Below, in pieces: positions 1-64,000 of a stretch of DNA of 64,000 nucleotides. A program made the position numbers and the translations under genes. Origin of the DNA: Candidatus Zipacnadum vermilionense (GTDB lineage Bacteria > Armatimonadota > Zipacnadia > Zipacnadales > Zipacnadaceae). The notes below the pieces were generated by a model. It was given only the letters and a program-made list of their open reading frames with translations. It searched no databases and was not told where the DNA came from. The stretch is taken from NCBI GenBank assembly GCA_029821755.1, contig JALGSV010000001.1:124001-188000 (forward strand). The letters run 5' to 3'. Within the stretch, counting starts at the first letter, position 1. The number at the start of each line of letters is the position of its first letter.

Positions 1-48
1 CGCCCCTACGAGGCCAGATTCGACTGCTCATACACGCTCTTGCAGGTC
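1..48. repeat. partial copy of an interspersed repeat (right arm and flank)
   Basis: The first ~45 bases, starting CGCCCCTACGAGGCC, closely match the bases from 3763 onward that form the right arm and downstream flank of the full palindromic repeat at 3721-3771. The similarity continues past the palindrome, with a related AGA-TCGAC and CACGC-CTC pattern, so the repeat unit is longer than the inverted arms. The left arm lies outside the window. Confidence 0.6.
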
Positions 49-107
49 TGCCAGGGGCAGGCGGGGAATGCCCCCGCGCAGCATCCATGGCTCACCGGGA
101 GATGACA

Positions 108-1190
108 ATGTCAGACGACCCCGTTCGCTTCGGATATATTGGCTGCGGCTTCGTGGCGCAGACCATCCACATTCCCAACTTCAGGGCGCAGGCCGATTGC
201 GACTTCCTGGCGCTGGCCGAGGTCCGGCAGGACCTGGGGCGGCGGGTCGCGCAGCGCTACGGCATTCCCCGCGTCTATGCCGACCACCATGAGCTGGCCG
301 CCGATCCGGAGTTGGAGGCCGTCGGCGTGTCGGCGCCCTTTGCTCTGCAGGGGCGGATCGCCGAGGACCTGCTCCGCGCCGGCAAGCACGTCTTTATGGA
401 GAAGCCGATGGCCATCTCGGTGGCGCGGGGCGAGGCGATCCTGGCTGCCGCCCGCGAGAGCGGCAAGCGCCTGATGGTGGGCTACATGAAGCGCTACGAT
501 CCGGGCAATCTCATGCTGCGCGAGCGTCTGCAGGCCTGGCAGGCGTCCGGCGAGTGCGGGCAAATTGTCCTGGCGCGCAATCATGGGTTCTGCGGCAACT
601 GGACGTATGCGCGGGACCCAAATGTGGCCTGGGAGGAGTCGGAGGCAAAGGCGCCCGTGCCGGACGACGCGGCCGATTACCCGACGTGGCTGCCCGAGGA
701 GCGGCGCGGCTCGTACGTCGGGTACTTGCAGCAGTGGACCCACAATATCAACCTGCTGCGCTTCCTGCTGGGGGACGACGCCGGGGAGGCGCGGGTGGTA
801 CAGGTCATGCTGGACGAGGACGGGATGACGGGGCTCACGGTTCTGGAGATAGGCGGGGTGCGTGCGGTGGTTGAGAGCGGCATGACCCAGTTCCATGCCT
901 GGGAGGAGCACACCACCGTCTACTTCGAGGGCGGCTGGCTGCGGACGGCGGCGCCGCCGCTGATGCATAAGGAGACCCCCGCGAGTGTCGAGATCTACCG
1001 CGCCGCCCATGACGGCGAGCCGGTGCGCGAGACCCGCGAGTTGGCCCCGGCCGCCTGGTCTTACCGCGAGGAAGCCAGGCACTTCTTGGCCCAGGTGCGC
1101 TCTGGAGAACCCTTCCGGTCGTCCGGAGAGGACACTCTGGCGGATGTGCGCTTGTGTGAGGAGATATACCGTCGGTTCCTACAGATCTGA
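108..1190 (+). CDS. Gfo/Idh/MocA-family NAD(P)-dependent sugar oxidoreductase
   Basis: A protein of 360 residues, the usual family length. The N-terminal Rossmann fold shows G12-x-G14-x-x-A17, and the family E-K-P motif is at residues 98-100 (K99 is the usual catalytic or binding lysine). The C-terminal half is the alpha/beta substrate domain. Members oxidise or reduce cyclic sugars and inositols in the cytoplasm. I start at ATG 108 because CGGGAG (96-101) is well placed for it; ATG 87 in the same frame lacks such a site. The next gene is a glycosidase-like protein, so a role in catabolism of a liberated sugar is likely, but the substrate cannot be read from sequence. Confidence 0.88.
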   Translation: MSDDPVRFGYIGCGFVAQTIHIPNFRAQADCDFLALAEVRQDLGRRVAQRYGIPRVYADHHELAADPELEAVGVSAPFALQGRIAEDLLRAGKHVFMEKPMAISVARGEAILAAARESGKRLMVGYMKRYDPGNLMLRERLQAWQASGECGQIVLARNHGFCGNWTYARDPNVAWEESEAKAPVPDDAADYPTWLPEERRGSYVGYLQQWTHNINLLRFLLGDDAGEARVVQVMLDEDGMTGLTVLEIGGVRAVVESGMTQFHAWEEHTTVYFEGGWLRTAAPPLMHKETPASVEIYRAAHDGEPVRETRELAPAAWSYREEARHFLAQVRSGEPFRSSGEDTLADVRLCEEIYRRFLQI

Positions 1191-1218
1191 GGGCGGGGAT
1201 GAGGACCGGGCGGCTCCT

Positions 1219-1265
1219 GTAGGGGCGGATGTTCCGCGGAGCCGTATCCCGCGCAACATCCGCCC
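1219..1265. repeat. interspersed palindromic repeat, copy 2
   Basis: Arms GGGCGGATGTT (1223-1233) and AACATCCGCCC (1255-1265) flank a GC-rich centre. The left side reads GTAGGGGCGGATGTT, as in the copy at 3721. It lies in the gap between the oxidoreductase and the GH42-like gene. Confidence 0.75.
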
Positions 1266-1332
1266 GCGCGTGCGGCGGACCCTCTGGATTGTTGGAAGCC
1301 GACGCCCTCGGCGTCCTGTTCTCGGCAGTCGC

Positions 1333-1370
1333 GGGCGGATATTGCGGCTCAGAAGCCGCAATATCCGCCC
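1333..1370. repeat. perfect 17-bp inverted repeat, loop of 4
   Basis: Left arm 1333-1349 and right arm 1354-1370 are exact reverse complements (GGGCGGATATTGCGGCT and its complement) around CAGA. The outer bases match the GGGCGGAT...ATCCGCCCCTAC ends of the neighbouring repeats while the inner bases differ. It ends 38 bases before the next start codon, so in RNA it would form a very stable hairpin in the 5' leader. Confidence 0.8.
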
Positions 1371-1408
1371 CTACCGAGCGTAAGCTCAGAAGCAAGGAGA
1401 TACTCGGC

Positions 1409-3685
1409 ATGTCGAACGATAGCTCCCAGAAACGATGCGCCCTGGAGATTCGCCAGGGGCGGCCGGTGTTTGTCTTCAACGGTCAGCCGATTTCTCAGGC
1501 CATTGCCAGCGACCCCGTGGTCTGGATCAAGCCGCTGGCCCACTCCAAGCCGGAGATGTGGATCGAGCGCTGCCGATTGTTCCGCGAGAGCGGCGTGCAC
1601 AACTACAGCATTAACCCGGTGCACTGGACCACGGACGGGAGGAACAACCGGTTCTGGGTCGGGGAGGGGCAGTACATTACACCCGACCCGAACGATGCGG
1701 AGTACGGCATCGAGAAGCAGGCGGCGGCGCTGCTAGAGATCGACCCCGACGCGCGGCTCTGGGTGCGTTTCGGGGACACAGTGCCCCCGGCCTGGGTTGC
1801 CGCCAATCCGGATGAGATCCAGCGCAACTACAGCGGCGAAGAGCGTCCCTGGTTCTCCCCGCAGCCCTCGTTAGCCTCCGAAAAGGGGCTGGCAGATCTG
1901 TGCACTTTCGTCCAGCATTTCCTGCGCTTCTGCGAGGCGCAGCCCTGGGCCGAGCGGCTATTCCTCTACAGCTACTGCCCCGGCGGGGAGGGTATCCCCA
2001 ACTTGAACGTGTCCGGCATGGTGTTCGACACGTGCCCGGCGATGCAGAGGGCTTATCGAGACTACCTGATGCGGGCGTACGGCGAGGAGGCGTCCCTGCG
2101 GCAGGCGTGGGGGGACCCGGAGGTGAGCTTCGAGACACTGCGCGTACCGACCGACGCCGAGTGGCGCGCGGACCTGGCGCAGGTGGAGCACTGGCCGCGG
2201 CCGGACCAGTTGACCCGCTACCGCGACTACTTCCACCTCATGCGCGGTCTCTTCCTGCGCTGGTACCGGGGCATCATCGGCGCCACGCAGGAGACGATAC
2301 AAGGGGTGGTCCCCTTCGGCATTGACATGTGTAAGCAGCACATGCTCGGCTGGCAGCACAACCTCTTTTTCAGCGGCATCGGGCCGGTGGCGGAGTTCCT
2401 GGACGTCTTCAGCGCCGGCGGCAGCATCGACGTGGGCGAGTTGCTGGATGATCCGGGGCTGGACCTGTTGTGGACGCCCGCGGACTACACCGCTCGCAGT
2501 GTGGGCTACGGTTGGGAGGCGGAGGGCATGAATGACTCCATGCTCCTGCGCGGCAAGACTCTGATCATCGAGAACGACTCGCGCACCTTCTCGCCCACGG
2601 GAGGGGAGCATACCACCCAGGGCGCTTTCGATACCGTCGAGGAGGTCCGGGCGGGACTGCTGCGCAACGCAGCCTGGTGTCTGACGCGGGCGGGAATGGA
2701 CGAGTGGGGCCTGGGCGGCGGTTCCTACTTCGACAACCCCCTGGTGCAGGAACACGGCATCGTGCCCTGCACTCGCCTGCTGGACCTGGCGCCCTCGATT
2801 CCCCACCGGGAGACCGAGCACGCTATCGCTATGATCGTGGACGACACCGCCCCCTGGCTCGAAGACGGCACCAGCGGCTACGAGAACTTGGCCTGCATCT
2901 GGCAGCGGGTGCTGGGGCTGTCGCACTGCGGGATTCCCTACCGCATCTACCTGCTCTCCGACTTGGAGAAGGAGAACATGCCGGCCTACGGGGCGTACTA
3001 CTTCCCCAATCTGTTCGAGATGAACGAGCAGCGGCTGGAGCTGCTGCAGCGACAGGTGCTGGCCGACGGCCGCCTCGCCATCTTCGGGCCGGCGACGGGG
3101 ATCAGTAGCGGGAAGGAGCTATCGGCGGAGTGGGCCACGCGCCTGCTGGGGGTGGAGATGGAGATGGTGCCGGACAAGCAGGCGCTGCGGAGAGTGATCT
3201 TGCAGGGGCCGCACCCGATTGCCCAGGCGCTTCCGGCTTCGCTGACCTATGGTGAGGGACTGGGCTACGGTCCTATCCTGATCCCGGCCAAGGGAGCGGT
3301 GGAGTCGGCCGGGGCGCAGCGTCTCGGCTGGGCGACGGGGTACTGGCAGGTCAACCGCCCCGGGCTGTTCGTCAACAACCGCGGCACCCACAAGGTCGCT
3401 TGGACCTCGGCGCTGCCGATGCCGGCCGGACTGCTACGGGAGCTGGCCCGCTGGGGCGGGTGTCATGTGTGGTGCGAGGAGGACGACGTGGTCTACGCCA
3501 GCGACACGGTAGCGGCGATCCATACGGTCAAGGCGGGGCCTCGGCGTCTGGCCTTGCCCACGGCGCGCCCGGTCTGGGACCTGCTGAGTGGCGAGAAGCT
3601 CGGTGAGTCGCTCAGCGCGATCGATCTGGAGCTAGCGACACCGGAGACGCGCGTGTTCTACTTTGGGGAGGAGTGGCCGGGGTAG
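1409..3685 (+). CDS. GH42-like (beta-galactosidase-type) TIM-barrel protein
   Basis: A protein of 758 residues without a signal peptide, so probably cytoplasmic. The N-terminal ~400 residues look like a TIM-barrel glycosidase of the GH42/GH-A type, with ERLFLYSYCPGGEG placing a candidate acid/base Glu at 194. The middle holds a segment resembling the GH42 trimerisation (GATase-like) region, and the tail is beta-rich. I cannot assign both catalytic residues with certainty, so activity is inferred. The start ATG 1409 has AAGGAGA (1394-1400) at ideal spacing; an in-frame start at 1229 would run through the palindromic repeats and is unlikely. The upstream oxidoreductase may process the released sugar. 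Confidence 0.7.
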   Translation: MSNDSSQKRCALEIRQGRPVFVFNGQPISQAIASDPVVWIKPLAHSKPEMWIERCRLFRESGVHNYSINPVHWTTDGRNNRFWVGEGQYITPDPNDAEYGIEKQAAALLEIDPDARLWVRFGDTVPPAWVAANPDEIQRNYSGEERPWFSPQPSLASEKGLADLCTFVQHFLRFCEAQPWAERLFLYSYCPGGEGIPNLNVSGMVFDTCPAMQRAYRDYLMRAYGEEASLRQAWGDPEVSFETLRVPTDAEWRADLAQVEHWPRPDQLTRYRDYFHLMRGLFLRWYRGIIGATQETIQGVVPFGIDMCKQHMLGWQHNLFFSGIGPVAEFLDVFSAGGSIDVGELLDDPGLDLLWTPADYTARSVGYGWEAEGMNDSMLLRGKTLIIENDSRTFSPTGGEHTTQGAFDTVEEVRAGLLRNAAWCLTRAGMDEWGLGGGSYFDNPLVQEHGIVPCTRLLDLAPSIPHRETEHAIAMIVDDTAPWLEDGTSGYENLACIWQRVLGLSHCGIPYRIYLLSDLEKENMPAYGAYYFPNLFEMNEQRLELLQRQVLADGRLAIFGPATGISSGKELSAEWATRLLGVEMEMVPDKQALRRVILQGPHPIAQALPASLTYGEGLGYGPILIPAKGAVESAGAQRLGWATGYWQVNRPGLFVNNRGTHKVAWTSALPMPAGLLRELARWGGCHVWCEEDDVVYASDTVAAIHTVKAGPRRLALPTARPVWDLLSGEKLGESLSAIDLELATPETRVFYFGEEWPG

Positions 3686-3936
3686 GGCTCGGAGCGTGTG
3701 TGGAAAGCCCCGGCGGCTTTGTAGGGGCGGATGTTTAGCGGAGCCGTATTCCGCGAAACATCCGCCCCTACGAGGCCCAGACTCGACATCTCGCACGCGC
3801 TCTCAGGGCGTCGCCACCGGGGCCCAGTGCAGCGTCAGCAAGATGGCCTCCGGCCGGCAGCCCAGGCGGACCGGGGAGGGACGACGCGCAACGCTGCTGA
3901 CGGGCTGTCTCCGGTGCGCGATGGGTACGAGGGCGG
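3686..3936. other. intergenic stretch with palindromic repeat, no gene seen
   Basis: This 251-base gap separates the convergent GH42-like and heparinase-like genes. Besides the palindrome at 3721-3771 I see no credible coding sequence or terminator with a T-run. The palindrome could end transcription from both sides. Confidence 0.6.
3721..3771. repeat. interspersed palindromic repeat, full copy
   Basis: Perfect 16-bp terminal arms GTAGGGGCGGATGTTT (3721-3736) and AAACATCCGCCCCTAC (3756-3771). The centre contains a second, smaller inverted pair (GCGGA and TCCGC), giving a nested hairpin. It is the best-preserved copy of the family also seen at 1-48, 1219-1265 and, with a different centre, 1333-1370. 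Confidence 0.85.
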
Positions 3937-6900
3937 CTAGTCCACCGGCTCGAAGGTGATATCGTCCAGGTACAGCGTGCCCGGCCCACCCCTGATGAAG
4001 CATTGCAGGAAGGTGGAGCTGATGCCCGGGGGCCAGGTGACGGCGGCGCCGGAGCCGGGGGGGCCGCAGGTGGTCTCGTAGGTCTGCCAGCCCTCGGTCG
4101 GGCCGTAGACGGCGAGGGCCCACTGCCAAGTCTTGTTGTTGGCCTGGAGGTGGTTGCCCTTGCCGTCGGGGGCGTAGCCGCCGAGGGTGACGGTCAGCTT
4201 GCTGTCGGCATACACCCGGACGCGGATGCGGTACACCTGTTGCGAGTCCACGGGCACGCGGTAGGGGGCGGCGATGTGGGCGCTGCCGTGCTGCTTGACG
4301 GTGAGCGCCAGGCAGTGCTTGCCCGGAGGGGCCGTGTCATCGGCGACGGGGTTGCCCCGGAACATGGAAACCTTGAGCTGTTCGTTGTCCGTGGCGGGGA
4401 AGGGGTCGAGCTTACCGGTCTCGAAGTCGCCGTTGGGGAAGAGGTTGGTCGAGACCACGGGGAGGGGCTTGTCGGACGTGACCGTCTGGCCCCGCGCGCT
4501 GACCTTGCCGCCGCTGCCCATGCTCAGGATTACCTCGTCGCCCCGGAGCTGGATCATCCCCGCCATTCCCTCAAAGTGGATATCCCCCTCGGCGTAAATG
4601 AAGGGCTCGCCGCTCAGGAAGACGTAGTCCACTCCCGCCTCGTGCGTCACCTTGACCCCCTGCCCGTCGGCCAGCGGCACGAAGGTCGCCGGCTTAGTGG
4701 TCTTCAAGCGGGGGTAGAGGACGACGTTGAATCCGCCGACGTGCGGCTCGGCGGCGATCAGGCCGATCTGGGTGGTTTCCATGGGCCCCCAGTGCCAGTC
4801 GGGGAACATGCCGGAGCCGCTCGTGCGGGTCTTGGGCTCGGTGGTCAGGGCCACGCCCTGCGGGGTGAGGAAGAAGACGTCCATGTCCACGTCCTCCTTG
4901 CCCACCACCAGCGCGGACTGCGGCCCGAGTTGGACCTCCTGCGCCGTCAGCCACAATCGCCAGGTGGCCGGCCCGTTGACCCGGAAAGCGTCGTTGAGGA
5001 GGAAGTAGGTCGGGGCCTCGGGGTCGGCGCCTTTGACGAAGGCGATGTGCCTGGTCCAGGCCTCCTTCACCCCCGCCACGTAGTCGAAACGCGGCCCGGT
5101 CACAAAATCCCGGACCTTCATGAGTCCGCGTCCCGCCTGAGGTGACTCCACCATGCTGTGGTCTTCCTGCGGGACGTAGCCGTAGTAGCCATACTCGTCG
5201 GCGAGAATGCGACCCTTGCCATACAGGACGATACTGCCCGAGTCGTCGTCGTAATGGGCATGGTTGGTGCCGTGGATCATGTGCAGGTAGGTCTCGCGGT
5301 CAGAGGGGTAGCTATCGCGCAGGACCAGGCCGGTCTCGGGGAAGAGCTCGCTGCCGTACTGGGGCGCCTGTTGGGGGAGGTCAGGGTCGGTCAGGAGCTT
5401 GCGATAGCCAGCGAAGGCGGGGAAGAAGCCGCCGATGCCGGCCGTGCCGTACTGCTTGTTCTGGTTGAACTGCCACTGCATCTCGGCGGAAAACTGGGGG
5501 TCCTGCTCGCGGAAGAGGTAGGCGAGCAGACCGTACTCCCCGCAGGGCTCGTTCATGTAGGTATTGCCCAGCGGCGGCCGGTGGCGGAAGCCACCCAGGC
5601 GAGAGTCGGGCGGGGTGTCAATCTTGGCGAACCACTGGATGACCTTCTTCACCTTGGGGTCGGTGTAGAGCCAGTCGTTGAATCCGGCGTTGTGGGCCAT
5701 GAGCAGGATGGCGAGAATCTGGTCGTAGGAGACCATGGCGTAGTGGGGCGCTTCCAGCCAGCCGCCGTTGTCGTCCGACCAGGTGTCGAGCTGGTCCTTG
5801 AGTCCGTCCATGCCCTCCTGGACCCACTGCTGGGCGTAGGGGTGGTCCGGGATGAAGGCGGCCAGCGAGGCCTGGTAGCCGTAGACCGAGGTGGTCATGT
5901 TGGGGTTGGCCGCATAGCCGCGGGCTGGAGACCAGTACTCCGGGCGGGAGGTGGTGTAGCCCAGGAAAGCGGCCAGGGCGCGCAGCCGGTCGCGCATCTC
6001 TGGCGTAGTCTGCGGGCTGTCATAGATGATGTCGGCCAGTCCCACCGCCGCTGATAGCCCGGAGTGGTTATGCGGTGCCGCGCCGAAAGGCAGGCCGTTC
6101 TGGTCTATCAGGTAGTCTGCTATATGCTGCAACATGTCCAGGGCCTTCTGCGCCAGCAGGTCGCCCAGGCGCGGATCTTCGGTCGCCAGGTAGGCCGGGA
6201 TGGCGTCGTCCATCCTGAACGCTGTCAGCGCGGTCGGGTTGTTGAGGAAGTACTCCGCTGTCTTCTGGTAAGGCTCGGGGTCGGCCACGCGGCCCTTGAA
6301 GGTCTCCACGTCCTTCTTCGTCAGCAGTAGCCGCGGATGCTCCAGCTGGCTTGGCCAGCGGGTGACATAGTCCTTGATCATGTCCAGCGGGAAGTGGCCG
6401 TACTTGATCAGGTAGCGATAGGGGAGACCCGAGACGTACTCCAGCTCGGGGTCCTGTAAGAAAGTCAGGCTGGCGTCGCGGTCCAGCGCCGTCAGCATCC
6501 ACTGGCGCCGGCCGTGCTTGAGCGGGAAGTCGATGTGCAGGCCGGTGTCGTCCTGGCTCACTACCAGCGGCGCGACCGCCTGCTGCTCGCGAGGGAGCGC
6601 CGGATCCACCCACACGCCTGCCTGACAGGCCGACACAGTGAGCAGATCCGGCTCGCGGGCGTTGAAGACGCTGAAGCAGTTGCCGCGCTGGTTACTGGCG
6701 TGCCATCGGAGCCATGGCTCGAATAGGTACAACTGTCCCTTGGTGACGGGGAGGACGGCGTTCTTGCCGTAGCTGCCGGTGGCAATAGAATCGGCGTAGC
6801 GGAAGAGCAGCTGCTCAGCGGCGAAGTTGTCGCTCAGCACCAGGCTGAAGGTAGCTTGCGTATCGACGGCGCACACCTCGTCTATCAACACCACCGGCTC

Positions 6901-7506
6901 TCCGGCGAAGAGCCGGTAGCGGGTCTCCCAGGTGCCCTGGTCGCCGAAGGTAAGCTTGCAGGTGGCCTCGGCCATGACCGGGCCGCGGGCGGTGATCTGT
7001 ATCTGCACTTGGGTGACCGGGGCCTCGGAGACCAGACGCGATCCGGCGACCCACTTACCCGAGTTGAGCATGATTCCCGCTAGTGGCCCGGTCCCGGCGG
7101 CAGGAGCCCTAGACAAGGCGATTCCGGTCTTGCCGTTGTAGAGGCGCACCATACCGTCGGCCTCTTCCACCTTCAGGTCGGTGGGGAAGCTGGCCTCGCC
7201 GGTGGCCGCGAAGGAGAACTCACGCGTGGCCAGCGGCGCCAGACTAGTCTGGAAGGCGAGCCGCGAGGCGCCTGGGGCGCCGGGGATGATCTGGTAGGTA
7301 ACAGGCTTACCGTCGGGGTCGAGGAGCGGACGCTGGGCCTGGGCCAGCTCGAGCTGCGCCGCGGTAAGCGGGAAGGTGACGTACTCATCGGTCCACTGGC
7401 GGCTCAGCTCTTCGCGCAGCGTGAAATCTGGGGCGGCCATAGCGGACAAGGTGAGGAGGGCCAGGGCGCAGATGGCAAGGCCTCGGGGCGTGCGGTTCTT
7501 CCACAT
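3937..7506 (-). CDS. secreted heparinase II/III-like polysaccharide lyase with C-terminal carbohydrate-binding module
   Basis: A protein of 1189 residues. An N-terminal signal peptide (LAICALALLTLSAMAA, cleavage near residue 25) is followed by a beta-rich domain, an alpha/alpha-barrel-like region (~400-700), then a heparinase II/III-type beta-sandwich segment around residue 755 (THNAHY-like GTNHAHYDDDSGSIVLYG). The final ~170 residues (NLFPNGDFE onward) resemble a CBM4/9-type jelly roll. The family cleaves uronate-containing polysaccharides outside the cytoplasm; this substrate is unknown. ATG 7506 has AAGGGAGAA upstream; a longer reading frame exists but lacks a signal peptide at its start. 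It converges on the GH42-like gene, so the two may serve one glycan. Confidence 0.75.
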   Translation of the reverse strand: MWKNRTPRGLAICALALLTLSAMAAPDFTLREELSRQWTDEYVTFPLTAAQLELAQAQRPLLDPDGKPVTYQIIPGAPGASRLAFQTSLAPLATREFSFAATGEASFPTDLKVEEADGMVRLYNGKTGIALSRAPAAGTGPLAGIMLNSGKWVAGSRLVSEAPVTQVQIQITARGPVMAEATCKLTFGDQGTWETRYRLFAGEPVVLIDEVCAVDTQATFSLVLSDNFAAEQLLFRYADSIATGSYGKNAVLPVTKGQLYLFEPWLRWHASNQRGNCFSVFNAREPDLLTVSACQAGVWVDPALPREQQAVAPLVVSQDDTGLHIDFPLKHGRRQWMLTALDRDASLTFLQDPELEYVSGLPYRYLIKYGHFPLDMIKDYVTRWPSQLEHPRLLLTKKDVETFKGRVADPEPYQKTAEYFLNNPTALTAFRMDDAIPAYLATEDPRLGDLLAQKALDMLQHIADYLIDQNGLPFGAAPHNHSGLSAAVGLADIIYDSPQTTPEMRDRLRALAAFLGYTTSRPEYWSPARGYAANPNMTTSVYGYQASLAAFIPDHPYAQQWVQEGMDGLKDQLDTWSDDNGGWLEAPHYAMVSYDQILAILLMAHNAGFNDWLYTDPKVKKVIQWFAKIDTPPDSRLGGFRHRPPLGNTYMNEPCGEYGLLAYLFREQDPQFSAEMQWQFNQNKQYGTAGIGGFFPAFAGYRKLLTDPDLPQQAPQYGSELFPETGLVLRDSYPSDRETYLHMIHGTNHAHYDDDSGSIVLYGKGRILADEYGYYGYVPQEDHSMVESPQAGRGLMKVRDFVTGPRFDYVAGVKEAWTRHIAFVKGADPEAPTYFLLNDAFRVNGPATWRLWLTAQEVQLGPQSALVVGKEDVDMDVFFLTPQGVALTTEPKTRTSGSGMFPDWHWGPMETTQIGLIAAEPHVGGFNVVLYPRLKTTKPATFVPLADGQGVKVTHEAGVDYVFLSGEPFIYAEGDIHFEGMAGMIQLRGDEVILSMGSGGKVSARGQTVTSDKPLPVVSTNLFPNGDFETGKLDPFPATDNEQLKVSMFRGNPVADDTAPPGKHCLALTVKQHGSAHIAAPYRVPVDSQQVYRIRVRVYADSKLTVTLGGYAPDGKGNHLQANNKTWQWALAVYGPTEGWQTYETTCGPPGSGAAVTWPPGISSTFLQCFIRGGPGTLYLDDITFEPVD

Positions 7507-7566
7507 GCGAGTTCTCCCTTGCGGAAAGTGTGCCGCGTGAATCCGGGCGGCTAAGGATGTCTGGCG

Positions 7567-7595
7567 ATTATACACGGCGGGCCACGGCAAGGGAA
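7567..7595 (-). promoter_or_regulatory. candidate promoter for the heparinase-like gene
   Basis: Read on the minus strand there is a perfect -10 hexamer TATAAT (7567-7572), about 60 bases before the start codon at 7506. The hexamer 17 bases upstream, TTCCCT, is a poor -35, so the assignment rests mainly on the -10. Confidence 0.4.
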
Positions 7596-7690
7596 GAGAC
7601 GACGGCCGGTTATGCCGTGCGGGCAGGAATACCGGCTTCCCATGTCGCATACCTTTCTGTTCCCCTGTCGAGGAGCGGAGGTGTCGACGA

Positions 7691-8524
7691 ATGACGCGTA
7701 GAGCTATGATTCCTGCCTGGTTCTACCAGCAATTCGACGCGGATTTCAGCCGGGAGGTCCCCGGCGAAGCATACGGGGGCTGGCAGCGGGAGGAGATTCC
7801 GCTGGCGCTGGACCACACCGGTGTGGTGGTGATGCACGCTTGGGATTGCGGCACGTACAAGGAGTACCCCGGCTGGTGGCGGGCGGTGGAGGAGATTCCG
7901 CGGACCTATGAGGTCTGCCGGGCGGTCTTCCCGCCGCTGCTGGCGGGGGTGCGGGAGGCGGGCCTGCCGCTGTTGCACGTGGTCGGGAGCGGCGAGTACT
8001 ACCAGCACTTGCCGGGATACCGAAGGGCCGTGGAATTGGCCGGTCCGCCCCCGCCGCCTCTGGAGACGGTCCCCAGCGACCCGGTCCTGGAGGAATTGCG
8101 CCTCTTCCACGCCAACCGGGTCTTTCCGGGAGAGGGCAACCGCGCGGACATCGCCCGGGGCGGGCCGCATCTGGACTTCCCCGCGGAGGCGCGTCCCCAG
8201 GGGGAGGAGGGCGTGGCGGAGAATGGGCACCAATTGTTTGCCCTGTGCCAAGAGGCGGGCATCAACCACCTGATCTACGCCGGCTTTGCCATCAACTGGT
8301 GCCTGCTGATGTCGCCCGGCGGGATGTTGGAGATGGCCCGCCGCGGGGTGTTGTGCAGCGCGTTCCGCCAGGCCACCTGCGCTGTGGAGCGCAAAGAGAC
8401 TGTCCGGCAGGAGCTCAACAAGGAAGAGGGCCTGTGGCGGGTGTCGGTGGAATTCGGATTCGTTTTTGACGTGGACGACTTCATCTCCGTCCTGCAGCCG
8501 CGGAGTGAAGGGAGTGAGCCATGA
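7691..8524 (+). CDS. isochorismatase-like cysteine hydrolase
   Basis: A cytoplasmic protein of 277 residues, somewhat longer than the usual 180-230. It shows the family layout: a first beta strand ending in an acidic residue (VVVMHAWD, D52), and the late nucleophile segment AGFAINWCLLMSP, with C204 where the family has the T-x-x-C-V nucleophile. A second acidic/basic pair is not obvious. Family members hydrolyse amides, ureido acids or the isochorismate vinyl ether. GGAGG lies about ten bases before ATG 7691. It is transcribed away from the heparinase-like gene and towards the carboxypeptidase; no substrate is suggested by context. Confidence 0.72.
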   Translation: MTRRAMIPAWFYQQFDADFSREVPGEAYGGWQREEIPLALDHTGVVVMHAWDCGTYKEYPGWWRAVEEIPRTYEVCRAVFPPLLAGVREAGLPLLHVVGSGEYYQHLPGYRRAVELAGPPPPPLETVPSDPVLEELRLFHANRVFPGEGNRADIARGGPHLDFPAEARPQGEEGVAENGHQLFALCQEAGINHLIYAGFAINWCLLMSPGGMLEMARRGVLCSAFRQATCAVERKETVRQELNKEEGLWRVSVEFGFVFDVDDFISVLQPRSEGSEP

Positions 8525-8687
8525 GAAGCCGCAAACTAGTCGGGCAGGGACCGCCGACTACGCGGTCTTCCTAGAGTTCATCTATCTGACTAATCGGGCG
8601 ATTGCCAATGAGACCAAAGACGGCTCCACGGCGCAATTCGAGACCCACCCCCGCGGGGGGCGAGCAGGCGCTGGTGCGGTAGGGGCC
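8525..8687. other. gap between convergent genes with a GC palindrome
   Basis: CCCCCGCGGGGG at 8648-8659 is a perfect 12-base palindrome lying 28 bases past the end of the minus-strand carboxypeptidase gene. It has no T-run on either side, so it is only a weak bidirectional terminator candidate. Nothing else is seen here. Confidence 0.35.
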
Positions 8688-9794
8688 TCAAGCGAGGTAG
8701 CCGGCCAGAGCCGTGGCCAAATCACGGCCGAAAGCGCGGGCACTGTCGGGGGTGACCGGCGTGCCATGCGCCAGGGCGTAGGGAATCTCGAGGGTAGCCG
8801 CGAACCCGCCGGTGACCAGCGCAGAGGCCCAGGTGGTGGCGGTCTGTCCCTCCATGCCGGCGTTCCAGCCTTCGCCGTAGGCCAGGTCGCACGCCCCCGT
8901 GTAGACCAAGGGGCCCCGCTGGTGCTCGCGCAGGAGCCGAGCGAAGGCTTGTGCGCTCCGCCAGCCCGAGGGGTCCGGGGAGCCGACGAAGGAGATCTCC
9001 TCGTGGTCCGCGCCCCGCAGACAGGGGCAGTGCAAGTCCAGGTGCACTCGCAGTTTCCCGCTTGACCACGCCGGGACCAGCCGCTTGATCGCGGCGACGG
9101 TGAGGTAGAGGGGCGGCTGGTCCAGGTAGTCGCGGTTGTGGTCGTGAGGCCCGCGCGCCTTGCCCTGGTCACCTTGCTCGACGCCATCCTTATCTACGAA
9201 AGGTACGGCGAGGAACTCGACGTTGTCTCGCAGCCACGCCCCCTCCTCGGCCAGCGTCGCCTCCAGTAACCCCTCCAAGACGAAGCTCGCCATGCTCTCG
9301 CAGGCATGATGGCGGGCGGTAAGGAGTACGCGAGTGCGCGGCTCGCCGGTGAGACAGCCCGTACGGAGGACCTCGGCCTCCCGCCCGGACGCGGTCAGGC
9401 AGAGCGTCTCGCGGATCAGCGAAGCGCAGGACCTGTGCCGAATCAGGAAATCCTCAAGATTTGCCTGGAGGTAGGGAAAGGCCACTGCGAACCGGACCTC
9501 CAAGGCCTCTGGCGGAAAGCGGAAATGGAAACCGTTCCCGCTGATTGCCTCTGCCCCCAACCACTGCCAATTGCTCCCGCCATTCAGCGATACCACCGGC
9601 CCCAAGGCTCCGACGACGCACTCGGGCGTGTCGAAGGAGAAGGTCACAGAGCGTCCGGCTGCTCCCCGCACGCGGAAGTGCCAGTAGAACCACGGCTGGG
9701 TAGTATCCCGCAAGTCAGGCCGGAGCATGAGGGCATCCTCCGTCCTCGAAACCAGCAGGATATTGCCGCCGGGAAAGTCGCAGTCGATGGTCAT
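8688..9794 (-). CDS. M14-family zinc carboxypeptidase-like protein
   Basis: A protein of 368 residues with no signal peptide. The first ~125 residues form a beta-sandwich like the N-terminal domain of cytosolic carboxypeptidases (CCP/Nna1 type). The peptidase domain has the zinc motif H163-x-x-E166, the carboxylate-binding N-R-D (220-222), the third zinc ligand H255 in DLHCP, and a late glutamate at E336 (TLEIPY) in the place of the catalytic Glu. All key residues are therefore present. Bacterial CCP-like enzymes remove C-terminal residues from peptides or proteins; the target here is unknown. It is transcribed divergently from the exosortase operon. Confidence 0.8.
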   Translation of the reverse strand: MTIDCDFPGGNILLVSRTEDALMLRPDLRDTTQPWFYWHFRVRGAAGRSVTFSFDTPECVVGALGPVVSLNGGSNWQWLGAEAISGNGFHFRFPPEALEVRFAVAFPYLQANLEDFLIRHRSCASLIRETLCLTASGREAEVLRTGCLTGEPRTRVLLTARHHACESMASFVLEGLLEATLAEEGAWLRDNVEFLAVPFVDKDGVEQGDQGKARGPHDHNRDYLDQPPLYLTVAAIKRLVPAWSSGKLRVHLDLHCPCLRGADHEEISFVGSPDPSGWRSAQAFARLLREHQRGPLVYTGACDLAYGEGWNAGMEGQTATTWASALVTGGFAATLEIPYALAHGTPVTPDSARAFGRDLATALAGYLA

Positions 9795-9877
9795 GGGAAG
9801 TGGTGCTCTCGGTCGTGAGAGTGGGTCCTGGGGGTGGAGGTTCCCCAGCGCAGGCCAGGTTCCTCCCCGTCACATAG

Positions 9878-9907
9878 TTGACAGAAAGCTCGGAATCGGC
9901 TTATATA
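9878..9907 (+). promoter_or_regulatory. sigma70-type promoter of the exosortase-EpsI operon
   Basis: A perfect -35 TTGACA (9878-9883) is followed after 17 bases by TTATAT (9901-9906), or after 18 by TATATA (9902-9907). Transcription would start near 9914, leaving a leader of about 35 bases before the exosortase start. Confidence 0.75.
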
Positions 9908-9950
9908 TGGCCCAGCGGAGCAGAAGCGAGAACAGCAGCGCTCTGTGACC

Positions 9951-10823
9951 ATGACCACCGAAGCACCGGCACAACCTGAGGGGAAGGGGGGGGGGATCGG
10001 CGACTTACTACGCTTCTGGCAAGTCGGGCTGCTAGTGGCGCTCCTCGCCGTTGGCTTCTGGTCAGTGCTGCAGGGGCTTTACCAGCGCTGGGTCTTGGAC
10101 GAGCCCTCCGGCGGGGGCCCGCTGGTGCCAGTAGCGGCAGGGTACCTGGTCTGGCTAATGCGCGACAAGCTGGCGGCCATCCCGGCGGCGGGCGACAACC
10201 GCGGCCTGCCGGTGATGCTGCTGGGCGTGCTGGTCTTCTGGGCCGGCAAATGGACCGATATCTTCCTCCCGCAGGGCCTGGCTTTGCTCGTGGTCGGCTG
10301 GGGGATGGTGCTGTGGCTGGGCGGGGCCAGATGGGCGCGCTTACTGGCCTTTCCCTTCGGCTTTCTCTTCTTCATGCTCCCCTTGCCACTTATCGGGCCG
10401 GTCACCGTGCCCGTGCAGGTGGTCCTGACCGCCATCGCCGGCGGCCTTACCCGAGCGATGGGCATTCCCCTGGAGATCCACGGCACGCAGATCGTGATGG
10501 CGGGTCAACTGATCACCGTCGATCCGGGCTGCGCCGGGATGCGGTTCCTACTGACGCTGGTAGCGGCCGCCTTCTTCGTGGCGTACCTGACCGATACCAC
10601 GACGGCCCGGCGAGCCCTCCTGGTGGCGCTGTCGGTGCCCCTGGCACTGGTGATCAATTTGATGCGGATTGAGCTGTCCGTGCTGATGGGCAAGGCCTTC
10701 GGTCTGGCGGCGGCGCGGGGCGTGTCACATTCCGGCACCGGTATCGTGGTGTTTGCTCTCGGCGTCATCTGTCTGGCCTACATGACGAGGTGGATATGCG
10801 CAACCAAAACTGGCGATGGCTAG
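9951..10823 (+). CDS. xrt: exosortase (PEP-CTERM-specific membrane transpeptidase)
   Basis: An integral membrane protein of about 290 residues with roughly eight hydrophobic segments. Counting from GTG 9945, the putative catalytic Cys is C196 in DPGCAGMR, the conserved Arg is R241 in NLMRIELSV, and the His is H262 in SHSGTGIV; these are the three invariant exosortase residues. The usual A-C-S-G-L-R around the cysteine is here G-C-A-G-M-R, a divergent subtype. Exosortases are thought to cleave at PEP-CTERM signals and pass proteins to the cell surface. ATG 9951 is preferred over GTG 9945, but neither has a strong ribosome site. It overlaps the EpsI gene. Likely substrates are the two PEP-CTERM proteins at 54.6-55.9 kb. 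Confidence 0.88.
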   Translation: MTTEAPAQPEGKGGGIGDLLRFWQVGLLVALLAVGFWSVLQGLYQRWVLDEPSGGGPLVPVAAGYLVWLMRDKLAAIPAAGDNRGLPVMLLGVLVFWAGKWTDIFLPQGLALLVVGWGMVLWLGGARWARLLAFPFGFLFFMLPLPLIGPVTVPVQVVLTAIAGGLTRAMGIPLEIHGTQIVMAGQLITVDPGCAGMRFLLTLVAAAFFVAYLTDTTTARRALLVALSVPLALVINLMRIELSVLMGKAFGLAAARGVSHSGTGIVVFALGVICLAYMTRWICATKTGDG

Positions 10824-11428
10824 TGGCGTTCTGCCTGCCGTTGGCGATGGCGACCAGCGGCCAGTACCTGTTCGCAGTCGGGGCAACCTCGGGCGGCCAA
10901 GTCGACACGGCGGTAGTGCCGCTGCGCCTAGGGGACTGGCAGGGAACCGAAATCCCCGTATCGGCCGAGGAACTGGCGCGACTGGACCGCGATGCGGAAT
11001 TGCGGCGGCTTTACACCAACAGCGCCGGCGAGACGCTGTCCATCGCCGTGGTGTACAGCAGCAAATGGAAGGGGTTGCACTCCGCGGAAAGCTGCCTGAC
11101 CGGCGGGGGATGGGACATCGTCAAGCAGTACAAGCTCGCGCTGGGGGCAGACGACCAGGAGAGCCCGGGCACGGTACTGCTAGCCCGCGACAAGCGGGGG
11201 CAGCAGATGGTCGAGTACTACATGTTCGTCAACCGCCAGGGAGTCACCGCCGACTGGATTGAGCAGTTCCTGATGTTAATCAAGAACCGGGGCCGGGGAG
11301 ACATGGCGTGTCACTTCATCCTCACCCAAAGAGTGAGAGAGGGCAGTACCCCGGAGGCCAGTGCGGAAGCGCTCCGTAGCTTCGCCCGCGAGATGCTGCC
11401 CTACGTGCAGCGGTCGCTGGGTGCCTAA
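10796..11428 (+). CDS. epsI: EpsI family exosortase-associated protein
   Basis: A protein of 210 residues with one N-terminal membrane anchor (about residues 7-29) and an exported domain of the EpsI/DUF3485 type. The family motif H-S-x-E-x-C appears as HSAESC (95-100), followed by G-G-G-W. EpsI-type proteins occur fused to or directly after exosortases in exopolysaccharide loci; their exact biochemical role is not settled. It overlaps the exosortase gene by 28 bases and has GAGG about five bases before ATG 10796, so it is co-translated with exosortase. A GTG six bases earlier is an alternative start. Confidence 0.88.
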   Translation: MRNQNWRWLVAFCLPLAMATSGQYLFAVGATSGGQVDTAVVPLRLGDWQGTEIPVSAEELARLDRDAELRRLYTNSAGETLSIAVVYSSKWKGLHSAESCLTGGGWDIVKQYKLALGADDQESPGTVLLARDKRGQQMVEYYMFVNRQGVTADWIEQFLMLIKNRGRGDMACHFILTQRVREGSTPEASAEALRSFAREMLPYVQRSLGA

Positions 11429-11561
11429 GGCAATCCCGGCCCCCCATCCCCTACGCTCCACGAGTATCCGCAGTGGCCCGGGCAGCGCCGAGAAGTAGTT
11501 GCGGGGTACGTAGTTCCCCCGTGATTTCCTGCAGAGGGGCATAGGTATTGCGTCGAGCAGG

Positions 11562-11590
11562 TTGATATAAGCGCTCTTTCAGTCTATAAT
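11562..11590 (+). promoter_or_regulatory. strong sigma70-type promoter of the polysaccharide locus
   Basis: TTGATA (11562-11567), a 17-base spacer and a perfect TATAAT (11585-11590). Transcription would start near 11597, giving a leader of about 217 bases before the first start codon at 11814. It is the only consensus-quality promoter seen before the long plus-strand gene train. Confidence 0.78.
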
Positions 11591-11700
11591 GCAGCACAAT
11601 GGTATGAGCGTTTCGCCCGGGGGCGGGCGCAGCGTAGGCTTGTGCCGCTTACGCACCTATCAGGTGATGGTTTGGGGGAAGGCAGGCATGTGCCGCCGCG

Positions 11701-11726
11701 CCGAGCGGACCACGGATTCCGCTCGG
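11701..11726 (+). promoter_or_regulatory. hairpin in the leader of the polysaccharide operon
   Basis: CCGAGCGGA (11701-11709) pairs perfectly with TCCGCTCGG (11718-11726) across an 8-base loop. It is not followed by a T-run, so it is not a simple terminator. It may be part of a structured leader or a protein-binding site. Confidence 0.45.
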
Positions 11727-11813
11727 ACTGGCTGAACGAATCCCGGGGGGATCCTGAGGCGGATGCACCGGCAGATTCTGCCGGCACAATCGCCGGAAGA
11801 GAGGGTAGAGAGG

Positions 11814-13790
11814 ATGTCCGGGCCCGTTCTCGCACAAGATGCACCTGAACCAGGCAGCAACGGTAGCCGCCGCACCGGCGTGGGCAGGCGTTTGTACGAC
11901 CTGATCTTCTCTCTGCTTTCCCGACTGGAGAACAGGGTAGATAGGGAAGCGCACGACCTGCTCAAGGTTCTCTTTGACGTGGTCCTGATTGCGCTGGCGG
12001 CCCTGTGGAGTTGGACGGTGGTTCTGGGGCGGGAAGTCACCGCGAGCAACGCGGCGTGGTTCGTGCTGATGGACTTAGTGGCGCGCCTGCCCGTTTACCG
12101 GTTGCTGGGGATCTGGCGCTATTCGTGGAAACAAGTTTCGCCGCAGGATATACTCCAACTGGGCTTGAGCGCGGTCGCGGCCATGCCGCTCCTAGCGGCG
12201 GTGCTGTACGTTCCGGTGTACTTGGGCCGGCATTTTCTGCTTCCCGAACTAGGGCGGCCGTCGATCCTGCTGCTGACGGAGCCGGTATTCTACGTCCTGT
12301 TCCTGGGTAGCATAAGGCTGCTGGTGCGGATGTACCAGACAGCCCAGCAGGACGCGGACAGCCGCACCCCGGTCCTGGTGGTCGGCGCCGGGGCGACGGG
12401 GGCGGCCCTGGGCTACATGCTGGAGCAGCCCGGCCACGAGTACACGGTGGCGGGGTATCTGGACGACCAGCCGCGCAGCCGGGGCCGGCGGATCCGGGGC
12501 AAGCCGGTGCTGGGGTCGGTCGCCGAGGCCCGCGAGTGGGCGGCGCGAACGGGAGCGCAGGCCATCATCATCGCCACGCCCAGCCTCGGGCCGGAGCGGC
12601 TGCGCGAACTACTGGTGGTCCTGGAATCGACCGGGTTGCCCATCCGGACTGTGCCGCCGATGGAGCGGGTCCTAACCCGACAGGCGAGCATCGACGACCT
12701 GCGGGACTTGCGGATGGAGGACCTGCTGCCCCGGGAGACGGTGCATCTGGACCGGGACGCCATCTGCGGGTACCTCCGCGGCAAGACCGTGCTGGTTACC
12801 GGCGGGGGCGGATCAATCGGGAGACAGTTGTGCAAGCAGGTCATCGAGGCCGGAGCGAGCCGAGTCTTGGTCCTGGGACGCGGCGAGAACAGCGTTTTTG
12901 AGGCAGTCCTGGAGCTGCAGGAACTGGCATCCGGACGCGAGATCGTCCCGATCATCTGCTGCATTCGGGACCGGGAGGCGCTCGAGGGAGTCTTTGCGAC
13001 GCACGCGCCTCAGGTCGTGTTCCACGCGGCCGCGCATAAACATGTGCCGCTGATGGAGACGTACCCGGCCGAGGCGATCAAGAACAACGTGGTGGGGACG
13101 CTGAACCTGGTGGAATTGGCGGTGCAGTATGGGGCCGAGCGCCTCGTGCTGGTCTCGACCGACAAAGCCGTGAATCCCGTGAGTATCATGGGGGCGAGCA
13201 AGCGGGTGGCGGAGCAGATCGTGCGCGCCTACGCCGAGGAGACCGGGGCTAACATGGTGAGCGTGCGATTTGGCAACGTGCTGGGGAGCCGCGGGAGCGT
13301 CGTGCCGATCATGACCCGGCAGATCCGACGGCGGCAGCAGGTGACGATCACCGATCCGGAGATGGTGCGCTACTTCATGACCATCCCGGAGGCGGTGCAG
13401 TTGATCCTCCAGGCGGGGGCTACCGACGGGAATGGGGAAGCCTACATCCTGAAGATGGGGCATCCTGTGCGGATCATGGACTTGGCCTGCGACCTGATCC
13501 GGCTGGCGGGGCTGACGCCGAATGTCGATGTGCCACTCAAGATCATCGGCTGCCGGCCTGGAGAGAAGCTCAAGGAAGAACTGTTCACCGGCGCGGAGAA
13601 CGAGTGGGTCCAGTCAGGCGAGCATTTCTACGTCGTACCGGGCCGCTGCGTGAGTCTGGAGCACCTGCTGTTGCAGGTCGAGCAACTCCGCCAGGCGGCG
13701 GACAGGGAGGACCGCGAGACAATAGTACGGCTTCTACAGGACATGATTCCGGACTACATTCCCTCGGGGGCAGCAGTGCCGGCGAGATGA
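11814..13790 (+). CDS. CapD/FlaA1-type membrane-bound NDP-sugar 4,6-dehydratase
   Basis: A protein of 658 residues. Four hydrophobic helices (about 40-170) are followed by a CoA-binding-like Rossmann domain (VLVVGAGATG) and an extended SDR domain with TGGGGSIG near residue 330. The active-site segment reads S448-T-D-K, then M459-G-A-S-K463: Met replaces the usual Tyr, which is normal for this dehydratase family (WbpM, PglF, FlaA1). The family converts UDP-GlcNAc-type sugars to 4-keto-6-deoxy forms, the first step to bacillosamine or fucosamine-like sugars. I prefer ATG 11814, preceded by GAGAGGG, over ATG 11763. It opens the polysaccharide locus. Confidence 0.88.
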   Translation: MSGPVLAQDAPEPGSNGSRRTGVGRRLYDLIFSLLSRLENRVDREAHDLLKVLFDVVLIALAALWSWTVVLGREVTASNAAWFVLMDLVARLPVYRLLGIWRYSWKQVSPQDILQLGLSAVAAMPLLAAVLYVPVYLGRHFLLPELGRPSILLLTEPVFYVLFLGSIRLLVRMYQTAQQDADSRTPVLVVGAGATGAALGYMLEQPGHEYTVAGYLDDQPRSRGRRIRGKPVLGSVAEAREWAARTGAQAIIIATPSLGPERLRELLVVLESTGLPIRTVPPMERVLTRQASIDDLRDLRMEDLLPRETVHLDRDAICGYLRGKTVLVTGGGGSIGRQLCKQVIEAGASRVLVLGRGENSVFEAVLELQELASGREIVPIICCIRDREALEGVFATHAPQVVFHAAAHKHVPLMETYPAEAIKNNVVGTLNLVELAVQYGAERLVLVSTDKAVNPVSIMGASKRVAEQIVRAYAEETGANMVSVRFGNVLGSRGSVVPIMTRQIRRRQQVTITDPEMVRYFMTIPEAVQLILQAGATDGNGEAYILKMGHPVRIMDLACDLIRLAGLTPNVDVPLKIIGCRPGEKLKEELFTGAENEWVQSGEHFYVVPGRCVSLEHLLLQVEQLRQAADREDRETIVRLLQDMIPDYIPSGAAVPAR

Positions 13791-13846
13791 CCTGGAATGG
13801 GGGGGCTACGGTCGCCGCAGACTAACCAGGGAGGCAGCAGCAGCAA

Positions 13847-15493
13847 ATGCAGACGACCACGCGGACGTGGCTCGGCCTACTGTTCGGCATCCTCGCTATG
13901 CTGACAGTCAGCCTAGCTGCAGCAGAAACTGTCGACGACTACATCCTGGGCCCGGGTGACGAGATTGCTGTCACGGTCTTCGAGCACCCGGAGTTGAGCC
14001 TGACTCGGGTGGTTATCCGTCCGGACGGGCTGATTACCCATCCTTTCCTGGGTGCGATAAAGGTAGCTGGGCAGACGCCCACGCAATTGGCTGGGCGCCT
14101 TACCCAGGAGCTGAAGAAAGAACTCCGCGCGCCGCTGGTCACCGTGAGCGTGCTGCAGATGGCCGGAGGCATGGTCTACGTAAGAGGCGAGGTGACCGCC
14201 CCCGGGGCCTTCCCCACCCTAACTCCCCTGACCGTGGCCCGCGCTATCAACCTCGCGCTGGGCCTGACCCCCAAAGCAAGCCGCCGCGAAGCCTACATCA
14301 TCGGGCCCCAGGGCGATACCCGCAAGGTGGACCTGACGGTGGCCATGGGCGAGCGCGCCGCCGAGTTCATGCTCGTCCCCTCTGAGACCCTCGTTGTCCC
14401 TCCCGTAGAAGTGAAAGCCATTACCATCGTCGGCGAGGTCGGTAAGCCGGGCAAGTACGGATTGACCGCCCCGGACGATACGCTGCTCGACGCGCTACTG
14501 GGGTGTGGCTGGGTCACCCCGAGCGCCGACCGTCAGTACGCGTTGCTGGTGCGCGATGGGGACGAGGCGCAGCGGGTGACGATCGCTCCCCTCCTCCAGT
14601 ACCAACCGGGAGCGGTGGGCCCACACCTGGAATCGGGCGACATGCTGGTCTTCCCCAGAGCGATCAACTACGTAACGGTCTGGGGGGCCGTGGTCAAGCC
14701 AGGCAAGATCATGCTGGGCCTCGACGAGGAGAAGGTGAGCGATCTGATGGTGGCGGCTGGAGGCTTCACGGATTCCGCGAACAGGGAGACCGCGAGTCTA
14801 GTACGAGCTAACGGCGAATCGGTGACGGTTGACCTGAAGCAAGCGTTGGAGACCCCGCTGGCCGAGGCTAACCTGGCAGTGCAAGCGGGCGACACGCTGC
14901 TAGTCGCGAGCCGGCGCAACGAGGTCACCCTGGTGGGAGCAGTGGGCAACCCGGGATCGTACCCCTTTACAGATGACGAGAAGTTGCTGGACCTGCTCAC
15001 CCAAGGCGGCGGGATAGCGCGTAACGGGGACCTGGACAACGTGGCTCTGCTGCGTGCTGGCGAGCCGCCCGTGACGGTCAGCGTGAGGGGACTGTTCGAG
15101 AGCGGGGACATGACCAATAACCTGGCCCTTAGGGTCGGGGACACGGTGGTTGTCCCCGAGGTGAAGCGAGAGCTGTACGTCTTCGGGTGGGTGTTGACCC
15201 CGGGCAAGTTCGAGTTCGAGGAAGGCGATCGGCTGATAGATATCATGGCGCGCGTAGGCTATGATAAGGCTTCCGCCGCCCCCTGGAAGACAGCGTTAAT
15301 CCGCCGCAAGGGAGTCGATGTTGACGTCTACGTGGTGGACATGGAGAAGATCATCCGCGGGCAGGCCCCCGACAAGAACTACCTGATCGAGAACGGGGAT
15401 GTGATCATCGTGCCCAAGCGCACGGGCATGAACTGGCGGGAGTGGGTGCAGCAGCTGTTCTTCGTTGTCGGCGCAGTGCGGATCTTTCAGTAG
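13847..15493 (+). CDS. Wza/GumB-like polysaccharide export protein with multiple SLBB domains
   Basis: A protein of 548 residues. A signal peptide (about 1-26) precedes the Poly_export domain (YILGPGDEIAVTVFEHPELS, about 32-105). It is followed by about five SLBB repeats, each recognisable by V-x-G-x-V-x-x-P-G (VRGEVTAPGAF, IVGEVGKPGKY, VWGAVVKPGKI, LVGAVGNPGSY, VFGWVLTPGKF). There is no lipobox cysteine. The C terminus ends in a hydrophobic stretch (QQLFFVVGAVRIF) that could form the membrane-spanning helix known from Wza. Such proteins form the outer envelope channel for exported polysaccharide. It lies directly before the Wzz/BY-kinase gene, the standard partner. Confidence 0.88.
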   Translation: MQTTTRTWLGLLFGILAMLTVSLAAAETVDDYILGPGDEIAVTVFEHPELSLTRVVIRPDGLITHPFLGAIKVAGQTPTQLAGRLTQELKKELRAPLVTVSVLQMAGGMVYVRGEVTAPGAFPTLTPLTVARAINLALGLTPKASRREAYIIGPQGDTRKVDLTVAMGERAAEFMLVPSETLVVPPVEVKAITIVGEVGKPGKYGLTAPDDTLLDALLGCGWVTPSADRQYALLVRDGDEAQRVTIAPLLQYQPGAVGPHLESGDMLVFPRAINYVTVWGAVVKPGKIMLGLDEEKVSDLMVAAGGFTDSANRETASLVRANGESVTVDLKQALETPLAEANLAVQAGDTLLVASRRNEVTLVGAVGNPGSYPFTDDEKLLDLLTQGGGIARNGDLDNVALLRAGEPPVTVSVRGLFESGDMTNNLALRVGDTVVVPEVKRELYVFGWVLTPGKFEFEEGDRLIDIMARVGYDKASAAPWKTALIRRKGVDVDVYVVDMEKIIRGQAPDKNYLIENGDVIIVPKRTGMNWREWVQQLFFVVGAVRIFQ

Positions 15494-15535
15494 CGCTAGT
15501 CGCAGCTAACATCGCAGCCAGGAGGGACGCGGAAC

Positions 15536-17665
15536 GTGCTCGAGAAACGCGAACAAGAGCTTGATATACGCGACTACCTGACCATTCTGGGTAGGCGCCA
15601 GTGGCTCATCGTTCTTACGGTGGTCACTGTCGTCCTTGCGACCATCTCCTACACGCTGACCCAGCCCGATCTGTTCTCGGCCGAGTCCCGTGTGCTGCTG
15701 CGCTCCCCCTACATGCCCTACGCGGGCGAGACCGGCGGGATGATGTCTCTGGGGGTTGGCAACCTAAGCCAGACCTACGACATCGACACCGAGATTGAGC
15801 GCATAAAGAACCCGGAGTTGATCAAGGAGACGCGCGAGCGGTTGCCGGGACGGTTGCGGAATTCGCCGCTCACCCGGTTGGTGGTGCGCCAGATCGGCAA
15901 GACGGCGATTATCGGCATCACCATCGAATCGCCCAGCAATCGTTTCGCCGCCCAGATGTCGCAGGAGCTGGCGGCGGCGTACATCGAGCACACCCGTCGC
16001 ATGCGCCAAATGGCCACCGAGCAAGCGCTCAAGTACGTAACGGAACAAGCACAGCAAGCCAAGGGAGATCTGGACAAGGCCGAGCAGGAACTCAGCGCCT
16101 TCAAGCGCGCGGAGGGGATTGTGGATATTGCCTCGGCCAGCGGACGCGTGGCCACGCGGTACGAGTCCATGACGAACGCAATAGAGAAGGGGCGGAGCGA
16201 GATCCGCATTCTCAACACGCAACTGGTGGCCGTGGAGGCGCAGAGGAAGGCGATTGACCCCCGCCGGACCGCGGAGTTGACGGCTGCCTCGGACTCCAGC
16301 ATCGGGCAGATCAAGCAGCAGTTACAGCAACTGATGACGCAGCGCCTGACGCTTCTGAAGGACTACACCGAGACGAGCCGGACGGTGCGGGGGATGGACG
16401 CTCAAATCGCCAGCATGCGAGAGCAACTCCATCAAGCGTTGAGCGAGGTCTCCTACGCGGAGCTGGAGCGGGTCAACCCCGAGCTGGTGGAACTGCGCAG
16501 GCGCCGAGCCGAGCTGGAGACGGCGCGCCTTACGGCCCAGGCTAGTGTGGCCGCCGCCTCCTCCCTCCTGGCCCAGACGCAAGGGGAAATGCAGGCCTTG
16601 CCTGATAAACAGGTACGGTACGCGCAGGTCGAGCGGCAATTGAGGGTCGCCGAGAACGCCTACAATGACCTGCTCGCCCAAGCGCAGGTTCTGCGCATCC
16701 AGCAGGCCGCCGCGGTTGCCAGCGCGTTCGTCCTCACTCGGGCGGACGTGCCCAGGGAGCGGATCTCCCCCCAGCCGCAGAAGAACATGATCACCGGCAC
16801 GCTGGTGGGTCTGTTCCTGGGACTGGTCGTCGCCCTGATCGCCGACCGCCTCGACGACACCTTCCGCAATCCCAAGGAACTGGAGCGCCTGCTGAAGCTC
16901 CCGGTTCTGGGCTTGGTGCGGATGAAGGAAGAGGGGACGCCGATCATCCTGACCGACGAGGATGAGCGTTCGCCGTACGCGGAGGCCTTCCGCACCCTGC
17001 GCGCCAACATGCGCTTCAGCTCCGTGAACGGGCCGGCCCGCACGCTGCTCGTGACCAGTGCCGCGGCAGGTGAGGGCAAATCCACCTGCGTGGCCAACCT
17101 CGGCATCGAGTCGGCGCGCGCCGGGCAGCGGGTGATCATGGTGGACACGGACATGCGCCGGCCGGCCCTGCACACGTACTTCGACTTGGAGAGCGACCGA
17201 GGTGTCTCCAACGTGCTGGTGGGGGACCTGTCGCCGGAGGAGGCCCTTGTGGATACCTCGGTGCCCGGCCTGCGTCTCCTGCCGGCCGGCGCCCAGCCTC
17301 CGAATCCGGTGGTGTTGCTCGAGTCCGAGGCCATGCAGAACCTGATAGGGCGAGTCAGTGCCATGGCCGACTTGGTCATCTTCGATTCCCCCCCGGTGCT
17401 GATCGCCGCGGACTCCCAGTTGCTGGCCAGCTTTCTCGACACCACGTTTATCGTCATTGAGACGCGGAGTACTCGGCGGGAGATGGCGCAGCGAGCCCTG
17501 GAACTCCTGCGCCGGGCCAACGCTCAAGTGATAGGCATTGCCATCAACAAGGCGCGGCAGCGGGAGCAGGGGCACTACTACTACTATTACTACAACTACT
17601 ATTACTACAATGGGCACAGCAACAAGGGGAAGAACGGGCACAGCGGGGCGAACGGCAGTAAATGA
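15536..17665 (+). CDS. Wzc-like polysaccharide co-polymerase with BY-kinase domain
   Basis: A protein of 709 residues. The Wzz domain starts with a membrane helix (about 25-45), continues through a long coiled-coil (about 160-390) and ends in a second helix (about 417-437). The cytoplasmic BY-kinase domain has Walker A SAAAGEGKST (about 505-515), Walker A' VDTDMRRP and Walker B VIFDSPPVL. The tail carries a dense tyrosine cluster (ten Tyr in about 12 residues) followed by a Gly/Lys/Asn-rich end; this is the autophosphorylation region. Together with the SLBB export protein it would control chain length and export. Start is GTG 15536 with GGAGG ten bases upstream. It overlaps the next gene by ATGA. 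Confidence 0.9.
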   Translation: MLEKREQELDIRDYLTILGRRQWLIVLTVVTVVLATISYTLTQPDLFSAESRVLLRSPYMPYAGETGGMMSLGVGNLSQTYDIDTEIERIKNPELIKETRERLPGRLRNSPLTRLVVRQIGKTAIIGITIESPSNRFAAQMSQELAAAYIEHTRRMRQMATEQALKYVTEQAQQAKGDLDKAEQELSAFKRAEGIVDIASASGRVATRYESMTNAIEKGRSEIRILNTQLVAVEAQRKAIDPRRTAELTAASDSSIGQIKQQLQQLMTQRLTLLKDYTETSRTVRGMDAQIASMREQLHQALSEVSYAELERVNPELVELRRRRAELETARLTAQASVAAASSLLAQTQGEMQALPDKQVRYAQVERQLRVAENAYNDLLAQAQVLRIQQAAAVASAFVLTRADVPRERISPQPQKNMITGTLVGLFLGLVVALIADRLDDTFRNPKELERLLKLPVLGLVRMKEEGTPIILTDEDERSPYAEAFRTLRANMRFSSVNGPARTLLVTSAAAGEGKSTCVANLGIESARAGQRVIMVDTDMRRPALHTYFDLESDRGVSNVLVGDLSPEEALVDTSVPGLRLLPAGAQPPNPVVLLESEAMQNLIGRVSAMADLVIFDSPPVLIAADSQLLASFLDTTFIVIETRSTRREMAQRALELLRRANAQVIGIAINKARQREQGHYYYYYYNYYYYNGHSNKGKNGHSGANGSK

Positions 17666-18540
17666 GCGCAGAAACAGTCGTGAACGAGAATCGGGCTGAG
17701 GGGCAATACGCGGACGGCAAGCCGCGCGAAGAATGGTGCTCGCGCGACGCCCATGGTCTGATCTACCAGTTGCGCGAGATCTGGAAGTTCCGCGAGCTGA
17801 TGTGGACCCTGTCACTGCGCTCGCTCAAATCCCGCTACCGCCAGACCCTCCTCGGCGCCAGTTGGGCCATCATCCAGCCGCTGACCATGACGGTGGTCTT
17901 CACGCTGGTGTTTGGGAAGTTCGCCAAGGTGGACACCGGCGGGGCGGCCTATCCGGTGTTCGCCTACGCCGCCATGCTGCCTTGGCAACTATTCGCCAGC
18001 ATCGTCGGCCGCGGCACCGGCAGCGTGCTGGAAAACGGAGCCATTGTCAAGAAGATCTACCTCCCGCGCGAGGTCTGCCCGATGGCCTCTATACTTGTGG
18101 CGCTGGTGGACTTCGCCGTGGCCTCGCTGGCGCTGGTGATCTTTATGATCATCTACCGGGTAGCCCCCACGGTCCTGATTGTCTATCTGCCGGTGCTCCT
18201 GCTGGTCGAAGTTGTGATGGCGTTAGGGATTATCTTCTTCCTGTCCGCCACTGCCGTGTTCTACCGCGACGTCGGCTTCGGCCTGCCGCTGGTGCTGCAA
18301 CTGGGGATGTTCATCTCGCCGGTGGCGTATTCGGTCGTCACCGTGCCGGAGAGGTACTTGGGGTGGTACATGCTCAACCCCATGGCCTCCATCGTGGATG
18401 GCTTCCGGCGCATCATCGTGGACCAGCGCATGCCGCAGTGGGAATACGTGGCCTACTCGGCGGGCGTAGCGCTCCTCTTCCTGGGCCTGGGCTACTGGTA
18501 CTTCAAACGAGCGGAGGGTAGATTCGCGGACGTACTGTAG
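17662..18540 (+). CDS. wzm: ABC-2 type polysaccharide exporter permease (Wzm/TagG/RfbA-like)
   Basis: A protein of 292 residues with a cytoplasmic N-terminal ~60 residues and six membrane helices. The sequence LRSLKSRYRQTLLGASWAII is the typical entry of the Wzm/KpsM/TagG family. It forms the inner-membrane channel that flips a lipid-linked glycan, driven by the ATPase encoded at 18623. It starts within the stop of the BY-kinase gene (ATGA overlap), which couples its translation to the Wzc-like protein. This is notable because Wzc proteins usually accompany Wzx/Wzy rather than an ABC exporter. Confidence 0.9.
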   Translation: MSAETVVNENRAEGQYADGKPREEWCSRDAHGLIYQLREIWKFRELMWTLSLRSLKSRYRQTLLGASWAIIQPLTMTVVFTLVFGKFAKVDTGGAAYPVFAYAAMLPWQLFASIVGRGTGSVLENGAIVKKIYLPREVCPMASILVALVDFAVASLALVIFMIIYRVAPTVLIVYLPVLLLVEVVMALGIIFFLSATAVFYRDVGFGLPLVLQLGMFISPVAYSVVTVPERYLGWYMLNPMASIVDGFRRIIVDQRMPQWEYVAYSAGVALLFLGLGYWYFKRAEGRFADVL

Positions 18541-18546
18541 CGGTAG

Positions 18547-18593
18547 CGCAGGCTTCCCGGCCTGCGTCCGTAGCACAGGCTTTCTAGCCTGTG
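18547..18593. repeat. tandem pair of short palindromic repeats between wzm and wzt
   Basis: Two hairpins in a row: CGCAGGC (18547-18553) with GCCTGCG (18560-18566), and CACAGGCT (18574-18581) with AGCCTGTG (18586-18593). Both follow GTAGC and read as variants of one unit (GTAGC-CAGGCTT-loop-CCTG). This looks like an interspersed repeat family distinct from that at 3721. It fills the only real gap between the ABC exporter genes. Confidence 0.7.
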
Positions 18594-18622
18594 TCGCGGC
18601 GGTCCCGGCTGTGCACGGCAAC

Positions 18623-19875
<1,253 letters not shown>

Positions 19876-19879
<4 letters not shown>

Positions 19880-20718
19880 GCAACCCGGTCAGGGACTGTC
19901 CCATATGCCGTAGAGGTTGTAGGGACACCGGGCTGGCACTCGGAGGCTACAGCCTTCTCGAGTGCCGACACTGCAGATTCGTTTTTGCGCCCGATGCCTT
20001 CGAGGAGTTACCCGACTACGATGCGGTCTATGAGACCGATGACTATGTGACGAACCAGTTTGGCGCGCCGGCTTCGAGTGGCGGGCGCCTGGACATCATA
20101 GAGCATCCCACCTATGCGCCGTTCTTTGGTCGAGTACGTCCGGGTGAGAGCCGGAGGCTGCTGGACGTAGGGTGTGGTGGGGGCCGGTTTTGCCGGGCCG
20201 CGCAATCCATGGGTTGGGACGTGGTAGGCATCGATGTATCTGCTCGGGCCGTGGCCTTTGCACAGGGACACGGGGACATCCCGATTTCACGGTGTAGCCT
20301 GCAGGAGGTGGTCGCGGCAGGTAAACGATATGATGTGGTGACGGCTTTTGAGGTCCTGGAGCACCTGCCAGATCCGCTTGCGTTTCTGGCGCTGGCAATC
20401 ACCACCTTGAAGCCCGGCGGTCAGTTCTTCTGCACTGTCCCCAATTGGCAGCACGAAGCGGTTCGTCGGGCAGCCATCGTCAGTTGGCTGCCGCCCGTCC
20501 ATGTGTGTTTCTATACCAGTCATGCGCTTGCGACAGTGGCGACAGGGGCGGGGTTCACACAGATAGCCGTCGGAAGCATACCAGGCCTTACCGTGGCACG
20601 TGGGCTCGGCGGTCATCTGAGACGGATCAAGCGACGACTGTTGGGGCCTGACGACCAGTTGGGACTGTGGATGCATGCTCATGCGCCAGGCCTCGGCTCC
20701 CAGTCTCCGGGAACGTGA
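19876..20718 (+). CDS. class I SAM-dependent methyltransferase with N-terminal zinc-ribbon-like motif
   Basis: A protein of 280 residues. An N-terminal C8-x2-C11 and C30-x2-C33 quartet could bind zinc, as in the sugar methyltransferases that carry this ribbon. The SAM-binding motif I, LLDVGCGGGRF, is near residue 95, and EVLEHLPDP follows the acidic post-II position. It is coupled to wzt by an ATGA overlap. Because Wzt C-terminal domains often read a methylated or otherwise capped glycan end, this enzyme could supply the cap; that is inference. The acceptor is unknown. Confidence 0.85.
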
Positions 20719-21944
20719 TGACGGTGGCTATAAGGGTTGCGCTGGTCACTTACGCAATGTACCACGGGGGCGTGGAGACTTTTCTGCTCCGCTTGGGGAG
20801 ATGTCTGAGCGAGCAGGGGATGCATGTCGATGTGATCACCACCGAGGGTCGGGGGGAATGGTACGACCTGATCGGTGCCGCGGACCTAGGCGCGATCCAT
20901 GTGGAGCGGCGTCGGGGCACCAGGTGCGTTGCGCATGCAATCAACGTCGGCCGGACACTGCGGGGGGGCCGCTACGACATCGTGTTCCTGAACCACGCTC
21001 CCTATGCGCAGGCGGCCCTCAGCATGCTTCCAGACCACGTTCGCGCGGTGCCAGTCCTGCACAACGACGCGGCGGCCATCTACAAGGTGGCTGGTCTGAA
21101 CCCTCGGTCGTGGAATGTCGCAGTGGCCGTCAGCCCCAAGGTGGCTGACACGTTCAGGGGCTTGCTCCCGGGTAGGCCGGTTGTGCATATCCCCTGTGGC
21201 GTGGAGGTTCCGGCTGACACGGGCCAAAGAGGGGAGCGGACAGCGCAGAGCAGGCTCAGGCTGCTCTCGGTAGGGCGACTCGATCACGGCCAGAAGGGAG
21301 TGCTATTCCTTCCCGGTATTGTTGAGGCATGCCTGGCGCAGGGCTTGGATGTGCAGCTAGACGTCGTGGGAGACGGTCCGGACAGAGCAGCGCTAGAGCG
21401 TCTCATTCAGGAGACGCGCACCGCCGACCGGATCGCGCTGCTGGGGATGCTCCCCCCCGCCGAAGCCTATCGGAGATACTGCCATGCGGATCTACTGCTC
21501 CTGCCTTCCTTCTTTGAGGGATTAGGCATGGCTCCTCTGGAGGCGCAAGCCTGGGGATGCGTGCCGGTCGCCACTCGACTGGCAGGGATAACCGACGTGA
21601 CCGTTGAGGAGGGTAAGACAGGCTTGCTTGTCGACCGCCCGGACGCTGAGCTATTCGCGGACGCGATAGCTTCATTGTACCGAGATCGGCCCGCGCTGGC
21701 TCGCATGAGCGCCGCCGGAAGAGCCAGGATAGCGGAGAACTTCTCGGTGGAGGCGATGGGCCGCAGATACGTGGAGCTAGTCGACAGGGCGATGGGTGGA
21801 GCGTATCCCTTACCGAGGTCACGGCGGGTCCAGTTTCCAGTTGATCTTTCGGCTTTTCCCTGGCACGAGTACGTGCCACGACCCGCGCTGTGGGCGGGAG
21901 GTCGGATACGGAGTCTAGCGCGACGGCTGAGAGGACATGTTTGA
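20718..21944 (+). CDS. GT4-family glycosyltransferase
   Basis: A protein of 408 residues with two Rossmann-like (GT-B) domains. The N-terminal domain begins VALVTYAMYHGGVETFLLRL, the glycine-rich acceptor loop. The C-terminal domain has VGRLDHGQKG, VVGDGPD and SFFEGLGMAPLEAQAWG, the GT4 E-x7-E type signature. It transfers a sugar from an NDP donor in a retaining reaction on the cytoplasmic face. The start ATG 20718 shares a base with the methyltransferase stop (TGATG). Donor and acceptor cannot be told. Confidence 0.87.
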   Translation: MTVAIRVALVTYAMYHGGVETFLLRLGRCLSEQGMHVDVITTEGRGEWYDLIGAADLGAIHVERRRGTRCVAHAINVGRTLRGGRYDIVFLNHAPYAQAALSMLPDHVRAVPVLHNDAAAIYKVAGLNPRSWNVAVAVSPKVADTFRGLLPGRPVVHIPCGVEVPADTGQRGERTAQSRLRLLSVGRLDHGQKGVLFLPGIVEACLAQGLDVQLDVVGDGPDRAALERLIQETRTADRIALLGMLPPAEAYRRYCHADLLLLPSFFEGLGMAPLEAQAWGCVPVATRLAGITDVTVEEGKTGLLVDRPDAELFADAIASLYRDRPALARMSAAGRARIAENFSVEAMGRRYVELVDRAMGGAYPLPRSRRVQFPVDLSAFPWHEYVPRPALWAGGRIRSLARRLRGHV

Positions 21945-22836
21945 TAGCAGTTTGTGCCCAAGCGTCGGGCCGCCGCTGGACCTTGCACTCGTAGGCCGGA
22001 GGCCGTGTGGAATGAGTTTGGCGGAAGACCTGAGTGTACCCTTGGTCAGCATCGTCCTGCCGACCCACAATGGGTCGCGGTACCTGCGCGAGTCCATTGA
22101 CTCCTGCCTGCGGCAGACCCACCGCAACCTGGAACTGGTCATCGTTAACGACGGGTCTACCGACGAGACCGAGGAGATTGCGCTATCCTACCGGGACCCG
22201 CGCCTCGTCTACGCGAAGCACCACCCGAACGCTGGCCTGCCCCGTAGCCTGAACGTGGGCTTCGCCCTGGCGAAGGGGGAGTACCTCACCTGGACCTCCG
22301 ATGACAATTACTACGCGGACGAGGCCATTGAGGTGATGCTCTGGGAGTTGCAGCAGCGGGAGCCCAGGGTGCAGTTTGTGTACTGCGACTACGATCTCAT
22401 CGATGCAGAGGGCCACACGACCAGAACTCGCCATGTGGGGACCCCGGCCAGTGTCCGGCGCAAGAACGGGGTCGGACCTTGCTTCCTCTACACTCGTCAC
22501 GCAGCACGGACCGTCGGTGCGTACAATCCGCAGTTGGCTCTTGCTGAGGACTACGAGTATTGGCTACGGATCTTCTTTCGGTTCGGGATCTCGCCGGTAC
22601 ACCATGTGCTGTATGGCTACCGCATTCATCAGGAGTCGCTGAGCTCCACCCAGGGCGAGGAGCGAGTCCGGCGCGTGGACGCTAGGGTGCGGCGTTCGGC
22701 CCTCCGTCAGACACCTACTCCCCGCAGGCTGTGGGAGCAGACCGTGGGTTCCCCTACTCTGGCGGTGCATCTCATCAAGATGCGAGATCGCCTGATGCGC
22801 AGGCCTGCTGCGTCCGAGGAGCCAAGGCAGATATGA
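21937..22836 (+). CDS. GT2-family glycosyltransferase
   Basis: A protein of up to 299 residues with a GT-A fold: VSIVLPTHNGSRYLRESIDS opens the domain, VIVNDGSTDE binds the nucleotide, and TSDDNYY holds the D-x-D-like metal site. ED-Y follows in LAEDYEYWLR, the usual catalytic base region. The start is uncertain: ATG 21937 overlaps the previous gene by 8 bases, but the conserved domain begins after a second in-frame ATG at 22012. It probably adds one residue to the lipid-linked repeat unit. It overlaps the next small gene by ATGA. Confidence 0.85.
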   Translation: MFDSSLCPSVGPPLDLALVGRRPCGMSLAEDLSVPLVSIVLPTHNGSRYLRESIDSCLRQTHRNLELVIVNDGSTDETEEIALSYRDPRLVYAKHHPNAGLPRSLNVGFALAKGEYLTWTSDDNYYADEAIEVMLWELQQREPRVQFVYCDYDLIDAEGHTTRTRHVGTPASVRRKNGVGPCFLYTRHAARTVGAYNPQLALAEDYEYWLRIFFRFGISPVHHVLYGYRIHQESLSSTQGEERVRRVDARVRRSALRQTPTPRRLWEQTVGSPTLAVHLIKMRDRLMRRPAASEEPRQI

Positions 22837-22985
22837 GTCCTCGGGCCTCGGACCGGTGGGACACAGGCGATCATCGGGGGGCTGCGCGAGAGATGCTGCG
22901 GTTGATGAGCTACTATCCCACCTATGGACCTATGTGGCGGCGAGTGGGGGAGACGCTGCGACGACGGCTGCTGCAGGAGCGATAG
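22833..22985 (+). CDS. small 50-residue protein, function unknown
   Basis: An in-frame reading of 50 codons that starts in an ATGA overlap with the GT2 gene before it, in the same style as genuine junctions in this locus. The product is Arg-rich and has no signal peptide or membrane helix; its centre (EMLRLMSYYPTYGPMWRRVG) resembles the C-terminal tails of some GT2 proteins. It could be a real small protein, a coupling device, or the remnant of a displaced GT2 tail. Without it a gap of about 200 bases would separate two glycosyltransferase genes, which is rare here. Confidence 0.4.
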   Translation: MSPRASDRWDTGDHRGAAREMLRLMSYYPTYGPMWRRVGETLRRRLLQER

Positions 22986-23040
22986 TGGAGTGGGCCTGGC
23001 GTTCAGACGGCGGGGCCCAGCCTACACGAATGTGCTGCCC

Positions 23041-24336
23041 ATGACACGAGAGCGCATCATCTACGTCAAGGAGTTCCTCAACCACTCGGGTGGAGCGGAG
23101 CAAGTGCTGGTGCAGACCGCAATGGCGGCCCAGGTGGACGGCTATGCGCCCGTAGTAGTTACGCGGTCATCGTATGATCCGGGCAACAAGTACGCGCAGA
23201 CGCTGGGCGAACATGGAATTCCGGTCGTTGCTCCGTCGCTCCGGACGGTGGCGATGAGGACCGCAGCCACACGCGCACTGGCTTGGTGTCTGCGCGTGTT
23301 ACTGTGTCCGTTCTACATGGCTCGAAGGCGAGTCGGGCCCGTGCGAGCCTGGGAGCGGGTGAGCGAGGAACTTTCGGTTAGAGTGACGTATCCAGCGCGG
23401 GTGCGGGTCTTGGATTCCTTGCTTGCGACCCACCTTAGTCGGCTGCACGCCCGGGAGCGAGTTGCACTAGTCCACGCGCACAATACCGACCAGGCCACGC
23501 CGACGGCGGTGCGGTGGGCCGCGAGCCACCATGTGCCGGCCATTTCCCATGACCACTGCGGCCCCCGGCGCCCGCGGTTCTTTGAGCGCAGTCTCTGGGC
23601 CTACTCTCCCGAGGACATCCAGCTTATTGCTCGGCATGCCCTTGTGGTGGTGCTAACGCCGGAGATCTGCCGAGCGGCGCGTCCCGCTTACGGAGACCAG
23701 GCGCACATGGTAGTGGTGCCGAATTGGGTTGACCCCCCAGAATGCCCAACACAGACGGAAAGAAGAGCGGATGGCTTCCTGGTAGGTACGGTAACCCGCG
23801 TCTCCCCCCAGAAGGGGGTGGAGGCCTTAGTAGAGGCGGTGGCCATATTGAGGGGACAAGGGGCCACGCTGCAATGCATCATTGCCGGTGGCGGCTCCAT
23901 CGTTGAGGAGATCGAGCAGGGGGTGCGGGCCCAGGGCTTGGAAGAAGCCATCGCGATCAGGCGTAATCTGAAGCGGTCTGAGGTGTGGGCCTTGTTGAGC
24001 CAGCTGGATGTCTTTGTCCTGGCTTCAGAGGACGAGGGCATGCCCATGTCCATTCTGGAGGCGATGGCAGCGGGGTTGCCTATAGTGGCCACGACCGTAG
24101 GCGGGATCCCGGAGATGCTGGAGAACGAGGGGAGCGCGCTGCTGGTACCGCCACGCGACCCTGGAGCGTTAGCAGAGGCGCTAGCGCGGCTGGCAGGAGA
24201 CAAGAAACTGAGAGAGAGACTCGGCAAAGCCGCGAGGGATCGCTTCGAGAGGTGTTACACGCGCGAGGCGGTGTGGCCCCAGGTTGACGCACTCTACAGA
24301 TCGCTGCTGGAGGGCCAAGCGGAGAAGAACGCATGA
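23041..24336 (+). CDS. GT4-family glycosyltransferase
   Basis: A protein of 431 residues with GT-B fold. The N-terminal domain starts IIYVKEFLNHSGGAEQVLVQT and contains HAHNTDQATP and ISHDHCGPRRP; the C-terminal domain has GTVTRVSPQKGVEALVEA and EDEGMPMSILEAMAAGLPIVAT, the GT4 donor-binding signature. ATG 23041 is the first ATG before conserved sequence; an in-frame GTG at 22990, downstream of GGAG, would add 17 residues. It overlaps the next gene by ATGA. Sugar specificity is unknown. Confidence 0.87.
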   Translation: MTRERIIYVKEFLNHSGGAEQVLVQTAMAAQVDGYAPVVVTRSSYDPGNKYAQTLGEHGIPVVAPSLRTVAMRTAATRALAWCLRVLLCPFYMARRRVGPVRAWERVSEELSVRVTYPARVRVLDSLLATHLSRLHARERVALVHAHNTDQATPTAVRWAASHHVPAISHDHCGPRRPRFFERSLWAYSPEDIQLIARHALVVVLTPEICRAARPAYGDQAHMVVVPNWVDPPECPTQTERRADGFLVGTVTRVSPQKGVEALVEAVAILRGQGATLQCIIAGGGSIVEEIEQGVRAQGLEEAIAIRRNLKRSEVWALLSQLDVFVLASEDEGMPMSILEAMAAGLPIVATTVGGIPEMLENEGSALLVPPRDPGALAEALARLAGDKKLRERLGKAARDRFERCYTREAVWPQVDALYRSLLEGQAEKNA

Positions 24337-25529
24337 AGATCGCCTACCTCCTCGGCACCTTTCCCTCGACTCGCGAGACCTTCGTGAGCAACGAGGTCAT
24401 CGACCTGGTCAGGCGCGGGGTGGACGTGGAGGTGTTCTCCTGGTCGATGCCGACCGGGGAGGTCATGCATCCGGAGGTGCGAGCGAGTGGTATTCTCGAG
24501 CGGGTATCGTACTTCCGCTGGCGGCACCTCCCCCGGGTGATAGGGAAGTGGGCATTCTGGCGAGCGCTGGGGCAGGTGGTGGCCGGGAGCTACCGCCGCA
24601 CCTTCCGCACCCCGCGCGACAAGTTCGAGGCGGCCTATTTTGCGGCCCTGCTGGCGGTGGGCCAATTCCAGCACTGCCACGTCCACTTCTTGTCCATCGG
24701 TAAGCACCTCGCCGGTCTAGCGGGGCTGCCCTACAGCTTCACGGCGCATTGCTACGGGGATGACGCGATGAGCGCCGAAGTCAAGGCGGCCTACGGTCGG
24801 GAGCTGCAGCGGGTGCCGCTGGCCGTGGCGGCTTCAGAGTTCGTGCAGCGAGGTATGCGTAGCTTGGTTCCGGGGGAACACCACACGAAAATCCGCTTGG
24901 TGCGGTGCGGGATCGACGCAGAGACATTCTCACCCGAGCGAACGGAGCTGGACTACGACGTTCTCTGCGTGGCGGGCTTCGGCGAGTCCAAAGGGCTGGA
25001 GTACCTGATCCGTGCCACGGCCCTGCTCAAGGCAAGACGGCCCGAGCTGCGGGTGGCTCTGGTGGGCGGACCTCCGGCGAGGCAGCCGGAGATGGCGACT
25101 GCACTGCGTGAGGAATGCAGCATCTGCGGCGCGGAAGACGCGTTCGTCTTTCTGGGCCCGCGTCCCAGTGATGAGGTGCGTGACCTGATGCGGCGGTCAC
25201 GGGTCTTCGCGCTGCCCTGTGTCGTGACCAGGGAAGGACAGATGGATGGGCTGCCGGTGGCTCTCATGGAGGCGGCAGCCTGCGGGCTACCTTTGGTCTC
25301 GACAGCCGTCGCGGGGATACCTGAGTTGGTGATCGATGGAGTCACCGGGTTCATCGTCCCCCAGCGCAATCCCGAGGCGCTTGCCGACGCGATGGAGCGA
25401 CTGCTGGAGGACGCGGGCATGCGGGAGCGGATGGGCCGGGCAGCACGCGAACTTGTGGAAAAGGAGTTTAGCCGTGAGGTCAGTGGGCAACGGATGCTGG
25501 AGGCTTTCGCCAGCATCCCCCTCGCCTAG
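24333..25529 (+). CDS. GT4-family glycosyltransferase (WcaL/AmsK-like)
   Basis: A protein of 398 residues. The opening IAYLLGTFPSTRETFVSNEV is the hallmark of the colanic acid WcaL/AmsK branch (usual form FP-S-E-T-F-I-x-N-E). FTAHCYGDD lies in the acceptor domain, and GLPVALMEAAACGLPLVST in the donor domain. These enzymes act on lipid-linked exopolysaccharide intermediates at the inner membrane face. It is translationally coupled to the gene before it through ATGA. Confidence 0.88.
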   Translation: MKIAYLLGTFPSTRETFVSNEVIDLVRRGVDVEVFSWSMPTGEVMHPEVRASGILERVSYFRWRHLPRVIGKWAFWRALGQVVAGSYRRTFRTPRDKFEAAYFAALLAVGQFQHCHVHFLSIGKHLAGLAGLPYSFTAHCYGDDAMSAEVKAAYGRELQRVPLAVAASEFVQRGMRSLVPGEHHTKIRLVRCGIDAETFSPERTELDYDVLCVAGFGESKGLEYLIRATALLKARRPELRVALVGGPPARQPEMATALREECSICGAEDAFVFLGPRPSDEVRDLMRRSRVFALPCVVTREGQMDGLPVALMEAAACGLPLVSTAVAGIPELVIDGVTGFIVPQRNPEALADAMERLLEDAGMRERMGRAARELVEKEFSREVSGQRMLEAFASIPLA

Positions 25530-25557
25530 TCGGTTTGCCGTCGGGCCTCACCATGAC

Positions 25558-26691
25558 ATGTTAGCCCTGGTCGTCTACCCAATCGGCACCTGGGAGGGAT
25601 TCCACCGGCGCAAGATGCTGGAGGCCCTGGCACGAAACCTGCGGGGGCGCGGGTTCCTGCTGGTGGTGGAGCCGCCGCTGCCTCTGCTCGACGGACGGCA
25701 CCTGCGCGACTGGCGACCGGCCGCGCGGGCAGTGGTACGGCCCCTTGAGCGAGTGACGGAGAACCTTTGGTTGGTGCGCCCGACGCTGGCCCGGCCGGGT
25801 CGGGGAGCGTTCGCGGCGTACGCTCGCGCCATCCGGGGGGCTTTGCGGCGGATCGGTCCGCGGCCGGATCGCGTGGCCGCGCTGATCTTCCGCCCAGACC
25901 AGGCGTGGCTGCTGGGGGCAGCGGGAGAAGACCACGTCGTCTACGAGTGCTATGACGAGTATCGATATGACGGTATGGGTCAGCCCCTGCCGCAAGTAGC
26001 CGCGGAGGATGACATTCTGCTCCGGGACGTTGACGTGGTGCTTGCCACGTCCCGAGTGCTCTGGGCTACGCGGAGCACGCTGCACGGTAACGTGTGTTAC
26101 GTTCCCAACGGAACCAGCTTCTCCCTGTTCGCGGAGCACGGCGATGAGTCTGAGGTCCCCGGTGACACGGAGAGCGTTCCACGCCCTGTGGTCGGTTCGG
26201 TCGGGGGCATACACGAGTGGGTGGACCAGGATGCCATCCACGCGGTCGCAACGCAGATGGGGGATGCTTCCTTCTTATTCTTGGCCGGAGACACGCATTT
26301 CGCGCATCCCGGCTTGAAAGGCGGGCTCCCCAACCTCCGGACGGTCGGCAGTCGACCGCGCCATGCTCTGCCTCGCTACCTCCAGCAGTTTGACGCAACA
26401 TGGTGCCCCTTCCAGCGCAATGCGTTTACGCGTGCTGCGCTGCCCTATCGCGTGTTGGACGCCCTTGCCGCCGGCAAGCCGGTGGTGACGCATGCTTCGC
26501 GGAGCCTTGACGACTTGGCGGACGTGCTGTACTTCGCTGACAACGTGTTGGAGACGGTGAAAGCGCTGCGGCACGCTCTAGATGAAGATTGTCCCGAGTT
26601 GATCGCGGCGCGCCAGGCGCGGGCGCGGGAGTATGACTGGGACGTGCTGACCAAACGAACCGCGGAGATCATCCTGGAGAGCTGCGCCTGA
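25558..26691 (+). CDS. glycosyltransferase of GT-B fold (GT1/GT4-like, TuaH-type)
   Basis: A protein of 377 residues, more divergent than its neighbours. It shows a donor-side pattern: VVYECYDEYRYDG, then DILLRDVDVVLATSRVLW (a helix seen in TuaH-like enzymes), then VCYVPNGTSF, VVGSVGGIHEWVD and ALPYRVLDALAAGKPVVTHA. The last block replaces the usual E-x-x-A-x-G by D-x-x-A-x-G. ATG 25558 is chosen because the protein core begins at once; the frame stays open upstream inside the previous gene. It probably adds a sugar in the same pathway. Confidence 0.78.
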   Translation: MLALVVYPIGTWEGFHRRKMLEALARNLRGRGFLLVVEPPLPLLDGRHLRDWRPAARAVVRPLERVTENLWLVRPTLARPGRGAFAAYARAIRGALRRIGPRPDRVAALIFRPDQAWLLGAAGEDHVVYECYDEYRYDGMGQPLPQVAAEDDILLRDVDVVLATSRVLWATRSTLHGNVCYVPNGTSFSLFAEHGDESEVPGDTESVPRPVVGSVGGIHEWVDQDAIHAVATQMGDASFLFLAGDTHFAHPGLKGGLPNLRTVGSRPRHALPRYLQQFDATWCPFQRNAFTRAALPYRVLDALAAGKPVVTHASRSLDDLADVLYFADNVLETVKALRHALDEDCPELIAARQARAREYDWDVLTKRTAEIILESCA

Positions 26692-26715
26692 CCGCGCACG
26701 ATCGGGAGTGCGGCG

Positions 26716-27732
26716 ATGGCTGACCGCGAACTCAGGGTCTTACTGGTGCTGCCGGGGTTCGCCCGAGGGTCCACCTTTGTGGACACGGACTACGGTCTGT
26801 TGAGCAAGCACTTCTCGGTCACGCGTCTGTACCGGGAGACCGGTGACCGGCTATTCCCCGCCCGCGTCGCCCGGCATCTGCGGCGACATGACGTGGCGGT
26901 GACGTGGTTCGCCGACACGCATGCCTACTGGACGGTCAGGGCGGGGCGGTGGTTGGGTAGACCAGTGATCGTGATACCGGGGCAGTACGAGTTCTCCGAG
27001 TCCCGGGAGGGGGGGTATGGACTGGTACTGGAAAGTGGGAAGCGTTTCGAACAGGCCTGTCGCGTAGTCTCGCAATGCGACCTCGTCGTGGCCGTGTCTG
27101 AGTACCATGCCGAACTCATCCGCAAGGGACAGCGCCGAGCGGCGCCGATACGGCTTGTTTATCACGGCTTCGACCTTGAGACGTACAAAGCGCCCGTCGA
27201 GACCGTGAGGGCCCCCACCGTGTTGACCGTGGCCCATGCGGGCAGTCGCGCGCGGGTGTGGCACAAGGGCCTCGACACTTTCGCTCGGGCCGCGGCGAGG
27301 TTGCCGGAGGCGCGATTCGTGCTTGTCGGGGGATACGATCCGGAGGTGGGGGCTGAACTGCAGGACCTCGCTGAGGGGCGACTGGAGATGCTCGGGCCCA
27401 TGGGACCGGAGCGGGTCGCGCAGACTATGGGCGAGGCGCGGGTATACGCCCAGTTGTCGGCCACTGAGACTTTTGGCTGTGCCTTGGCGGAGGCTATGCT
27501 GTGCGGATGCGTACCGGTAGTTACTGACCGAGGGTCGCTGCCGGAGGTCGCAGGAGAGGTGGGGTACTACGCGCCCTACGGAGATGTTGAAGCAACCGTA
27601 CGTCAGGTGGGGGAAGCGCTTGCGTCGGATCGAGGACCCGCGGCGAGGGAGCGTATCCGGCGGTCATTCCCGATGGAGAAGCGTGAGCAGGCCTTGGTGG
27701 ACATCGTGAAGCGGCTGGCTGGCCGGTGTTGA
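26716..27732 (+). CDS. GT4-family glycosyltransferase
   Basis: A protein of 338 residues with a short N-terminal domain (VLLVLPGFARGSTFVDTDYG) and a typical donor domain: VLTVAHAGSRARVWHKGLDTF, FVLVGGYDPE and SATETFGCALAEAMLCGCVPVVTD. GGGAG precedes ATG 26716 at good spacing. It lies 24 bases after the previous gene. GT4 function is certain at family level; donor and linkage are not known. Confidence 0.85.
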   Translation: MADRELRVLLVLPGFARGSTFVDTDYGLLSKHFSVTRLYRETGDRLFPARVARHLRRHDVAVTWFADTHAYWTVRAGRWLGRPVIVIPGQYEFSESREGGYGLVLESGKRFEQACRVVSQCDLVVAVSEYHAELIRKGQRRAAPIRLVYHGFDLETYKAPVETVRAPTVLTVAHAGSRARVWHKGLDTFARAAARLPEARFVLVGGYDPEVGAELQDLAEGRLEMLGPMGPERVAQTMGEARVYAQLSATETFGCALAEAMLCGCVPVVTDRGSLPEVAGEVGYYAPYGDVEATVRQVGEALASDRGPAARERIRRSFPMEKREQALVDIVKRLAGRC

Positions 27733-27737
27733 CGACC

Positions 27738-28919
27738 ATGCTCGAAGGCAAGCTGATAATCTGCGACTCCAACATCCCCTGGCACCACAACCGGTACAGC
27801 AAGCACCACTTGATGTCGCGGCTGGCCCGAAGCAACGACGTGGTGTTCATGGACCCGGAGGAGGAGTGGCGGGCGTACCTGCGGCGGGACCGCGGCAAGC
27901 GCGGAAGCCTGGCGCGGCGGACCTGGCAACCGGAGGGCGAGGACCTGACGGTGTTCACGCCGCTGTGGCTCCCGGGGCGTTCCCGCCTTGACTTCCTGCG
28001 GCGCCGGGAGGAGCCGTATCTTGTGCGGCAGGCGCGCAGCCTAGTCCGCCGCCATCCCGGCCAGGACCTGATCCTATTCCTGGGCAACGCCTGGCACGTG
28101 TTCCTGCTTGACGCCTTCCCGGAGGCGGCCTGCACCATCTACCACTGCTCGGACAACTTCCCGGCGATGTTCGAGGGCGACTTTCGGCGGCGGTTCGAGG
28201 AGCGGGAGCAGGAGATGATTCGGAGGGCGGATCTGGTGGTGTGCTCCCACGCGATGCTGGTGGAGAAGTGCCAGCAGCACAGTGACCGTGTTCACTATAT
28301 GGAGCACGCCGTGGACGAGAGGTTCTTCCGGCCGGAGGGGGAGGTAGATTGCCCGGAGGACTTAGCGATGATTCCGCGACCGAGAGTCCTCTTCTTGGGA
28401 TCATTGGACGGGCTGGTTGACTATGACCTCATGGCGGACCTGTGCACTGCTGCGCCCAGCCTCTCTCTGGTTCTGATCGGGCCGACGTCTGCGGACGTCG
28501 CGGACCCCGTGGCTCGCCTCGCCGAACAGCCCAATGCCCACGTGCTGGGGCCGCGCCGCTGGGACTCGTTGCCCTCGTACCTATGGCACATGGATATCGG
28601 TCTAATGCCGTGGGTCCAGAACGAGTGGATGGCTGGGGCTTGCCCCCTCAAGCTCTACGAATACTTGGCCGCCGGGCTGCCCATCGTTTCGACGCCGCCG
28701 GACGTGCCCGCGCATCTGCAGCGCTTCGTCACAATAGCCCAGGGCGCCAAGCAGTTCCTGGAGGCGGTGGAGGCCTCCCTGCAGGAGCCACCCGCTGCGC
28801 GCGCCGAGCGGGAGCGCTACGCGGCGGAGAACTGCACCTGGCGCAGCCGCAGCGAGCGCCTGGGGGAGTTGATCTGCGCCCACCTGCAGCAGCGGGCTGG
28901 GCAGGACGAAGGCCCATGA
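27738..28919 (+). CDS. glycosyltransferase of GT-B fold (TuaH-like)
   Basis: A protein of 393 residues related in layout to the product at 25558: IYHCSDNFPAMFEGDF, then EMIRRADLVVCSHAMLVEKC, VHYMEHAVDERFF, LFLGSLDGLVDYD and CPLKLYEYLAAGLPIVSTP. The H-C-S-D and E-Y-L-A-A-G blocks are typical of the TuaH/GT1-like bacterial family. ATG 27738 lies 5 bases past the previous stop; GTG 27726 in the same frame would overlap it. It is coupled to the membrane protein downstream by ATGA. Confidence 0.8.
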   Translation: MLEGKLIICDSNIPWHHNRYSKHHLMSRLARSNDVVFMDPEEEWRAYLRRDRGKRGSLARRTWQPEGEDLTVFTPLWLPGRSRLDFLRRREEPYLVRQARSLVRRHPGQDLILFLGNAWHVFLLDAFPEAACTIYHCSDNFPAMFEGDFRRRFEEREQEMIRRADLVVCSHAMLVEKCQQHSDRVHYMEHAVDERFFRPEGEVDCPEDLAMIPRPRVLFLGSLDGLVDYDLMADLCTAAPSLSLVLIGPTSADVADPVARLAEQPNAHVLGPRRWDSLPSYLWHMDIGLMPWVQNEWMAGACPLKLYEYLAAGLPIVSTPPDVPAHLQRFVTIAQGAKQFLEAVEASLQEPPAARAERERYAAENCTWRSRSERLGELICAHLQQRAGQDEGP

Positions 28920-30397
28920 AAGCATCGACGAAGGCGCTGAACCTGGTCGCGACCTCGGTCTTTGTGTTGCTCACGCTGATGATGATCGCGTGGCTGGCGT
29001 ATGTGGTCCGACATGTGGTGGTGTGGGGAAGCGCGGTGCGGGCCATGGTGCTGTTGGGGGCGATCTTGCTGGCTGCGACTGCCGCTTGGGTTGCTCATCG
29101 GAGGGGCCAGTGGAACCTGCATCTCACGTTCCGCGCGAGAATGGGCGTAGTCGCTGCTGTGCTCGTCCTGGGACTGGCCCTGCGCATCGTCGCCGCAACG
29201 GCTGTTCCCGTGGTGGTAAGCAGTGACCCAGGAGCATACGTCGCACTCGGCAAGCAACTTGCGCAGCATGGAGAGTACGATCTCTCCGAGGCCAACCAGC
29301 GACTGCTGTCTCTTCGGCCACCCGGCTACCCTCTGCTGTTGGCTGGAGGATACTGGTTGTCAGGCGGGCGCGGCTGGGCGTGGTATGCCGTCAACATAGT
29401 CGCGCAGACAATGCTCGCAGCGTTCGGAGCGCTGCTAGTGATGGAACTGGCCGGCTCCGTCGCCGGAATGGTGGCGTTCGGCGTCCTCTACTTGTGTCCT
29501 TTGAATGTGGTGACGGTCTGGTGGGGGTATTCTGAGGTCCCGTGGGGTGCTTTTCTATTTGCCGGCATGTGGTTGCTGTCCCGATGTCGAGCGGTTAGCG
29601 GTACGCGAGGAGGAACCGTGGTCGCCTTGGTGGCGGGGTTGTCGTTGGGCTTTGCGGCTCTGATCAGGCCGCCGGCGCTGCTGATGGTGCCCCTGGCCGT
29701 GGCTTTCGCCGCTCGCCAAAGGGCACGGTGGTCGTGGCGTCAGCCTGCGCTAATCACAGCGGGGGTCTTACTTGCCGTCGCGCCGTGGACTGTCCGCAAT
29801 TGGGTGGTGCAGGGCCATCGCTTTGTGCTCATCAGTACTGACGGCGGCGAGGTCTTCTACGCCACTAACCGGATGCTGGGGAACCCGCAGTGGGGCGGAG
29901 CATACTTGCCCGAGGGGCACCGATATCTTCGTAGTATCTGCCCCGACGAGGTCGAACGCGACCGACTGGGGTATCGGCTGGGCATGCAGGAGATCCGAGA
30001 GGCCCCGGCCCTGTTCTTGCGTTCGCTCCCATATAGGTACGGCACCTTGTGGAGTACACACCTCGCTGGTTTGGGTTGGGCACGTCTCTCAACAGGGGAG
30101 ATACGCGTCCTGACCGCCCTGTTACTGCTCAGCTACTGGGTTATCCCTGTCTTGGTGTTGTTCCGCTGGCGTCGGGTCTGGTGGTTGCTCCGAAGTAACG
30201 CTATCGCGACTCTGCTTGCCGCGGTCTACGTCATGTATATGGTGGCGCTGATACCGTTCGAGGTGTTCGAGAAGAACCACTATCCTCTCCTCCTCGTTCC
30301 TCTGATCCTGGGAATAGCCGCCCTCTTCCCAGGCGAGACGCAGAGGGAAGGTCTGCTGGCGACTTCGGGGCAGCATTCTGGCTCATGCGCATCCTAG
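28916..30397 (+). CDS. polytopic membrane protein of GT39/ArnT type
   Basis: A protein of 493 residues with about 11 hydrophobic segments. The first extracytoplasmic loop after two or three helices carries SSDPGAYVALGKQLAQHGEYD, matching the D-x-x-x-Y lipid-sugar transferase loop of the GT-C fold, and LRPPGYPLLLAGGYW follows as in ArnT/GT39 proteins. GT-C enzymes use polyprenyl-phosphate sugars on the outer face of the membrane. It could glycosylate the exported polymer or a protein. The reading frame is open far upstream but the start is set by the ATGA overlap at 28916. Confidence 0.78.
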   Translation: MKASTKALNLVATSVFVLLTLMMIAWLAYVVRHVVVWGSAVRAMVLLGAILLAATAAWVAHRRGQWNLHLTFRARMGVVAAVLVLGLALRIVAATAVPVVVSSDPGAYVALGKQLAQHGEYDLSEANQRLLSLRPPGYPLLLAGGYWLSGGRGWAWYAVNIVAQTMLAAFGALLVMELAGSVAGMVAFGVLYLCPLNVVTVWWGYSEVPWGAFLFAGMWLLSRCRAVSGTRGGTVVALVAGLSLGFAALIRPPALLMVPLAVAFAARQRARWSWRQPALITAGVLLAVAPWTVRNWVVQGHRFVLISTDGGEVFYATNRMLGNPQWGGAYLPEGHRYLRSICPDEVERDRLGYRLGMQEIREAPALFLRSLPYRYGTLWSTHLAGLGWARLSTGEIRVLTALLLLSYWVIPVLVLFRWRRVWWLLRSNAIATLLAAVYVMYMVALIPFEVFEKNHYPLLLVPLILGIAALFPGETQREGLLATSGQHSGSCAS

Positions 30398-31602
30398 TCC
30401 TGAGCAAGTCCTTCCCCACCGGCGACCGTCCCGCCTACGGTGCGGACCTGATGTGCCGGCGGGTGGTCGAGCACCTGGTCAGCAGCGGGCATGAGGTGGT
30501 GGTGCTTACCAGTCGGAGCATGACGCCGGTCACCGAGGACGGCCCGGTGGTCTGGCCTCACTTGGTGAAGAACCGGCCGGACCCGAGCCTGCAGCCGGAC
30601 CAGTGGTCATGGCGCGATAAATTGCAGTTCCTGGGCAAGGCGCGGCACAATTACGTCGTGACCAGGCACGCCCTGAGCAAGTTCCGGCCCGAGGTCGTCT
30701 ATGTAAGCGATCTCGAGTTGCTGACGGGGTCACCGTTGGGGGCGGCGCACGAGGCGGGCGTGCCTCTGGTCTTCCATGCGCACGACCTGACGCTCCTGCA
30801 CACGGTGGGTGAGCAGTCCGACGCGCACGCGGCGCGCGGGGCGAAGCAGGCGCTGCTGGACTGGTTCCTGCGCCCGGCGCGAGGCGGGCGTTCCGTGCGA
30901 TCGTGGCCACTATTGGCCGTAAGTGAGTTCATCGCCGAACAATACCTCGGCATCGGCTGGGAGCGTGACCAGGTCCGGGTGGTGTACAATGGGGTGGAGG
31001 AGCCGCACTTCGCCGGCGGCCCGCGCACGAGGCCGGAGGGGAACTCCATCCTTCTGGCCGGGCGATGTGTGCTAGACAAGGGACTGCACGTTGCGGTGGA
31101 GGCAGTTGGTCGTCTGGCGGAGCGCGGCGTGGAGGTGGAGCTGCACCTGGTCGGTGAGTTCCAGCGCGATACGTACCGGGCGCGGCTTGAGGAACTCGCG
31201 GTGCAGTGGGGCGTGGCGGGGAGTATCGTCTACCGAGGCTACTTGAGCCCCGAGGAGATGCCTGGGGAGTACCGACGCCACGCTTGCGCCACCATGCCCT
31301 CCGTCTGGGAGGAGCCGTTTGGGCTGATCTCTGCCGAGGCGCAGGCGAACGGGACGCCGGTCGTGGTCTCGCGGACCGGAGGGCTGCCGGAGACCGTGGA
31401 CGAGGAGACCACCGGGCTGATGGTGCCACCTGGTGACGCCCTGGCTCTGGCTGAGGCGATCGAGCAGTTGGTGACTGACAGCGACAAGTGGCAGCGGATG
31501 AGCGCGGCGGGGCAGCAGTTCGCTTGCAGCAGGTTTGTCATGCGGAGGATGGTTAGCGCAGTGGAGAAGTGTCTCCTCGAGACAGCCCGAGGGGAGGAGT
31601 AA
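30385..31602 (+). CDS. GT4-family glycosyltransferase
   Basis: A protein of 405 residues starting MRILVLSKSFPTGDRPAYGA. It has FHAHDLTLLH in the acceptor domain, VVYNGVEEPHF at the linker and, in the donor domain, SVWEEPFGLISAEAQANGTPVV, the GT4 signature with E-x7-E. It overlaps the membrane protein gene by 13 bases. GGGGAGGAG near its 3' end serves the next gene. Confidence 0.87.
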   Translation: MRILVLSKSFPTGDRPAYGADLMCRRVVEHLVSSGHEVVVLTSRSMTPVTEDGPVVWPHLVKNRPDPSLQPDQWSWRDKLQFLGKARHNYVVTRHALSKFRPEVVYVSDLELLTGSPLGAAHEAGVPLVFHAHDLTLLHTVGEQSDAHAARGAKQALLDWFLRPARGGRSVRSWPLLAVSEFIAEQYLGIGWERDQVRVVYNGVEEPHFAGGPRTRPEGNSILLAGRCVLDKGLHVAVEAVGRLAERGVEVELHLVGEFQRDTYRARLEELAVQWGVAGSIVYRGYLSPEEMPGEYRRHACATMPSVWEEPFGLISAEAQANGTPVVVSRTGGLPETVDEETTGLMVPPGDALALAEAIEQLVTDSDKWQRMSAAGQQFACSRFVMRRMVSAVEKCLLETARGEE

Positions 31603-31609
31603 CCGCGCG

Positions 31610-32365
31610 GTGCAGATACTCATGTACCACAGCATCAGCGAGGCGGCAAGCCCGATGAGTCTGTCACCCGCCGCCTTCTCGCGCCAGATGGCTTGGCTGC
31701 GCCAGAACGGATGGCAGAGCCTGACGCTGAGGACGGCCATGGAGACCGACCGCCCGCCGCGGCGTGCGGTGGTGCTGACCTTTGACGACGGCTTTGCGGA
31801 CGCGTACCTCACGGCCTGGCCGATACTGCGCGAGCACGGCATGACCGCCACCGTCTTTCTGGTGACGGATCAGGTGGGCCAGGTGGCGTCGTGGCCGGAG
31901 GCCAGGCCGGTGGCGCCCTTGCTGGACTGGGGGCAGATCAAGGAGATGGCCTCCGCCGGGATCGAGTTCGGCTCACATACGGCTACGCACCTGGACGTGC
32001 GCACCGCCAGCGATGACGAGATCTACCGGGAACTAGTGCAATCCAAGGCTACGCTGGAAGAGCAATTGGGGGAAGAGGTAGTGTCCTTCGCCTATCCCTA
32101 TGGGTACTTCAGGACAGTGCTGCCAGAGTTGCTGAGGGAGGCCGGTTACCGCTACGCCGTGCTCGCCGGTGGCTACCGTGACAACCGAGGATGTCTGGAC
32201 GCCATGCGGTTGAGTCGGACGCCAGTGTGGGGGCGAGACAGTCTCTTCACTTTTCAGGCCAAGGTGCGTGGCTGGCTAGCCTATCGGCACTACACCGAGA
32301 AGGCGGCGGTGGAGGTGCGCTGGCAATGCAAGGAATTACGGCGGAGGTGGGGCCGTGGACGTTAG
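31610..32365 (+). CDS. NodB-type polysaccharide deacetylase
   Basis: A protein of 251 residues with the carbohydrate esterase 4 fold: VVLTFDDGFADAY near residue 56 supplies the catalytic base and metal Asp, HTATHLD near 123 the two metal His, and FAYPYGYF the usual late motif. CE4 enzymes remove N- or O-acetyl groups from glycans. No signal peptide is visible, so it may act on lipid-linked intermediates in the cytoplasm. I start at GTG 31610, ten bases after GGGGAGGAG (31591-31599); ATG 31622 is possible. Confidence 0.85.
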   Translation: MQILMYHSISEAASPMSLSPAAFSRQMAWLRQNGWQSLTLRTAMETDRPPRRAVVLTFDDGFADAYLTAWPILREHGMTATVFLVTDQVGQVASWPEARPVAPLLDWGQIKEMASAGIEFGSHTATHLDVRTASDDEIYRELVQSKATLEEQLGEEVVSFAYPYGYFRTVLPELLREAGYRYAVLAGGYRDNRGCLDAMRLSRTPVWGRDSLFTFQAKVRGWLAYRHYTEKAAVEVRWQCKELRRRWGRGR

Positions 32366-32382
32366 CCTGGTCACCGAGGAAG

Positions 32383-32406
32383 ACGACATGACACGCTTCA
32401 TGTCGT
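32383..32406. repeat. 9-bp inverted repeat between deacetylase and acyltransferase genes
   Basis: ACGACATGA (32383-32391) and TCATGTCGT (32398-32406) are perfect reverse complements with a 6-base loop. No T-run follows, so it is not a clear terminator. It sits in one of the few gaps (107 bases) in this gene train. Confidence 0.45.
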
Positions 32407-32472
32407 GCGAATGGTTGTCGGTATGGTGGAAGCACGCTTCGGGCTAGCCATCGCAGGAAAGATGCTGCAGCT

Positions 32473-33483
32473 ATGGAGATTCGCGCGTGGGCCGAAACCG
32501 ATACAGCCGGGTTCCGCGAACTGTTTGCATCATGCTTCGGAAGGGAGATAGGTGAGGACTACTGCCGCTGGAAGTTCGATACGAATCCAGCGGGTGAGGC
32601 GATACGATATGTAGCATTCGAGAACGCGCAAGTAGTCGGCTGCGTCAACTTCATTCCGCTGCGGCTATGGATTGAGGGAGAGAAAACCATAGCCTATCAG
32701 AGTGTGGACACTATGGTACATCCAGAGCTCCGGCGGCAGGGATTGTTTTCTGCTCTGACGCAAACGGCTCTGGGAGAGATGTCTAGGCGCGGTGGATTGG
32801 TGAAAGTCAACTTCCCCGGGAGCGAATCGTATCCTGGCTACCTCAAACTGAACCATCAGCTTCTGATGCATTTCGAGTACTGGTTCCATCTTGATACTGT
32901 TACCGGGCTACGACGAGCGGCAAGGGTACGCACCCCAAGAGGCCCCGACGAGGGTGCCATCGCGGTGTGCTTACCTAAGAACGTAGAACGGATCAGTTTC
33001 TTTGGGCCGGCGGTGGATCGCTTGTGGGAGTCTGCCAGGAGGAAGTGGCGCGTCATCCAGGAACGGTCCAGCGAAGCTCTTCAGTGGCGCTACTATGCGA
33101 GACCCGACCGTCGCTATTCGTGCTATGGCTACCTCGAGGGGGGAGAGTGTCTTGGGTACGTGATAGTCCAGGGCGCCAAACTGGTGGACCTGCTCACCAC
33201 TGGACACCCGCAAGTGATGGACTCCTTGCTGCGGGCCGCCCGTTGTCATCAAGCTCTGACCCATGAGGCTGTCCAGCACGTCTGGCTCTCCCCGGGAGCG
33301 GTGGAGCGTAGAGCGTGGCTGAGACGGCGATGGCGTCAGGTCCGAGTGTGGCACGGCAAGGGGCCGTTCTACCCCAAACAGCCTGTGTGCCTCTACTTAC
33401 TTGATTCGCATACTGCCGTGAGTAAGGTACTGATGGCTCCCGGTAACTGGTACCTCACTATGGGCGACACAGACTGGGCCTGA
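32473..33483 (+). CDS. GNAT-fold acyltransferase (Eis-like N-terminal domain)
   Basis: A protein of 336 residues. The N-terminal half is a GNAT domain, with VDTMVHPELRRQGLFSALT as the acyl-CoA motif (R-x-x-G). The C-terminal half is a second, diverged domain of the kind seen in Eis/FemAB-like double-GNAT proteins. It may N-acylate an aminosugar, for instance one exposed by the adjacent deacetylase or made by the CapD-type pathway; this is inference. Its third codon positions look less GC-rich than those of the neighbours, hinting at separate acquisition. No strong ribosome site is seen before ATG 32473. Confidence 0.72.
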   Translation: MEIRAWAETDTAGFRELFASCFGREIGEDYCRWKFDTNPAGEAIRYVAFENAQVVGCVNFIPLRLWIEGEKTIAYQSVDTMVHPELRRQGLFSALTQTALGEMSRRGGLVKVNFPGSESYPGYLKLNHQLLMHFEYWFHLDTVTGLRRAARVRTPRGPDEGAIAVCLPKNVERISFFGPAVDRLWESARRKWRVIQERSSEALQWRYYARPDRRYSCYGYLEGGECLGYVIVQGAKLVDLLTTGHPQVMDSLLRAARCHQALTHEAVQHVWLSPGAVERRAWLRRRWRQVRVWHGKGPFYPKQPVCLYLLDSHTAVSKVLMAPGNWYLTMGDTDWA

Positions 33484-33508
33484 GCGAGATTGAGAGGAGG
33501 CTCCGTAC

Positions 33509-34612
33509 ATGCGCGTAGCTCTGCTGCAAACTCCTACCGCCGTTCTGGACCTGGACCACACCGGCGGTATGGAAGTGGTGGAACTGAGCGAACTGCGGGA
33601 ACTCCAACGCCGGGGCGTCGAGGCCCGTCTGTATGCGGCTAAGGTGGAGGGGGACAAACCTGACGTCCGGGTACTGCGCGATTGGGGATACCAGAAGCGA
33701 ATTGCGAAGTTTGCCTACTACTACAACTTGGCCAGAGCGGAGCGCACCGCGGACGTCTTCCACGGGCACTATACTCCGGCCCTGGCGCTGACTCACCCCC
33801 GCAAGTCGGTGGTGCACTTCCACGGACTGGCGATGGCGGAAATCCCACTCTACCGGTACGCGGCCGTCCGCTGCCACCAAGCGCACTATGTCTTCTGCTC
33901 GCAGTTCGTGGCCGACGGCTTCCTCGCACGGTACCCGGGCATTCCCGAGGACCACTTGCACGTTGTCTACAACGGGGTTGATACCCGCCTGTTTCACCCG
34001 CCGCACGAGAAGCGATCAGCGGGTGGCAAAGTCAGGATCATGTTCTACGCGGGCTGGATACCAAACAAGGGCATCTACGAACTACTCGACGCGGCCGCAC
34101 TGTTGGAGTCGCGGCGGCAGGATTTCGAGCTGCATTTCGGCGGTTCCGCCTTCAGTCACTACCGTCGCCCGGAATCGGAGGAGATTGACCGGCAGGTGCG
34201 GGAGAAGGCGGCCAGGCTCAAGTGTGTGCGGTTGATCGGCCACTTGGCGCACGAGGAGCTGCCGGATTTGCTGCGCACCATGGACATTGGCGTGGTGCCC
34301 TCAACTTACGATGATCCATTTCCTCTGGTACCGCTGGAGATGATGGGATCAGGCTTGCCGGTGGTCGCTTACAGTGCCGGGGGGCTGAAGGAGTCGATAG
34401 CAGATGGAGAGACCGGTTTCCTGGTAGAGAACAGAAGTGTACCGAAGCTGGCTGAAGCCATCGAGCGACTGATTGACGATGCCCAACTACGTCAACGGAT
34501 GGGAGAGGCGGCGCGCAAGCGAGTGGAGCGCTACTTCACCTGGGACCGCCACGTCGACAAGCTCATGGAAATCTACGAGCAGATCATGCGGCAGAACTAT
34601 AGGAAGCGATGA
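33509..34612 (+). CDS. GT4-family glycosyltransferase
   Basis: A protein of 367 residues. LDHTGGMEVVELSELREL is the N-terminal acceptor helix, VVHFHGLAMAE and VVYNGVDTRLF mark the domain junction, and IMFYAGWIPNKGIYELLDAA with DPFPLVPLEMMGSGLPVVAY form the donor domain. GAGAGGAGG stands about ten bases before ATG 33509. It overlaps the next GT2 gene by ATGA. It probably extends the repeat unit. Confidence 0.87.
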   Translation: MRVALLQTPTAVLDLDHTGGMEVVELSELRELQRRGVEARLYAAKVEGDKPDVRVLRDWGYQKRIAKFAYYYNLARAERTADVFHGHYTPALALTHPRKSVVHFHGLAMAEIPLYRYAAVRCHQAHYVFCSQFVADGFLARYPGIPEDHLHVVYNGVDTRLFHPPHEKRSAGGKVRIMFYAGWIPNKGIYELLDAAALLESRRQDFELHFGGSAFSHYRRPESEEIDRQVREKAARLKCVRLIGHLAHEELPDLLRTMDIGVVPSTYDDPFPLVPLEMMGSGLPVVAYSAGGLKESIADGETGFLVENRSVPKLAEAIERLIDDAQLRQRMGEAARKRVERYFTWDRHVDKLMEIYEQIMRQNYRKR

Positions 34613-35592
34613 TGCTGGTTAGTGTCGTCGTGCCCACCCATAGCCGCCTGGGGATTCTCCGGCAGACTGTCGGGCGACTGTTGGGGCAAGAGTTGACCGA
34701 TGGTGACTACGAGCTCATCGTGGTCGATGACCACTCGGAGGACGGCACTTACGAGTGGCTCTGCGAGGAGGCTCGGCGCGAGCCGAGGTTACAGACGGTG
34801 CGTAGTCCGCGCCGGGGGCGGTCGGCGGCCCGGAATGCCGGGATCGCGGCGGCTGGCGGTGAGTTGCTCGTCTTCCTGGATGACGACATGTGGGTTGGGC
34901 CGGGGTTCCTGGAGGCCCACGGGGGCGCTTACCGGGAGGCCGCTGGGGCACCGGTGGTGAGCGTCGGCAAGATGCGGCCTTGGCCGGACAACGCGCCCAC
35001 GATCGCCAACCTTGCGTACGACCGGCGGCTGGCGCATATTGACGATTGCATGACACAGTATGGTGACGACCTGCCCTGTCGCTACCTGTGCACCGGCAAT
35101 GTCTCGATCCCGCGAAGTCTGCTGGGGCCGGGGCCGGCGTTTGACGAGGGCTTTGCGGGGTATAGCTTCGAGGATACGGAACTGGGCTACAGCCTGGCGG
35201 AGAAAGGCGCTGGTTTTCGCTACGTACCTGAGGCCTATGCTGAGCATCGCACGGACACGACGATGGCGGCGTTGCTGCGCAAACGAGAGGAAGCAGGGCG
35301 GTCGGCGGTGCGCTTCCTGCAGCGGCACCCGGAGGCGGCGGAGCATATGGAGGTGCCGTACGAGGTGTCGGGAGTGGCAAGCACGGCGCGGCAAGATGGT
35401 CTGGGGAAACGGCTGGGGAAGTCGGTGCTGTTTTCTCGAGTAGGAGTCGCGCTGGGGGGTGTCATGCTGACCATCGCTGCGGCAGCCGGTATTCAGGAGA
35501 CGGCGGTGGACTTGATACAGCGGGTCGGCTATGTTAGATATGGAAGAGCATACCGGGAGGCAGCGGCAACATGCAGACATGCCTCCGACTAG
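34609..35592 (+). CDS. GT2-family glycosyltransferase
   Basis: A protein of 327 residues with GT-A fold: VSVVVPTHSRLGILRQTVG at the N terminus, VVDDHSEDGT for nucleotide binding, FLDDDMWVG as the D-x-D metal site and FEDTELGYSL as the catalytic base region. A hydrophobic segment near residues 280-300 (VLFSRVGVALGGVMLTIAAAAGI) may anchor it to the membrane. Translation is coupled to the GT4 gene before it. Confidence 0.86.
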   Translation: MMLVSVVVPTHSRLGILRQTVGRLLGQELTDGDYELIVVDDHSEDGTYEWLCEEARREPRLQTVRSPRRGRSAARNAGIAAAGGELLVFLDDDMWVGPGFLEAHGGAYREAAGAPVVSVGKMRPWPDNAPTIANLAYDRRLAHIDDCMTQYGDDLPCRYLCTGNVSIPRSLLGPGPAFDEGFAGYSFEDTELGYSLAEKGAGFRYVPEAYAEHRTDTTMAALLRKREEAGRSAVRFLQRHPEAAEHMEVPYEVSGVASTARQDGLGKRLGKSVLFSRVGVALGGVMLTIAAAAGIQETAVDLIQRVGYVRYGRAYREAAATCRHASD

Positions 35593-35638
35593 ACCTATGA
35601 TGCAGGGGAGCCTGGCCCCAGAGATGCGAGGTGGCACC

Positions 35639-36145
35639 GTGAGCGGCAAAAGCGGAATCATTGAGCTAAGCGACCTGCCTTCGGTTGGGAGAGCGCTTCG
35701 GTCGGAAGGCCAACGCCTAGTCCTGACTAACGGATGCTTCGATCTCCTCCACGCTGGCCACGTGCAGCTGCTCGAATCCGCTAAGAGCTTCGGGAACGTT
35801 CTACTGGTTGCTGTGAACAGTGACCGTTCAGTGCGTGAACTCAAGGGTCCCACTCGGCCCGTGGTGCCCCAGGATTCACGAGCATTGGTGCTGGCTGCTC
35901 TGGTCAGTGTGGATCTGGTAGTGATATTCGACACGCTGCGCGTCACGCCAGTCATCGAGGCGTTCAGGCCGGACGTTTTCGTGAAAGGCGGCGACTACAC
36001 TGTCGAGACGCTCGACGTGGGGGAAAGGAATGCCCTCGAGTCGATACGTGCGGAGATCGTGATCATGTCCCTGGTAGATGGTCTATCCACAACTGGCATC
36101 ATCAACAAGATCGCTGGCGTGCCGGGCGCTCCTGGGGCCGAGTAA
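35639..36145 (+). CDS. rfaE2: D-glycero-beta-D-manno-heptose 1-phosphate adenylyltransferase
   Basis: A protein of 168 residues matching the stand-alone C-terminal half of HldE. LTNGCFDLLHAGHVQLLESA (about 32-51) contains the H-x-G-H nucleotide-binding motif, VNSDRSVRELKG, FVKGGDY and GLSTTGII follow as in the RfaE2 family. It makes ADP-heptose from heptose-1-phosphate in the cytoplasm. The start is uncertain: GTG 35639 has GAGGTG five bases upstream, and in-frame ATGs exist at 35579, 35597 and 35624. The next gene is a GT9 heptosyltransferase, which uses exactly this kind of donor. No heptose kinase or isomerase is in the window. Confidence 0.87.
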   Translation: MSGKSGIIELSDLPSVGRALRSEGQRLVLTNGCFDLLHAGHVQLLESAKSFGNVLLVAVNSDRSVRELKGPTRPVVPQDSRALVLAALVSVDLVVIFDTLRVTPVIEAFRPDVFVKGGDYTVETLDVGERNALESIRAEIVIMSLVDGLSTTGIINKIAGVPGAPGAE

Positions 36146-36154
36146 GGAGCGCTT

Positions 36155-37363
36155 ATGAAAAGCGCTCCGTGTGGATCGCGGCCTCCAGGAATGAAAGGGA
36201 TCGCTCCTCCAAGTCGAGCGCTGCGATGGGCACATGGGGCCTTACGCCTGCTAAATTCGCTTCTGAGGCGGACAAGGCAGCGACACCGCATACTGCTGGT
36301 ACGCCAGGGGTATGTGGGAGACATTATTCAAACGACGGCCTTGCTTAGGGACCTCCGACAGTTCTGGCCCGATGCGCACCTTATGTACATGACGGGTACG
36401 GGGGGGGCCGGCGCTCTCAACGGGAACGCAGACGTACGCGAGATTGTGCCTTATGTGAGGGCGCCCCGGATTCGGCTCGAGGAGCTCGTCGGTTTTGTAA
36501 GGCGCATCCTCTCGCTGAGGCGCAGGGGGGTCGGGTTGGGCATCTCGCTCAACCCCGGCAGTTGGGACGCCCTGCTGCTCCACTTGGTCGGGGCTGAGAG
36601 ATGCGTCGGGTTCGTCGAGCCCGGCCGGGAGTTCCTTCTGGACGAATGTATAGTTTGGGATGAGACCAAGGTGGTGGCGCGGCAGGAGCACTATGACGAT
36701 CTCCTGCGCCTCCTAGGCCTTGAGCCCGTGTGCCGTCAGTACGAGCTGGCGCTGCCCGCGGAAAGCAGTTGTTCGGAGGAAGTCAGGCGCGTCCTGGCAG
36801 CCTCGGAGCCGGTGGTGGCCATCGCTCCTGGAGGGGGATACAACCCGGCGGGGTGCGCGCCATACCGTCAATGGCCGGCCGAACGGTTTGCGGAGGTGGT
36901 TACTCACTTCTTGTCGCGGGAAGGCGTGCGGGTTATCCTGGTTGGAGGCCATGACGACACGGAGGTCGCCCGGCGCGTGATGAACTGCTGTCCTGACGTG
37001 GCCACCGGCGCGCTCGATGACCTGACAGGGCGCACCAGCCTGGCGGAGCTGGGCCTTCTACTGAGCAAAGCCGACCTCCTGATCACCAATGACTCCGCTC
37101 CCGTCTGGGTTGCAGCGGCAGTGCGATGTTCTACTGTCTGCATAGTGGGATGTAACCATCCAGTTGTGTGTACGCCCTTGTCTTCGTCTTTCGCTGCTGT
37201 CAGCGCGCAACTCCCGTGTAGCCCGTGCTTCAGCGGGGCGGCGGTGCCGAAGTGTCAGCTGCCCGCACAGTGCCTGCAAAACATCACGGTGGCGCAGGTA
37301 CTGGCTGCCGTCCGAGAGCTGGAGGCGCGGCGCGAGAGTAACCCCGGTCAGGGAAGCCGATAG
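36155..37363 (+). CDS. GT9-family ADP-heptosyltransferase-like protein
   Basis: A protein of 402 residues. After a basic N-terminal tail, ILLVRQGYVGDIIQTTALLRDL opens the GT-B fold as in WaaC/WaaF/WaaQ. IAPGGGYNPAGC, WPAERFAEVV, VILVGGHDD and ADLLITNDSAPVWVAAA are the conserved GT9 blocks. The end carries a Cys cluster (PCSPCF, KCQLPAQC) also found in many GT9 proteins. It should use ADP-heptose made by the enzyme encoded just upstream. An LPS-core-like or capsule heptose is implied; the acceptor is unknown. Confidence 0.86.
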   Translation: MKSAPCGSRPPGMKGIAPPSRALRWAHGALRLLNSLLRRTRQRHRILLVRQGYVGDIIQTTALLRDLRQFWPDAHLMYMTGTGGAGALNGNADVREIVPYVRAPRIRLEELVGFVRRILSLRRRGVGLGISLNPGSWDALLLHLVGAERCVGFVEPGREFLLDECIVWDETKVVARQEHYDDLLRLLGLEPVCRQYELALPAESSCSEEVRRVLAASEPVVAIAPGGGYNPAGCAPYRQWPAERFAEVVTHFLSREGVRVILVGGHDDTEVARRVMNCCPDVATGALDDLTGRTSLAELGLLLSKADLLITNDSAPVWVAAAVRCSTVCIVGCNHPVVCTPLSSSFAAVSAQLPCSPCFSGAAVPKCQLPAQCLQNITVAQVLAAVRELEARRESNPGQGSR

Positions 37364-37369
37364 AGCGTC

Positions 37370-38818
37370 ATGACCAACCGAACACCCATAATCCAGTTGG
37401 CCCTCGTGGTCGCGGTGGTCGGTCTGGCGCTGATGGCCGGCAAGGCTGTCGGCACCGAGGAGACGAACGACCTGCTCCTGCCCGTGGGCGTGGTGATCCT
37501 CTTCATCACGATGGTCAACCCCTTCGCCTCCCTCATCATCTTCCTGCTGGGCTTCATGCGTGTGGGAAGCTATGACGAAATCGGCATCATCCAGATTGCC
37601 ACGGCTTCCTACACCGCCCTGCTCTTCCTGGTCGCCTTCGCCCGGTTCCTGTGGCGCGGGCCGTGGGACCGCAACGTCGTGCGCACCGTCACGCTGATGT
37701 TCTTGCTGATGGGCTACCTGGGGCTGTCGGTCGTCATCGCGCAGATGAACCACATTTCCGTCATCGACTGGGGGAGAGGCGCTTTCCCCCTGGTCGTGGT
37801 CTGTCTGGCCGCGGTGTTCACCGCCACGGTGCAGACTCGCCAGCAGTGGAACGTCGCCGCTGTGGTGTTCCTGTTCCTTATCGTGAACCTGGGCGCCAGC
37901 GGGGCCGCCGCCCTGGGCGGCAGGATGGGAGCCGCGCTAGGCGTTCCCGATGCGGTGAGTTGGGGTTCAACGCTGATTCCCGCCGTCCTGATCGCCATCG
38001 GCGTGGCCATGATCATCGAGAAGCGACAGTTCCACTGGGGGTACGTGGCGATGGTGGTGACCGGGCTGATCTCCGCCGTGCTGACTCCTACCCGTACCGT
38101 GTGGATCTCCGCCGGGTTGACGGTGGCCATGCTGGCGGGGACTTTCATGTTTCGGCACCGGCGTCCGGGCACCGCTTTCGCGGTCGTCGGCTTCGCAGTG
38201 CTCATCGGCGGCGGCACCCTCCTAATGTGGCAGCATAGCGGCGAGAGCTCCTGGAAGGAACAGACTGCCCGCTTCAGCACACTGCAGAAAACCAGTGAGG
38301 ACCCGTCCGTGCGGATTAGAGAAGAGCAGATTCGAGAGGCCTTCAGGGTATTCAGGTCCTCACCTCTAGTCGGCGTTGGTCTGGGTTACCAGTACCAGTA
38401 CAAGATCGCCTTCACGAGCAAATACGAGAAGCCCAACGACTTCAACCATTCTGACTTGCTCAATGCACTGGCCAAGACCGGCCTGTTCGGCACGCTGCTA
38501 ATCTACGGGGTACTCATCTCCGCGGTCCTGGCGGCGGTGCGCCTGCAAGGTATGGCCACAACCGCTGAGGACCGGGCCATGGGCCTGGCGGCCGAGTCCT
38601 CCCTGGTGGTGGCGCTGATCATCGGCAATTCCACGCCCATGCTGCAGGAGAAGGGGAGTGCCTTCATCCTGGCGCTCATTATCGGGCTGGTCTTGTCGCG
38701 GTTGAACATTCTGGATGCAGAAAGGGCAGAGAAGGCGGAGCAAGCTGGGCTGAGCGCCGAGGCCGAACCGGAGTGGTCGTGGCGGCGGGTCCGGGAGCTA
38801 CCCGCCACCGATACCTAA
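37370..38818 (+). CDS. O-antigen ligase/polymerase family membrane protein
   Basis: A protein of 482 residues with about 11 or 12 membrane helices. Between late helices lies a periplasmic loop with VGVGLGYQYQYK and PNDFNHSDLLNALAKTGLFG, the signature of the Wzy_C (O-antigen ligase/Wzy) family, whose His is needed in WaaL. Members either polymerise lipid-linked repeats or ligate glycan to a lipid or protein. Since an ABC exporter is encoded here, ligation is attractive, but a Wzy role cannot be excluded. Confidence 0.83.
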   Translation: MTNRTPIIQLALVVAVVGLALMAGKAVGTEETNDLLLPVGVVILFITMVNPFASLIIFLLGFMRVGSYDEIGIIQIATASYTALLFLVAFARFLWRGPWDRNVVRTVTLMFLLMGYLGLSVVIAQMNHISVIDWGRGAFPLVVVCLAAVFTATVQTRQQWNVAAVVFLFLIVNLGASGAAALGGRMGAALGVPDAVSWGSTLIPAVLIAIGVAMIIEKRQFHWGYVAMVVTGLISAVLTPTRTVWISAGLTVAMLAGTFMFRHRRPGTAFAVVGFAVLIGGGTLLMWQHSGESSWKEQTARFSTLQKTSEDPSVRIREEQIREAFRVFRSSPLVGVGLGYQYQYKIAFTSKYEKPNDFNHSDLLNALAKTGLFGTLLIYGVLISAVLAAVRLQGMATTAEDRAMGLAAESSLVVALIIGNSTPMLQEKGSAFILALIIGLVLSRLNILDAERAEKAEQAGLSAEAEPEWSWRRVRELPATDT

Positions 38819-38824
38819 GCCGCC

Positions 38825-39781
38825 ATGGAGGAAGCACCGTCCGCAACTGGTCGTGCGCTGGCCGCCACCGTGCCGCTCTCGGTGGTGATCGTCACCTACA
38901 ACGTGCGCGACCTGGTCGTAGACTGTCTGCACTCGTTGGGAGGAGAGGCGGCCGAGGTCTTCGTCGTGGACAACGCCTCGGAGGACGGCACGGTGGAAGC
39001 CGTACGGGCGACGTGGCCGGGGGTGACGGTGATCGCCAATGCGGTCAACCGGGGCTTCGCGGCGGCTAACAACCAGGCCCTGCGCCTGGCCCGGGGACGG
39101 CACGTTTGCCTACTCAATCCGGACACGGTAGTCCGTTCGGGGGCGCTGGCTCGGCTGCAAGAGGCACTGGAGCAAAACCCACGCCTGGGGATCGTCGGGC
39201 CGCGATTGCTCAACCCGGACGGCAGTCCCCAGTCGGCAGGTCTGAGCTTCCCGACGTTCGGTGACTTGGTCCGCGGCGCGGTACCCTGGACGCGACGGAC
39301 CCGTGCACCGCGGGGCGCGGGGCGAAGTGGGGGAGATCCCCTACCTTACGACTGGGTTATCGGTGCATGCATGGTGCTCCGCCGGGAAGTCCTCGAGGAG
39401 GTGGGCCTGCTCGACGAGGAGTACTTCATGTACGGCGAAGAGAAGGATCTGTGTTGCCGCGCCAAGCAAGCCGGCTGGCAGACCGCCTGCGTACCGGGGG
39501 CGGAGGTCATGCACTACGGGGGGCACAGCGCCGACCAAGTCCCGGTGCGGTCGTACCTGGCCTTCCTGGACAGCCAGTTCCGCTTCCTGGGCAAGTTCTA
39601 CCCGCCGCGCTACGGTCGCACGTTCGCCCGGGCGACGCTGGTAGCATGCCGGCTGCGCGCGGCCGGCGCGGGGATGCTGGCCCTCCTTCAGCCCGGCCGC
39701 CGTGAAAGCTGGCGACAGAAGGCTGAGCCGGCCCGTGCCGGCGCTCGCCGGTGCCGTGAGTATCTCAGAAGGAAGTCCTAG
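38825..39781 (+). CDS. GT2-family glycosyltransferase (rhamnosyltransferase-like)
   Basis: A protein of 318 residues: LSVVIVTYNVRDLVVDCLHSL at the N terminus, FVVDNASEDGTVEAV, NRGFAAANNQALRLARG, LLNPDTVV (D-x-D-type metal site) and EEYFMYGEEKDLCCRAKQAGW as the catalytic base region. These blocks are typical of the WbbL-like rhamnosyltransferase branch. No membrane segment is obvious. It follows the ligase gene by 6 bases and precedes another GT2 gene. Confidence 0.87.
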   Translation: MEEAPSATGRALAATVPLSVVIVTYNVRDLVVDCLHSLGGEAAEVFVVDNASEDGTVEAVRATWPGVTVIANAVNRGFAAANNQALRLARGRHVCLLNPDTVVRSGALARLQEALEQNPRLGIVGPRLLNPDGSPQSAGLSFPTFGDLVRGAVPWTRRTRAPRGAGRSGGDPLPYDWVIGACMVLRREVLEEVGLLDEEYFMYGEEKDLCCRAKQAGWQTACVPGAEVMHYGGHSADQVPVRSYLAFLDSQFRFLGKFYPPRYGRTFARATLVACRLRAAGAGMLALLQPGRRESWRQKAEPARAGARRCREYLRRKS

Positions 39782-39786
39782 TCCGT

Positions 39787-40641
39787 ATGTCTGATTCCGT
39801 GGCGATCACCGCGCTGGTGCCGTGCTTCAACGAGGAGCACAATATTCGCGCCTGCCTGGAGCATCTCACCTGGGCTGACCAGATCGTCGTGGTCGACTCC
39901 TTCAGCACCGACCGCACCGTGGAGATTGCCCGCGAGTTCAGCGACGAGGTCGTTCAGCACGAGTACGTCAACTCCGCCACCCAGAAGAACTGGGCCCTGT
40001 CCACACTCCCCCTGCGGGGTCGGTGGACGCTGGTCGTAGACTCTGACGAGCGCATCGTGCCGGAACTCGCCGAGGAGATTCGGCAGGTGGTCACCGAGGA
40101 CTCCCCCGAGTACGGCGGGTACTTCGTCAACCGACGCAACTACTTCTTCGGCCACTGGATCAAGCGCGCGGGGATGTATCCCAGCTGGAACCTCCGCCTG
40201 TTCCGCACCGGTCAGGCCCGCTACGAGACCAAGGAGGTCGACGCCGACGTCTACCTCACCGGCCCCGGCAAGGTCGGCTATCTCAAACACGATATGCTGC
40301 ACTACTCCTTCGACTCCATCCAGGAATGCGTCCACAAATTCAACCGCTACGCCGGCTGGGACGCGAAGGAACGAGCGAAGCCGAGGAGCCAGGTGGACGA
40401 TCAGGCCGTCACCACCGGTGCCACCGGCGAGGCGCGGACCTGGGCGCGCCGCCTTTTCGAGCGACTCCCCGCCAAACCGCTGGCGCTGTTCCTGTACATG
40501 TACCTGATCCAACGAGGTTTCCTGGACGGCCGGGCGGGGTTGGTCACCTGCGGGCTGTGGGCCTTCCGCGAGTTCATCACCGAGGCCAAGCTGTGGGAGC
40601 TGCGCGAGGCCGAGCGGCGCACGCGCGGGGAGAGCCTATGA
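39787..40641 (+). CDS. GT2-family glycosyltransferase (WaaE/KdtX-like)
   Basis: A protein of 284 residues: ITALVPCFNEEHNIRACLEHL, VVVDSFSTDRTVEIAREF, ATQKNWALS and VVDSDERIVPEL correspond to the blocks of the WaaE/KdtX LPS-core beta-glucosyltransferase group. A hydrophobic patch near residue 235 (ALFLYMYLIQRGFLDG) is the usual membrane-associated helix. It overlaps the next GT4 gene by ATGA. The acceptor may be a heptose-containing core, in keeping with the rfaE2/GT9 pair upstream; this is inference. Confidence 0.86.
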   Translation: MSDSVAITALVPCFNEEHNIRACLEHLTWADQIVVVDSFSTDRTVEIAREFSDEVVQHEYVNSATQKNWALSTLPLRGRWTLVVDSDERIVPELAEEIRQVVTEDSPEYGGYFVNRRNYFFGHWIKRAGMYPSWNLRLFRTGQARYETKEVDADVYLTGPGKVGYLKHDMLHYSFDSIQECVHKFNRYAGWDAKERAKPRSQVDDQAVTTGATGEARTWARRLFERLPAKPLALFLYMYLIQRGFLDGRAGLVTCGLWAFREFITEAKLWELREAERRTRGESL

Positions 40642-41771
40642 GCGCCGTGATCGCCGTAGACGCCCACAGCCTGGCCCGCCCGCGCTCGGGGGTGGAGGTC
40701 TACCTGGACAATATCCTGCGGCATCTGCAGGCGCCGAACCTGGACCTGCGCCTGCTCACCGACCTGCCGCCCACAATCACCCCGCCGCAGCGCTGTGACC
40801 TCGTGAGTATACCTTTCTCTTCGGCGCGGGTCGGCAAGAATTTGATGGCCCCGGTGTGGTTCCACTGGGCGCTGGTCCGGGCTATGCAGAGGATGCGGGC
40901 GGACTTGCTGTGGTCGCCGTACTTCTTCGTGCCGTTGCGGGGGCGGATTCCGACGGTGGCGACGGTGCATGACACCAACCCGCTCGACATCAAGGCCAAG
41001 TGCCATCCGCCCGTGTGGAAGCGCTATTTCGTCACCATGCTGGGGTACAGTGCTCGCCACGCCCGCCACATCATCGTGCCTTCGCGGCGTATTGCGGACA
41101 ACCTGACGCGGTTCTTCGGCACGCCCACCGAGCGCATGTCGGTGGTCCCGCACGGCGTAGCGGAAGAGTTCTCGTCACCGGTCAACGAGGTGGAGGTGAA
41201 GCGACTGCGCCAGCGTCTGGGAATTACTGGCCGCTTCCTCCTCTTCGTCGGGAGCCTCAACGACCGGAAGAACGCCATCACGCTGCTCCGGGCGTATGCT
41301 GCGCTGCCACGTGATTTGCGGGAGGAGCATCAATTGGTCATTGTCGGGCCGGGCGGCAGTGATGAGGAACTGGTGCGTAGCTTCGTGCGCGACCAGGGGC
41401 TGGAGGGGCGCGCCCTCCTGTGCGGGTACGTGGAGCCGGGGCCGCTGACCGAGCTGTACAAGGTAGCCGACCTCTTCGCCCTGCCCTCGCTGTGCGAGAG
41501 CTTTGGGCTGCCGATCGTCGAGGCCATGGCCGCCGGTGTGCCAGTGCTCACCACGAACGTGACCTCCATACCCGAGGTCGCTGGCGAGGCGGCGCTGCTC
41601 CTGCCGCCGACCGACGTTCCTGCGTGGACCGACGCCCTGCGACGGGTGCTGACGGAAGACGCGTTGCGAGACGATCTGCGGCGACGGGGACTGGCGCGGG
41701 CGCGGCTGTACTCCTGGCCGCAGGCGGCCCGCCGCCATGTGGAGATCTTCGAGGCTTGCCTGGCCGGCTGA
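40638..41771 (+). CDS. GT4-family glycosyltransferase
   Basis: A protein of 377 residues. IAVDAHSLARPRSGVEVYLDNIL opens the acceptor domain, followed by TVATVHDTNPLDI, VVPHGVAEEF, LLFVGSLNDRKNAITLLRAYA and SLCESFGLPIVEAMAAGVPVLTT. It resembles mannosyltransferases of the MtfB/WbdB type. The start is fixed by the ATGA overlap at 40638; the reading frame upstream is open but shares coding space with the GT2 gene. Confidence 0.88.
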   Translation: MSAVIAVDAHSLARPRSGVEVYLDNILRHLQAPNLDLRLLTDLPPTITPPQRCDLVSIPFSSARVGKNLMAPVWFHWALVRAMQRMRADLLWSPYFFVPLRGRIPTVATVHDTNPLDIKAKCHPPVWKRYFVTMLGYSARHARHIIVPSRRIADNLTRFFGTPTERMSVVPHGVAEEFSSPVNEVEVKRLRQRLGITGRFLLFVGSLNDRKNAITLLRAYAALPRDLREEHQLVIVGPGGSDEELVRSFVRDQGLEGRALLCGYVEPGPLTELYKVADLFALPSLCESFGLPIVEAMAAGVPVLTTNVTSIPEVAGEAALLLPPTDVPAWTDALRRVLTEDALRDDLRRRGLARARLYSWPQAARRHVEIFEACLAG

Positions 41772-41785
41772 GGCACGCGCGCACT

Positions 41786-42799
41786 ATGCGGCTGAGCATT
41801 ATCATCCCGGTTCGGAACGAGGCAGCGCACCTTGACAGCCTGCTGCAGTTCGCCACGAGCGGCCAGGAGCCGGAGCGGGAGATCCTGGTCGTGGACGGCA
41901 TGTCCGAGGATGACACCCGGGAGGTGGCCGCCGAGTGGGCGGTGCGGGATCCGCGGGTCCGCCTGATCGACAATCCACAGCGCGTGGTAACCGCCGCGGT
42001 CAACCGGGGCTTCGCGGCAGCGACCGGCGAGGTCCTCATGCGCCTCGATGCCCATGCCCGGTACAACGAAGACTACGTGGCGGAGTGCCTGGCGGTACTG
42101 GAGGAGACTGGTGCCGGGAACGTGGGCGGCGCGGCCCGGCCCCTCTCGGACGGGTCCTTTCTGGGAGACCTGATCCGCGCGATTCATATAAGCCCTTTCG
42201 GGATCGGCGCCGCCCAGTTCCGCCGTGAGGACGCCGAGGGCTGGGTCGACACCGTCTGGCCGGGCTGCTGGCGGCGGGAGGCGCTGGAGGCCGCCGGGAG
42301 ATACCTCTGCGAGGAACTGCCGCGCAGTGAAGACATTGAGCTGAACTCCCGGCTCCTGGCGGCGGGCTGGCGTGTGTACCTCAGCCCCCGCATCAAGGCC
42401 TACTACCAGCCGCGCCGCAGCTTCTCCGCCTTGCTGGGGCAAAACTTCAACAACGGCGTCGGAGTGATGCACACGCTCAAGGCCGGGCTCGGCGGGATTT
42501 CCGGACGACATCTGTTCCCGCTCACCTGTGCACTGGCGGCGGTGTTGCTCGGCGGGGGCGGGTTGCTGTGGTCCCTCGCTTGGTGGATACTGTTGGGCCT
42601 GACCGCGCTGCACCTGCTGGGCGGGCTGGCCTTCGCGGTCAAAGCCTGCGGCGCGGCGCGACCGGGGCTGATCCTTGCTCTGCCCCCGGCCTTCCTGGCA
42701 CTGCACGTCGCCTACGGAGCCGGGTCGGTCCTGGGCCTGATCACGCGCCCCCGGCCTGTTTCGTCGGAGGCACGCGACCCGGACGGGTCGAGCACATAA
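41786..42799 (+). CDS. GT2-family glycosyltransferase with C-terminal membrane helices
   Basis: A protein of 337 residues. GT-A blocks: LSIIIPVRNEAAHLDSLL, VVDGMSEDDT, LMRLDAHARY (D-x-H metal site, as in ExoA), and LPRSEDIELNSRL. Two or three helices follow (about 235-320). The ExoA/succinoglycan-type layout suggests transfer to a lipid-linked intermediate. Its stop overlaps the start of the next gene (TAATG). Confidence 0.86.
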   Translation: MRLSIIIPVRNEAAHLDSLLQFATSGQEPEREILVVDGMSEDDTREVAAEWAVRDPRVRLIDNPQRVVTAAVNRGFAAATGEVLMRLDAHARYNEDYVAECLAVLEETGAGNVGGAARPLSDGSFLGDLIRAIHISPFGIGAAQFRREDAEGWVDTVWPGCWRREALEAAGRYLCEELPRSEDIELNSRLLAAGWRVYLSPRIKAYYQPRRSFSALLGQNFNNGVGVMHTLKAGLGGISGRHLFPLTCALAAVLLGGGGLLWSLAWWILLGLTALHLLGGLAFAVKACGAARPGLILALPPAFLALHVAYGAGSVLGLITRPRPVSSEARDPDGSST

Positions 42800-43728
42800 T
42801 GCCTGCGCGCTTCCCTGACAACCAGGTCTTCGCTTTCTCCATCTTCGACGACACCGACGGCGCCACGGAGGCGAACGTCGGCCCCGTCTACCGCTTGCTG
42901 GCGGAGTTGGGGATCCGTACCACCAAGTCGGTATGGCCCTTGGCCGAGGTGTCGGGAGCGCCGCTGGGCGGGGCGACGCTGCAGGACGCGGCCTACCTGG
43001 GCTTCGTTCGCGGGCTGCAGGCCGATGGCTTCGAGATTGGCTTCCACAACGCCCGCAACTTCGACGCGCCGCGGGAGGTGACCGAGCAAGGCCTGGCGGA
43101 GTTCGTCGATCTGCTGGGGCAACCGCCGCGGACGCACTGCAATCATCACGACAACCGCGAAAACCTCTACTGGGGTCCCGCCCGGCTGAACTCGGTCGGC
43201 CTGCGCCTCGGGTACAACCTGGCCACCCTCGGGCGGTACCGCCGGCGCTTTCAGGGCCACGCGGAGGGCTCGCCCTATTTCTGGGGCGACCTTTGCCGCG
43301 AGCGCTTGCGCTACCTGCGCAACTTCGTCTTCGACGAAATCAACCTGGACGTCATCAATCCAACCATGCCGTACCACGACCCGGCCAAACCGTACGTCCC
43401 CGCGTGGTTCAGCAGCTGCGAGGGCGGCACCGTCGAGAGCTTCTGCCGCCTCCTGCGCGAGGAGAACCAGGACCGCCTGGAAGCACAGGGCGGGGTGTGC
43501 CTGGTCTACACGCACTTTGCCAAGGGCTTCGTGGTGGACGGCGTGGTCCATCCGGAGTTGGCGCGGCTGATGCGCCGGCTAGCCGGCAAGTCCGGCTGGT
43601 TCGCGCCGGTCGGCACGATCCTAGACCATCTGCAGGGCGGCCTGACCGCGGCGACTATTCCGCCGGAGGAACTCCGCCATATGGAGACTCGTTGGCTGCG
43701 GCATAAGCTCTGCTCGGGCAGCTCGTAA
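42799..43728 (+). CDS. polysaccharide deacetylase-like (CE4-fold) protein
   Basis: A protein of 309 residues without a signal peptide. FSIFDDTDGATEANVGPVYRLL resembles the first CE4 motif (D-D), GFEIGFHNARN supplies a His-Asn pair and THCNHHDNRENLYWG a His-rich segment; VYTHFAKGF comes near the end. The motifs are diverged from NodB, so metal binding and activity are inferred. It is coupled to the GT2 gene before it. It may modify a lipid-linked sugar, or may not be catalytic. Confidence 0.65.
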   Translation: MPARFPDNQVFAFSIFDDTDGATEANVGPVYRLLAELGIRTTKSVWPLAEVSGAPLGGATLQDAAYLGFVRGLQADGFEIGFHNARNFDAPREVTEQGLAEFVDLLGQPPRTHCNHHDNRENLYWGPARLNSVGLRLGYNLATLGRYRRRFQGHAEGSPYFWGDLCRERLRYLRNFVFDEINLDVINPTMPYHDPAKPYVPAWFSSCEGGTVESFCRLLREENQDRLEAQGGVCLVYTHFAKGFVVDGVVHPELARLMRRLAGKSGWFAPVGTILDHLQGGLTAATIPPEELRHMETRWLRHKLCSGSS

Positions 43729-43736
43729 TCGTGATC

Positions 43737-44747
43737 ATGTATGAACTGACGCCGGTAAGCTTTGAGTCGGGGGAGGCTTGGGACGCGGCTGTGGTGCGCT
43801 TCGACCTGTGGCACCTGTTCCACACAGCAGCTTGGCTGGACTTCGTCGAGCAGACCCAGCCGGTGACCCGACTAAGCTACGGTATCTACGAAGGGGAAGA
43901 ACTGGTCGGCTACCTCCCGGGCTTCGTGCTGAAGAAGGGTCCGGTCCGCATCTTCGGTTCGCCCTTCCCGGGCTGGACGACGGCCTATCTGGGCCCAGCG
44001 GTCAACCGGGAAGTTGATCCGCGGGCGCTGTTCACGGCTATCGCGAAGGCGCTCCGCCGCGATGGTTTTGCTCACGCCGAGATCCGCTGCCACTTGCTGG
44101 ACTCGCGAGCCGCCGGGGAAGTGGGCTTCCGGCTGTGTCGGAACGAAACGCAAATCGCCGAGCTAGCCGCTGGGCCGGAGGAGATCCTGGAGAGCTTTAC
44201 GAAGGAGGGCCGACGTAACGTACGCTCAGCCTTACGGAAGGGCCTGCGGGCGGAGGTCACCACCGATCCGGGTTTCGTGGACCGGTACTACGACCAGTTG
44301 GAGGCGGTCTTCGCCAAGCACGGTTTGCCGCCGACCTATCCGCGTAGCCGAGTAGAGAAGCTCTGGGAGCTACTCATGCCCACCGGCCGGATGATTTGCC
44401 TTCAGGTGATGCAGGATGACCGGTGTTTAGCCACGGGCATCGATTTGGTCGGCCACGGGTGGCTGCATTCCTTTGGCAGCGCGGCGGTGCAGGACCCGCA
44501 GGCCCTGAAGCTGTACCCTAACGAGCTCCGCCGCTATCAGGGCATGATCGAGGGCGCCGCCCGCGGCCTGCAGCACTACGATCTGACCGGCGTCCGCGCC
44601 TACAAGCGCAAGTTCGGCGCGAAGATCGTGGACGTCCCGGTCCTGATGCGCAGCACCCCGCTCCTGCGTGCGGGGAGAGAGATATTCCGGGGGATGAATA
44701 CACTGAGGATGAGGTGGGGGAGGGCGCTGACCAGGCCCCCCGACTAG
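43737..44747 (+). CDS. FemAB/GNAT-type acyltransferase-like protein
   Basis: A protein of 336 residues with the double-GNAT arrangement of FemAB-like and BioF2-like acetyltransferases: WLDFVEQTQPVTRLSYGIYEGEELVGYLPG in spirit matches the family opening, and FTKEGRRNVRSALRKGLRAE is the conserved basic segment. YDLTGVRAYKRKFGAKIVDVP closes the second domain, with the K-x-x-F-G family block. FemAB-like proteins in exosortase/polysaccharide loci are common. It may transfer an amino acid or acyl group to a sugar. GTG 43731 is an alternative start. Confidence 0.8.
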   Translation: MYELTPVSFESGEAWDAAVVRFDLWHLFHTAAWLDFVEQTQPVTRLSYGIYEGEELVGYLPGFVLKKGPVRIFGSPFPGWTTAYLGPAVNREVDPRALFTAIAKALRRDGFAHAEIRCHLLDSRAAGEVGFRLCRNETQIAELAAGPEEILESFTKEGRRNVRSALRKGLRAEVTTDPGFVDRYYDQLEAVFAKHGLPPTYPRSRVEKLWELLMPTGRMICLQVMQDDRCLATGIDLVGHGWLHSFGSAAVQDPQALKLYPNELRRYQGMIEGAARGLQHYDLTGVRAYKRKFGAKIVDVPVLMRSTPLLRAGREIFRGMNTLRMRWGRALTRPPD

Positions 44748-44781
44748 TGGGAGTTGACGGAGAGTTCGAGGCACGGTTGCC

Positions 44782-46473
44782 GTGATCAATATGGAGCATA
44801 CACGCCAACCTAAGCGGGCCAAGGGTACGAAGACGGCCGAAGGTAAGCGACCGGCTTCGCGCGGTGCAGTCTGGCTGGTCGCTGCCGGAGTCTTCCTCGT
44901 CTACTGCGCCACTCTCTCCGGCGAGGGTGGAAGCACTTACGGACAAGCCTACCTCACGGCCAAGAGCCTGGTTGAGACCGGGGACCTCAGCATTGATGCG
45001 ACCGGGGCCGAGGTGTCGCCGGATCGGATTGGGTCAACCTTCGTCAATGCTAACGGCGAGCGTTATGCCGTTACGGGGGTGCTTTGGAGTCTAGTGGTCT
45101 TGCCTTTCTACGCCGTCGCGCACGCCGCGACGGGGGGAGCAGAAACCGGCAGCGCCGCCGTCCTCGGGAAGCTGCTGACCGGGCTCTATGACCCGCTGCT
45201 TTACGCGCTGTGCGGCGCGCTCCTGTTCTCCATCTGTACACGCCTTTCGGGCTCGCCCCTCCGCGGATGGGGCATCGTGATGCTGTGGAGCTTCGCGACG
45301 ATGACGTGGGGAGTCAGCAAGTATTCCTCGTACGTCAGTCTGTTGTCGTCTCTGCTGCTGGGAGTTGTCTGGTTCCTATCGACCAAAGGCGGGACACCAT
45401 CGTGGAGAGCCTTCTTGGGGGCTGGGGCATGCCTGGCTATGGTGGCACTGGCCCGCACGCAAGAGGTGGCTCTGATACCTGCGGGCATGCTGTACGCTGG
45501 GGCGCGGCTCCGGGCCCTTCCCAGCGGCGCGCGCAAGAATGCAGCAGCGCTTTTCATGGCGCCCATCGTCTTGGCCTTGGTGGCGTTGGCGCTGCTCAAC
45601 ATGCACAAGTTCAGCTCTGGGCATCCGTTCGGCTACACTAGTCAGCCAAGTGGGCCGCTCTGGGTTGGTCTGTGGGGGCTACTGCTTAGCCCTGGTCGAA
45701 GCATCCTGCTCTTCTGCCCGCCCGTCGTGCTGGGGTTGTGGTGCCTGCTGCGAACCGGTCCCCGGTGGGTCCCAGAGCGGCTTTTCTTGGCCGTCGCTGC
45801 CGTGATCATGCTCTTGCTGTATGCCTCCTTCCGCTGTTGGCCCGGCGATTGGGGAGACTGGGGGCCTCGGTATCTTGCTCCGCTGGTTCCGCTGTTGCTT
45901 GTGCCGCTCGCCATGGTGGACGGAGACACGTGGGGACGGTCGGTGCGGAGGGCCGCCCTCGTCGCAGGTATCGTGGGAGTCCTGGTGCAGATCCCCGGAG
46001 TCCTCCTGCGTCCCGGCGCCTATCAGTGGCCCTTGCGGGTGGTCGAGAAGGAAGGTGCATCCCTGGGGCCGGTCGATTCACTGTTCTGGCCGCAGTTCTC
46101 GCCGGTATTCTTGGGCTACCGTCTGCTGTATGAGAAGACGGTGGCCATGGCGAGTGGAGTCCCACCATCGCTTACGCTGCAAATCTGCGATGCCAACAGC
46201 GTGGTGCGCGCCGCGACGGTGCCGTTGACCGCGGAGATGTTACGCAACAGCGACTTTGTGAGCCATGCGCTCTTCTCGCTGGAGCAGGGCTCATTCAGCC
46301 GGTCGCACCAGCACTGGAGGGCTCTGGCATGGGTACTGAGGGTAGCGCAAGGAGGCGTCTTCGTCTCCGGCCTCTTGTGCCTGATCTGCGCAAGGAGACG
46401 CCTGCGGGAGACTGGCGCTGGATCAGACCAGGGACCTGCGCCGAAGCCGACTGACTCGTGCGCCTGCAGGTGA
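44782..46473 (+). CDS. polytopic membrane protein, possible GT-C glycosyltransferase
   Basis: A protein of about 563 residues with 10-12 hydrophobic helices after a basic N terminus. The loop after the first helix (GSTYGQAYLTAKSLVETGDLSID) resembles GT39-type proteins but without the usual D-D or D-E pair, and CWPGDWGDWGPRYLAPLVPLLLVP is a block shared with uncharacterised bacterial GT-C-like proteins. The C-terminal 100 residues are largely extracytoplasmic. Start at GTG 44782 or ATG 44791; neither has a good ribosome site. It ends the long glycosyltransferase train. Confidence 0.6.
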   Translation: MINMEHTRQPKRAKGTKTAEGKRPASRGAVWLVAAGVFLVYCATLSGEGGSTYGQAYLTAKSLVETGDLSIDATGAEVSPDRIGSTFVNANGERYAVTGVLWSLVVLPFYAVAHAATGGAETGSAAVLGKLLTGLYDPLLYALCGALLFSICTRLSGSPLRGWGIVMLWSFATMTWGVSKYSSYVSLLSSLLLGVVWFLSTKGGTPSWRAFLGAGACLAMVALARTQEVALIPAGMLYAGARLRALPSGARKNAAALFMAPIVLALVALALLNMHKFSSGHPFGYTSQPSGPLWVGLWGLLLSPGRSILLFCPPVVLGLWCLLRTGPRWVPERLFLAVAAVIMLLLYASFRCWPGDWGDWGPRYLAPLVPLLLVPLAMVDGDTWGRSVRRAALVAGIVGVLVQIPGVLLRPGAYQWPLRVVEKEGASLGPVDSLFWPQFSPVFLGYRLLYEKTVAMASGVPPSLTLQICDANSVVRAATVPLTAEMLRNSDFVSHALFSLEQGSFSRSHQHWRALAWVLRVAQGGVFVSGLLCLICARRRLRETGAGSDQGPAPKPTDSCACR

Positions 46474-46540
46474 ACCGATGGCGATTGGTCAATCTGCCAG
46501 CAAAGGTGAATGAAGGCACTCACTCCCGGGAGGGTCCAAC

Positions 46541-48529
46541 ATGAGAAACGTGGTAAGCCATGTGCTGCGGAAGACACTGGGATCGGTTGGGGCGCTAGCC
46601 CTGTTGTCAGGCTTGCCGATGGCCGGGCTCGCGGCCGAGGCGGGGGACGCCCCGGGTTCGCGGGCTACACTCGAGCGCGTGGAGCAGGGAGCCTCCAGTT
46701 CTACCTTCTCCGGATTGACCGGGCTCATCCGGGTGCCCAATGCTGACGTCATACCTGAGGGGGACTTGCGCCTTGGGGTCACCCCCTCGCCGAGCAGCAC
46801 CGAAAGCCCCATGCCGGGCGGCGCTAGCAACGATGTGCTCACCATGGGGTTCGTGCGCAACGCCGAGATCGGCATCTCGCTAGGGGAAGCACAGTTTGGG
46901 CATGACCTGATCGTTCAGGCCAAGCTGAACCTGGCCCGCGAGACCGCGGGGCGGCCGGGGGTGGCGGTCGGCGTCCTGGACCTGCGCCGCACCAACCTCG
47001 ACGTAGGCCCGACCTTCTTCGCGGTAGCCAGTAAGCACCTGGCCCGCGGGCGCGCGGAGGCCACCCTGGGCCTATCCGGTGGGGAGCACAGCGGCGTGCT
47101 GGCCGGTCTGAGCTTGCGCCCCGTGCCCTGGCTGGAGCTGCAGGGCGAATACGACACTGATCGCTTCAACTACGGCGCGGCGGTGCATGTGGGCAGTCGC
47201 TTTGTCGCGCGCGCGGCGAAGGTAGATGTAGGCACGGCCTACACCCTGAGCTATCAATTCCCCCTGGCCTACCCCGAGGCCCCCTCCCGTCCGCCGGCGA
47301 GCGCCGAGCTAGGTCCCCCCGTGGAGCCCGGGGATCGCGCGGCGACGGCGCTTATCCAGGAGGAATTGGTGGGGATGGGGCTGGAGAACGTCCAGGTCCA
47401 GATCCAGCCGGTGGACTCGGTGCGCACACTGTGCATTTCCTTCGACAATCGGCAGTACACTCTCAACGACTACGATGCGGTGATGGCGGTGCTACCGGTG
47501 GCGGCTCGGCTGGCCGGATCAGAGGTGGAGCAGGTGGCGATGCGGGTGCAGAAGCGCGGCCTGGTGACGGCGGAAGTCACCGCTCCGCTGGACGGCTACC
47601 GGCGCTTTGCCCGGGACGAGATGACTGGCCGGGAGTTTGCCGCGCAGGTTACGGTCGAACGCCTGCCCGGGAGCCATCCTAGCGACGTGCTCACCAGTCC
47701 CACCGAGGTGGCTAACCCACCGTGGGGTCGAGTGGACTTGACACTCGAGCCGGGTCTGCGGACGGAGATCGGTACGGAAACCGACACCTTGCTGACCGGC
47801 TGGTCGCTCGAGCCCGGTGTCATCTTGTGGCCGGTGCGCGGCATGCAGCTCAACGCGCGCTGGAAGTTCCCTGTCGCCGGCCCCCTGATCCGCGAGCACA
47901 AGAATGAACTGATCACCGACGAGGCGCTGCTGTCCTATGCTGCGCGACCCAGTCGTCGGTTCCTCGTTCAGGCCCTGGGCGGACGTTTCTCCGACCGTAC
48001 CTTCCAGCACTGGGACGGGTACGGGGTGGAAATGGCTACGCCGGTCGGTTCCCAGGGACTCCTGCACCTGACCGCCGCGCGCCTGGACAATGACGAAATT
48101 GGGAAGAACACCTACGTCGTGGCCGACTACTGGCACCAGGTGCCCCGCTCGAACCTGCAGGTGCGTCTCCTGGGCGGACGGTTCCTCTACCAGGACGAGG
48201 GCTACGGGGTTGACCTGATCCGCTTCAGCCGCGAGGTGCAGGTGGCAGTGGGCATGCGGCACACGGGCTTCGACAACGTGCTGGAGGTACGGACCTCCTT
48301 CCCGCTGGGCCCGCGCCGACAGCCCCGGAGACCTAGCGCGCTGCGCGCCCGCCTGGCGGACCGCTTCGACTACAACAGCCGCAGCCTGCTGTCCGACCGC
48401 AACTACGTCAGCCTCGCCCAGCGCGTGGGGAAGGAGCTCTTCATCGGCCCCAACTTGATTGACAGCTTCTTCAACCGTGACCGTTTGTCTTCAGATAGTT
48501 TTGTGATATACTTACAGAGTGCAAAGTAG
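46541..48529 (+). CDS. YjbH-domain outer-membrane protein
   Basis: A protein of 662 residues with a signal peptide (about 1-32, ending GLAAEA). STFSGLTGLIRVPNADVIPEGDLRLG is the typical opening of YjbH/GfcD proteins, here split by position 50-75. The first ~240 residues and the last ~260 are beta-rich, as expected for two barrel segments, with a central periplasmic domain. YjbH-like proteins take part in exopolysaccharide secretion or modification at the outer membrane, which implies that this organism is diderm. GGGAGGG precedes ATG 46541. No YjbE/F/G partners are visible. Confidence 0.8.
   Translation: MRNVVSHVLRKTLGSVGALALLSGLPMAGLAAEAGDAPGSRATLERVEQGASSSTFSGLTGLIRVPNADVIPEGDLRLGVTPSPSSTESPMPGGASNDVLTMGFVRNAEIGISLGEAQFGHDLIVQAKLNLARETAGRPGVAVGVLDLRRTNLDVGPTFFAVASKHLARGRAEATLGLSGGEHSGVLAGLSLRPVPWLELQGEYDTDRFNYGAAVHVGSRFVARAAKVDVGTAYTLSYQFPLAYPEAPSRPPASAELGPPVEPGDRAATALIQEELVGMGLENVQVQIQPVDSVRTLCISFDNRQYTLNDYDAVMAVLPVAARLAGSEVEQVAMRVQKRGLVTAEVTAPLDGYRRFARDEMTGREFAAQVTVERLPGSHPSDVLTSPTEVANPPWGRVDLTLEPGLRTEIGTETDTLLTGWSLEPGVILWPVRGMQLNARWKFPVAGPLIREHKNELITDEALLSYAARPSRRFLVQALGGRFSDRTFQHWDGYGVEMATPVGSQGLLHLTAARLDNDEIGKNTYVVADYWHQVPRSNLQVRLLGGRFLYQDEGYGVDLIRFSREVQVAVGMRHTGFDNVLEVRTSFPLGPRRQPRRPSALRARLADRFDYNSRSLLSDRNYVSLAQRVGKELFIGPNLIDSFFNRDRLSSDSFVIYLQSAK
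48485..48512 (+). promoter_or_regulatory. extended -10 promoter inside the 3' end of the YjbH-like gene
   Basis: TTGTCT (48485-48490), a 16-base spacer, and TATACT (48507-48512) preceded by T-G-A, i.e. an extended -10. The stretch is AT-rich compared with its surroundings. It would drive the lipoprotein gene at 48624 with a leader of about 105 bases. Confidence 0.5.
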
Positions 48530-48623
48530 GGTGAGAGAGCACCTTCCGGGCTGCCCAGGAGTGGCTTCGCTATGGCAAGCAGACTCCTAGGCGTCGTGTG
48601 GAGGGGTTAAGGAGGCACGGCTA

Positions 48624-49823
48624 ATGCCGACCATCGAGAGCCGATCGCACGTTTTCCCCATCGCTAGGGTGCTGCGGCGGGCAAGCGCACTTGTCGCGCT
48701 GCTGGTGTTGGCGACAGTGGTGACCAGTTGTGGTGGGGGAGGCGCCGGCCTGGTTATCCCGCCCCTGGTGACCGGGCAGAGCGTGATCCTTGTAGATATT
48801 CGCGCCGACAGCACCCTGACCACGCTGCCCGGCGCCACCCTCAATGTGGCGGGACCGGGCAGTCCGCAGGTCTCCTCGATAGAGCCGGGCAAGTTCAAGG
48901 TGATCGTGGCGCCCGGGGCCACCTATCAGCTTCTCGCTGCCGCCGCGGGCTATGCGGCCCAGATCAGGACGGTAGCCGTCCAATCCCGCACGGGGCTGGC
49001 TTCCTCGGTGACGCAGGTGACCATCCCCTTGGCCCCGGCCCCCCCCTCGCTCTTGCTGACCCCGGCGGGTGGGGTGCTTGACGCCGGTAATGGTATCAGC
49101 GTCAATGTGCCCGCAGGTGCGGTAGCCACTGCGGTCCCCGTGACGCTAACGGTCAAGTCGATGACGGCAAGCGGAGGCGGCGCCGCCGCCGGCCCCGAAG
49201 TCCGTGCCGCCGTCTTAGGCGGCGTAGACCTGTTCCCGGCCGGCAGGAGCTTCTCCGCGGTAGTAGAGATCATCGTGCCGCGCGCCTTCCTCAAGATCGC
49301 CGATGCGCTGGTTGCGGCCGGGTCAACCTTCGAGTTGTGGGAGGCCGGCGCCGCGGCCGGGGGATTCGTTCTCTCGTCCGGGACGGCAGTCTACCGGGCG
49401 GCCACTGATGACTTCTTGATGGGTCTGCCCCACACCGGTGCCTTTCAGCTCCGTCCCGGCGTGACCGTGGAGGTCGTGGGCGAGCTAACCCGGGACCTGG
49501 GCACGCTGACCTCCACGGTGGGCGGCTCCATCCTGGAAGGCACGACCACCTTTGACTACAGCACCTCCAGCAGCGCCACTGACCCCGCGCTCAACGGCCT
49601 GCTAACTGCGACCTTCGGCACCGAGCCGGATGTCGATCTGAGCGCGCCGAATCCCGCCGTGGAAGGTACGGAGGGCTTCATCACCGAACTTAACGCCAAG
49701 CAGACCGGCGAACGCGTGACCATTCGCCGCGGAGGCGCCCTCGTGGGGACGGCTGACTACTATGGCGCACAGGTCGTAGTGATGGGCATCTTGAGACCTC
49801 CGCCGCGTACCGGTACGGGATAG
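48624..49823 (+). CDS. probable lipoprotein, function unknown
   Basis: A protein of 399 residues. A hydrophobic segment (about 20-34) ends in VVTSCGGGG, a reasonable lipobox with Cys 35 or nearby as the lipidated residue. A carboxypeptidase-regulatory-like beta fold (about 50-135) is followed by a segment resembling ZU5 domains (PAGGVLDAGNGISVNVPAG). The protein is rich in Ala, Gly and Thr, with no catalytic motif. It probably sits on the envelope. It lies between the YjbH-like gene and the nucleotidyltransferase gene. Confidence 0.7.
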   Translation: MPTIESRSHVFPIARVLRRASALVALLVLATVVTSCGGGGAGLVIPPLVTGQSVILVDIRADSTLTTLPGATLNVAGPGSPQVSSIEPGKFKVIVAPGATYQLLAAAAGYAAQIRTVAVQSRTGLASSVTQVTIPLAPAPPSLLLTPAGGVLDAGNGISVNVPAGAVATAVPVTLTVKSMTASGGGAAAGPEVRAAVLGGVDLFPAGRSFSAVVEIIVPRAFLKIADALVAAGSTFELWEAGAAAGGFVLSSGTAVYRAATDDFLMGLPHTGAFQLRPGVTVEVVGELTRDLGTLTSTVGGSILEGTTTFDYSTSSSATDPALNGLLTATFGTEPDVDLSAPNPAVEGTEGFITELNAKQTGERVTIRRGGALVGTADYYGAQVVVMGILRPPPRTGTG

Positions 49824-49904
49824 GGGAGACCTCGTTTCCACGGCTGTGTTGACGCGCCTCGCCGCCCCCGGTGAGGCGCAGTCGTTTCCGCCGCGCGACC
49901 TGCC

Positions 49905-51143
49905 ATGCCTTTGACCCCCAGCCCTCCTGACGCTCAGCGGCTTCCACTCTCGCCGGAGTTCCGGACACTGATCGCCTGCGTGCGCGACGAGTCGCCGGAA
50001 TCCCTGGGTGACCACCTGTTTGCGGTCGGACCAGACGCAGGCGAACTCCTGTGTCTGGCTGGGGCCCACGGGGTTACATCTCTGCTATACTTATGCTTGG
50101 AGAGGAAGGGTCTGGCGGGGGAACTGCCCCCGGACGCCCGGGCGCGACTGGCGACAACTCATATTACCCTGGCGGCGCGGCAGACGCGCATGATCAGTGT
50201 GGCGCTGGAGATTATCCGAGCGCTGGAGCATCGCGGCCTCCGCTGTCTACCTCTGAAGGGGACCGCGCTCATCGCCGCGGCCTGGCCCACCTACCTCCCG
50301 CGGGACATGGTGGATCTCGACTTGCTGGTGGCGGCGGAGGATTGGATGGAGGCAGGAGCGATACTGGAGGGGCGGGGATTCTCGCCGCAGAGAGAGGGAG
50401 AGTTGCACTGCCCCTGGCTGGCTCATGGGCTTCCCCTGTTGCGCGACGGGATGATGCTCGAGCCGCACACCGCCCCCTGGGGCCACAACCCGATGGAGCC
50501 TCCCTTCCGCCCGAGCTGCGACCAGCTCTGGGCGCGGGCCCGGTCGGGAGCGCTATTGGACCAGCCCGTTCCCGTCCCCTCCCCCGAGGACATGGTGCTC
50601 ATCCTCCTGACCGGCCTGGCGCGCGATCGGTTCTCCAGCTTGCTGCGCTCCTGGGCGGACCTGCGCTGGCTCCTGTCGCCCGAGGGCGGCGGCGCGGACA
50701 CCGCGGTGCTCTGGGAGCGGGCGGCGGCTCTGCATGCCGGCAAACTCCTGGCGATATGTCTGCGGTTCGCCGGGGAGCTGCTGGGGGATGTCTTACCTGT
50801 GGTGCCGGAGTGCCTAGACATGGACTCCGCCTACGGGCGCGTGAGGCCGATCCTATGGCGGCGGCTGCTCATGGCTGAGAGCCTTCCCCGGGTGCCGCGG
50901 TCAGCCTTGCGGGTACTCGCCGGCGGGCGGGGTGTGGCGACTGAGGTGGGGGAAGCGGGGTGGGCCTGGGCGGCCGAGGCCGGGGGGCTGCCGGCTCGGG
51001 CGGGGCGCTTGGGCGCTTGGGCAGGGCTGGTCGGCGGAGGCTTGGTCTATGCGGGACGCCTGGCCGTCTCGCGCCGAGCCCGCCAGGCGCTTCGCGAGGA
51101 GGCGTACCTCTTACGAGCGGTACGAGAGCGGGAAGCAGCCTAG
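49905..51143 (+). CDS. NTP_transf_5-type nucleotidyltransferase family protein
   Basis: A protein of 412 residues. The block ALEHRGLRCLPLKGTALIAAA followed by YLPRDMVDLDLLVAAED is the signature of the PF14907-type family, with D-x-D-x-x-V as the metal motif of the nucleotidyltransferase fold. The remaining two thirds are helical. Such proteins occur beside PqqD, HprK-like kinase and exosortase/polysaccharide genes, and a related nucleotidyltransferase occurs with an HprK-like kinase in some lasso-peptide clusters. It faces the RiPP-like operon tail-to-tail, so it is a candidate but not a proven member of that system. Target is unknown. Confidence 0.78.
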   Translation: MPLTPSPPDAQRLPLSPEFRTLIACVRDESPESLGDHLFAVGPDAGELLCLAGAHGVTSLLYLCLERKGLAGELPPDARARLATTHITLAARQTRMISVALEIIRALEHRGLRCLPLKGTALIAAAWPTYLPRDMVDLDLLVAAEDWMEAGAILEGRGFSPQREGELHCPWLAHGLPLLRDGMMLEPHTAPWGHNPMEPPFRPSCDQLWARARSGALLDQPVPVPSPEDMVLILLTGLARDRFSSLLRSWADLRWLLSPEGGGADTAVLWERAAALHAGKLLAICLRFAGELLGDVLPVVPECLDMDSAYGRVRPILWRRLLMAESLPRVPRSALRVLAGGRGVATEVGEAGWAWAAEAGGLPARAGRLGAWAGLVGGGLVYAGRLAVSRRARQALREEAYLLRAVREREAA

Positions 51144-51246
51144 ACCTCATCTTGGCATCCCGAACACCGCCACGTAGCACTACTCTGCCGGTCCCTTCCC
51201 GGCCCAACGCCTCAGCGCCCATAGAGGGAGCAGGGCGCGAAGTTCT

Positions 51247-51741
51247 CTATCCCCGCAGTGCTCGCGGTGGCCCGCCCAGCGTGCAGCGGCGTCGCGTTCG
51301 TGGGTGGCGCAGGCGAATCAGGCCGGGAATCAGCAGCGCCAGCCGTCGGCGTAGCAGGGCCAGTCGGAAGCGGCTGACGAGCGCCTCGCGGCTCACCTCA
51401 CCGTCACCTGACTTGACCGACTCCACCCGGCCCAGGACGCTTCCCATCGGCACCGGCAGATCCGGCCACGGAATCGCATCTCCCCACGTCTGCACCCGCC
51501 GTTGTTCCCCAGCGCCCGACACCCGCACGACCCGGTGGCACACCGGATAGCCGTCGGAGGTCACGAAGAGCACGATGTCCCCGGGGCGCAGGTCGTCCGG
51601 ATCCAGCTTCCGCAGGACTACCAGGTCGCCATCCTCGACGGTAGGACGCATGCTCTTCCCCCGCATGCGGGTCTCGCAGGCCCGGCCCCGGCCCAGCAGA
51701 TCGGAAATAACCTCGCGGTAGTCGGAGGGGGAGAGCTTCAT
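51247..51741 (-). CDS. S24/S26-type serine peptidase without membrane anchor
   Basis: A protein of 164 residues. GKSMRPTVEDGDLVVL places the nucleophile S30 in the S-M-x-P box of signal peptidases, DGYPVCHRVVRV gives H69 as general base as in the ER/SipW type, and TWGDA supplies a late Asp. Bacterial type I signal peptidases use Lys and have an N-terminal membrane helix; this protein has neither, so it is probably soluble or peripherally bound through its basic C-terminal helix. It is last in the minus-strand operon and overlaps the kinase gene by ATGA. It could remove the leader of the precursor peptide encoded at 52599-52751; that is inference. Confidence 0.8.
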   Translation of the reverse strand: MKLSPSDYREVISDLLGRGRACETRMRGKSMRPTVEDGDLVVLRKLDPDDLRPGDIVLFVTSDGYPVCHRVVRVSGAGEQRRVQTWGDAIPWPDLPVPMGSVLGRVESVKSGDGEVSREALVSRFRLALLRRRLALLIPGLIRLRHPRTRRRCTLGGPPRALRG

Positions 51742-52595
51742 AGGACCTCACGGAGTCGCTCGACGGCTGACTGATCGGGCATAAAGCCAAAGTCATAGAC
51801 AGGCACAGTGCGTGCGGTGCGGTCCAGGAGTTCAACAGTGGGTGGAATCGTGGCCGGGTCCCAGGTGAAGAACCGGGTATTCTCCAGCAACCGCTGCCCG
51901 GCCTCCGCAGGGGTCAGCCGAGACAGTTTGTGGGCAGGAGCATGGCGAAGGAAGAAAACAGCATCCAGGGGACCGGAGAGATCGCAGGGGGGACCCAAGA
52001 GGCCATTCCAGGGCGTGCCATGTGCCCAGGCGCGGTCCTCGTGCCAGGTCAAAACCGGGTACTCCTCGGTAAGACATGTTCCTCCGGCATCGGCCACCAG
52101 CCGCCCCAGGGTGCTCTTGCCGACGCCCTTGTCGCCGAGCAGCATGACAAAGCGGCCGTCCACAAAACACACGGCTCCATGCAGCAAGGCCCCGCCGTGG
52201 TGCGCCAGATAGCCCCAGAGGGGCAGATATAGCCAGGCCAGTCCCCTTTCGTTGCCAGTCCTCTTTGTCTCGGCGGCGCGCCGAAGCATCAGGCAGCAGG
52301 CCGAAAAATCGGGAGCAGCACGAAGCAAGGCCCAGCCGTGATCCATCTGAAACACGTCCGGGGAACTTTCAACCAAAGGGGCAACGGGTGACGCACCGCG
52401 ACCGGGAGGCGGACCATCGTGCTCTCCCGGGGGCAATACTTCGAGGTCAAGGTCGGGTGCCTGAGAACGACAATCACTAACACGGTAGGGGAGGAGGCGC
52501 GAGTCCGGGCCACGTTCGTCATCCCTCACGCGGGCCCGGATGTTGGCTCCAGCGACATGCAGGCGAAGCAGATTGTCGACGCGAGGGCAATTCAC
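51738..52595 (-). CDS. HPr kinase-like protein of a RiPP operon
   Basis: A protein of 285 residues. The N-terminal ~80 residues match the small beta domain of HprK-related kinases. HHGGALLHGAVC precedes the Walker A loop GDKGVGKST (154-162), and CLTEEYPVL stands where HprK has its acidic metal site. Relatives are found with PqqD/radical SAM genes, and one, in the paeninodin lasso peptide cluster, phosphorylates a peptide Ser. The precursor next door has four Ser in its core. Translation begins at GTG 52595, three bases after the precursor stop, with no ribosome site of its own, so it is coupled to it. It overlaps the peptidase gene downstream. Confidence 0.8.
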   Translation of the reverse strand: MNCPRVDNLLRLHVAGANIRARVRDDERGPDSRLLPYRVSDCRSQAPDLDLEVLPPGEHDGPPPGRGASPVAPLVESSPDVFQMDHGWALLRAAPDFSACCLMLRRAAETKRTGNERGLAWLYLPLWGYLAHHGGALLHGAVCFVDGRFVMLLGDKGVGKSTLGRLVADAGGTCLTEEYPVLTWHEDRAWAHGTPWNGLLGPPCDLSGPLDAVFFLRHAPAHKLSRLTPAEAGQRLLENTRFFTWDPATIPPTVELLDRTARTVPVYDFGFMPDQSAVERLREVL

Positions 52596-52598
52596 CAG

Positions 52599-52751
52599 CT
52601 AGACACATACGCCGCTATAGCTACACGGCCTGAACGACCGACACCCGAAGGCGGCGAGGAAGATACCACAATCACTTCGGCACGCGGTGAGCACATCGGT
52701 ATCCGCCTCTAAGATGACTTCCCTTACTTCCGGCTTGATCCATTTGTTCAT
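52599..52751 (-). CDS. candidate Cys-rich RiPP precursor peptide
   Basis: A 50-residue peptide read on the minus strand from ATG 52751 to TAG 52599. The first ~23 residues form a leader with W4, K6, P7, E8, V9 and an E/D-rich stretch, recalling the W-x-K-P-x-x start of PqqA and other PqqD-bound precursors. The last 27 residues hold five cysteines (24, 28, 37, 43, 49), four serines (26, 39, 44, 46) and a Tyr at 45, with three Arg. It is preceded by an excellent GGAGGAGG at nine bases, lies 36 bases after the radical SAM gene and three bases before the kinase gene. Gene order, signal and composition all indicate the substrate of the operon. It has not been matched to a known class. Confidence 0.8.
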   Translation of the reverse strand: MNKWIKPEVREVILEADTDVLTACRSDCGIFLAAFGCRSFRPCSYSGVCV

Positions 52752-52760
52752 TGTGCCTGA

Positions 52761-52768
52761 CCTCCTCC
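52761..52768 (-). promoter_or_regulatory. strong ribosome-binding site of the precursor peptide gene
   Basis: GGAGGAGG on the minus strand, nine bases before ATG 52751. It is the strongest site in the operon; the other genes rely on overlap or weak sites, so the peptide is likely to be made in excess over the enzymes. Confidence 0.75.
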
Positions 52769-52787
52769 AAGCAGGCCCTGATGGCCC

Positions 52788-53909
52788 CTATCTCTCGCCG
52801 AGCACTGATTCACCCCGGGCCAGGTCCGCATGGCGCTGCCACTCCGGGCCGATATACGCCTCGGCGCGCCTTTGTGACATCTCGCAGTAGACCGGAGCAG
52901 GCCCCCCTAGCGGCGTGCCCTCGAGCAGGGCACAGGCGGGGCAGTAACGACATAGATCCGCGAGCGGGCAGGTATTGCACACACCCGACCCGTTGCCCAG
53001 TTCGGCCAAGGCCATCGGCATGGCCTGTCGCCATCCCTCCCGCACCGACCCCGTGCGCAGGTCGTACCGAATCGCTTCTAGAAGCCCGCAGGGCCGCATG
53101 TTGCCATACGGGTCCAAATGGAAACTGCGCGTACCAACGCGGCACCGGAACAAGCCCTGCCACGGTCGTGGCGGTCGCCACTCGGCGGTCTCCCCTTGCC
53201 ACGCCGCAGTGCGCTCCTCGTCGACCGCCTCAAGTGCCATCACCTGCTCGGGAGACAATCTTTCGCCGAAGGGGTCGCCCCCTCCTTCTTGGAAGTGCCC
53301 CACCATCTCTGCGTCCCATCGCACCTTGTCACCGTATTCAGCGCAGACTTCGCGAAGGGCGTCGAATTCGTGGACGTTGCGTCGAGTCAGGACCGTCTTC
53401 AACTCCAGCTTGACCCCGCGATTCGTCAGCAACTCGATGGCTGACGTGACTCTGGCGAGCATTCCGTGCGTCCCGGTGACGTCCCGGTGCGTCGCCTCTG
53501 AGGCCGCATATAGGGTTATGGATACCTGTACCGGGGTCCATTCCGCCAGCAAGTCAACATGCTCTGGCGTGAGCAAGGACCCGTTAGTGAACAACTCCAG
53601 TAGCAAACCGCGGCGCTTGGCGGAGATCCACAATTTGCGGAAGTCCGGGTGTAGCAACGGCTCCCCTCCGGTGAAAGTGAGGAACAGCACCCCTTCGTCC
53701 GCACATTCCCCCAGGATTCGGTCCCATTCCGCAAAGGATAACTCGCGCTGGGCTTGGGGGGCGTCCTGGGGCAGGCGGCAGTAGCAGTGGTGGCAGTGGA
53801 AGTTGCACCGATAGGTGAGATCGGCGGTTACGCCAAGGGGGATTTGGGCGTCCTCGACCAGCAGCTCCTCACAGATGTGATCGATCTTGAGGCAAGCAGG
53901 CTCACTCAT
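52788..53909 (-). CDS. radical SAM/SPASM peptide-modifying enzyme
   Basis: A protein of 373 residues. The radical SAM cluster motif is C35-x3-C39-x2-C42 (YRCNFHCHHCYC), followed by FTGGEPLLHPDF. The C-terminal SPASM domain has a Cys series: FRCRVGTRSFHLDPYGNMRPCG, then CNTCPLADLCRYCPAC and a last YCEMSQRR, enough for two auxiliary [4Fe-4S] clusters. Such enzymes crosslink or otherwise alter precursor peptides (PqqE, sactisynthases and ranthipeptide enzymes among them). It overlaps the PqqD gene by 8 bases and precedes the precursor gene. A thioether crosslink between Cys and another core residue is a natural guess; it cannot be read from sequence. Confidence 0.9.
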   Translation of the reverse strand: MSEPACLKIDHICEELLVEDAQIPLGVTADLTYRCNFHCHHCYCRLPQDAPQAQRELSFAEWDRILGECADEGVLFLTFTGGEPLLHPDFRKLWISAKRRGLLLELFTNGSLLTPEHVDLLAEWTPVQVSITLYAASEATHRDVTGTHGMLARVTSAIELLTNRGVKLELKTVLTRRNVHEFDALREVCAEYGDKVRWDAEMVGHFQEGGGDPFGERLSPEQVMALEAVDEERTAAWQGETAEWRPPRPWQGLFRCRVGTRSFHLDPYGNMRPCGLLEAIRYDLRTGSVREGWRQAMPMALAELGNGSGVCNTCPLADLCRYCPACALLEGTPLGGPAPVYCEMSQRRAEAYIGPEWQRHADLARGESVLGER

Positions 53910-54231
53910 TGGCCCTCACCAGCCTGACGAAGCCCCTGCTGACCAGATCATCGAGCAGCTCCGCCACATCCGCGGTGATAGCGTCGCCGGGGCCCTCATA
54001 CTCCTGGCTGAGAAGGGCCACCAGTTCGTCCAGAGGTCGGGGCTGGGAAAGGTGGGCCCAGACGGCAGCGCTGGTCTCGTTGAGCAGGTAGACCTTCTGA
54101 ACGTCCACGCCCGTCTGGTGGAGGGGGATGAGGAGGAATTGCCCCGCGATCTGGCGCGCTACTACGTTCTCGGCTTGGCGGAAAATGCCTGGCGTCTCCT
54201 CCGGCACGACGGTTCCCCTCTCGGTCGGCAT
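53902..54231 (-). CDS. PqqD-family peptide-chaperone protein
   Basis: A protein of 109 residues from ATG 54231. It has the PqqD layout: RQIAGQFLLIPLHQTGVDVQKVYLLNETSAAVWAHL in outline gives the beta strands and the L-N-E-T-x-A-x-x-W motif, and LVALLSQEYEGP with DVAELLDDLVSRGFV the helical half. PqqD-type proteins bind the leader of the precursor and present it to the radical SAM partner, whose gene overlaps this one. GTG 54279 would add 16 residues without homology. It is the first gene of the operon. Confidence 0.87.
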   Translation of the reverse strand: MPTERGTVVPEETPGIFRQAENVVARQIAGQFLLIPLHQTGVDVQKVYLLNETSAAVWAHLSQPRPLDELVALLSQEYEGPGDAITADVAELLDDLVSRGFVRLVRANE

Positions 54232-54333
54232 TAGGCTGGAATTGGGCTCCGGCCGAGGCGCAAGAATAACACTACCCACCAGGACCGCCGTCTACTGCTG
54301 AGCAGGCCGACGCCCCAGCACGAGTCACTGGCA

Positions 54334-54362
54334 ATGATACGCTGATACACGCACGAGGTCAA
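54334..54362 (-). promoter_or_regulatory. promoter of the RiPP operon
   Basis: On the minus strand TTGACC (54357-54362) is followed after exactly 17 bases by TATCAT (54334-54339). Transcription would start near 54327, about 96 bases before ATG 54231 of the PqqD gene. Confidence 0.68.
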
Positions 54363-54506
54363 GTGCCAGCTAGGTCACTCTCTCCGACCAGAGGCATTCA
54401 GGCGCCCTCCCCTCCCGTCCCGCGCTGAGACCAAGGAGGCCGCAGCCGCCTCCAGGGCTGCCGGGCTTTCGCTACAACACCGGGGCGAATAGCGTCGATC
54501 TCGCCC

Positions 54507-54535
54507 TTGACAGCAGGGGGGAAAGCGCGTAAACT
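54507..54535 (+). promoter_or_regulatory. promoter of the PEP-CTERM gene
   Basis: Perfect -35 TTGACA (54507-54512), 17-base spacer and TAAACT (54530-54535). Transcription would start near 54542, about 38 bases before ATG 54580. Confidence 0.75.
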
Positions 54536-54579
54536 AGCTGCGCATTGGACCGCATATCGTTAGTTGAGGGGGGATGACG

Positions 54580-55167
54580 ATGTCATCTAGACTTCGCCTC
54601 GGTCTCGGATTGGTCCTACTGCTCGTAGTGGCGTGCGCCACCACCGCCTTCTCCGATAACGTCGTCTACATCGGCGAGACTCCGAGTAGTGGCATGGCCG
54701 GTTGGGGCGGGAGCTACGGCGGGTACTCAGGCCTCGATTACAGTGATTCACTGTGGGACTATGTCTACACCGTCGAAACCTGGGGGGGGCTTGGTGCCGC
54801 GCTCTTCGGCGTCCAGGTTCACTCCGATAACCTGAGTGACATTTGGGTCGTCTGGACTGGCGGTGACGACTGGCAGGGCGCCATCACCTACGATCCTGCT
54901 TTCGACTTTGGGGGGCTTCTTCCCCACCTGGGTGACAGTGTCGCCGTCGCTTGGTGGAGAAATGGGCCAGCACCGCCTGAGAGCATCATATTCGGATTCC
55001 AGAGCTCCCTCGGTCCGGAACTCCGCCCGTTTGATCTGGTTGGTAACGAAGAGGCGCTAGACACAGGCGACGTCTATTCGACCAGTCCCGAGCCGGGCAC
55101 ACTAGCGCTGGCCTCGATGTTGCTCCTGGGGGCGGGGGTTTGGCGTCGGCGGCGCCGCCGTCGGTAA
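54580..55167 (+). CDS. PEP-CTERM sorting-signal protein
   Basis: A protein of 195 residues. A signal peptide (about 1-26, ending TTAFSD) leads an exported beta-rich domain. The C terminus has P-E-P at about 170-172, a hydrophobic helix (TLALASMLLLGAGVW) and a run of seven Arg: a full PEP-CTERM signal for the exosortase encoded at 9951. It shares the pattern V-Y-x-G-E-x-P near the N terminus and S/T-L-W-D-Y-V-Y in the middle with the next gene product, so they are paralogues. The function of the exported domain is unknown. ATG 54580 is preferred over ATG 54574 because GAGGGGGG is then at proper spacing. Confidence 0.87.
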   Translation: MSSRLRLGLGLVLLLVVACATTAFSDNVVYIGETPSSGMAGWGGSYGGYSGLDYSDSLWDYVYTVETWGGLGAALFGVQVHSDNLSDIWVVWTGGDDWQGAITYDPAFDFGGLLPHLGDSVAVAWWRNGPAPPESIIFGFQSSLGPELRPFDLVGNEEALDTGDVYSTSPEPGTLALASMLLLGAGVWRRRRRRR

Positions 55168-55230
55168 ACGCGAGAACGGCCCGCTCGCCCGAAGTTTTCG
55201 CCGCAAAGCAGGTTATTCCGTCACAGATGT

Positions 55231-55238
55231 GGTATACT
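55231..55238 (+). promoter_or_regulatory. extended -10 promoter of the second PEP-CTERM gene
   Basis: TATACT (55233-55238) is preceded by TGG, forming an extended -10. The region where a -35 would lie (about 55211-55218) is AT-rich but poor. It is about 80 bases before ATG 55316. Confidence 0.45.
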
Positions 55239-55315
55239 ATTCGTGTGGGGAGCGATTGGGATCACCTTCTGGGTTCCGCGTAGCTCTAGTTCCTCACTCT
55301 GGGGGGGTATCCGTT

Positions 55316-55900
55316 ATGTTTCTCAGCAGATCCTCAACCGCCGTTAGAGGTCTCCTGGTAGTAGCCCTCGTCTGTCTGACCATCGGCTACGCTGCTGCCG
55401 ATTCCCTGGTCTACCAGGGCGAAGCTCCCGTGGGATCTGGGTATCCTAACGAGGGTATTTCCTCCTACACCGGGTCGAACGCCAGTGGCACTCTCTGGGA
55501 CTATGTGTACGACATTAGCGGCTGGACTACCGGCCCTTCTTCGGTGCAGCAGTGGGGGATAGAGGTGCTTACACCCATCGCGTCGGGTAAGATATGGTCA
55601 CCTGCAGAATGGACTGCCACGTATTACCCCGTGGTGCCCAGCGACATGGGCGGATTCGACACTCTCTGGGGGAAGATGGCCGTCATCTGGGTTGCCGGTA
55701 TTAATGCGCAAGTGGCCGAGGGATTCCATTTCCAGAGCGGGCTCCCTCCGGTGAAGCTGGCCTACGACTCTGACAGGTCAGCCTTCCTCGGCGATGAGTG
55801 GTCGGCCTCCATACCGGAACCCTCGACACTTCTCCTGGCGAGTGCGTTGCTGCTCAGCGCCGGAATCGCGAGAAGGCGGCGAAAACATGCGAAGAGCTGA
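55316..55900 (+). CDS. PEP-CTERM sorting-signal protein, paralogue
   Basis: A protein of 194 residues with a signal peptide (about 1-28, ending YAAAD), an exported domain and the C-terminal P-E-P (167-169), hydrophobic helix ([16 protein letters not shown]) and RRRRK tail. The mature start [12 protein letters not shown] and the block [12 protein letters not shown] align with the preceding paralogue. ATG 55316 is used because the upstream open frame has no signal peptide in register and crosses the promoter. Its 3' end overlaps the prepilin-like gene by 14 bases. Confidence 0.87.
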
Positions 55901-56597
55901 CGAGTACCATCCGCGGGCTAGGGGGGGGAGGCAAGGGCAACGGGGCTTTACACTAATCGAGCTGCTGGTCGTCATTGCGATCATCGCCATTCTGGCCGCG
56001 ATCCTCTTCCCCGTTTTTGCCCGGGCTCGAGCCAAGGCCCAACAGACCAAGTGCCTGTCCAATCTGAAGCAATTGGGCATGGCCATGCAGATGTACGCTA
56101 CGGACTATGACGGACTTCTGCCCTACCGGGGGCCGTCTCGCTGGAACTGGACCTACGGCTGGTACCATGGTTCCCCTTACGACGCGCACATCTTGCTCAT
56201 GGTCACCGCAATCCATCCCTACGTCAAGAACTACCAAGTCTGGTTCTGCTCGGCCGATCCCGCCCAGGCCGACGCCGTGGCCGCTGGTGGGTGGGGCAGC
56301 GACGCGGACGCGCAGGCCGGCAGGGTTAGCTATTGCCTCTGTACACAGTGGGACACCTATGGGGGCAGCATGGATCCCGCGTGCCCCAGCGACGTCGATC
56401 CCATGGACGTGTCGTTCGGTTCGCCCTCAGAGCAGAGCCTGCTCTGCGACAATGGGCTGTTCTGCGACACCGGCGAGAAGGTAAACGGCGCGCACTTCAA
56501 CGGGTCGAACTTCGCCTTCCTGGACGGACACGTTAAGTATATAGCGATAGCGGGGTGGGGTGAGCTCCACCCACCCATGGTGGCCATCACCCCGTAG
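55887..56597 (+). CDS. type IV prepilin-like (pseudopilin) protein with N-methylation motif
   Basis: A protein of 236 residues. The cleavage motif is G20-F21-T-L-I-E25, followed by a 20-residue hydrophobic helix. After that [11 protein letters not shown] and [24 protein letters not shown] match the prepilin-like proteins that are abundant in Armatimonadota and Planctomycetota (DUF1559-like layout). The rest has six or more Cys and ends in [12 protein letters not shown], the H-x-G-x-x family block (usual form D-G-H-V). It may form a pseudopilus or be a surface protein processed by a prepilin peptidase. It overlaps the PEP-CTERM gene, an unusual pairing. Confidence 0.88.
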
Positions 56598-56647
56598 TGC
56601 CCGGGCCTTCGCCAGCTCATGGTGGCCGCTCTATACAGCAACCCGCG

Positions 56648-56682
56648 CAGCGTCTTGCCTGGCAGGACGCTGTTGTCGTTGG
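56648..56682 (+). terminator. candidate rho-independent terminator
   Basis: CAGCGTCTTGCC (56648-56659) pairs with GGCAGGACGCTG (56661-56672) with one G-T mismatch; the tip must open, giving about 11 pairs. TTGTCGTT follows, a moderate T-rich tail. It lies 50 bases past the prepilin-like gene and fits as its end. Confidence 0.5.
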
Positions 56683-56717
56683 TGGCAACCGGTAGACTCA
56701 GAGCTTGAGAGGTGCCC

Positions 56718-58514
56718 ATGTCCTTGTCCACCCACTTCTCCCTTCGGCGAGGCTCGATGCTCAATTCCGAGTCCTTAGTCAAACGCGGCACCCTAGCGGC
56801 CGGCTTGCTGATCATTGCGTTGATTGTGCTGGCGACGAAGTTCACCTCACTCGACGTCAATGGCGCTGACTACGCGCAGTTGGCTCGGAACCTGGCCACC
56901 GGGCATGGTTACACCACTTCGGTGATTACGCCCCTGAGCCTGGCCCTGGTGCCCCGGATCGAGAATCACCCCGAGATGACGCGGCCGCCGGCGTACGTCA
57001 CGGTACTGGCCCTCGGCATGCTCATCGGCGGCGCGACAGACAAGACAGTGGCCGTGATATCGATAATCTTCTTGCTGCTAACCGCGCTGGCGCTCTACTT
57101 CATCGCCCTGCGCGTCTTTGGCCCGCGGGTGGCCCTGTGGGCCTTGCTGCTGTACGCCACGTCTGTGCCGCTGCTTCGGCAGGCGATCTCCGGTCTGGAC
57201 ACGACCTTCCTGTCCTTCCTGGTCACATTGCTTTTCGGGGCGCTCATATGGAACTACCGGGCTGCGCGGGGCGAGGAGGACGAGGAGGAAGAGCCCTCAA
57301 GACTCGGCTTGTGCGTGCCCATTGCGGTCGGGGTACTGGTGGGCCTGTGCTACCTCACCTCGTACGACACGCTGGTGCTCTTGCCGGTGGCGCTGTACTT
57401 CCTGTGGCGGGCGGACCGCCCCCAGGCCAAGCGCAACCTGATAGCCGTGCTCGTTGTCTTCCTAATCTTGGTCCTGCCCTGGATCATTCGGTGTTCGGTG
57501 ATCGCGGGCGGGCCCTTCATCTCGCTGCACAGCTACGAACTGGCCATGTTCACCGACCAGTACCCGGGCCAGACGCTCTTCCGGCGCTTCGACGATGTCC
57601 CGAGCAAGCCGTGGCTCATGCTGATAGCCCACTGGCCTGACATGGTCAAGAAGATCGGCCAGGGCATCGGCGGGCTGTACACCGACGCCGCGCAGTTTGC
57701 GGGTCCGTACCTGATGCCGTTCTTCATCGTGGGGCTGCTACTAGCCGCGCCTCGCCGGCGCTCGGTGCTGCTGCACGGCTGTCTGGGGCTGGCGATCCTC
57801 CTGCAGCTCGCCGTCCTATGCTACTACCAGCCGCTGGCGAGAATCCTGCTGCCCTACGCGCCCATGGTGGCGATGCTGGCAGTGTTCTGGTTCACGACCC
57901 TGGTGGAGGAATGGAACGAGGCGCTGCTTGGTTTGCGGCGGCATTACCAGGGCCTAGGCCTGTCGCTGGACGCGGTGCTGTACGCCGGCCTCGTCGTGGC
58001 GATGGCCATACCGCTAGTGCTGTTCCTGTTTCTGAGCGGCGAGTCGCGCGCGCACCCGGCGATTGACACCATGAGGCAACTTGGGTCCATGCCCTATCCC
58101 TACCTGGCGACTGACCTGCCCTGGCTAGCGGCCTGGTACGGCGACAAGCAGGCCCTATCTCTGCCCTACCGCGAGCGGGACTGGACGGCCATGGAGCAGG
58201 CTAAGCTCACCCCTCCCGCGATCTACCTCTCGCCCGCCCTGTTGGAGGCACCTCCCACGGAGAGGATGGAGTCCTGGCAGCGCTTGCTCCTGTCGGGCCA
58301 GGACTTCCACGGAATGAAACGAATACCGAACTGGCGGCAGGCCGGGGTGCTCCTGGCCAAGACCGCGCCGCCTTCGCCGGCCGTGCGGGGAGCCAGGGGG
58401 GCGACGGGGAGCGGAACGCCCGCGACCGGGGGCAGGCCGCCGGCTGCCGGTAGCGCAAGTGGAGAAAGAGCGCCAGCCGGCGGAGCACCCACGGGCTCGG
58501 CGGCCCCGCCGTAG
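56718..58514 (+). CDS. GT39-like polytopic membrane glycosyltransferase
   Basis: A protein of 598 residues with about 11 membrane helices. After the first helix the loop LDVNGADYAQLARNLATGHGYTTS and MTRPPAYVTVLALGML follow the ArnT/PMT-like GT-C pattern (D-x-x-x-Y, R-P-P-x-Y). The last ~55 residues are a low-complexity Ala/Gly/Pro/Ser tail. Such enzymes use lipid-linked sugars on the outer membrane face and can glycosylate proteins or lipids. ATG 56718 has GAGAGG five bases upstream. It is transcribed before the deoxysugar genes but separated by about 255 bases. Confidence 0.75.
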   Translation: MSLSTHFSLRRGSMLNSESLVKRGTLAAGLLIIALIVLATKFTSLDVNGADYAQLARNLATGHGYTTSVITPLSLALVPRIENHPEMTRPPAYVTVLALGMLIGGATDKTVAVISIIFLLLTALALYFIALRVFGPRVALWALLLYATSVPLLRQAISGLDTTFLSFLVTLLFGALIWNYRAARGEEDEEEEPSRLGLCVPIAVGVLVGLCYLTSYDTLVLLPVALYFLWRADRPQAKRNLIAVLVVFLILVLPWIIRCSVIAGGPFISLHSYELAMFTDQYPGQTLFRRFDDVPSKPWLMLIAHWPDMVKKIGQGIGGLYTDAAQFAGPYLMPFFIVGLLLAAPRRRSVLLHGCLGLAILLQLAVLCYYQPLARILLPYAPMVAMLAVFWFTTLVEEWNEALLGLRRHYQGLGLSLDAVLYAGLVVAMAIPLVLFLFLSGESRAHPAIDTMRQLGSMPYPYLATDLPWLAAWYGDKQALSLPYRERDWTAMEQAKLTPPAIYLSPALLEAPPTERMESWQRLLLSGQDFHGMKRIPNWRQAGVLLAKTAPPSPAVRGARGATGSGTPATGGRPPAAGSASGERAPAGGAPTGSAAPP

Positions 58515-58769
58515 CGGGCACCGGCCAGGGCGCGTCTGAGGAACCTGTCGGTCCTGGCAGTCGTCGGCACGCGCAGTTCCCGGCGATCTTGTCAGGAGGG
58601 CTATCCCAGCCAGCTCCGGCTTAGGCCTCGCGCGTGTCCACCCGGCTCCCGAGGAACCATCAGGGAGTGTAGGTGGCAGCCCGCGGCGACTGGCGCTTCC
58701 TCGGCTGCTTCACCTCGTACCCTCCCCCTGCTTGACTTGTCCTCGGGCCGCGCTGTAGGAGACGGCAAC
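58515..58769. other. intergenic stretch, no gene seen
   Basis: This 255-base gap before the RfbH gene holds no credible coding sequence. A TTGACT at 58732 lies too near the start codon and has no -10, so no promoter is called. Confidence 0.5.
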
Positions 58770-60083
58770 GTGAACGAAGCGGAGATCAGGGAGCAGATAC
58801 TCGGTCTGGCGCGGCGACTGTGTCGGATGCGGACGGCCGACCATGTCTTCGTGCCAGGCCGGACCCAAGTGCACTATGCCGGGCGCGTCTTCGACGAGGA
58901 GGAAATGGCTTCGCTGATCGACTGTGCGCTCGACGGGTGGCTGACGGCGGGACCGTATGCCGAGCGCTTCGAGCGGGCCTTCAGCGACTACCTCGGCGTG
59001 GGCCACACCCTCCTGGTCAACTCCGGGTCCTCCGCGAATCTGCTCTGCGTGGCCGCTCTGACCTCCCCCAAGCTCGGGGACCGTCGCCTGCGCCCCGGCG
59101 ACGAGGTCATTACCACCGCCGCGGGCTTTCCCACTACCCTCGCCCCGCTGGTGCAGCACCAACTGGTCCCCGTCTGCGTGGATGTGGACCTCGGCACCTA
59201 CAACGCCAACCCCGATCTTCTGCGCGAGGCTGTCTCGCGGCGCACCCGCGCGATCTTTCTCCCTCACACCCTGGGCAACCCCTTTGACCTGGACGCGGTC
59301 CACCGGATAGCGGAGAAGCACAGTCTGTTCCTCCTGGAGGACAACTGCGACTCGCTGGGTAGCCGCTATGACGGCAAGCCCACGGGCAGCTTCGGGCACC
59401 TGGCTTCCCACAGCTTTTTCCCCGCGCATCACATCACGATGGGGGAGGGGGGGGCCGTGGTTACCGACGACCAGGAGTTAGCCCGCGTCGTCGCCTCTCT
59501 GCGCGATTGGGGGCGCGACTGTTGGTGTGAGCCGGGGCAATCCAACTCCTGCGGTCAGCGCTTCACCCAGCAGCACGGCAAGCTGCCCCTTGGCTACGAC
59601 CACAAGTACGTCTACTCGCACGTCGGCTACAACCTGAAGCTCACGGATCTGCAGGCCGCCTTCGGTCTGGCCCAGCTGGGCAAGCTGCCGGGCTTCATCG
59701 AAGCCAGGAAGCGCAATTTCACGCGGTTCCACCAGCATCTGACCCGGTATGCCGACCGGCTGATTCTTCCCGAGGCCACGCCCCACAGCGACCCGGCGTG
59801 GTTCGCCTTCCCCGTGACCGTGCGCCCCGAGGCGGGCTTCAGCCGCGGTGAGCTAGTGGGGTTCTTGGAGGAGAACCTGGTGGAAACGCGCACCCTCTTC
59901 GGGGGTAACCTCCTGCGCCAGCCGGCCTTTCTCGACATCCACCACCGCGTGGTCGGGGGCCTGTCCAACACGGATTTGGTGATGAACAATACCTTCTTCG
60001 TGGGGGTCTACCCGGGGATCGACGAGGCCCGCGCGGCGTACGTGATGGAAGTGTTCGACCGCTTCTTCCAGGTGAGCACATGA
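58770..60083 (+). CDS. rfbH: CDP-4-keto-6-deoxy-D-glucose-3-dehydrase (E1, RfbH/DdhC-type)
   Basis: A protein of 437 residues of the DegT/StrS fold, the same length as the Yersinia E1 enzyme. Counting from GTG 58770, the PLP-lysine position is His (H220 in FFPAHH), as in E1, so it works as a PMP-dependent dehydratase rather than an aminotransferase. The [2Fe-2S] cysteines C193, C251, C253 and C261 are all present in the E1 numbering. E1 with a reductase removes the 3-hydroxyl of CDP-4-keto-6-deoxyglucose to give 3,6-dideoxysugars. AGGAG precedes GTG 58770. It overlaps the next gene by ATGA. No ddhA/B-type genes are in the window. Confidence 0.92.
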   Translation: MNEAEIREQILGLARRLCRMRTADHVFVPGRTQVHYAGRVFDEEEMASLIDCALDGWLTAGPYAERFERAFSDYLGVGHTLLVNSGSSANLLCVAALTSPKLGDRRLRPGDEVITTAAGFPTTLAPLVQHQLVPVCVDVDLGTYNANPDLLREAVSRRTRAIFLPHTLGNPFDLDAVHRIAEKHSLFLLEDNCDSLGSRYDGKPTGSFGHLASHSFFPAHHITMGEGGAVVTDDQELARVVASLRDWGRDCWCEPGQSNSCGQRFTQQHGKLPLGYDHKYVYSHVGYNLKLTDLQAAFGLAQLGKLPGFIEARKRNFTRFHQHLTRYADRLILPEATPHSDPAWFAFPVTVRPEAGFSRGELVGFLEENLVETRTLFGGNLLRQPAFLDIHHRVVGGLSNTDLVMNNTFFVGVYPGIDEARAAYVMEVFDRFFQVST

Positions 60084-61087
60084 GTCAAGCCGCGGCGCGA
60101 CGCTGGGGGCCGGCGCTGCGCGTAGGGCTGGGGTTCGCCATCAGCGCGATCGCCCTGGTGGCGGTGCTGCGGCAGGTGCATTGGGATCAGGTGGTGGCTG
60201 CCTGGCAGGCTGCCGACGCGCGTTTCCTGGTCCTCGGCGCGCTGTTGTACCCCTGGCGCCTGGTGTTCATTTCGGCCCGGTGGCAGGAGCTACTGCGCCT
60301 CTACGGTCCGACCCCCGCCTTCCGGGTGACGCTACGCGCTACCAGCGTCGGTTACCTCTTCAATAACCTGTTGCCCCTCCGGTCCGGGGACCTAGTGCGC
60401 GGCGCGATGGTGGTGCGGGAGGGCGTGACCATTCGCGCCGCCGCTTCCAGCGTGTTGCTGGAGAAGGTGGTGGATCTCTGGGCGCTGGTGGCCATCGCGC
60501 TGCTGGCGGGAGGCGCCTTCCTGCGGCAGGAGCCGGCGCTCTTGCGGTCGCTACACTGGGTGGCGCTGGTGGCGGGGGTGAGTCTCGGCGTCTTCCTGGC
60601 AGTGGCGCTATCGTGCAGCGCCGAGCAGGCAGGGGCGTGGTGTGACCGGGCGACGACGCGAACAGGTCGGCTGCTAGCCAAGCTGGCGCGGGTCGTGGTC
60701 GAGAGCGGCCAGTTGTGCCGCCGCCCGGGGCCGCTGTTGATCACGCTCGCGGCCACGGCGGTCAACTGGGGGATCGAGGCCTGCTTCTACCTGCTAGTGG
60801 CGCGCTCCCTGGGAATGCCCCTCACGATAGCCGGCGCCCTGTTCATGGTCTCCGTGATCGGGCTGGGGCTGTCGGTGCCGACCACTGCGGGAGGCATCGG
60901 CGTATGCCAGTACCTGGCGGTGGCTGTGCTGAAGGTTCAAGGAATAGGCGTCAACGTGGCGGCCGCCTATTCCCTGCTCAGCTATGCCGTGGCCTTCGTG
61001 TGCCTCAACGGCGTGGGCCTGGTCTTCCTGGTGACAGGAGCGCTGCGCAAGCCGCCTGCCAACGTGTCCGAGGGAGGGACAGTATGA
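60080..61087 (+). CDS. YbhN/UPF0104-type membrane protein (lysylphosphatidylglycerol synthase TM family)
   Basis: A protein of 335 residues with about eight helices. GYLFNNLLPLRSGDLVRGAMVVR and VPTTAGGIGVCQYLAVAV are the two family signatures (N-x-x-L-P-x-R-x-G-D/E and P-x-x-x-G-G-x-G). Members are membrane proteins of uncertain role, often suggested to flip lipids or glycolipids; AglD-like ones act in glycosylation. It is coupled by ATGA to both the RfbH gene and the SDR gene, so a role in moving or using the deoxysugar lipid is plausible. Confidence 0.82.
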   Translation: MSQAAARRWGPALRVGLGFAISAIALVAVLRQVHWDQVVAAWQAADARFLVLGALLYPWRLVFISARWQELLRLYGPTPAFRVTLRATSVGYLFNNLLPLRSGDLVRGAMVVREGVTIRAAASSVLLEKVVDLWALVAIALLAGGAFLRQEPALLRSLHWVALVAGVSLGVFLAVALSCSAEQAGAWCDRATTRTGRLLAKLARVVVESGQLCRRPGPLLITLAATAVNWGIEACFYLLVARSLGMPLTIAGALFMVSVIGLGLSVPTTAGGIGVCQYLAVAVLKVQGIGVNVAAAYSLLSYAVAFVCLNGVGLVFLVTGALRKPPANVSEGGTV

Positions 61088-61977
61088 GCAGTGGGCCACC
61101 CCGGGTCCTGATCACCGGCGGTAGCGGCTTTATCGGGCGCAACCTGGCCGAGCAACTTGCCGACGAATTCGCGGTCCTCGCGCCCTCGCACCGGGAGCTG
61201 GAGCTACTGGACGAGGAGGCGGTGGAGGCCTATCTATCAGCGCACCGGGTGGATTTCGTGGTGCACAGCGCCGCCAAGCCCGGCCACCGCAACGCCCCGG
61301 ACCGCTCCGGCCTGGTGGAAGCCAACCTACGCATGTTCTTCAACCTGGCCCGCCAGGCAGATCGCTTCGAGCGTCTCGTCTTCCTCAGTAGCGGCGCGGC
61401 CTACGACCTGCGTCACTACCAGCCCCGGATGCCGGAGGAGTACTTCGACACCCATGTGCCTGCCGACGCCGTCGGCTTCCCCAAGTACGTTTGCGCCAAG
61501 TACCTGGAGCGCGCGGAACGCCTCGTCGAGCTTCGCCCCTTCGGAGCCTTCGGCAAATACGAGGACTGGGAGATTCGCTTCATCTCCAACGCCATCTGCA
61601 AGACGCTTTTCGACTTGTCGGTGACCATCCGCCAGAACCGTCGCTTCGATTACGTCTACGTGGATGACCTGGTGACGGTGGTCCGGCACTTCTTGCAGCA
61701 TGGGGGCCGCCATAAGGCTTACAACGTCACCCCTGACACTACCGTGGAGCTGCGGGAGCTGGCGGAGAAGGTCGTGGCTGTTTCCCAGAAGAACTTGCCG
61801 GTGGTGATCGAGCAGGAAGGTCTGGGGTCGGAGTACAGCGGCGACAACCGGCGCCTGCGGGAGGAGATCCCCGGCCTGCAGTTCACCCCGATTGACGAGG
61901 CGATCAGCCGTCTGTACGAGTGGTACGCCGACCATCGCGACCTGATCCGCTACGAGGCGCTGCTGGCCGACAAGTAG
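61084..61977 (+). CDS. NAD-dependent sugar epimerase/reductase of the extended SDR family
   Basis: A protein of 297 residues. ITGGSGFIGRNLAEQL is the NAD(P) loop near the N terminus, VVHSAAKPGH the next strand, FLSSGAAYD the Ser region, and YVCAK the Y-x-x-x-K catalytic pair. The C terminus holds FDYVYVDDLVTVV, typical of sugar-nucleotide SDRs. It lies between RfbH and the TPP enzyme. In yersiniose synthesis a ketoreductase (YerF) acts after the TPP step, so this could be its counterpart or a ketoreductase or epimerase of a dideoxysugar; inference only. Start fixed by ATGA overlap. Confidence 0.85.
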   Translation: MSSGPPRVLITGGSGFIGRNLAEQLADEFAVLAPSHRELELLDEEAVEAYLSAHRVDFVVHSAAKPGHRNAPDRSGLVEANLRMFFNLARQADRFERLVFLSSGAAYDLRHYQPRMPEEYFDTHVPADAVGFPKYVCAKYLERAERLVELRPFGAFGKYEDWEIRFISNAICKTLFDLSVTIRQNRRFDYVYVDDLVTVVRHFLQHGGRHKAYNVTPDTTVELRELAEKVVAVSQKNLPVVIEQEGLGSEYSGDNRRLREEIPGLQFTPIDEAISRLYEWYADHRDLIRYEALLADK

Positions 61978-61988
61978 AACCCAAACCC

Positions 61989-64000
61989 ATGATGAAGCTA
62001 TCCGACTACGTCTGGAGCCGCCTGGCCGAGGCCGGGGTGCGCCATGTCTTCATGGTTGCTGGTGGCGGGGCCATGCACCTGAACGACTCCCTCGGCCAGG
62101 AAGAGCGGATACGCTACATCTGCAACCACCACGAGCAGGCCTGCGCTATGGCGGCGGAGGGCTACTCGCGCGTGACTGGCCGCATCGGCGTGCTGAACGT
62201 CACCAGCGGCCCGGGCGGAATCAACGCCCTCAACGGCGTCTTCGGTGCCTGGACCGACTCCATCCCGATGCTGGTCCTCTCGGGGCAGGTCAAGCGCGAG
62301 ACCTGCCTGCGCTACCACGGCCTCTTCAACCTGCGCCAGCTCGGTGACCAGGAAGCCGACATCATCGCCCTGGCGCAGCACCTCACCAAGTACGCCGTCT
62401 TCGTAGACGATCCTCAGCAGATTCGCTACCACCTGGAGCGCGCCTTGCACCTGGCCACCACTGGGCGGCCCGGGCCGTGCTGGCTGGACATACCGCTGGA
62501 CGTGCAGGCGGCGCAGATAGACGAAACCGCGCTGCCCGGCTATGACCCGGCCGAAGACCCCCTGCCCTGGGATCTGGAAGCGCTGCCCGAACACGTGGCG
62601 GAGGTCGTGGAGCGCCTGCACCGCGCCGAGCGGCCCGTGATCCTGGCCGGGAGCGGAATTCGGCAGGCCCACGCGGTGGAGTTGTTCCGGAAGCTACTGC
62701 CCGAGTTGGGGGTGCCGGTGGTGTTGTCACGGACGGCTAAGGACCTACTCCCAGCGGAGGACCCGCACTACTGCGGCCGGGGTGGAATTGACGCCGACCG
62801 CGCCGGCAATTTCGTGGTACGTAATGCCGACGTGCTGCTGGTGATCGGCTCCCGCCTGGGGGTGCGGCAGACGGGGTACAATTGGGACAGCTTCGCGCCC
62901 GGCGCCTACCGCATTCACGTGGACGCCGACCCCAACGAGTTGACCAAGCCCAGCGCCGCGGCGCACCTGCCGCTGTGCTATGACGCCGGCCTCTTCTTGG
63001 AGGAGATGCGCCGCCAGCTGGAGTCGGCCCCCGGGCCGGTGCGCGGCCAGTGGCTGGACTGGTGCCGCGCCCTCCCGCGGCGCTATCCTGGCGTCGCCGA
63101 ATGCCACCGCGAGTGCCTGTCGCCCCTCAATCCCTATCACTTCCTTGAGCACCTTTTCGGCTGCCTGAGTCCCGAGGAGGTCGTCATCTGCGCCAACGGC
63201 GCCGCCTTCATCATGGCCTGTCAGGTGGCGGACTTGCAGCCAGACCAGCGGCTGTTCTTCAACTCCGGGTGCGCCTCCATGGGCTGGGACTTACCGGCAG
63301 CGGTGGGCGCGGCCGTAGCCCAGGACGGCAAGCGGGTGGTGTGCCTGGCCGGAGACGGCAGCCTGCAGATGAACGTGCAGGAGATGCAGACCGCGGCGCA
63401 CCACCAACTCCCGATCAAGCTCTTCGTGCTCAACAACCACGGCTACCTCTCCATCCGCGTCACCCAGGAGTCTTTCTTCGGCCGCTTCGTAGGCGAGAGC
63501 GAGGCCAGCGGGATGAGCACGCCGGATTTCGTGCAGGTCGCTGGCGCCTACGGCTGGACCGCCTACCGCTTGGACGGCGAGCACGGAGACGAGACCATCC
63601 GTCGCACGCTGGAGACGCCCGGCCCGGTCCTCTGCGAGGTAGCCGTCGATCCCCGCCAGGAGTTCGAGCCGCGCTCTCGCAGCAAGCAACTCCCCGACGG
63701 CCGCATCATCTCCCCACCCCTGGAAGACATGTACCCCTTCCTGGACCGGGAAGAGCTCGTGGACAATGTCTTATCGGGTGAGGAAGATGACGGAGTGACA
63801 GCCAGCACGGCTGTGCCTGACTCTTCCGGGGCTGACCTGGAGGCGTTGCTGGCGGAGACCGTGGAGGCGGCACAAGTGCGGGAGTCATCAGCTTTTGACC
63901 AAGCCGCTGGGCACTGGGGGGACCACCTGGTGCTGTACGGGGCAGGGGATCAAGGACGTAAGGTCGCTCGTGCCCTGCAGTCATTCGGTGTGAAGCTCTT
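61989..64000 (+). CDS. TPP-dependent enzyme (acetolactate-synthase fold, YerE-like), C terminus cut by window
   Basis: At least 670 residues, running off the end. The Pyr domain has the catalytic Glu E49 in HHEQACAMAAEGYSR and TSGPGGINALNGVFGAW; the PP domain shows G455-D-G-S-L, and N482-N, the thiamine diphosphate motif GDG-x24-NN. The N-terminal ~570 residues match the acetolactate synthase-like family. YerE, the yersiniose enzyme, adds a two-carbon unit from pyruvate to a CDP-4-keto-3,6-dideoxysugar, exactly the product expected from RfbH two genes upstream. After residue ~600 a linker leads to LVLYGAGDQGRKVARALQSFG, a Rossmann-like start not part of standard YerE. ATG 61989 or 61992. Confidence 0.86.
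   Translation, partial: MMKLSDYVWSRLAEAGVRHVFMVAGGGAMHLNDSLGQEERIRYICNHHEQACAMAAEGYSRVTGRIGVLNVTSGPGGINALNGVFGAWTDSIPMLVLSGQVKRETCLRYHGLFNLRQLGDQEADIIALAQHLTKYAVFVDDPQQIRYHLERALHLATTGRPGPCWLDIPLDVQAAQIDETALPGYDPAEDPLPWDLEALPEHVAEVVERLHRAERPVILAGSGIRQAHAVELFRKLLPELGVPVVLSRTAKDLLPAEDPHYCGRGGIDADRAGNFVVRNADVLLVIGSRLGVRQTGYNWDSFAPGAYRIHVDADPNELTKPSAAAHLPLCYDAGLFLEEMRRQLESAPGPVRGQWLDWCRALPRRYPGVAECHRECLSPLNPYHFLEHLFGCLSPEEVVICANGAAFIMACQVADLQPDQRLFFNSGCASMGWDLPAAVGAAVAQDGKRVVCLAGDGSLQMNVQEMQTAAHHQLPIKLFVLNNHGYLSIRVTQESFFGRFVGESEASGMSTPDFVQVAGAYGWTAYRLDGEHGDETIRRTLETPGPVLCEVAVDPRQEFEPRSRSKQLPDGRIISPPLEDMYPFLDREELVDNVLSGEEDDGVTASTAVPDSSGADLEALLAETVEAAQVRESSAFDQAAGHWGDHLVLYGAGDQGRKVARALQSFGVKL

What the first reader, a model, noticed from the sequence alone, without database searches (positions are those of the whole stretch)
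9951..11428. Divergent exosortase subtype with EpsI, far from its substrates
The active-site block is G-C-A-G-M-R rather than the usual A-C-S-G-L-R, while Cys 196, Arg 241 and His 262 are kept. Its substrates (two PEP-CTERM proteins) lie 43 kb away across the polysaccharide locus. This may be an unassigned exosortase subtype.
Basis: partly seen in the sequence, partly recalled or inferred. Interest (0 to 1): 0.5.

Follow-up and report, generated by a model that had tools for sequence, protein, structure and literature searches.

The report
Second exosortase with its own substrates
A little-studied bacterium carries, beside its everyday enzyme for placing proteins on the cell surface, a second, unassigned version of that enzyme that probably handles its own small set of surface proteins made along with a sugar coat; the odd active-site spelling that drew attention is a minor variation.

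Summary
In detail: 9951-10823 encodes an intact exosortase (TIGR02602 125.6 bits, cut-off 105.55) overlapping an EpsI gene (10790-11428) at the head of a polysaccharide locus. The block D-P-G-C-A-G-M-R is there, with all published invariants (C-x-G, N-x-x-R, H-x3-G). It misses every named-subtype cut-off, as did all 11 exosortases of its order that I scanned. Ala after Cys is private among the 71 phylum exosortases aligned, yet occurs in a bona fide XrtV, so it defines no subtype. A small lineage does (tree support 0.986): Asp at Cys-3 plus Asp/Glu/Gln at Arg+2 in 5 of 5 members and 0 of 134 others. The genome has a second, order-wide exosortase type and about eight PEP-CTERM proteins, so the window pair are not its only candidates. 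In relatives the lineage sits beside a PMT_2 glycosyltransferase and PEP-CTERM proteins lacking Gly at PEP+9 (0 of 10, window pair included; 66 of 78 in 12 single-exosortase genomes, one of which, G037, breaks the pattern). The window holds the same parts at the two ends of its polysaccharide locus. Best reading: a dedicated second exosortase system, a new variant of a known kind.

The parts
9951..10823 (+). exosortase (EpsH family), unassigned subtype; C194, R239, H260 from ATG 9951 (GTG start possible at 9945)
   Evidence: AlphaFold model pLDDT 91.7
10521..10544 (+). active-site block D-P-G-C-A-G-M-R; Asp at Cys-3 is a lineage mark, Ala after Cys is private
10656..10673 (+). N-L-M-R-I-E; Glu at Arg+2 is a lineage mark (D/E/Q in 5 of 5 members, in none of 134 others)
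10728..10742 (+). H-S-G-T-G motif
10790..11428 (+). EpsI (DUF3485), overlaps the exosortase gene by 34 nt
   Evidence: TIGR02914 68.2 bits, PF11984 76.9 bits
11562..11590 (+). promoter-like site TTGATA-17-TATAAT before the polysaccharide genes (consensus match only)
11763..13790 (+). CapD/PseB-like nucleotide-sugar dehydratase heading the polysaccharide locus (below the PseB cut-off)
   Evidence: TIGR03589 181.4 bits, cut-off 407.75
13847..15493 (+). Wza-type export protein, over cut-off for 'XrtA/PEP-CTERM system exopolysaccharide export protein'
   Evidence: TIGR03027 218.4 bits (cut-off 180)
15536..17665 (+). chain-length determinant / tyrosine autokinase
   Evidence: TIGR01007 164 bits (108.05)
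17662..19879 (+). polysaccharide ABC transporter: Wzm-like permease (17662-18540) and Wzt-like ATPase (18611-19879)
   Evidence: PF01061, PF00005, PF14524
54574..55167 (+). PEP-CTERM protein 1, tail SPEPGTLALASMLLLGAGVWRRRRRRR (no Gly at PEP+7 or +9)
55307..55900 (+). PEP-CTERM protein 2 (ORF opens at GTG 55229; ATG 55307), tail [29 protein letters not shown]
55794..56597 (+). DUF1559/H-X9-DG pseudopilin; neighbour of this PEP-CTERM family in five relatives
56712..58514 (+). PMT_2 polytopic glycosyltransferase; its closest kin in the tree lie directly upstream of the lineage's exosortases in relatives
   Evidence: PF13231 45.6 bits; GT tree support 1.0

Best explanation
It is a functional second exosortase of a small lineage seen in the order of Candidatus Zipacnadia relatives (Armatimonadota), outside the named subtypes, dedicated to a few PEP-CTERM surface proteins made together with one polysaccharide. 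Inferred working: the two PEP-CTERM proteins of the window (and perhaps others with similar tails, such as one on contig C22) cross the inner membrane by signal peptide and stay anchored by their C-terminal helix. The exosortase cuts at the Pro-Glu-Pro motif with Cys194 (helped by Arg239 and His260) and passes the protein to an unknown acceptor. EpsI assists in an unknown way, and the product leaves with the polysaccharide that the Wza/Wzc/Wzm-Wzt locus exports. The PMT_2 glycosyltransferase beside the substrates probably attaches sugar to them or to the acceptor. The order-wide exosortase type on contig C113 handles the canonical tails. Shown here: family membership, lineage, signature, gene neighbourhoods, tail difference. 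Inferred: activity, pairing, glycosylation.
For: Intact ORF with all six published invariants. Lineage: window plus four order relatives, support 0.986; Asp at Cys-3 with D/E/Q at Arg+2 in 5 of 5 members and 0 of the other 134 in the tree, also in a sixth, partial member. In relatives the open frame of a PMT_2 gene abuts that of the exosortase upstream (0-4 nt) in 3 loci (L052, L064, L071), and PEP-CTERM genes lie within about 4 kb in 3 genomes (L190, L192, L194). With tails removed, window PEP protein 2 matches one of G038's neighbours over 132 residues (E 3e-7 in a seven-sequence comparison); the matches to G025 are weaker (E 2e-4 to 0.03) and mostly N-terminal. The window's PMT_2 groups with the lineage's upstream PMT_2 genes, support 1.0. 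In Ch33 the lineage exosortase lies beside a polysaccharide locus in which 12 window frames from Wza onward recur in the same order. Gly at PEP+9: 0 of 10 linked tails (8 TIGR02595 matches plus 2 of G025 found by pattern), 66 of 78 tails of 12 single-exosortase genomes, 23 of 33 unlinked tails of the five lineage genomes (G025 pair). Within the window pair's protein family, 4 of 4 copies in genomes without the lineage exosortase keep Gly+9, and 7 of 7 in G000, G038 and G001 lack it. AlphaFold model confident (pLDDT 91.7, pTM 0.85).
Against: The PEP+9 position was picked after seeing the tails; the linked tails come from four related genomes, and in the window the link rests on kin, not distance. 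Single-exosortase genome G037 breaks the pattern: only 7 of its 15 tails have Gly+9, the rest being a W-x-L-L-A-C-T type; without it the other 11 genomes give 59 of 63. Genus mate G001 has the same locus and the variant tail, but no exosortase at the locus head (7.1 kb readable) and none found in its 79%-complete assembly, although an EpsI fragment is there. G030 has two lineage exosortases, no common-type one, one detected PEP-CTERM protein and no homologue of window protein 2. The PEP-CTERM/pseudopilin pair also occurs in four genomes without this lineage. Ch33's linked PEP-CTERM proteins show no ectodomain match. Branch order inside the lineage is weak (0.38-0.79). I know of no experiment on any member.
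Confidence: 0.57

Rival explanations
1. A redundant second exosortase: both enzymes of the genome process all PEP-CTERM proteins, and the tail differences are drift.
For: PEP-CTERM proteins are found in 39 of 41 order genomes, many of which show only the common exosortase. Homologues of the window pair exist in genomes without this lineage. G037, with one detected exosortase, has tails with and without Gly+9.
Against: Linked tails lack Gly+9 in 4 of 4 genomes, while homologues of the same proteins in genomes without the lineage keep it. Two distinct active-site surroundings are each conserved.
Confidence: 0.24
2. A decaying copy: Ala after Cys and loss of the adjacent glycosyltransferase mark an enzyme on its way out.
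For: Ala is private among the 71 phylum exosortases aligned; the genus mate lacks the gene at this place.
Against: Full-length ORF, all invariants kept, GC and GC3 as its neighbours (0.659, 0.828), EpsI partner intact, confident fold, Ala seen in an XrtV above cut-off.
Confidence: 0.08
3. The enzyme acts on other, unrecognised substrates and its place in the polysaccharide locus is what matters; the PEP-CTERM pair belongs with the pseudopilin.
For: The PEP-CTERM/DUF1559 gene pair recurs without this exosortase in G001, G033, G035, G037 and G040. G030 has two lineage enzymes and one recognised PEP-CTERM protein.
Against: Homologues of the window pair lie next to this lineage in G038, and weaker ones in G025.
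Confidence: 0.11

Closest known systems
Exosortase A (XrtA, TIGR03109) / EpsH with EpsI and PEP-CTERM substrates
   Same: Fold family, all invariant residues, EpsI partner, place in an exopolysaccharide locus with a TIGR03027-type exporter, PEP-CTERM proteins in the genome.
   Different: 140.1 bits against a cut-off of 208; Asp at Cys-3 and Glu at Arg+2; variant tails; PMT_2 partner gene.
Exosortase V (XrtV, NF035943)
   Same: One member (L160, Novosphingobium umbonatum, 339.4 bits, cut-off 313) has the same C-A-G-M wording.
   Different: Window protein scores 103.7 bits; that XrtV lacks the lineage marks. Only one XrtV was seen.
Second exosortases of same-order genomes (L052/L103, L064/L104, L071/L144, L049, fragment L082/L122)
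   Same: Same lineage, same two marks, separate EpsI; PMT_2 gene and PEP-CTERM neighbours in the loci where these are readable.
   Different: They keep CSG; their modules are compact.
The order's common exosortase type (e.g. G000:C113)
   Same: EpsI partner, PMT_2 gene upstream, no named subtype (186.6 bits to XrtA, cut-off 208).
   Different: PCSGLKS block, no Asp/Glu marks; in 11 of 12 genomes where it was the only exosortase found, tails are mostly canonical.

Membership tests
Exosortase (EpsH) family | TIGR02602 / PF09721 over curated cut-off | tested here: met
   125.6 bits (105.55) and 167.4 bits (25.7)
Exosortase (EpsH) family | invariant Cys-Xaa-Gly, Asn-Xaa-Xaa-Arg, His-Xaa3-Gly (PMC1569441, passages) | tested here: met
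   CAG, NLMR, HSGTG
Exosortase (EpsH) family | PEP-CTERM proteins in the same genome | tested here: met
   six TIGR02595 matches over cut-off
Exosortase (EpsH) family | cleavage/transpeptidation of PEP-CTERM protein | not testable with these tools
   no experiment
XrtA (TIGR03109) | score over 208 bits | tested here: not met
   140.1 bits
XrtV (NF035943) | score over 313 bits | tested here: not met
   103.7 bits
XrtW (NF038142) | score over 425 bits | tested here: not met
   127.9 bits
XrtB, XrtC, XrtD, XrtJ, XrtK, XrtM, XrtN, XrtO, XrtQ, XrtT, XrtZ, CrtA, CrtB, CrtC, ArtC | score over each curated cut-off | tested here: not met
   all below cut-off; named subtypes not listed there gave no match at E<=1
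EpsI (TIGR02914) | score over 42.8 bits, next to an exosortase | tested here: met
   68.2 bits, overlaps the exosortase gene
Second-exosortase lineage of this order (defined here) | clade placement | tested here: met
   support 0.986, 139-sequence FastTree
Second-exosortase lineage of this order (defined here) | Asp at Cys-3 and D/E/Q at Arg+2 | tested here: met
   5 of 5 members, 0 of 134 others
Second-exosortase lineage of this order (defined here) | PMT_2 gene directly upstream (3 of 3 members with the place readable and abutting) | tested here: not met
   in the window the kin gene lies 45 kb away at 56712-58514; in G025 a PMT_2 fragment lies 2.5 kb upstream at the contig end

The most novel reading that the evidence does not exclude
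A distinct exosortase subtype of the Zipacnadia relatives with an acidic pair beside the catalytic Cys and Arg. It reads its own PEP-CTERM flavour (no Gly at PEP+9) and works with a PMT_2 glycosyltransferase, so that sorting and sugar attachment of the substrate are one coupled process, tied to one polysaccharide locus.
Probability: 0.28. Interest if true: 0.6.

Novelty: new variant of a known kind. Interest (0 to 1): 0.4.

Why it matters
How exosortases choose among C-terminal signals, what they attach, and what EpsI does are open questions as far as I know. A lineage with its own two active-site marks, its own tail flavour and a recurrent glycosyltransferase partner gives a natural two-enzyme, two-signal comparison inside one genome and points to a sugar-transfer step. 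The PMT_2-exosortase neighbourhood recurs in 40 of 70 phylum loci seen, and two searches of the held library found no paper joining the terms.

Tried and rejected
Active-site wording as the basis of a subtype: rejected, because the lineage keeps CSG and an XrtV has CAGM. Recent import by composition: GC of the pair is that of its neighbours. Viral or plasmid carriage: no relative confirmed in viral contigs with profile A1, no match in plasmids. Solved relatives: none by sequence, none by fold at E<=0.001. Coordinates of the model were not in the script box, so active-site distances were not measured. The first genome-contig scan with the single protein found nothing; the profile scan kept 80 of 98 loci. 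The nine matches first left out were weak ones of G037 and G026, and they made the result less clean; confidence was lowered from 0.60 to 0.57 and the novel case from 0.30 to 0.28 for that reason. The Pfam scan of upstream genes inside the phylum undercounts PMT_2 because many loci had only 1.5 kb of flank. Haft 2012 (PMC3256604) is not held, so nothing is cited from it.

Full report
OBSERVATION. ORFs 9945..10823 and 10790..11428 are intact and overlap by 34 nt. The first is an exosortase: PF09721 167.4 bits (cut-off 25.7), TIGR02602 125.6 (105.55). The second is EpsI: TIGR02914 68.2 (42.8), PF11984 76.9 (26.1). [quoted passage not shown] In archaeosortase ArtA, Cys173, Arg214 and Arg253 are critical for activity (PMC9263693, a review, passages). 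An AlphaFold model on 64 sequences is confident (mean pLDDT 91.7, pTM 0.85); no solved relative was found by sequence (E up to 0.1) or fold (E up to 0.001).

NAMED SUBTYPES. No named exosortase model reaches its cut-off: XrtA 140.1 (208), XrtW 127.9 (425), XrtD 115 (400), XrtV 103.7 (313), the rest lower. This is ordinary in its order: of 11 order exosortases scanned (window, L103, L104, L144, the fragment L122, L001, L132, L030, L049, L063, L065) none shows a match over a named-subtype cut-off (the listing limits were E 1, 1e-8 and 1e-18, so a weak hit to a low-cut-off model such as XrtK could be hidden).

THE ACTIVE-SITE WORDING. A search of 61 genomes gave 79 exosortase matches in 51 genomes. 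I aligned 71 of them (7 were not fetched, 1 weak one was not picked up): the window is the only one with Ala after Cys, and 70 of 70 others read CSG. Over 140 non-redundant frames including other phyla the triplet is CSG in 135, CAG in 2, CNG in 1, and two weak L068 frames lack the Cys. The other CAG is L160 (Novosphingobium umbonatum), C-A-G-M-N-S, an XrtV above cut-off (339.4 against 313). So the wording occurs in a named subtype to which the window protein does not belong, and is absent from its own kin. It is best read as a private, conservative substitution; an assembly error cannot be excluded without reads.

PLACEMENT. NCBI lists Candidatus Zipacnadia as a class of Armatimonadota. In a FastTree of 139 sequences the window falls with L052 (Ch33/G021), L049 (G025), L064 (G038) and L071 (G030), support 0.986; inner branches are weak (0.38-0.79). 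Asp at Cys-3 together with Asp/Glu/Gln at Arg+2 is found in 5 of 5 members and 0 of the other 134; the partial L082 also has it. A search of 291 phylum genomes with the window protein (E up to 1e-35, matches in 18) gave no closer relative than Ch33.

TWO EXOSORTASES, SEVERAL PEP-CTERM PROTEINS. The genome (4.39 Mb, 115 contigs, 95% complete) has a second exosortase with its own EpsI on contig C113 (P-C-S-G-L-K-S), a type seen across the order. TIGR02595 gives six matches over cut-off; my tail pattern gives eight, on C17 (3), C22 (3), C15 and C1. PEP-CTERM matches occur in 39 of 41 order genomes and, in the part of the list shown, are spread over many contigs, in line with the report that over 65% are single-gene operons (PMC1569441, passages). 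The 43 kb gap is therefore no oddity in itself.

THE SPLIT MODULE. In relatives the lineage exosortase and EpsI sit in a compact module. The open frame of a PMT_2 glycosyltransferase abuts that of the exosortase upstream (0-4 nt) in L052, L064 and L071; in G025 PEP-CTERM genes stand there and a PMT_2 fragment lies 2.5 kb off at the contig end. PEP-CTERM genes lie beside it in Ch33 (L190 10914-11753, 12053-13189 and one on the other strand at G021:C135:79900-79968), in G038 (three, L192 11381-13588) and in G025 (two, L194 17061-18980). In Ch33 the module adjoins a polysaccharide locus in which 12 window frames, from Wza to 32392, recur in the same order; at least four window genes (19783, 20667, 21937, 28442) have no counterpart in that list. 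In the window the exosortase and EpsI stand at one end of the locus, and the PEP-CTERM pair (54574-55900) and a PMT_2 gene (56712-58514) at the other. That PMT_2 protein groups with those upstream of the lineage exosortases, support 1.0, away from the C113 one. With tails removed, window PEP protein 2 matches G038's 12941 protein over 132 residues at 32% (E 3e-7) and the two window proteins match each other (33% over 162, E 2e-8); matches to G025's pair are weaker (E 2e-4 to 0.03) and mostly cover the N-terminal third with the signal peptide; Ch33's proteins give nothing above noise. These E-values are for comparisons with seven sequences or fewer.

THE TAILS. Against the reading, G037 has Gly+9 in only 7 of 15 tails; most of the others are a W-x-L-L-A-C-T type like that beside the second exosortases of G040 and G035 (L063, L067), so an undetected second enzyme in this 87%-complete genome is possible but unproven. 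The other 11 genomes give 59 of 63. Fisher P of 0 of 10 against 66 of 78 is 1e-7, and 1e-4 against the unlinked tails, but tails are not independent and the position was chosen after looking; four genomes is the honest sample. Within the window pair's own protein family, copies in G033, G035, G037 and G040 (no lineage exosortase found) keep Gly+9, 4 of 4; those in G000 (2), G038 (4) and G001 (1) lack it, 7 of 7.

AGAINST. Genus mate G001 (79% complete) has the same locus (CapD-like 1001 bits, Wza 58% identity) with 7.1 kb readable upstream and no exosortase there, and none was found in the assembly, yet it carries the variant tail, the pseudopilin, an EpsI fragment and two PMT_2 copies at 55-56% identity. 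So the exosortase-EpsI pair was gained here or lost there. G030 has two lineage exosortases, one detected PEP-CTERM protein and no homologue of window protein 2. The PEP-CTERM/pseudopilin pair exists without this lineage in G033, G035, G037 and G040.

PMT_2 AND EXOSORTASES. With a profile built from five of these glycosyltransferases, a same-strand hit lies within 1 kb upstream of the exosortase in 40 of 70 phylum loci and 1 of 67 loci of the genome contigs set, that one being itself titled Armatimonadetes. Pfam on the upstream gene of 60 outside loci does not show PMT_2 among the 25 families listed (so at most 2 of 60), and finds it in 13 of 60 phylum loci, many cut short. The profile was trained inside the phylum, which favours the phylum. 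Searches of the held library for exosortase + glycosyltransferase + Armatimonad, PEP-CTERM + mannosyltransferase + exosortase, and PEP-CTERM + Armatimonad gave 0, 0 and 1 paper (a LuxI/LuxR survey, listing only).

VERDICT. An ordinary exosortase by family and invariant residues, of a small unnamed lineage, most likely a dedicated system for variant PEP-CTERM proteins of one polysaccharide locus.

Noticed in passing
L001-L083 (phylum exosortase loci): A PMT_2-type glycosyltransferase lies within 1 kb upstream of 40 of 70 phylum exosortases (an undercount, short flanks), with a small zinc-ribbon protein between them in some; 1 of 67 in the other set.
   Followed up: partly
window 55229-56597; L227-L231: A PEP-CTERM protein and a DUF1559/H-X9-DG pseudopilin form a recurring gene pair in five relatives (G001, G033, G035, G037, G040).
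   Followed up: partly
L062, L063, L065, L067, L070; G037 tails: Other second exosortases of the order also sit beside PEP-CTERM proteins with their own tail flavours (SPELGTWALLACTG, VPEPGTWVLLLASGAIGG, TPEPVTMALLALGLP); G037 has several W-x-L-L-A-C-T tails but only one exosortase found.
   Followed up: no
window 44782-46473 and 48624-49823: Two long polysaccharide-locus proteins (563 and 399 aa) without a Pfam match at 1e-5; the second is conserved in the genus mate (L333 5323-6555).
   Followed up: no
window 3937-7650; L186 7317-11000: A 1237-aa protein, by eye lyase-like but not scanned, has a close paralogue upstream of the window (1121 bits).
   Followed up: no
G001:C339:141-3733: The genus mate carries two tandem copies of the window's PMT_2 gene (55-56% identity), each match reported with one stop inside.
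   Followed up: no

Follow-up and report, generated by a model that had tools for sequence, protein, structure and literature searches.

The window analyzed here, a 64,000-nucleotide stretch from Candidatus Zipacnadum vermilionense, contains five minus-strand genes, all with intact frames that lack stops, in the order RRE, radical SAM enzyme, peptide, kinase and S26 peptidase. An earlier note on this DNA had claimed five tightly packed genes behind one promoter, and all of them were found where it had placed them. The first gene (53902-54231, minus strand) encodes a PqqD-like discrete RiPP recognition element (RRE; PF05402, E=7.4e-15, 55.5 bits), for which ATG at 54231 is the preferred start, with the frame open up to a GTG at 54279; its nearest NCBIfam model is the lasso PqqD chaperone NF033536 (E=1.7e-5, far below the cut-off). 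It is followed on the same strand by genes for a radical SAM/SPASM peptide maturase (52788-53909; PF04055 Radical_SAM, E=6.3e-23, 82 bits), a Cys-rich precursor peptide of 50 residues (52599-52751), a peptide kinase with a predicted HprK/PEPCK fold (51738-52595), and an archaeal/SipW-type S26 peptidase (51247-51741; TIGR02228, 66.4 bits against a cut-off of 51.85). The packing is as tight as had been described: the PqqD and radical SAM genes overlap by 8 bp (53902-53909) and the kinase and S26 genes by 4 bp (51738-51741), and the peptide gene is separated by 36 bp from the radical SAM gene and by 3 bp from the kinase gene. The single promoter is weakly suggested by one sigma-70-like site upstream of the operon (54362-54334, 10/12 matches); two such sites were found in the region, where 0.6 would be expected. 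Missing from the earlier description was a convergent plus-strand gene for an NTP_transf_5 nucleotidyltransferase (49905-51143; PF14907, E=3.8e-41).

The operon lies within an exopolysaccharide-type locus (36155-46473 and 56712-61977), and the flanking genes encode GT9, GT2 and GT4 glycosyltransferase-type proteins, Wzy_C (O-antigen ligase-type), YjbH, GNAT, a DegT aminotransferase, and an epimerase. Two divergent genes that start just upstream of the operon (54574-55167 and 55229-55900) encode short secreted proteins with PEP-CTERM-like tails, the matches of the first being just below the cut-off. The same genome contains a second PqqD-type gene (G000:C43:106457-106645). No MsbA-type exporter was detected on the 236-kb contig that carries the window (contig 17); ABC_membrane domains were found only on contigs 71, 2 and 26.

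The precursor gene is preceded by a ribosome-binding site, GGAGGAGG (52761-52768, minus strand), 9 nt ahead of its ATG. The peptide consists of a leader, MNKWIKPEVREVILEADTDVLTA, and a Cys-rich core, CRSDCGIFLAAFGCRSFRPCSYSGVCV, with the leader/core boundary presumably between the two; its Cys residues occupy positions 24, 28, 37, 43 and 49, as had been reported. That this peptide is a real precursor is supported by homologues in the equivalent position in four further genomes from the same phylum. In a member of the same genus (G014), the full order of RRE, radical SAM, peptide, kinase and S26 genes is repeated, together with the convergent NTP transferase, and in G279 (Candidatus Zipacnadia), G273 and G270 the peptide also sits between the radical SAM enzyme and the kinase; loci L062, L063, L064 and L071 have the window's gene order, with a precursor in that place. 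The earlier note had proposed conservation of both leader and Cys positions as a test, and only the former held up: the five aligned peptides have [WY]x[KR]P...VLxxC in common, the window version being W4-I-K-P7 and [YW]xxP being kept in relatives, whereas the Cys spacing differs in every homologue and only C24, which closes the leader block, is kept.

We then used a profile built from the leader columns only to search approximately 20,000 small frames from the collected loci and identified 45 distinct precursors at E<=0.01 (E=7.5e-10 for the window peptide), with the leader consensus [YW]xxP...EExVLxxC. Serine is the last residue in 41 of these 45 precursors, against a background of 9.7% among the small frames of that DNA (3e-37 by a simple binomial that ignores relatedness). 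At least two Cys residues, mostly two or three, are present from the leader end onward in 44 of the 45; the window and G014 peptides have five. The four precursors that lack a terminal Ser are those of the window (Val), G014 (Cys) and G273 (Pro), and one Cys-less peptide next to a second kinase gene of G270. A Ser at core position 3 (C-R-S in the window) was considered as a family feature and dropped, as it is not conserved across precursors. The second G270 locus for an HprK-like kinase (L039; kinase at G270:C154:1842-2312) has a leader-like Cys-less peptide, MKKHYEAPEVRLIPVRPEDAVLQQYGSPEQEALKQVGLGSGDSGK, which perhaps belongs to a different RiPP type. Three Nitrospirota loci (L085, L087 and L088) each contain two tandem precursors between the radical SAM and kinase genes, and one precursor of each pair has a near-identical core of the CITG(A/S)xCPxLxS type.

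The radical SAM enzyme contains CNFHCHHC at residues 35-42 and SPASM C-terminal Cys residues at 256, 274, 311, 314, 320, 323 and 342, and is 56, 54 and 48% identical to its three nearest homologues. In a profile search against PDB its best match was SkfB (2.2e-19), followed by PqqE (5.5e-18), and none of the NCBIfam sactipeptide or ranthipeptide maturase models reached its cut-off. In a tree built from matches in the window's phylum and one scan of named genomes, the enzyme belongs to a 33-member clade (support 100/100), within which the window, G014, G279 and G273 form a starred set of four. The clade spans the window's phylum, Nitrospirota, Verrucomicrobiota, Lentisphaerota, Kiritimatiellota, Planctomycetota, Chloroflexota, Acidobacteriota and deltaproteobacterial genomes, these names being the labels of metagenome-assembled genomes. 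The radical SAM gene is adjoined by an RRE gene in all 33 loci, and by genes for an HprK-like kinase in at least 27, an S26 peptidase in at least 26 and NTP_transf_5 in at least 15 (14 besides the window), these three counts being lower bounds because several loci end at contig edges. Two loci from Aminicenantes and Acidobacteria (L084 and L124) have three radical SAM genes plus RRE and S26 genes, with one frame running through into an HprK-like domain; they are a more elaborate relative of the window operon. Two loci from Clostridia (L106 and L110) have the order S26, RRE, radical SAM, HprK, with kinases that lack the first Asp (G-D), and the candidate peptide of L106 has no terminal Ser.

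The window S26 protein, with its putative triad S30, H69 and D88, is presumed, by analogy, to be the leader peptidase; in the family alignment the corresponding columns contain Ser in 30, His in 32 and Asp in 32 of 32 sequences.

The kinase was a sub-threshold match in Pfam (Hpr_kinase_C, E=0.43). Its AlphaFold2 model (pLDDT 84.9) has PEPCK and HprK/P as the top Foldseek matches (E of approximately 1e-6 to 1e-5), and the protein is thus predicted to have the HprK/PEPCK fold. The lasso peptide kinases PadeK, ThcoK, SyanK and PsmK phosphorylate a C-terminal Ser, and their His-Lys-Asp-Asp residues were shown to be important (PMC9266682, PMC10368454). Because HprK-type kinases of lasso systems act on this residue, the terminal Ser across the precursor family points to the kinase target. 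The window departs from this pattern on both sides: its precursor ends in Val, and its kinase keeps H139 and the P-loop K160 but has E177-E178 where relatives carry D-D or D-E (LTEEY versus L(T/S/N)D(D/E) in most of the aligned relatives). Glu at the first Asp position is found in the window kinase only; other members of the branch keep the first Asp. The kinase substitutions common to the three members that do not end in Ser and absent from Ser-ended G279 are few and scattered, with no clear signature. Given a precursor without the terminal Ser and a kinase without the Asp pair, the predicted +80 Da mass change is doubtful for the window member, and phosphorylation in this system may have been changed or lost. 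Judging from the sequence, the window kinase would either now target a Ser or Thr within the peptide (S26, S39, S44, S46, T18 or T22) or be weak or inactive. G279, although nested inside the window branch, still has a Ser-ended precursor and D-E in its kinase, which implies that the terminal Ser was lost repeatedly or, once lost, was regained.

The closest published parallel is that of the linear polyphosphorylated peptides (LPP), described in Bacillota only (Popov et al. 2026; PMC13381572). In Paenibacillus LPP, the RRE binds a [Y/W]xxP leader, the HprK-like kinase LppK places up to four phosphates on core Ser, and LppS, an archaeal-type S26 signal peptidase, cuts the leader only with the RRE; LPP and paeninodin clusters occur in exopolysaccharide loci (PMC13381572). 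The window has the same setting in a polysaccharide locus, a discrete RRE (PF05402) with a matching leader (W4-I-K-P7), an archaeal-type S26 peptidase above the TIGR02228 cut-off with the same Ser/His/Asp (S29/H68/D93 in LppS), an HprK-like kinase by predicted fold, although its Asp pair is replaced by Glu, and a convergent NTP transferase (PF14907) that corresponds to the LppN/PsmN-type partner. However, LPP clusters have an MsbA-like exporter, for which there is no counterpart on contig 17; of the LPP precursor motif YxxPxVLxHQxIxFETxxS, the window shares only the [YW]xxP part; the phosphorylated LPP site is core Ser3, whereas the window's wider family has a C-terminal Ser; and the LPP paper does not mention radical SAM enzymes (PMC13381572), whereas the window operon has a radical SAM/SPASM enzyme and a Cys core. 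The SynChlorMet cassette (NCBIfam TIGR04248-04251) also brings together HprK-like ScmC, PqqD-like ScmD and radical SAM/SPASM proteins, but it has two radical SAM models (ScmE and ScmF) versus one such enzyme in the window operon, and assignment to it was rejected, as all models scored far below cut-off (ScmC 21 of 125 bits, ScmF 74 of 400, ScmD 17 of 100). Full-text literature searches on SynChlorMet found no papers.

We considered four other readings of the locus. That the 50-residue frame is a chance ORF, with the true substrate elsewhere, is very hard to credit: the frame is short and scans against Pfam and NCBIfam gave no match above cut-off, but it has a ribosome-binding site, counterparts with matching position and leader in four other genomes, and leader profile E-values near 1e-10. 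Just as improbable is a lasso peptide cluster that carries additional genes. Paeninodin/pseudomycoidin-type clusters do share the PqqD-type RRE, the HprK-like kinase, the nucleotidyltransferase, the [YW]xxP leader and, in the window's relatives, the C-terminal Ser of the precursor, and PsmN is known to decorate phospho-Ser (PMC9266682). However, the window has radical SAM and S26 enzymes in place of the macrolactam cyclase; with no match to the Asn-synthase-type cyclase (PF00733) on the 236-kb contig 17, and with none of the operon proteins being a lasso leader peptidase, we rejected this assignment.

The two remaining readings each keep part of the chemistry. In an ordinary sactipeptide or ranthipeptide operon, the RRE and the radical SAM/SPASM enzyme would make thioethers, and the kinase, S26 and NTP transferase genes would be incidental neighbors. 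An RRE, a radical SAM/SPASM maturase and a Cys-rich peptide are indeed the usual plan of that class (SkfB, StsA/B/C, PapB), SkfB is the best PDB relative of the maturase, the window leader weakly matches the NCBIfam StsA model (E=0.0079), and StsC-type RREs also recognize W/Y/LxxP. Yet the association of the kinase and S26 genes with the radical SAM gene persists through deep clades and phyla, the precursors end in a Ser that thioether chemistry does not need, and the maturase models of that class all score far below cut-off; we regard this reading as improbable. A better case, though still an unlikely one, can be made for a decaying phosphopeptide system, in which the kinase of the window branch is inactive and the product is modified by the radical SAM enzyme only. 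On the one hand, the window, G014 and G273 precursors lack the terminal Ser, the window kinase has the Glu pair, and the Cys count rises to five in the window and G014. On the other hand, the operon is compact with every frame intact, H139 and K160 are retained, as is the first Asp in other branch members, and BsfK, which targets Ser3 where the peptide has no terminal Ser (PMC10368454), is an example of such kinases shifting to an internal Ser.

Instead, we consider it probable that a linear Cys-rich RiPP is produced by this operon through an LPP/paeninodin-like pathway that includes a radical SAM step. The PqqD-like RRE would bind the leader at its W-I-K-P motif and pass the precursor to its partner enzymes. 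The radical SAM/SPASM enzyme would then modify the core, and Cys-based crosslinks such as thioethers are our best guess, because SkfB, a sactipeptide enzyme, and PqqE are its nearest relatives among solved structures and the near-invariant Cys at the leader end is nearly always followed by a second one. The HprK-like kinase would phosphorylate a Ser: the C-terminal one across the wider family, and another one, if any, in the window. The resulting phosphate may be elaborated further by the NTP_transf_5 protein. The S26-type peptidase would remove the leader near A23/C24. The basis of this pathway is the gene set, synteny, the conserved leader, the terminal Ser of the relatives, the Ser/His/Asp residues of the S26 peptidase and the kinase fold; from it we infer the chemistry, step order, cleavage site and function. 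Counting against it are the Val end, E177-E178, the lack of an MsbA-type exporter on contig 17 and the Cys spacing that varies among close relatives, and the product of the radical SAM enzyme cannot be read from the sequence.

The proposal of a RiPP operon with a Cys-rich precursor is thus upheld by syntenic homologues and a conserved leader, but the suggestion that it may be a new class was too strong, because an RRE, an HprK-like kinase, an S26-type leader peptidase, an NTP transferase and a [Y/W]xxP precursor are the published LPP set. Novelty lies in the radical SAM/SPASM enzyme and the Cys core, together with a terminal-Ser rule that holds across many phyla. The precursor family is widespread and apparently undescribed: no record of a radical SAM/SPASM enzyme combined with an LPP-like set and such precursors turned up in NCBIfam, in Pfam or in full-text searches, a coverage that leaves out most subscription journals, and a prior description elsewhere is possible. 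With somewhat less than even confidence, we suggest a RiPP class, distributed over many phyla, in which one and the same precursor is acted on by a radical SAM/SPASM crosslinker and a C-terminal-Ser HprK-type kinase and an S26-type enzyme serves as leader peptidase. The window branch would have moved away from terminal phosphorylation to a core that is richer in Cys and more crosslinked, with the kinase retained in altered form.

In this conserved cassette, core modification by a radical SAM enzyme meets phosphorylation by an HprK-type kinase, two RiPP chemistries so far seen apart. The cassette reaches well beyond Bacillota, so that the new S26-type leader peptidases gain a broad distribution among phyla. 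The signature [YW]xxP...EExVLxxC...Ser-stop offers a means to search for this precursor family in little-cultured bacteria.

Follow-up and report, generated by a model that had tools for sequence, protein, structure and literature searches.

The cassette and its surroundings

The window analyzed here is a stretch of 64,000 nucleotides from Candidatus Zipacnadum vermilionense (contig JALGSV010000001.1). It carries a small cassette with genes for a PqqD-type recognition protein, a radical SAM enzyme, a precursor peptide, an HprK-like kinase and an archaeal-type signal peptidase, together with an NTP_transf_5 protein (Table 1). The three nearest clusters, one from the same genus (G290) and two from the same order (G259 and G265), were compared with it and show the same gene order, and the PqqD gene adjoins the radical SAM gene in close relatives. 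Of 27 members of the radical SAM family, 25 retain the cluster cysteines and two are gapped at these positions, while in the signal peptidase family H69 is present in all 26 members and S30 in 25 of the 26.

Table 1. Positions, strands and supporting evidence for the features of the cassette, in window numbering
Feature	Position	Strand	Basis
NTP_transf_5 protein, 412 aa, convergent with the cassette	49905..51143	+	PF14907, 141.7 bits; same place in G290
Archaeal-type signal peptidase I-like protein, 164 aa	51247..51741	-	TIGR02228, 66.4 bits (cut-off 51.85); overlaps kinase gene by 4 nt
HprK-like kinase, 285 aa, GTG start	51738..52595	-	Profile of relatives and Foldseek list
Glu177-Glu178, where tested kinases have Asp-Asp	52062..52067	-	Kinase alignment
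Walker A GDKGVGKST, residues 154-162, with K160	52110..52136	-	K160 in 50 of 52 aligned rows, the other two gapped
Junction TAG-CTG-GTG (stop, one codon, kinase start, same frame)	52593..52601	-	Sequence
Precursor peptide, 50 aa, ATG start	52599..52751	-	ORF; homologous leaders in the same place in G290, G259 and G265
Leader motif WIKPEV, fitting [Y/W]xxPx[L/V/I/A/F/Y]	52725..52742	-	W4 and P7 invariant in four of four close precursors
Shine-Dalgarno run of the precursor, GGAGGAGG, strong	52761..52768	-	Sequence
Radical SAM/SPASM enzyme, 373 aa, CX3CX2C at C35, C39 and C42	52788..53909	-	Pfam PF04055, 82 bits; SPASM weak
PqqD-family protein (discrete RiPP recognition element), 125 aa	53902..54279	-	Pfam PF05402, 55 bits (cut-off 23.4)

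The cassette sits in a large exopolysaccharide region, on the strand opposite to the EpsH/EpsI genes; positions 9945-19879 of the window encode the exosortase EpsH, EpsI, XrtA-type export and chain-length proteins and a Wzm/Wzt-like ABC pair. We also noticed two proteins adjoining the cassette (54574-55167 and 55229-55900) whose ends, one of them reading PEPGTLALAS..., resemble what we take to be PEP-CTERM sorting signals; no family match was found for the first of the two. The exopolysaccharide setting was dropped as a defining trait, since no such locus was seen among the flank proteins scanned in G265 (five) and G259 (two), where the cassette is kept.

The precursor peptide and its junction with the kinase gene

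The precursor contains five cysteines (24, 28, 37, 43 and 49), and its core has serines at 26, 39, 44 and 46, as given in an earlier note on this DNA. It ends in GVCV, with Val as the last residue; the corresponding residue is Cys in the G290 precursor and Pro in that of G259. Its leader carries a motif of the [Y/W]xxPx[L/V/I/A/F/Y] type, which is reported to be bound by discrete recognition elements (PMC13381572). The four closest precursors have W-x-x-P, E15, D-V-L and Cys24 in common and differ in their cores. In their alignment none of the four serines is conserved throughout, and a conserved acceptor Ser was therefore dropped as a candidate, there being no core Ser common to all four.

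On the minus strand, the precursor stop TAG (52601-52599) is followed by a single CTG codon and then by the kinase GTG, which begins at 52595. The start thus lies three bases past the stop with the two frames in register, and no Shine-Dalgarno-like run was found in the sequence before it. This is the arrangement from which the earlier note had proposed translational coupling of the two genes, and it was confirmed in every detail. The coupling itself is less secure: closeness and the missing ribosome site speak for it, but the closeness is not conserved, with precursor-kinase gaps of 161 nt in G290, 256 nt in G259 and 37 nt in G265. Tight spacing is moreover ordinary in the window, because, counting ORFs of at least 100 aa (which leaves out the precursor-kinase pair itself), 11 of its 31 pairs of neighboring ORFs on the same strand are separated by at most 10 nt. 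The missing ribosome site is weak evidence as well, since the G290 kinase start, 161 nt away from its precursor, is also without a Shine-Dalgarno run. Coupling of precursor and kinase as a conserved feature was ruled out, as the gap differs across all four clusters compared. What all four clusters keep is the 4-nt overlap between the kinase and peptidase genes, so that the conserved trait would be the coupling of kinase and peptidase, and the closeness of precursor and kinase a local one.

The register of the two frames, only one codon apart, raises the further idea that read-through of the TAG joins precursor and kinase in one fusion protein, which would be cleaved afterwards. We consider this extremely improbable, because none of the three nearest clusters has the frames in register, and the radical SAM and peptidase genes here also end in TAG as an ordinary stop. 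With the register confined to the window, the fusion was set aside.

Family and active site of the kinase

The sequence similarity of the kinase to known families is low. Pfam Hpr_kinase_C gives 10.5 bits, under its cut-off of 33.3, and the best NCBIfam match is ScmC with 21.4 bits against a curated cut-off of 125; no curated cut-off is reached. A profile built from ten relatives matches the Lactobacillus casei HprK (PDB: 1jb1) with an E value of 2.9e-5, spanning the Walker A loop and the acidic pair. A Foldseek search with the predicted kinase model returned HprK/P chains as all of its top 25 hits, with PEP carboxykinases next. The model is of low confidence (mean pLDDT 48.7, built from three sequences) and, as residues 1-125 score below 50, it is roughly residues 135-240 that carry the fold result. 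Given the profile match and the fold list, HprK-like, the label used in the earlier note, seems a fair one for this protein, weak by sequence and clearer by the predicted fold.

A close examination of the active site agrees with the earlier assignment of K160 as the Walker A lysine. In an alignment of 52 kinase rows, H139 and K160 are kept in all 50 rows that are readable there. The acidic pair is more variable (DE in 26 rows, DD in 21, ED in two, EE, SD and a gap in one each). Of the 51 readable rows, 27 have Glu at the second position, and only the window kinase has it at both. Judged by this alignment, the putative active site of the window kinase is the odd one out among its relatives.

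This brings in the main rival to a working peptide kinase, namely that the Glu-Glu pair has abolished or greatly reduced phosphotransfer. The protein would then persist for binding, as a scaffold or as a relic, and the modification that matters in the cassette would be the one made by the radical SAM enzyme. Besides the uniqueness of the pair, the absence of a C-terminal Ser from the precursor speaks for it, and alanine changes at the Asp pair of the lasso-cluster kinase BsfK are reported to diminish activity or solubility (PMC10368454). However, the kinase ORF is intact, with the Walker A loop and H139 kept, its gene overlaps the peptidase gene as in the relatives, and a change from Asp to Glu is conservative, the second position being Glu in more than half of the readable rows. 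We regard a lost or greatly reduced activity as unlikely.

Precursors of related loci

Twenty-four precursors were collected by a motif search around the loci and then chosen by eye from larger lists, one of which held 95 candidate ORFs. Those kept have Y/W-xx-P near the start, a ribosome site, a small size and a position beside a kinase or radical SAM gene; the ribosome site of the G257 precursor (GGGG) fits a looser rule only, and the G124 precursor starts with TTG. The loci with kinase and radical SAM genes that yielded no precursor (L040, L046, L047, L063, L067, L073 and the second kinase of L049) lie outside the counts.

At least two cysteines are present in all 19 precursors adjacent to a radical SAM gene versus one of the five others (Fisher p 0.0005). 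The precursor that breaks the rule is that of G257 (L044/L084), which has two cysteines and no adjacent radical SAM gene; pieces of such a gene are found on other contigs. Because the cysteines track the adjacent gene in this way, the counts support, without proving, that Cys would be the substrate of the radical SAM enzyme. From the enzyme class and this tracking we infer putative thioether crosslinks in the core, as the earlier note had suggested.

A C-terminal Ser is found in 14 of the 24 precursors versus 6.1% of 344 background ORFs and, after near relatives are collapsed, in seven of 17 kinase-linked precursors (p 3.6e-5). It occurs at eight of nine loci with an Asp-Asp kinase versus one of ten with another pair (Fisher p 0.001), or 12 of 13 versus one of ten when four loci with the precursor elsewhere in the genome are added. 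Both the excess of C-terminal Ser and its link with Asp-Asp were noticed after looking at the data, and the kinase tree contains only one or two independent Asp-Asp/Ser contrasts on supported branches, a number with which a sign test cannot reach significance. Since the link is post hoc and involves very few independent changes, we take it as a lead only, much of which kinship explains.

This contrast is repeated inside one genome, G256, which has two kinase loci, L037/L085 around 1833-2881 and L038 around 5735-7164. One of them has an Asp-Asp kinase, a radical SAM gene and a Cys-containing precursor that ends in Ser; the other has Asp-Glu, no radical SAM gene and a Cys-free precursor that ends in Lys.

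Comparison with known systems

Among published systems, the nearest is the family of linear polyphosphorylated peptides (LPP, lppAKBSDN; PMC13381572). It is described as having a signal peptidase (LppS), a recognition element (LppB), an HprK-like kinase (LppK) and an NTP transferase (LppN) as well as an exporter, and polysaccharide genes are often close by. LppK is reported to phosphorylate Ser3 of the core and LppS to remove the leader, with unphosphorylated precursor cut poorly by the peptidase. The window cassette resembles this set in its archaeal-type signal peptidase, discrete recognition element, HprK-like kinase and NTP transferase, and also in its [Y/W]xxPx leader and polysaccharide-locus setting. 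It differs in having a radical SAM enzyme and a Cys-rich core, as the main text of the LPP paper has no radical SAM enzyme. The LPP product is linear and made without a ring-forming enzyme; the radical SAM enzyme of the window cassette may form a ring. No MsbA-like transporter, another LPP feature, was found among the cassette proteins and scanned neighbors; the ABC proteins at 17662-19879 are Wzm/Wzt-like. The LPP precursor motif YxxPxVLxHQxIxFETxxS is represented in the window precursor by the WxxPxV part only, with HQxIxFETxxS absent.

Clusters for paeninodin-type lasso peptides (PadeK, ThcoK, PsmK/PsmN; PMC9266682) likewise combine an HprK-like kinase with a nucleotidyltransferase-like protein and a W-type leader. 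PadeK is reported to act on the C-terminal Ser of its precursor (PMC9266682), and many relatives of the window cassette have such a Ser, but the window precursor ends in Val. BsfK, from another lasso cluster, is reported to phosphorylate core Ser3 and to need His, Lys and the Asp-Asp pair (PMC10368454); against this His-Lys-Asp-Asp motif, the window kinase has H139, K160, E177 and E178. No match to a macrolactam cyclase or B2 peptidase was found among the six cassette proteins. The paeninodin-like phosphorylation of Ser proposed earlier is therefore upheld in part. In its favor are the radical SAM RiPP cassette, the Cys-rich precursor and the published lasso and LPP kinases that phosphorylate a precursor Ser, and against it are the C-terminal site of PadeK, Glu-Glu in place of Asp-Asp and the lack of conservation of any Ser that had been named.

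The SynChlorMet system is similar in that, among the NCBIfam models, the kinase scores best against its ScmC, and that two radical SAM/SPASM proteins and a PqqD-related one are also modeled for it; however, the scores for ScmC, ScmD, ScmE and ScmF are all far under the curated cut-offs (21.4/125, 16.4/100, 61.5/400 and 73.9/400 bits, respectively). The HPr-rel-A models fall short in the same way (kinase TIGR04352, 13.3 of 200 bits; PqqD-like TIGR04353, 20.8 of 35 bits), and in the comparison with sactipeptides and ranthipeptides the StsA model gives 16.1 of 42 bits. Filing the cassette as LPP, paeninodin lasso, SynChlorMet or HPr-rel-A was rejected, since each misses at least one tested feature. 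Its parts are individually known, and the gene set matches the published LPP set plus a radical SAM enzyme. The cassette would bring together, with a single recognition protein, modification by a radical SAM enzyme and phosphorylation of the HprK type, a pairing not found in the literature searched (which included few subscription papers); the one paper that came up names an HPr kinase only in lasso clusters.

Proposed function

The best reading of the gene, which we hold with modest confidence, is that it encodes an HprK-like peptide kinase of a radical SAM RiPP cassette. It is favored by the co-occurrence of the cassette genes, the kept gene order and overlap, the HprK match, H139 and K160, the precedents of LppK and BsfK and the excess of C-terminal Ser. 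The Glu-Glu pair, the absence of a C-terminal Ser and of a conserved core Ser in the window, and the weak similarity to HprK stand against it. Phosphorylation of the window precursor by this kinase is plausible but unproven.

From the genes and their family matches, the conserved leader and cassette, and the cysteines that go with an adjacent radical SAM gene, we infer every chemical step as follows. The PqqD-type protein would bind the WxxPxV leader, and the radical SAM/SPASM enzyme would modify the Cys-rich core, probably by forming crosslinks from Cys. The kinase would phosphorylate a core hydroxyl with the leader still attached, the archaeal-type signal peptidase would then remove the leader, and the NTP_transf_5 protein may decorate the phosphate. 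The acceptor in many relatives is probably the C-terminal Ser. The window precursor has Val at this place, so that the role would have to fall to an internal Ser (26, 39, 44 or 46) or a Thr.

If this is real, the cassette offers a test of the order of the modifications and of what the phosphate is for, because the LPP peptidase is reported to cut unphosphorylated precursor poorly (PMC13381572). A wider proposal, which we put forward as a tentative and on balance unlikely one, is a RiPP class of Armatimonadota in which enzymes of the LPP and paeninodin type also phosphorylate, and may afterwards glycosylate, a peptide crosslinked by a radical SAM enzyme, and in which the acidic pair marks the acceptor: Asp-Asp would go with the C-terminal Ser, and Asp-Glu and Glu-Glu (including the window) with a different, internal residue. 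If the acidic pair and the last residue are linked in this way, the acceptor site could be predicted simply throughout the phylum.

Distribution in Armatimonadota

Across 291 Armatimonadota genomes, 47 have kinase matches. With a threshold of E 1e-25, the radical SAM enzyme was found in 33, and 32 of these also have a kinase match (Fisher p 5e-30, uncorrected for kinship). A set of 49 stretches was made up of the window and 48 stretches around kinase matches, so that all but the window were picked for holding one. Within this set the kinase is accompanied by the radical SAM enzyme in 21 stretches, by PqqD in 27, by the peptidase in 26 and by the nucleotidyltransferase in 20, and all five enzyme families are together in 13. 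In 15 stretches the kinase has none of the four partner families beside it, and one gave no profile match. A scan of genome contigs gave two loci only, both already in the set, and a plasmid scan found no locus.

The cassettes of G028, G029 and G030, which comprise precursor, PqqD, radical SAM and peptidase genes without an internal kinase, speak against the reading as a peptide kinase of the cassette, as do the 15 stretches with a kinase alone. These 15 would also fit a rival reading in which the target of the kinase is not the precursor but, for instance, a sugar, a lipid carrier or a protein of the exosortase/exopolysaccharide locus, with the precursor a mere operon neighbor. The place of the cassette within the EpsH/EpsI region speaks for this as well, but G265 and G259 keep the cassette with no such locus among their flank proteins scanned (five and two, respectively), and the published relatives are reported to act on peptides (PMC13381572, PMC10368454, PMC9266682). 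We consider another substrate quite unlikely and retain the assignment as a peptide kinase.

The precursors of G028, G029 and G030 are near-identical (L121 at 4975, L122 at 4957 and L123 at 4621), and the kinase of each genome is found on another contig. In genus g116, a solitary kinase relative with LSDEL and GTPFWG occurs in ten genomes (L041, L042, L052, L055-L058, L062, L064 and L077); in eight of the ten genomes the radical SAM gene is located on another contig, and the three of these radical SAM stretches that were read have no cassette partners.
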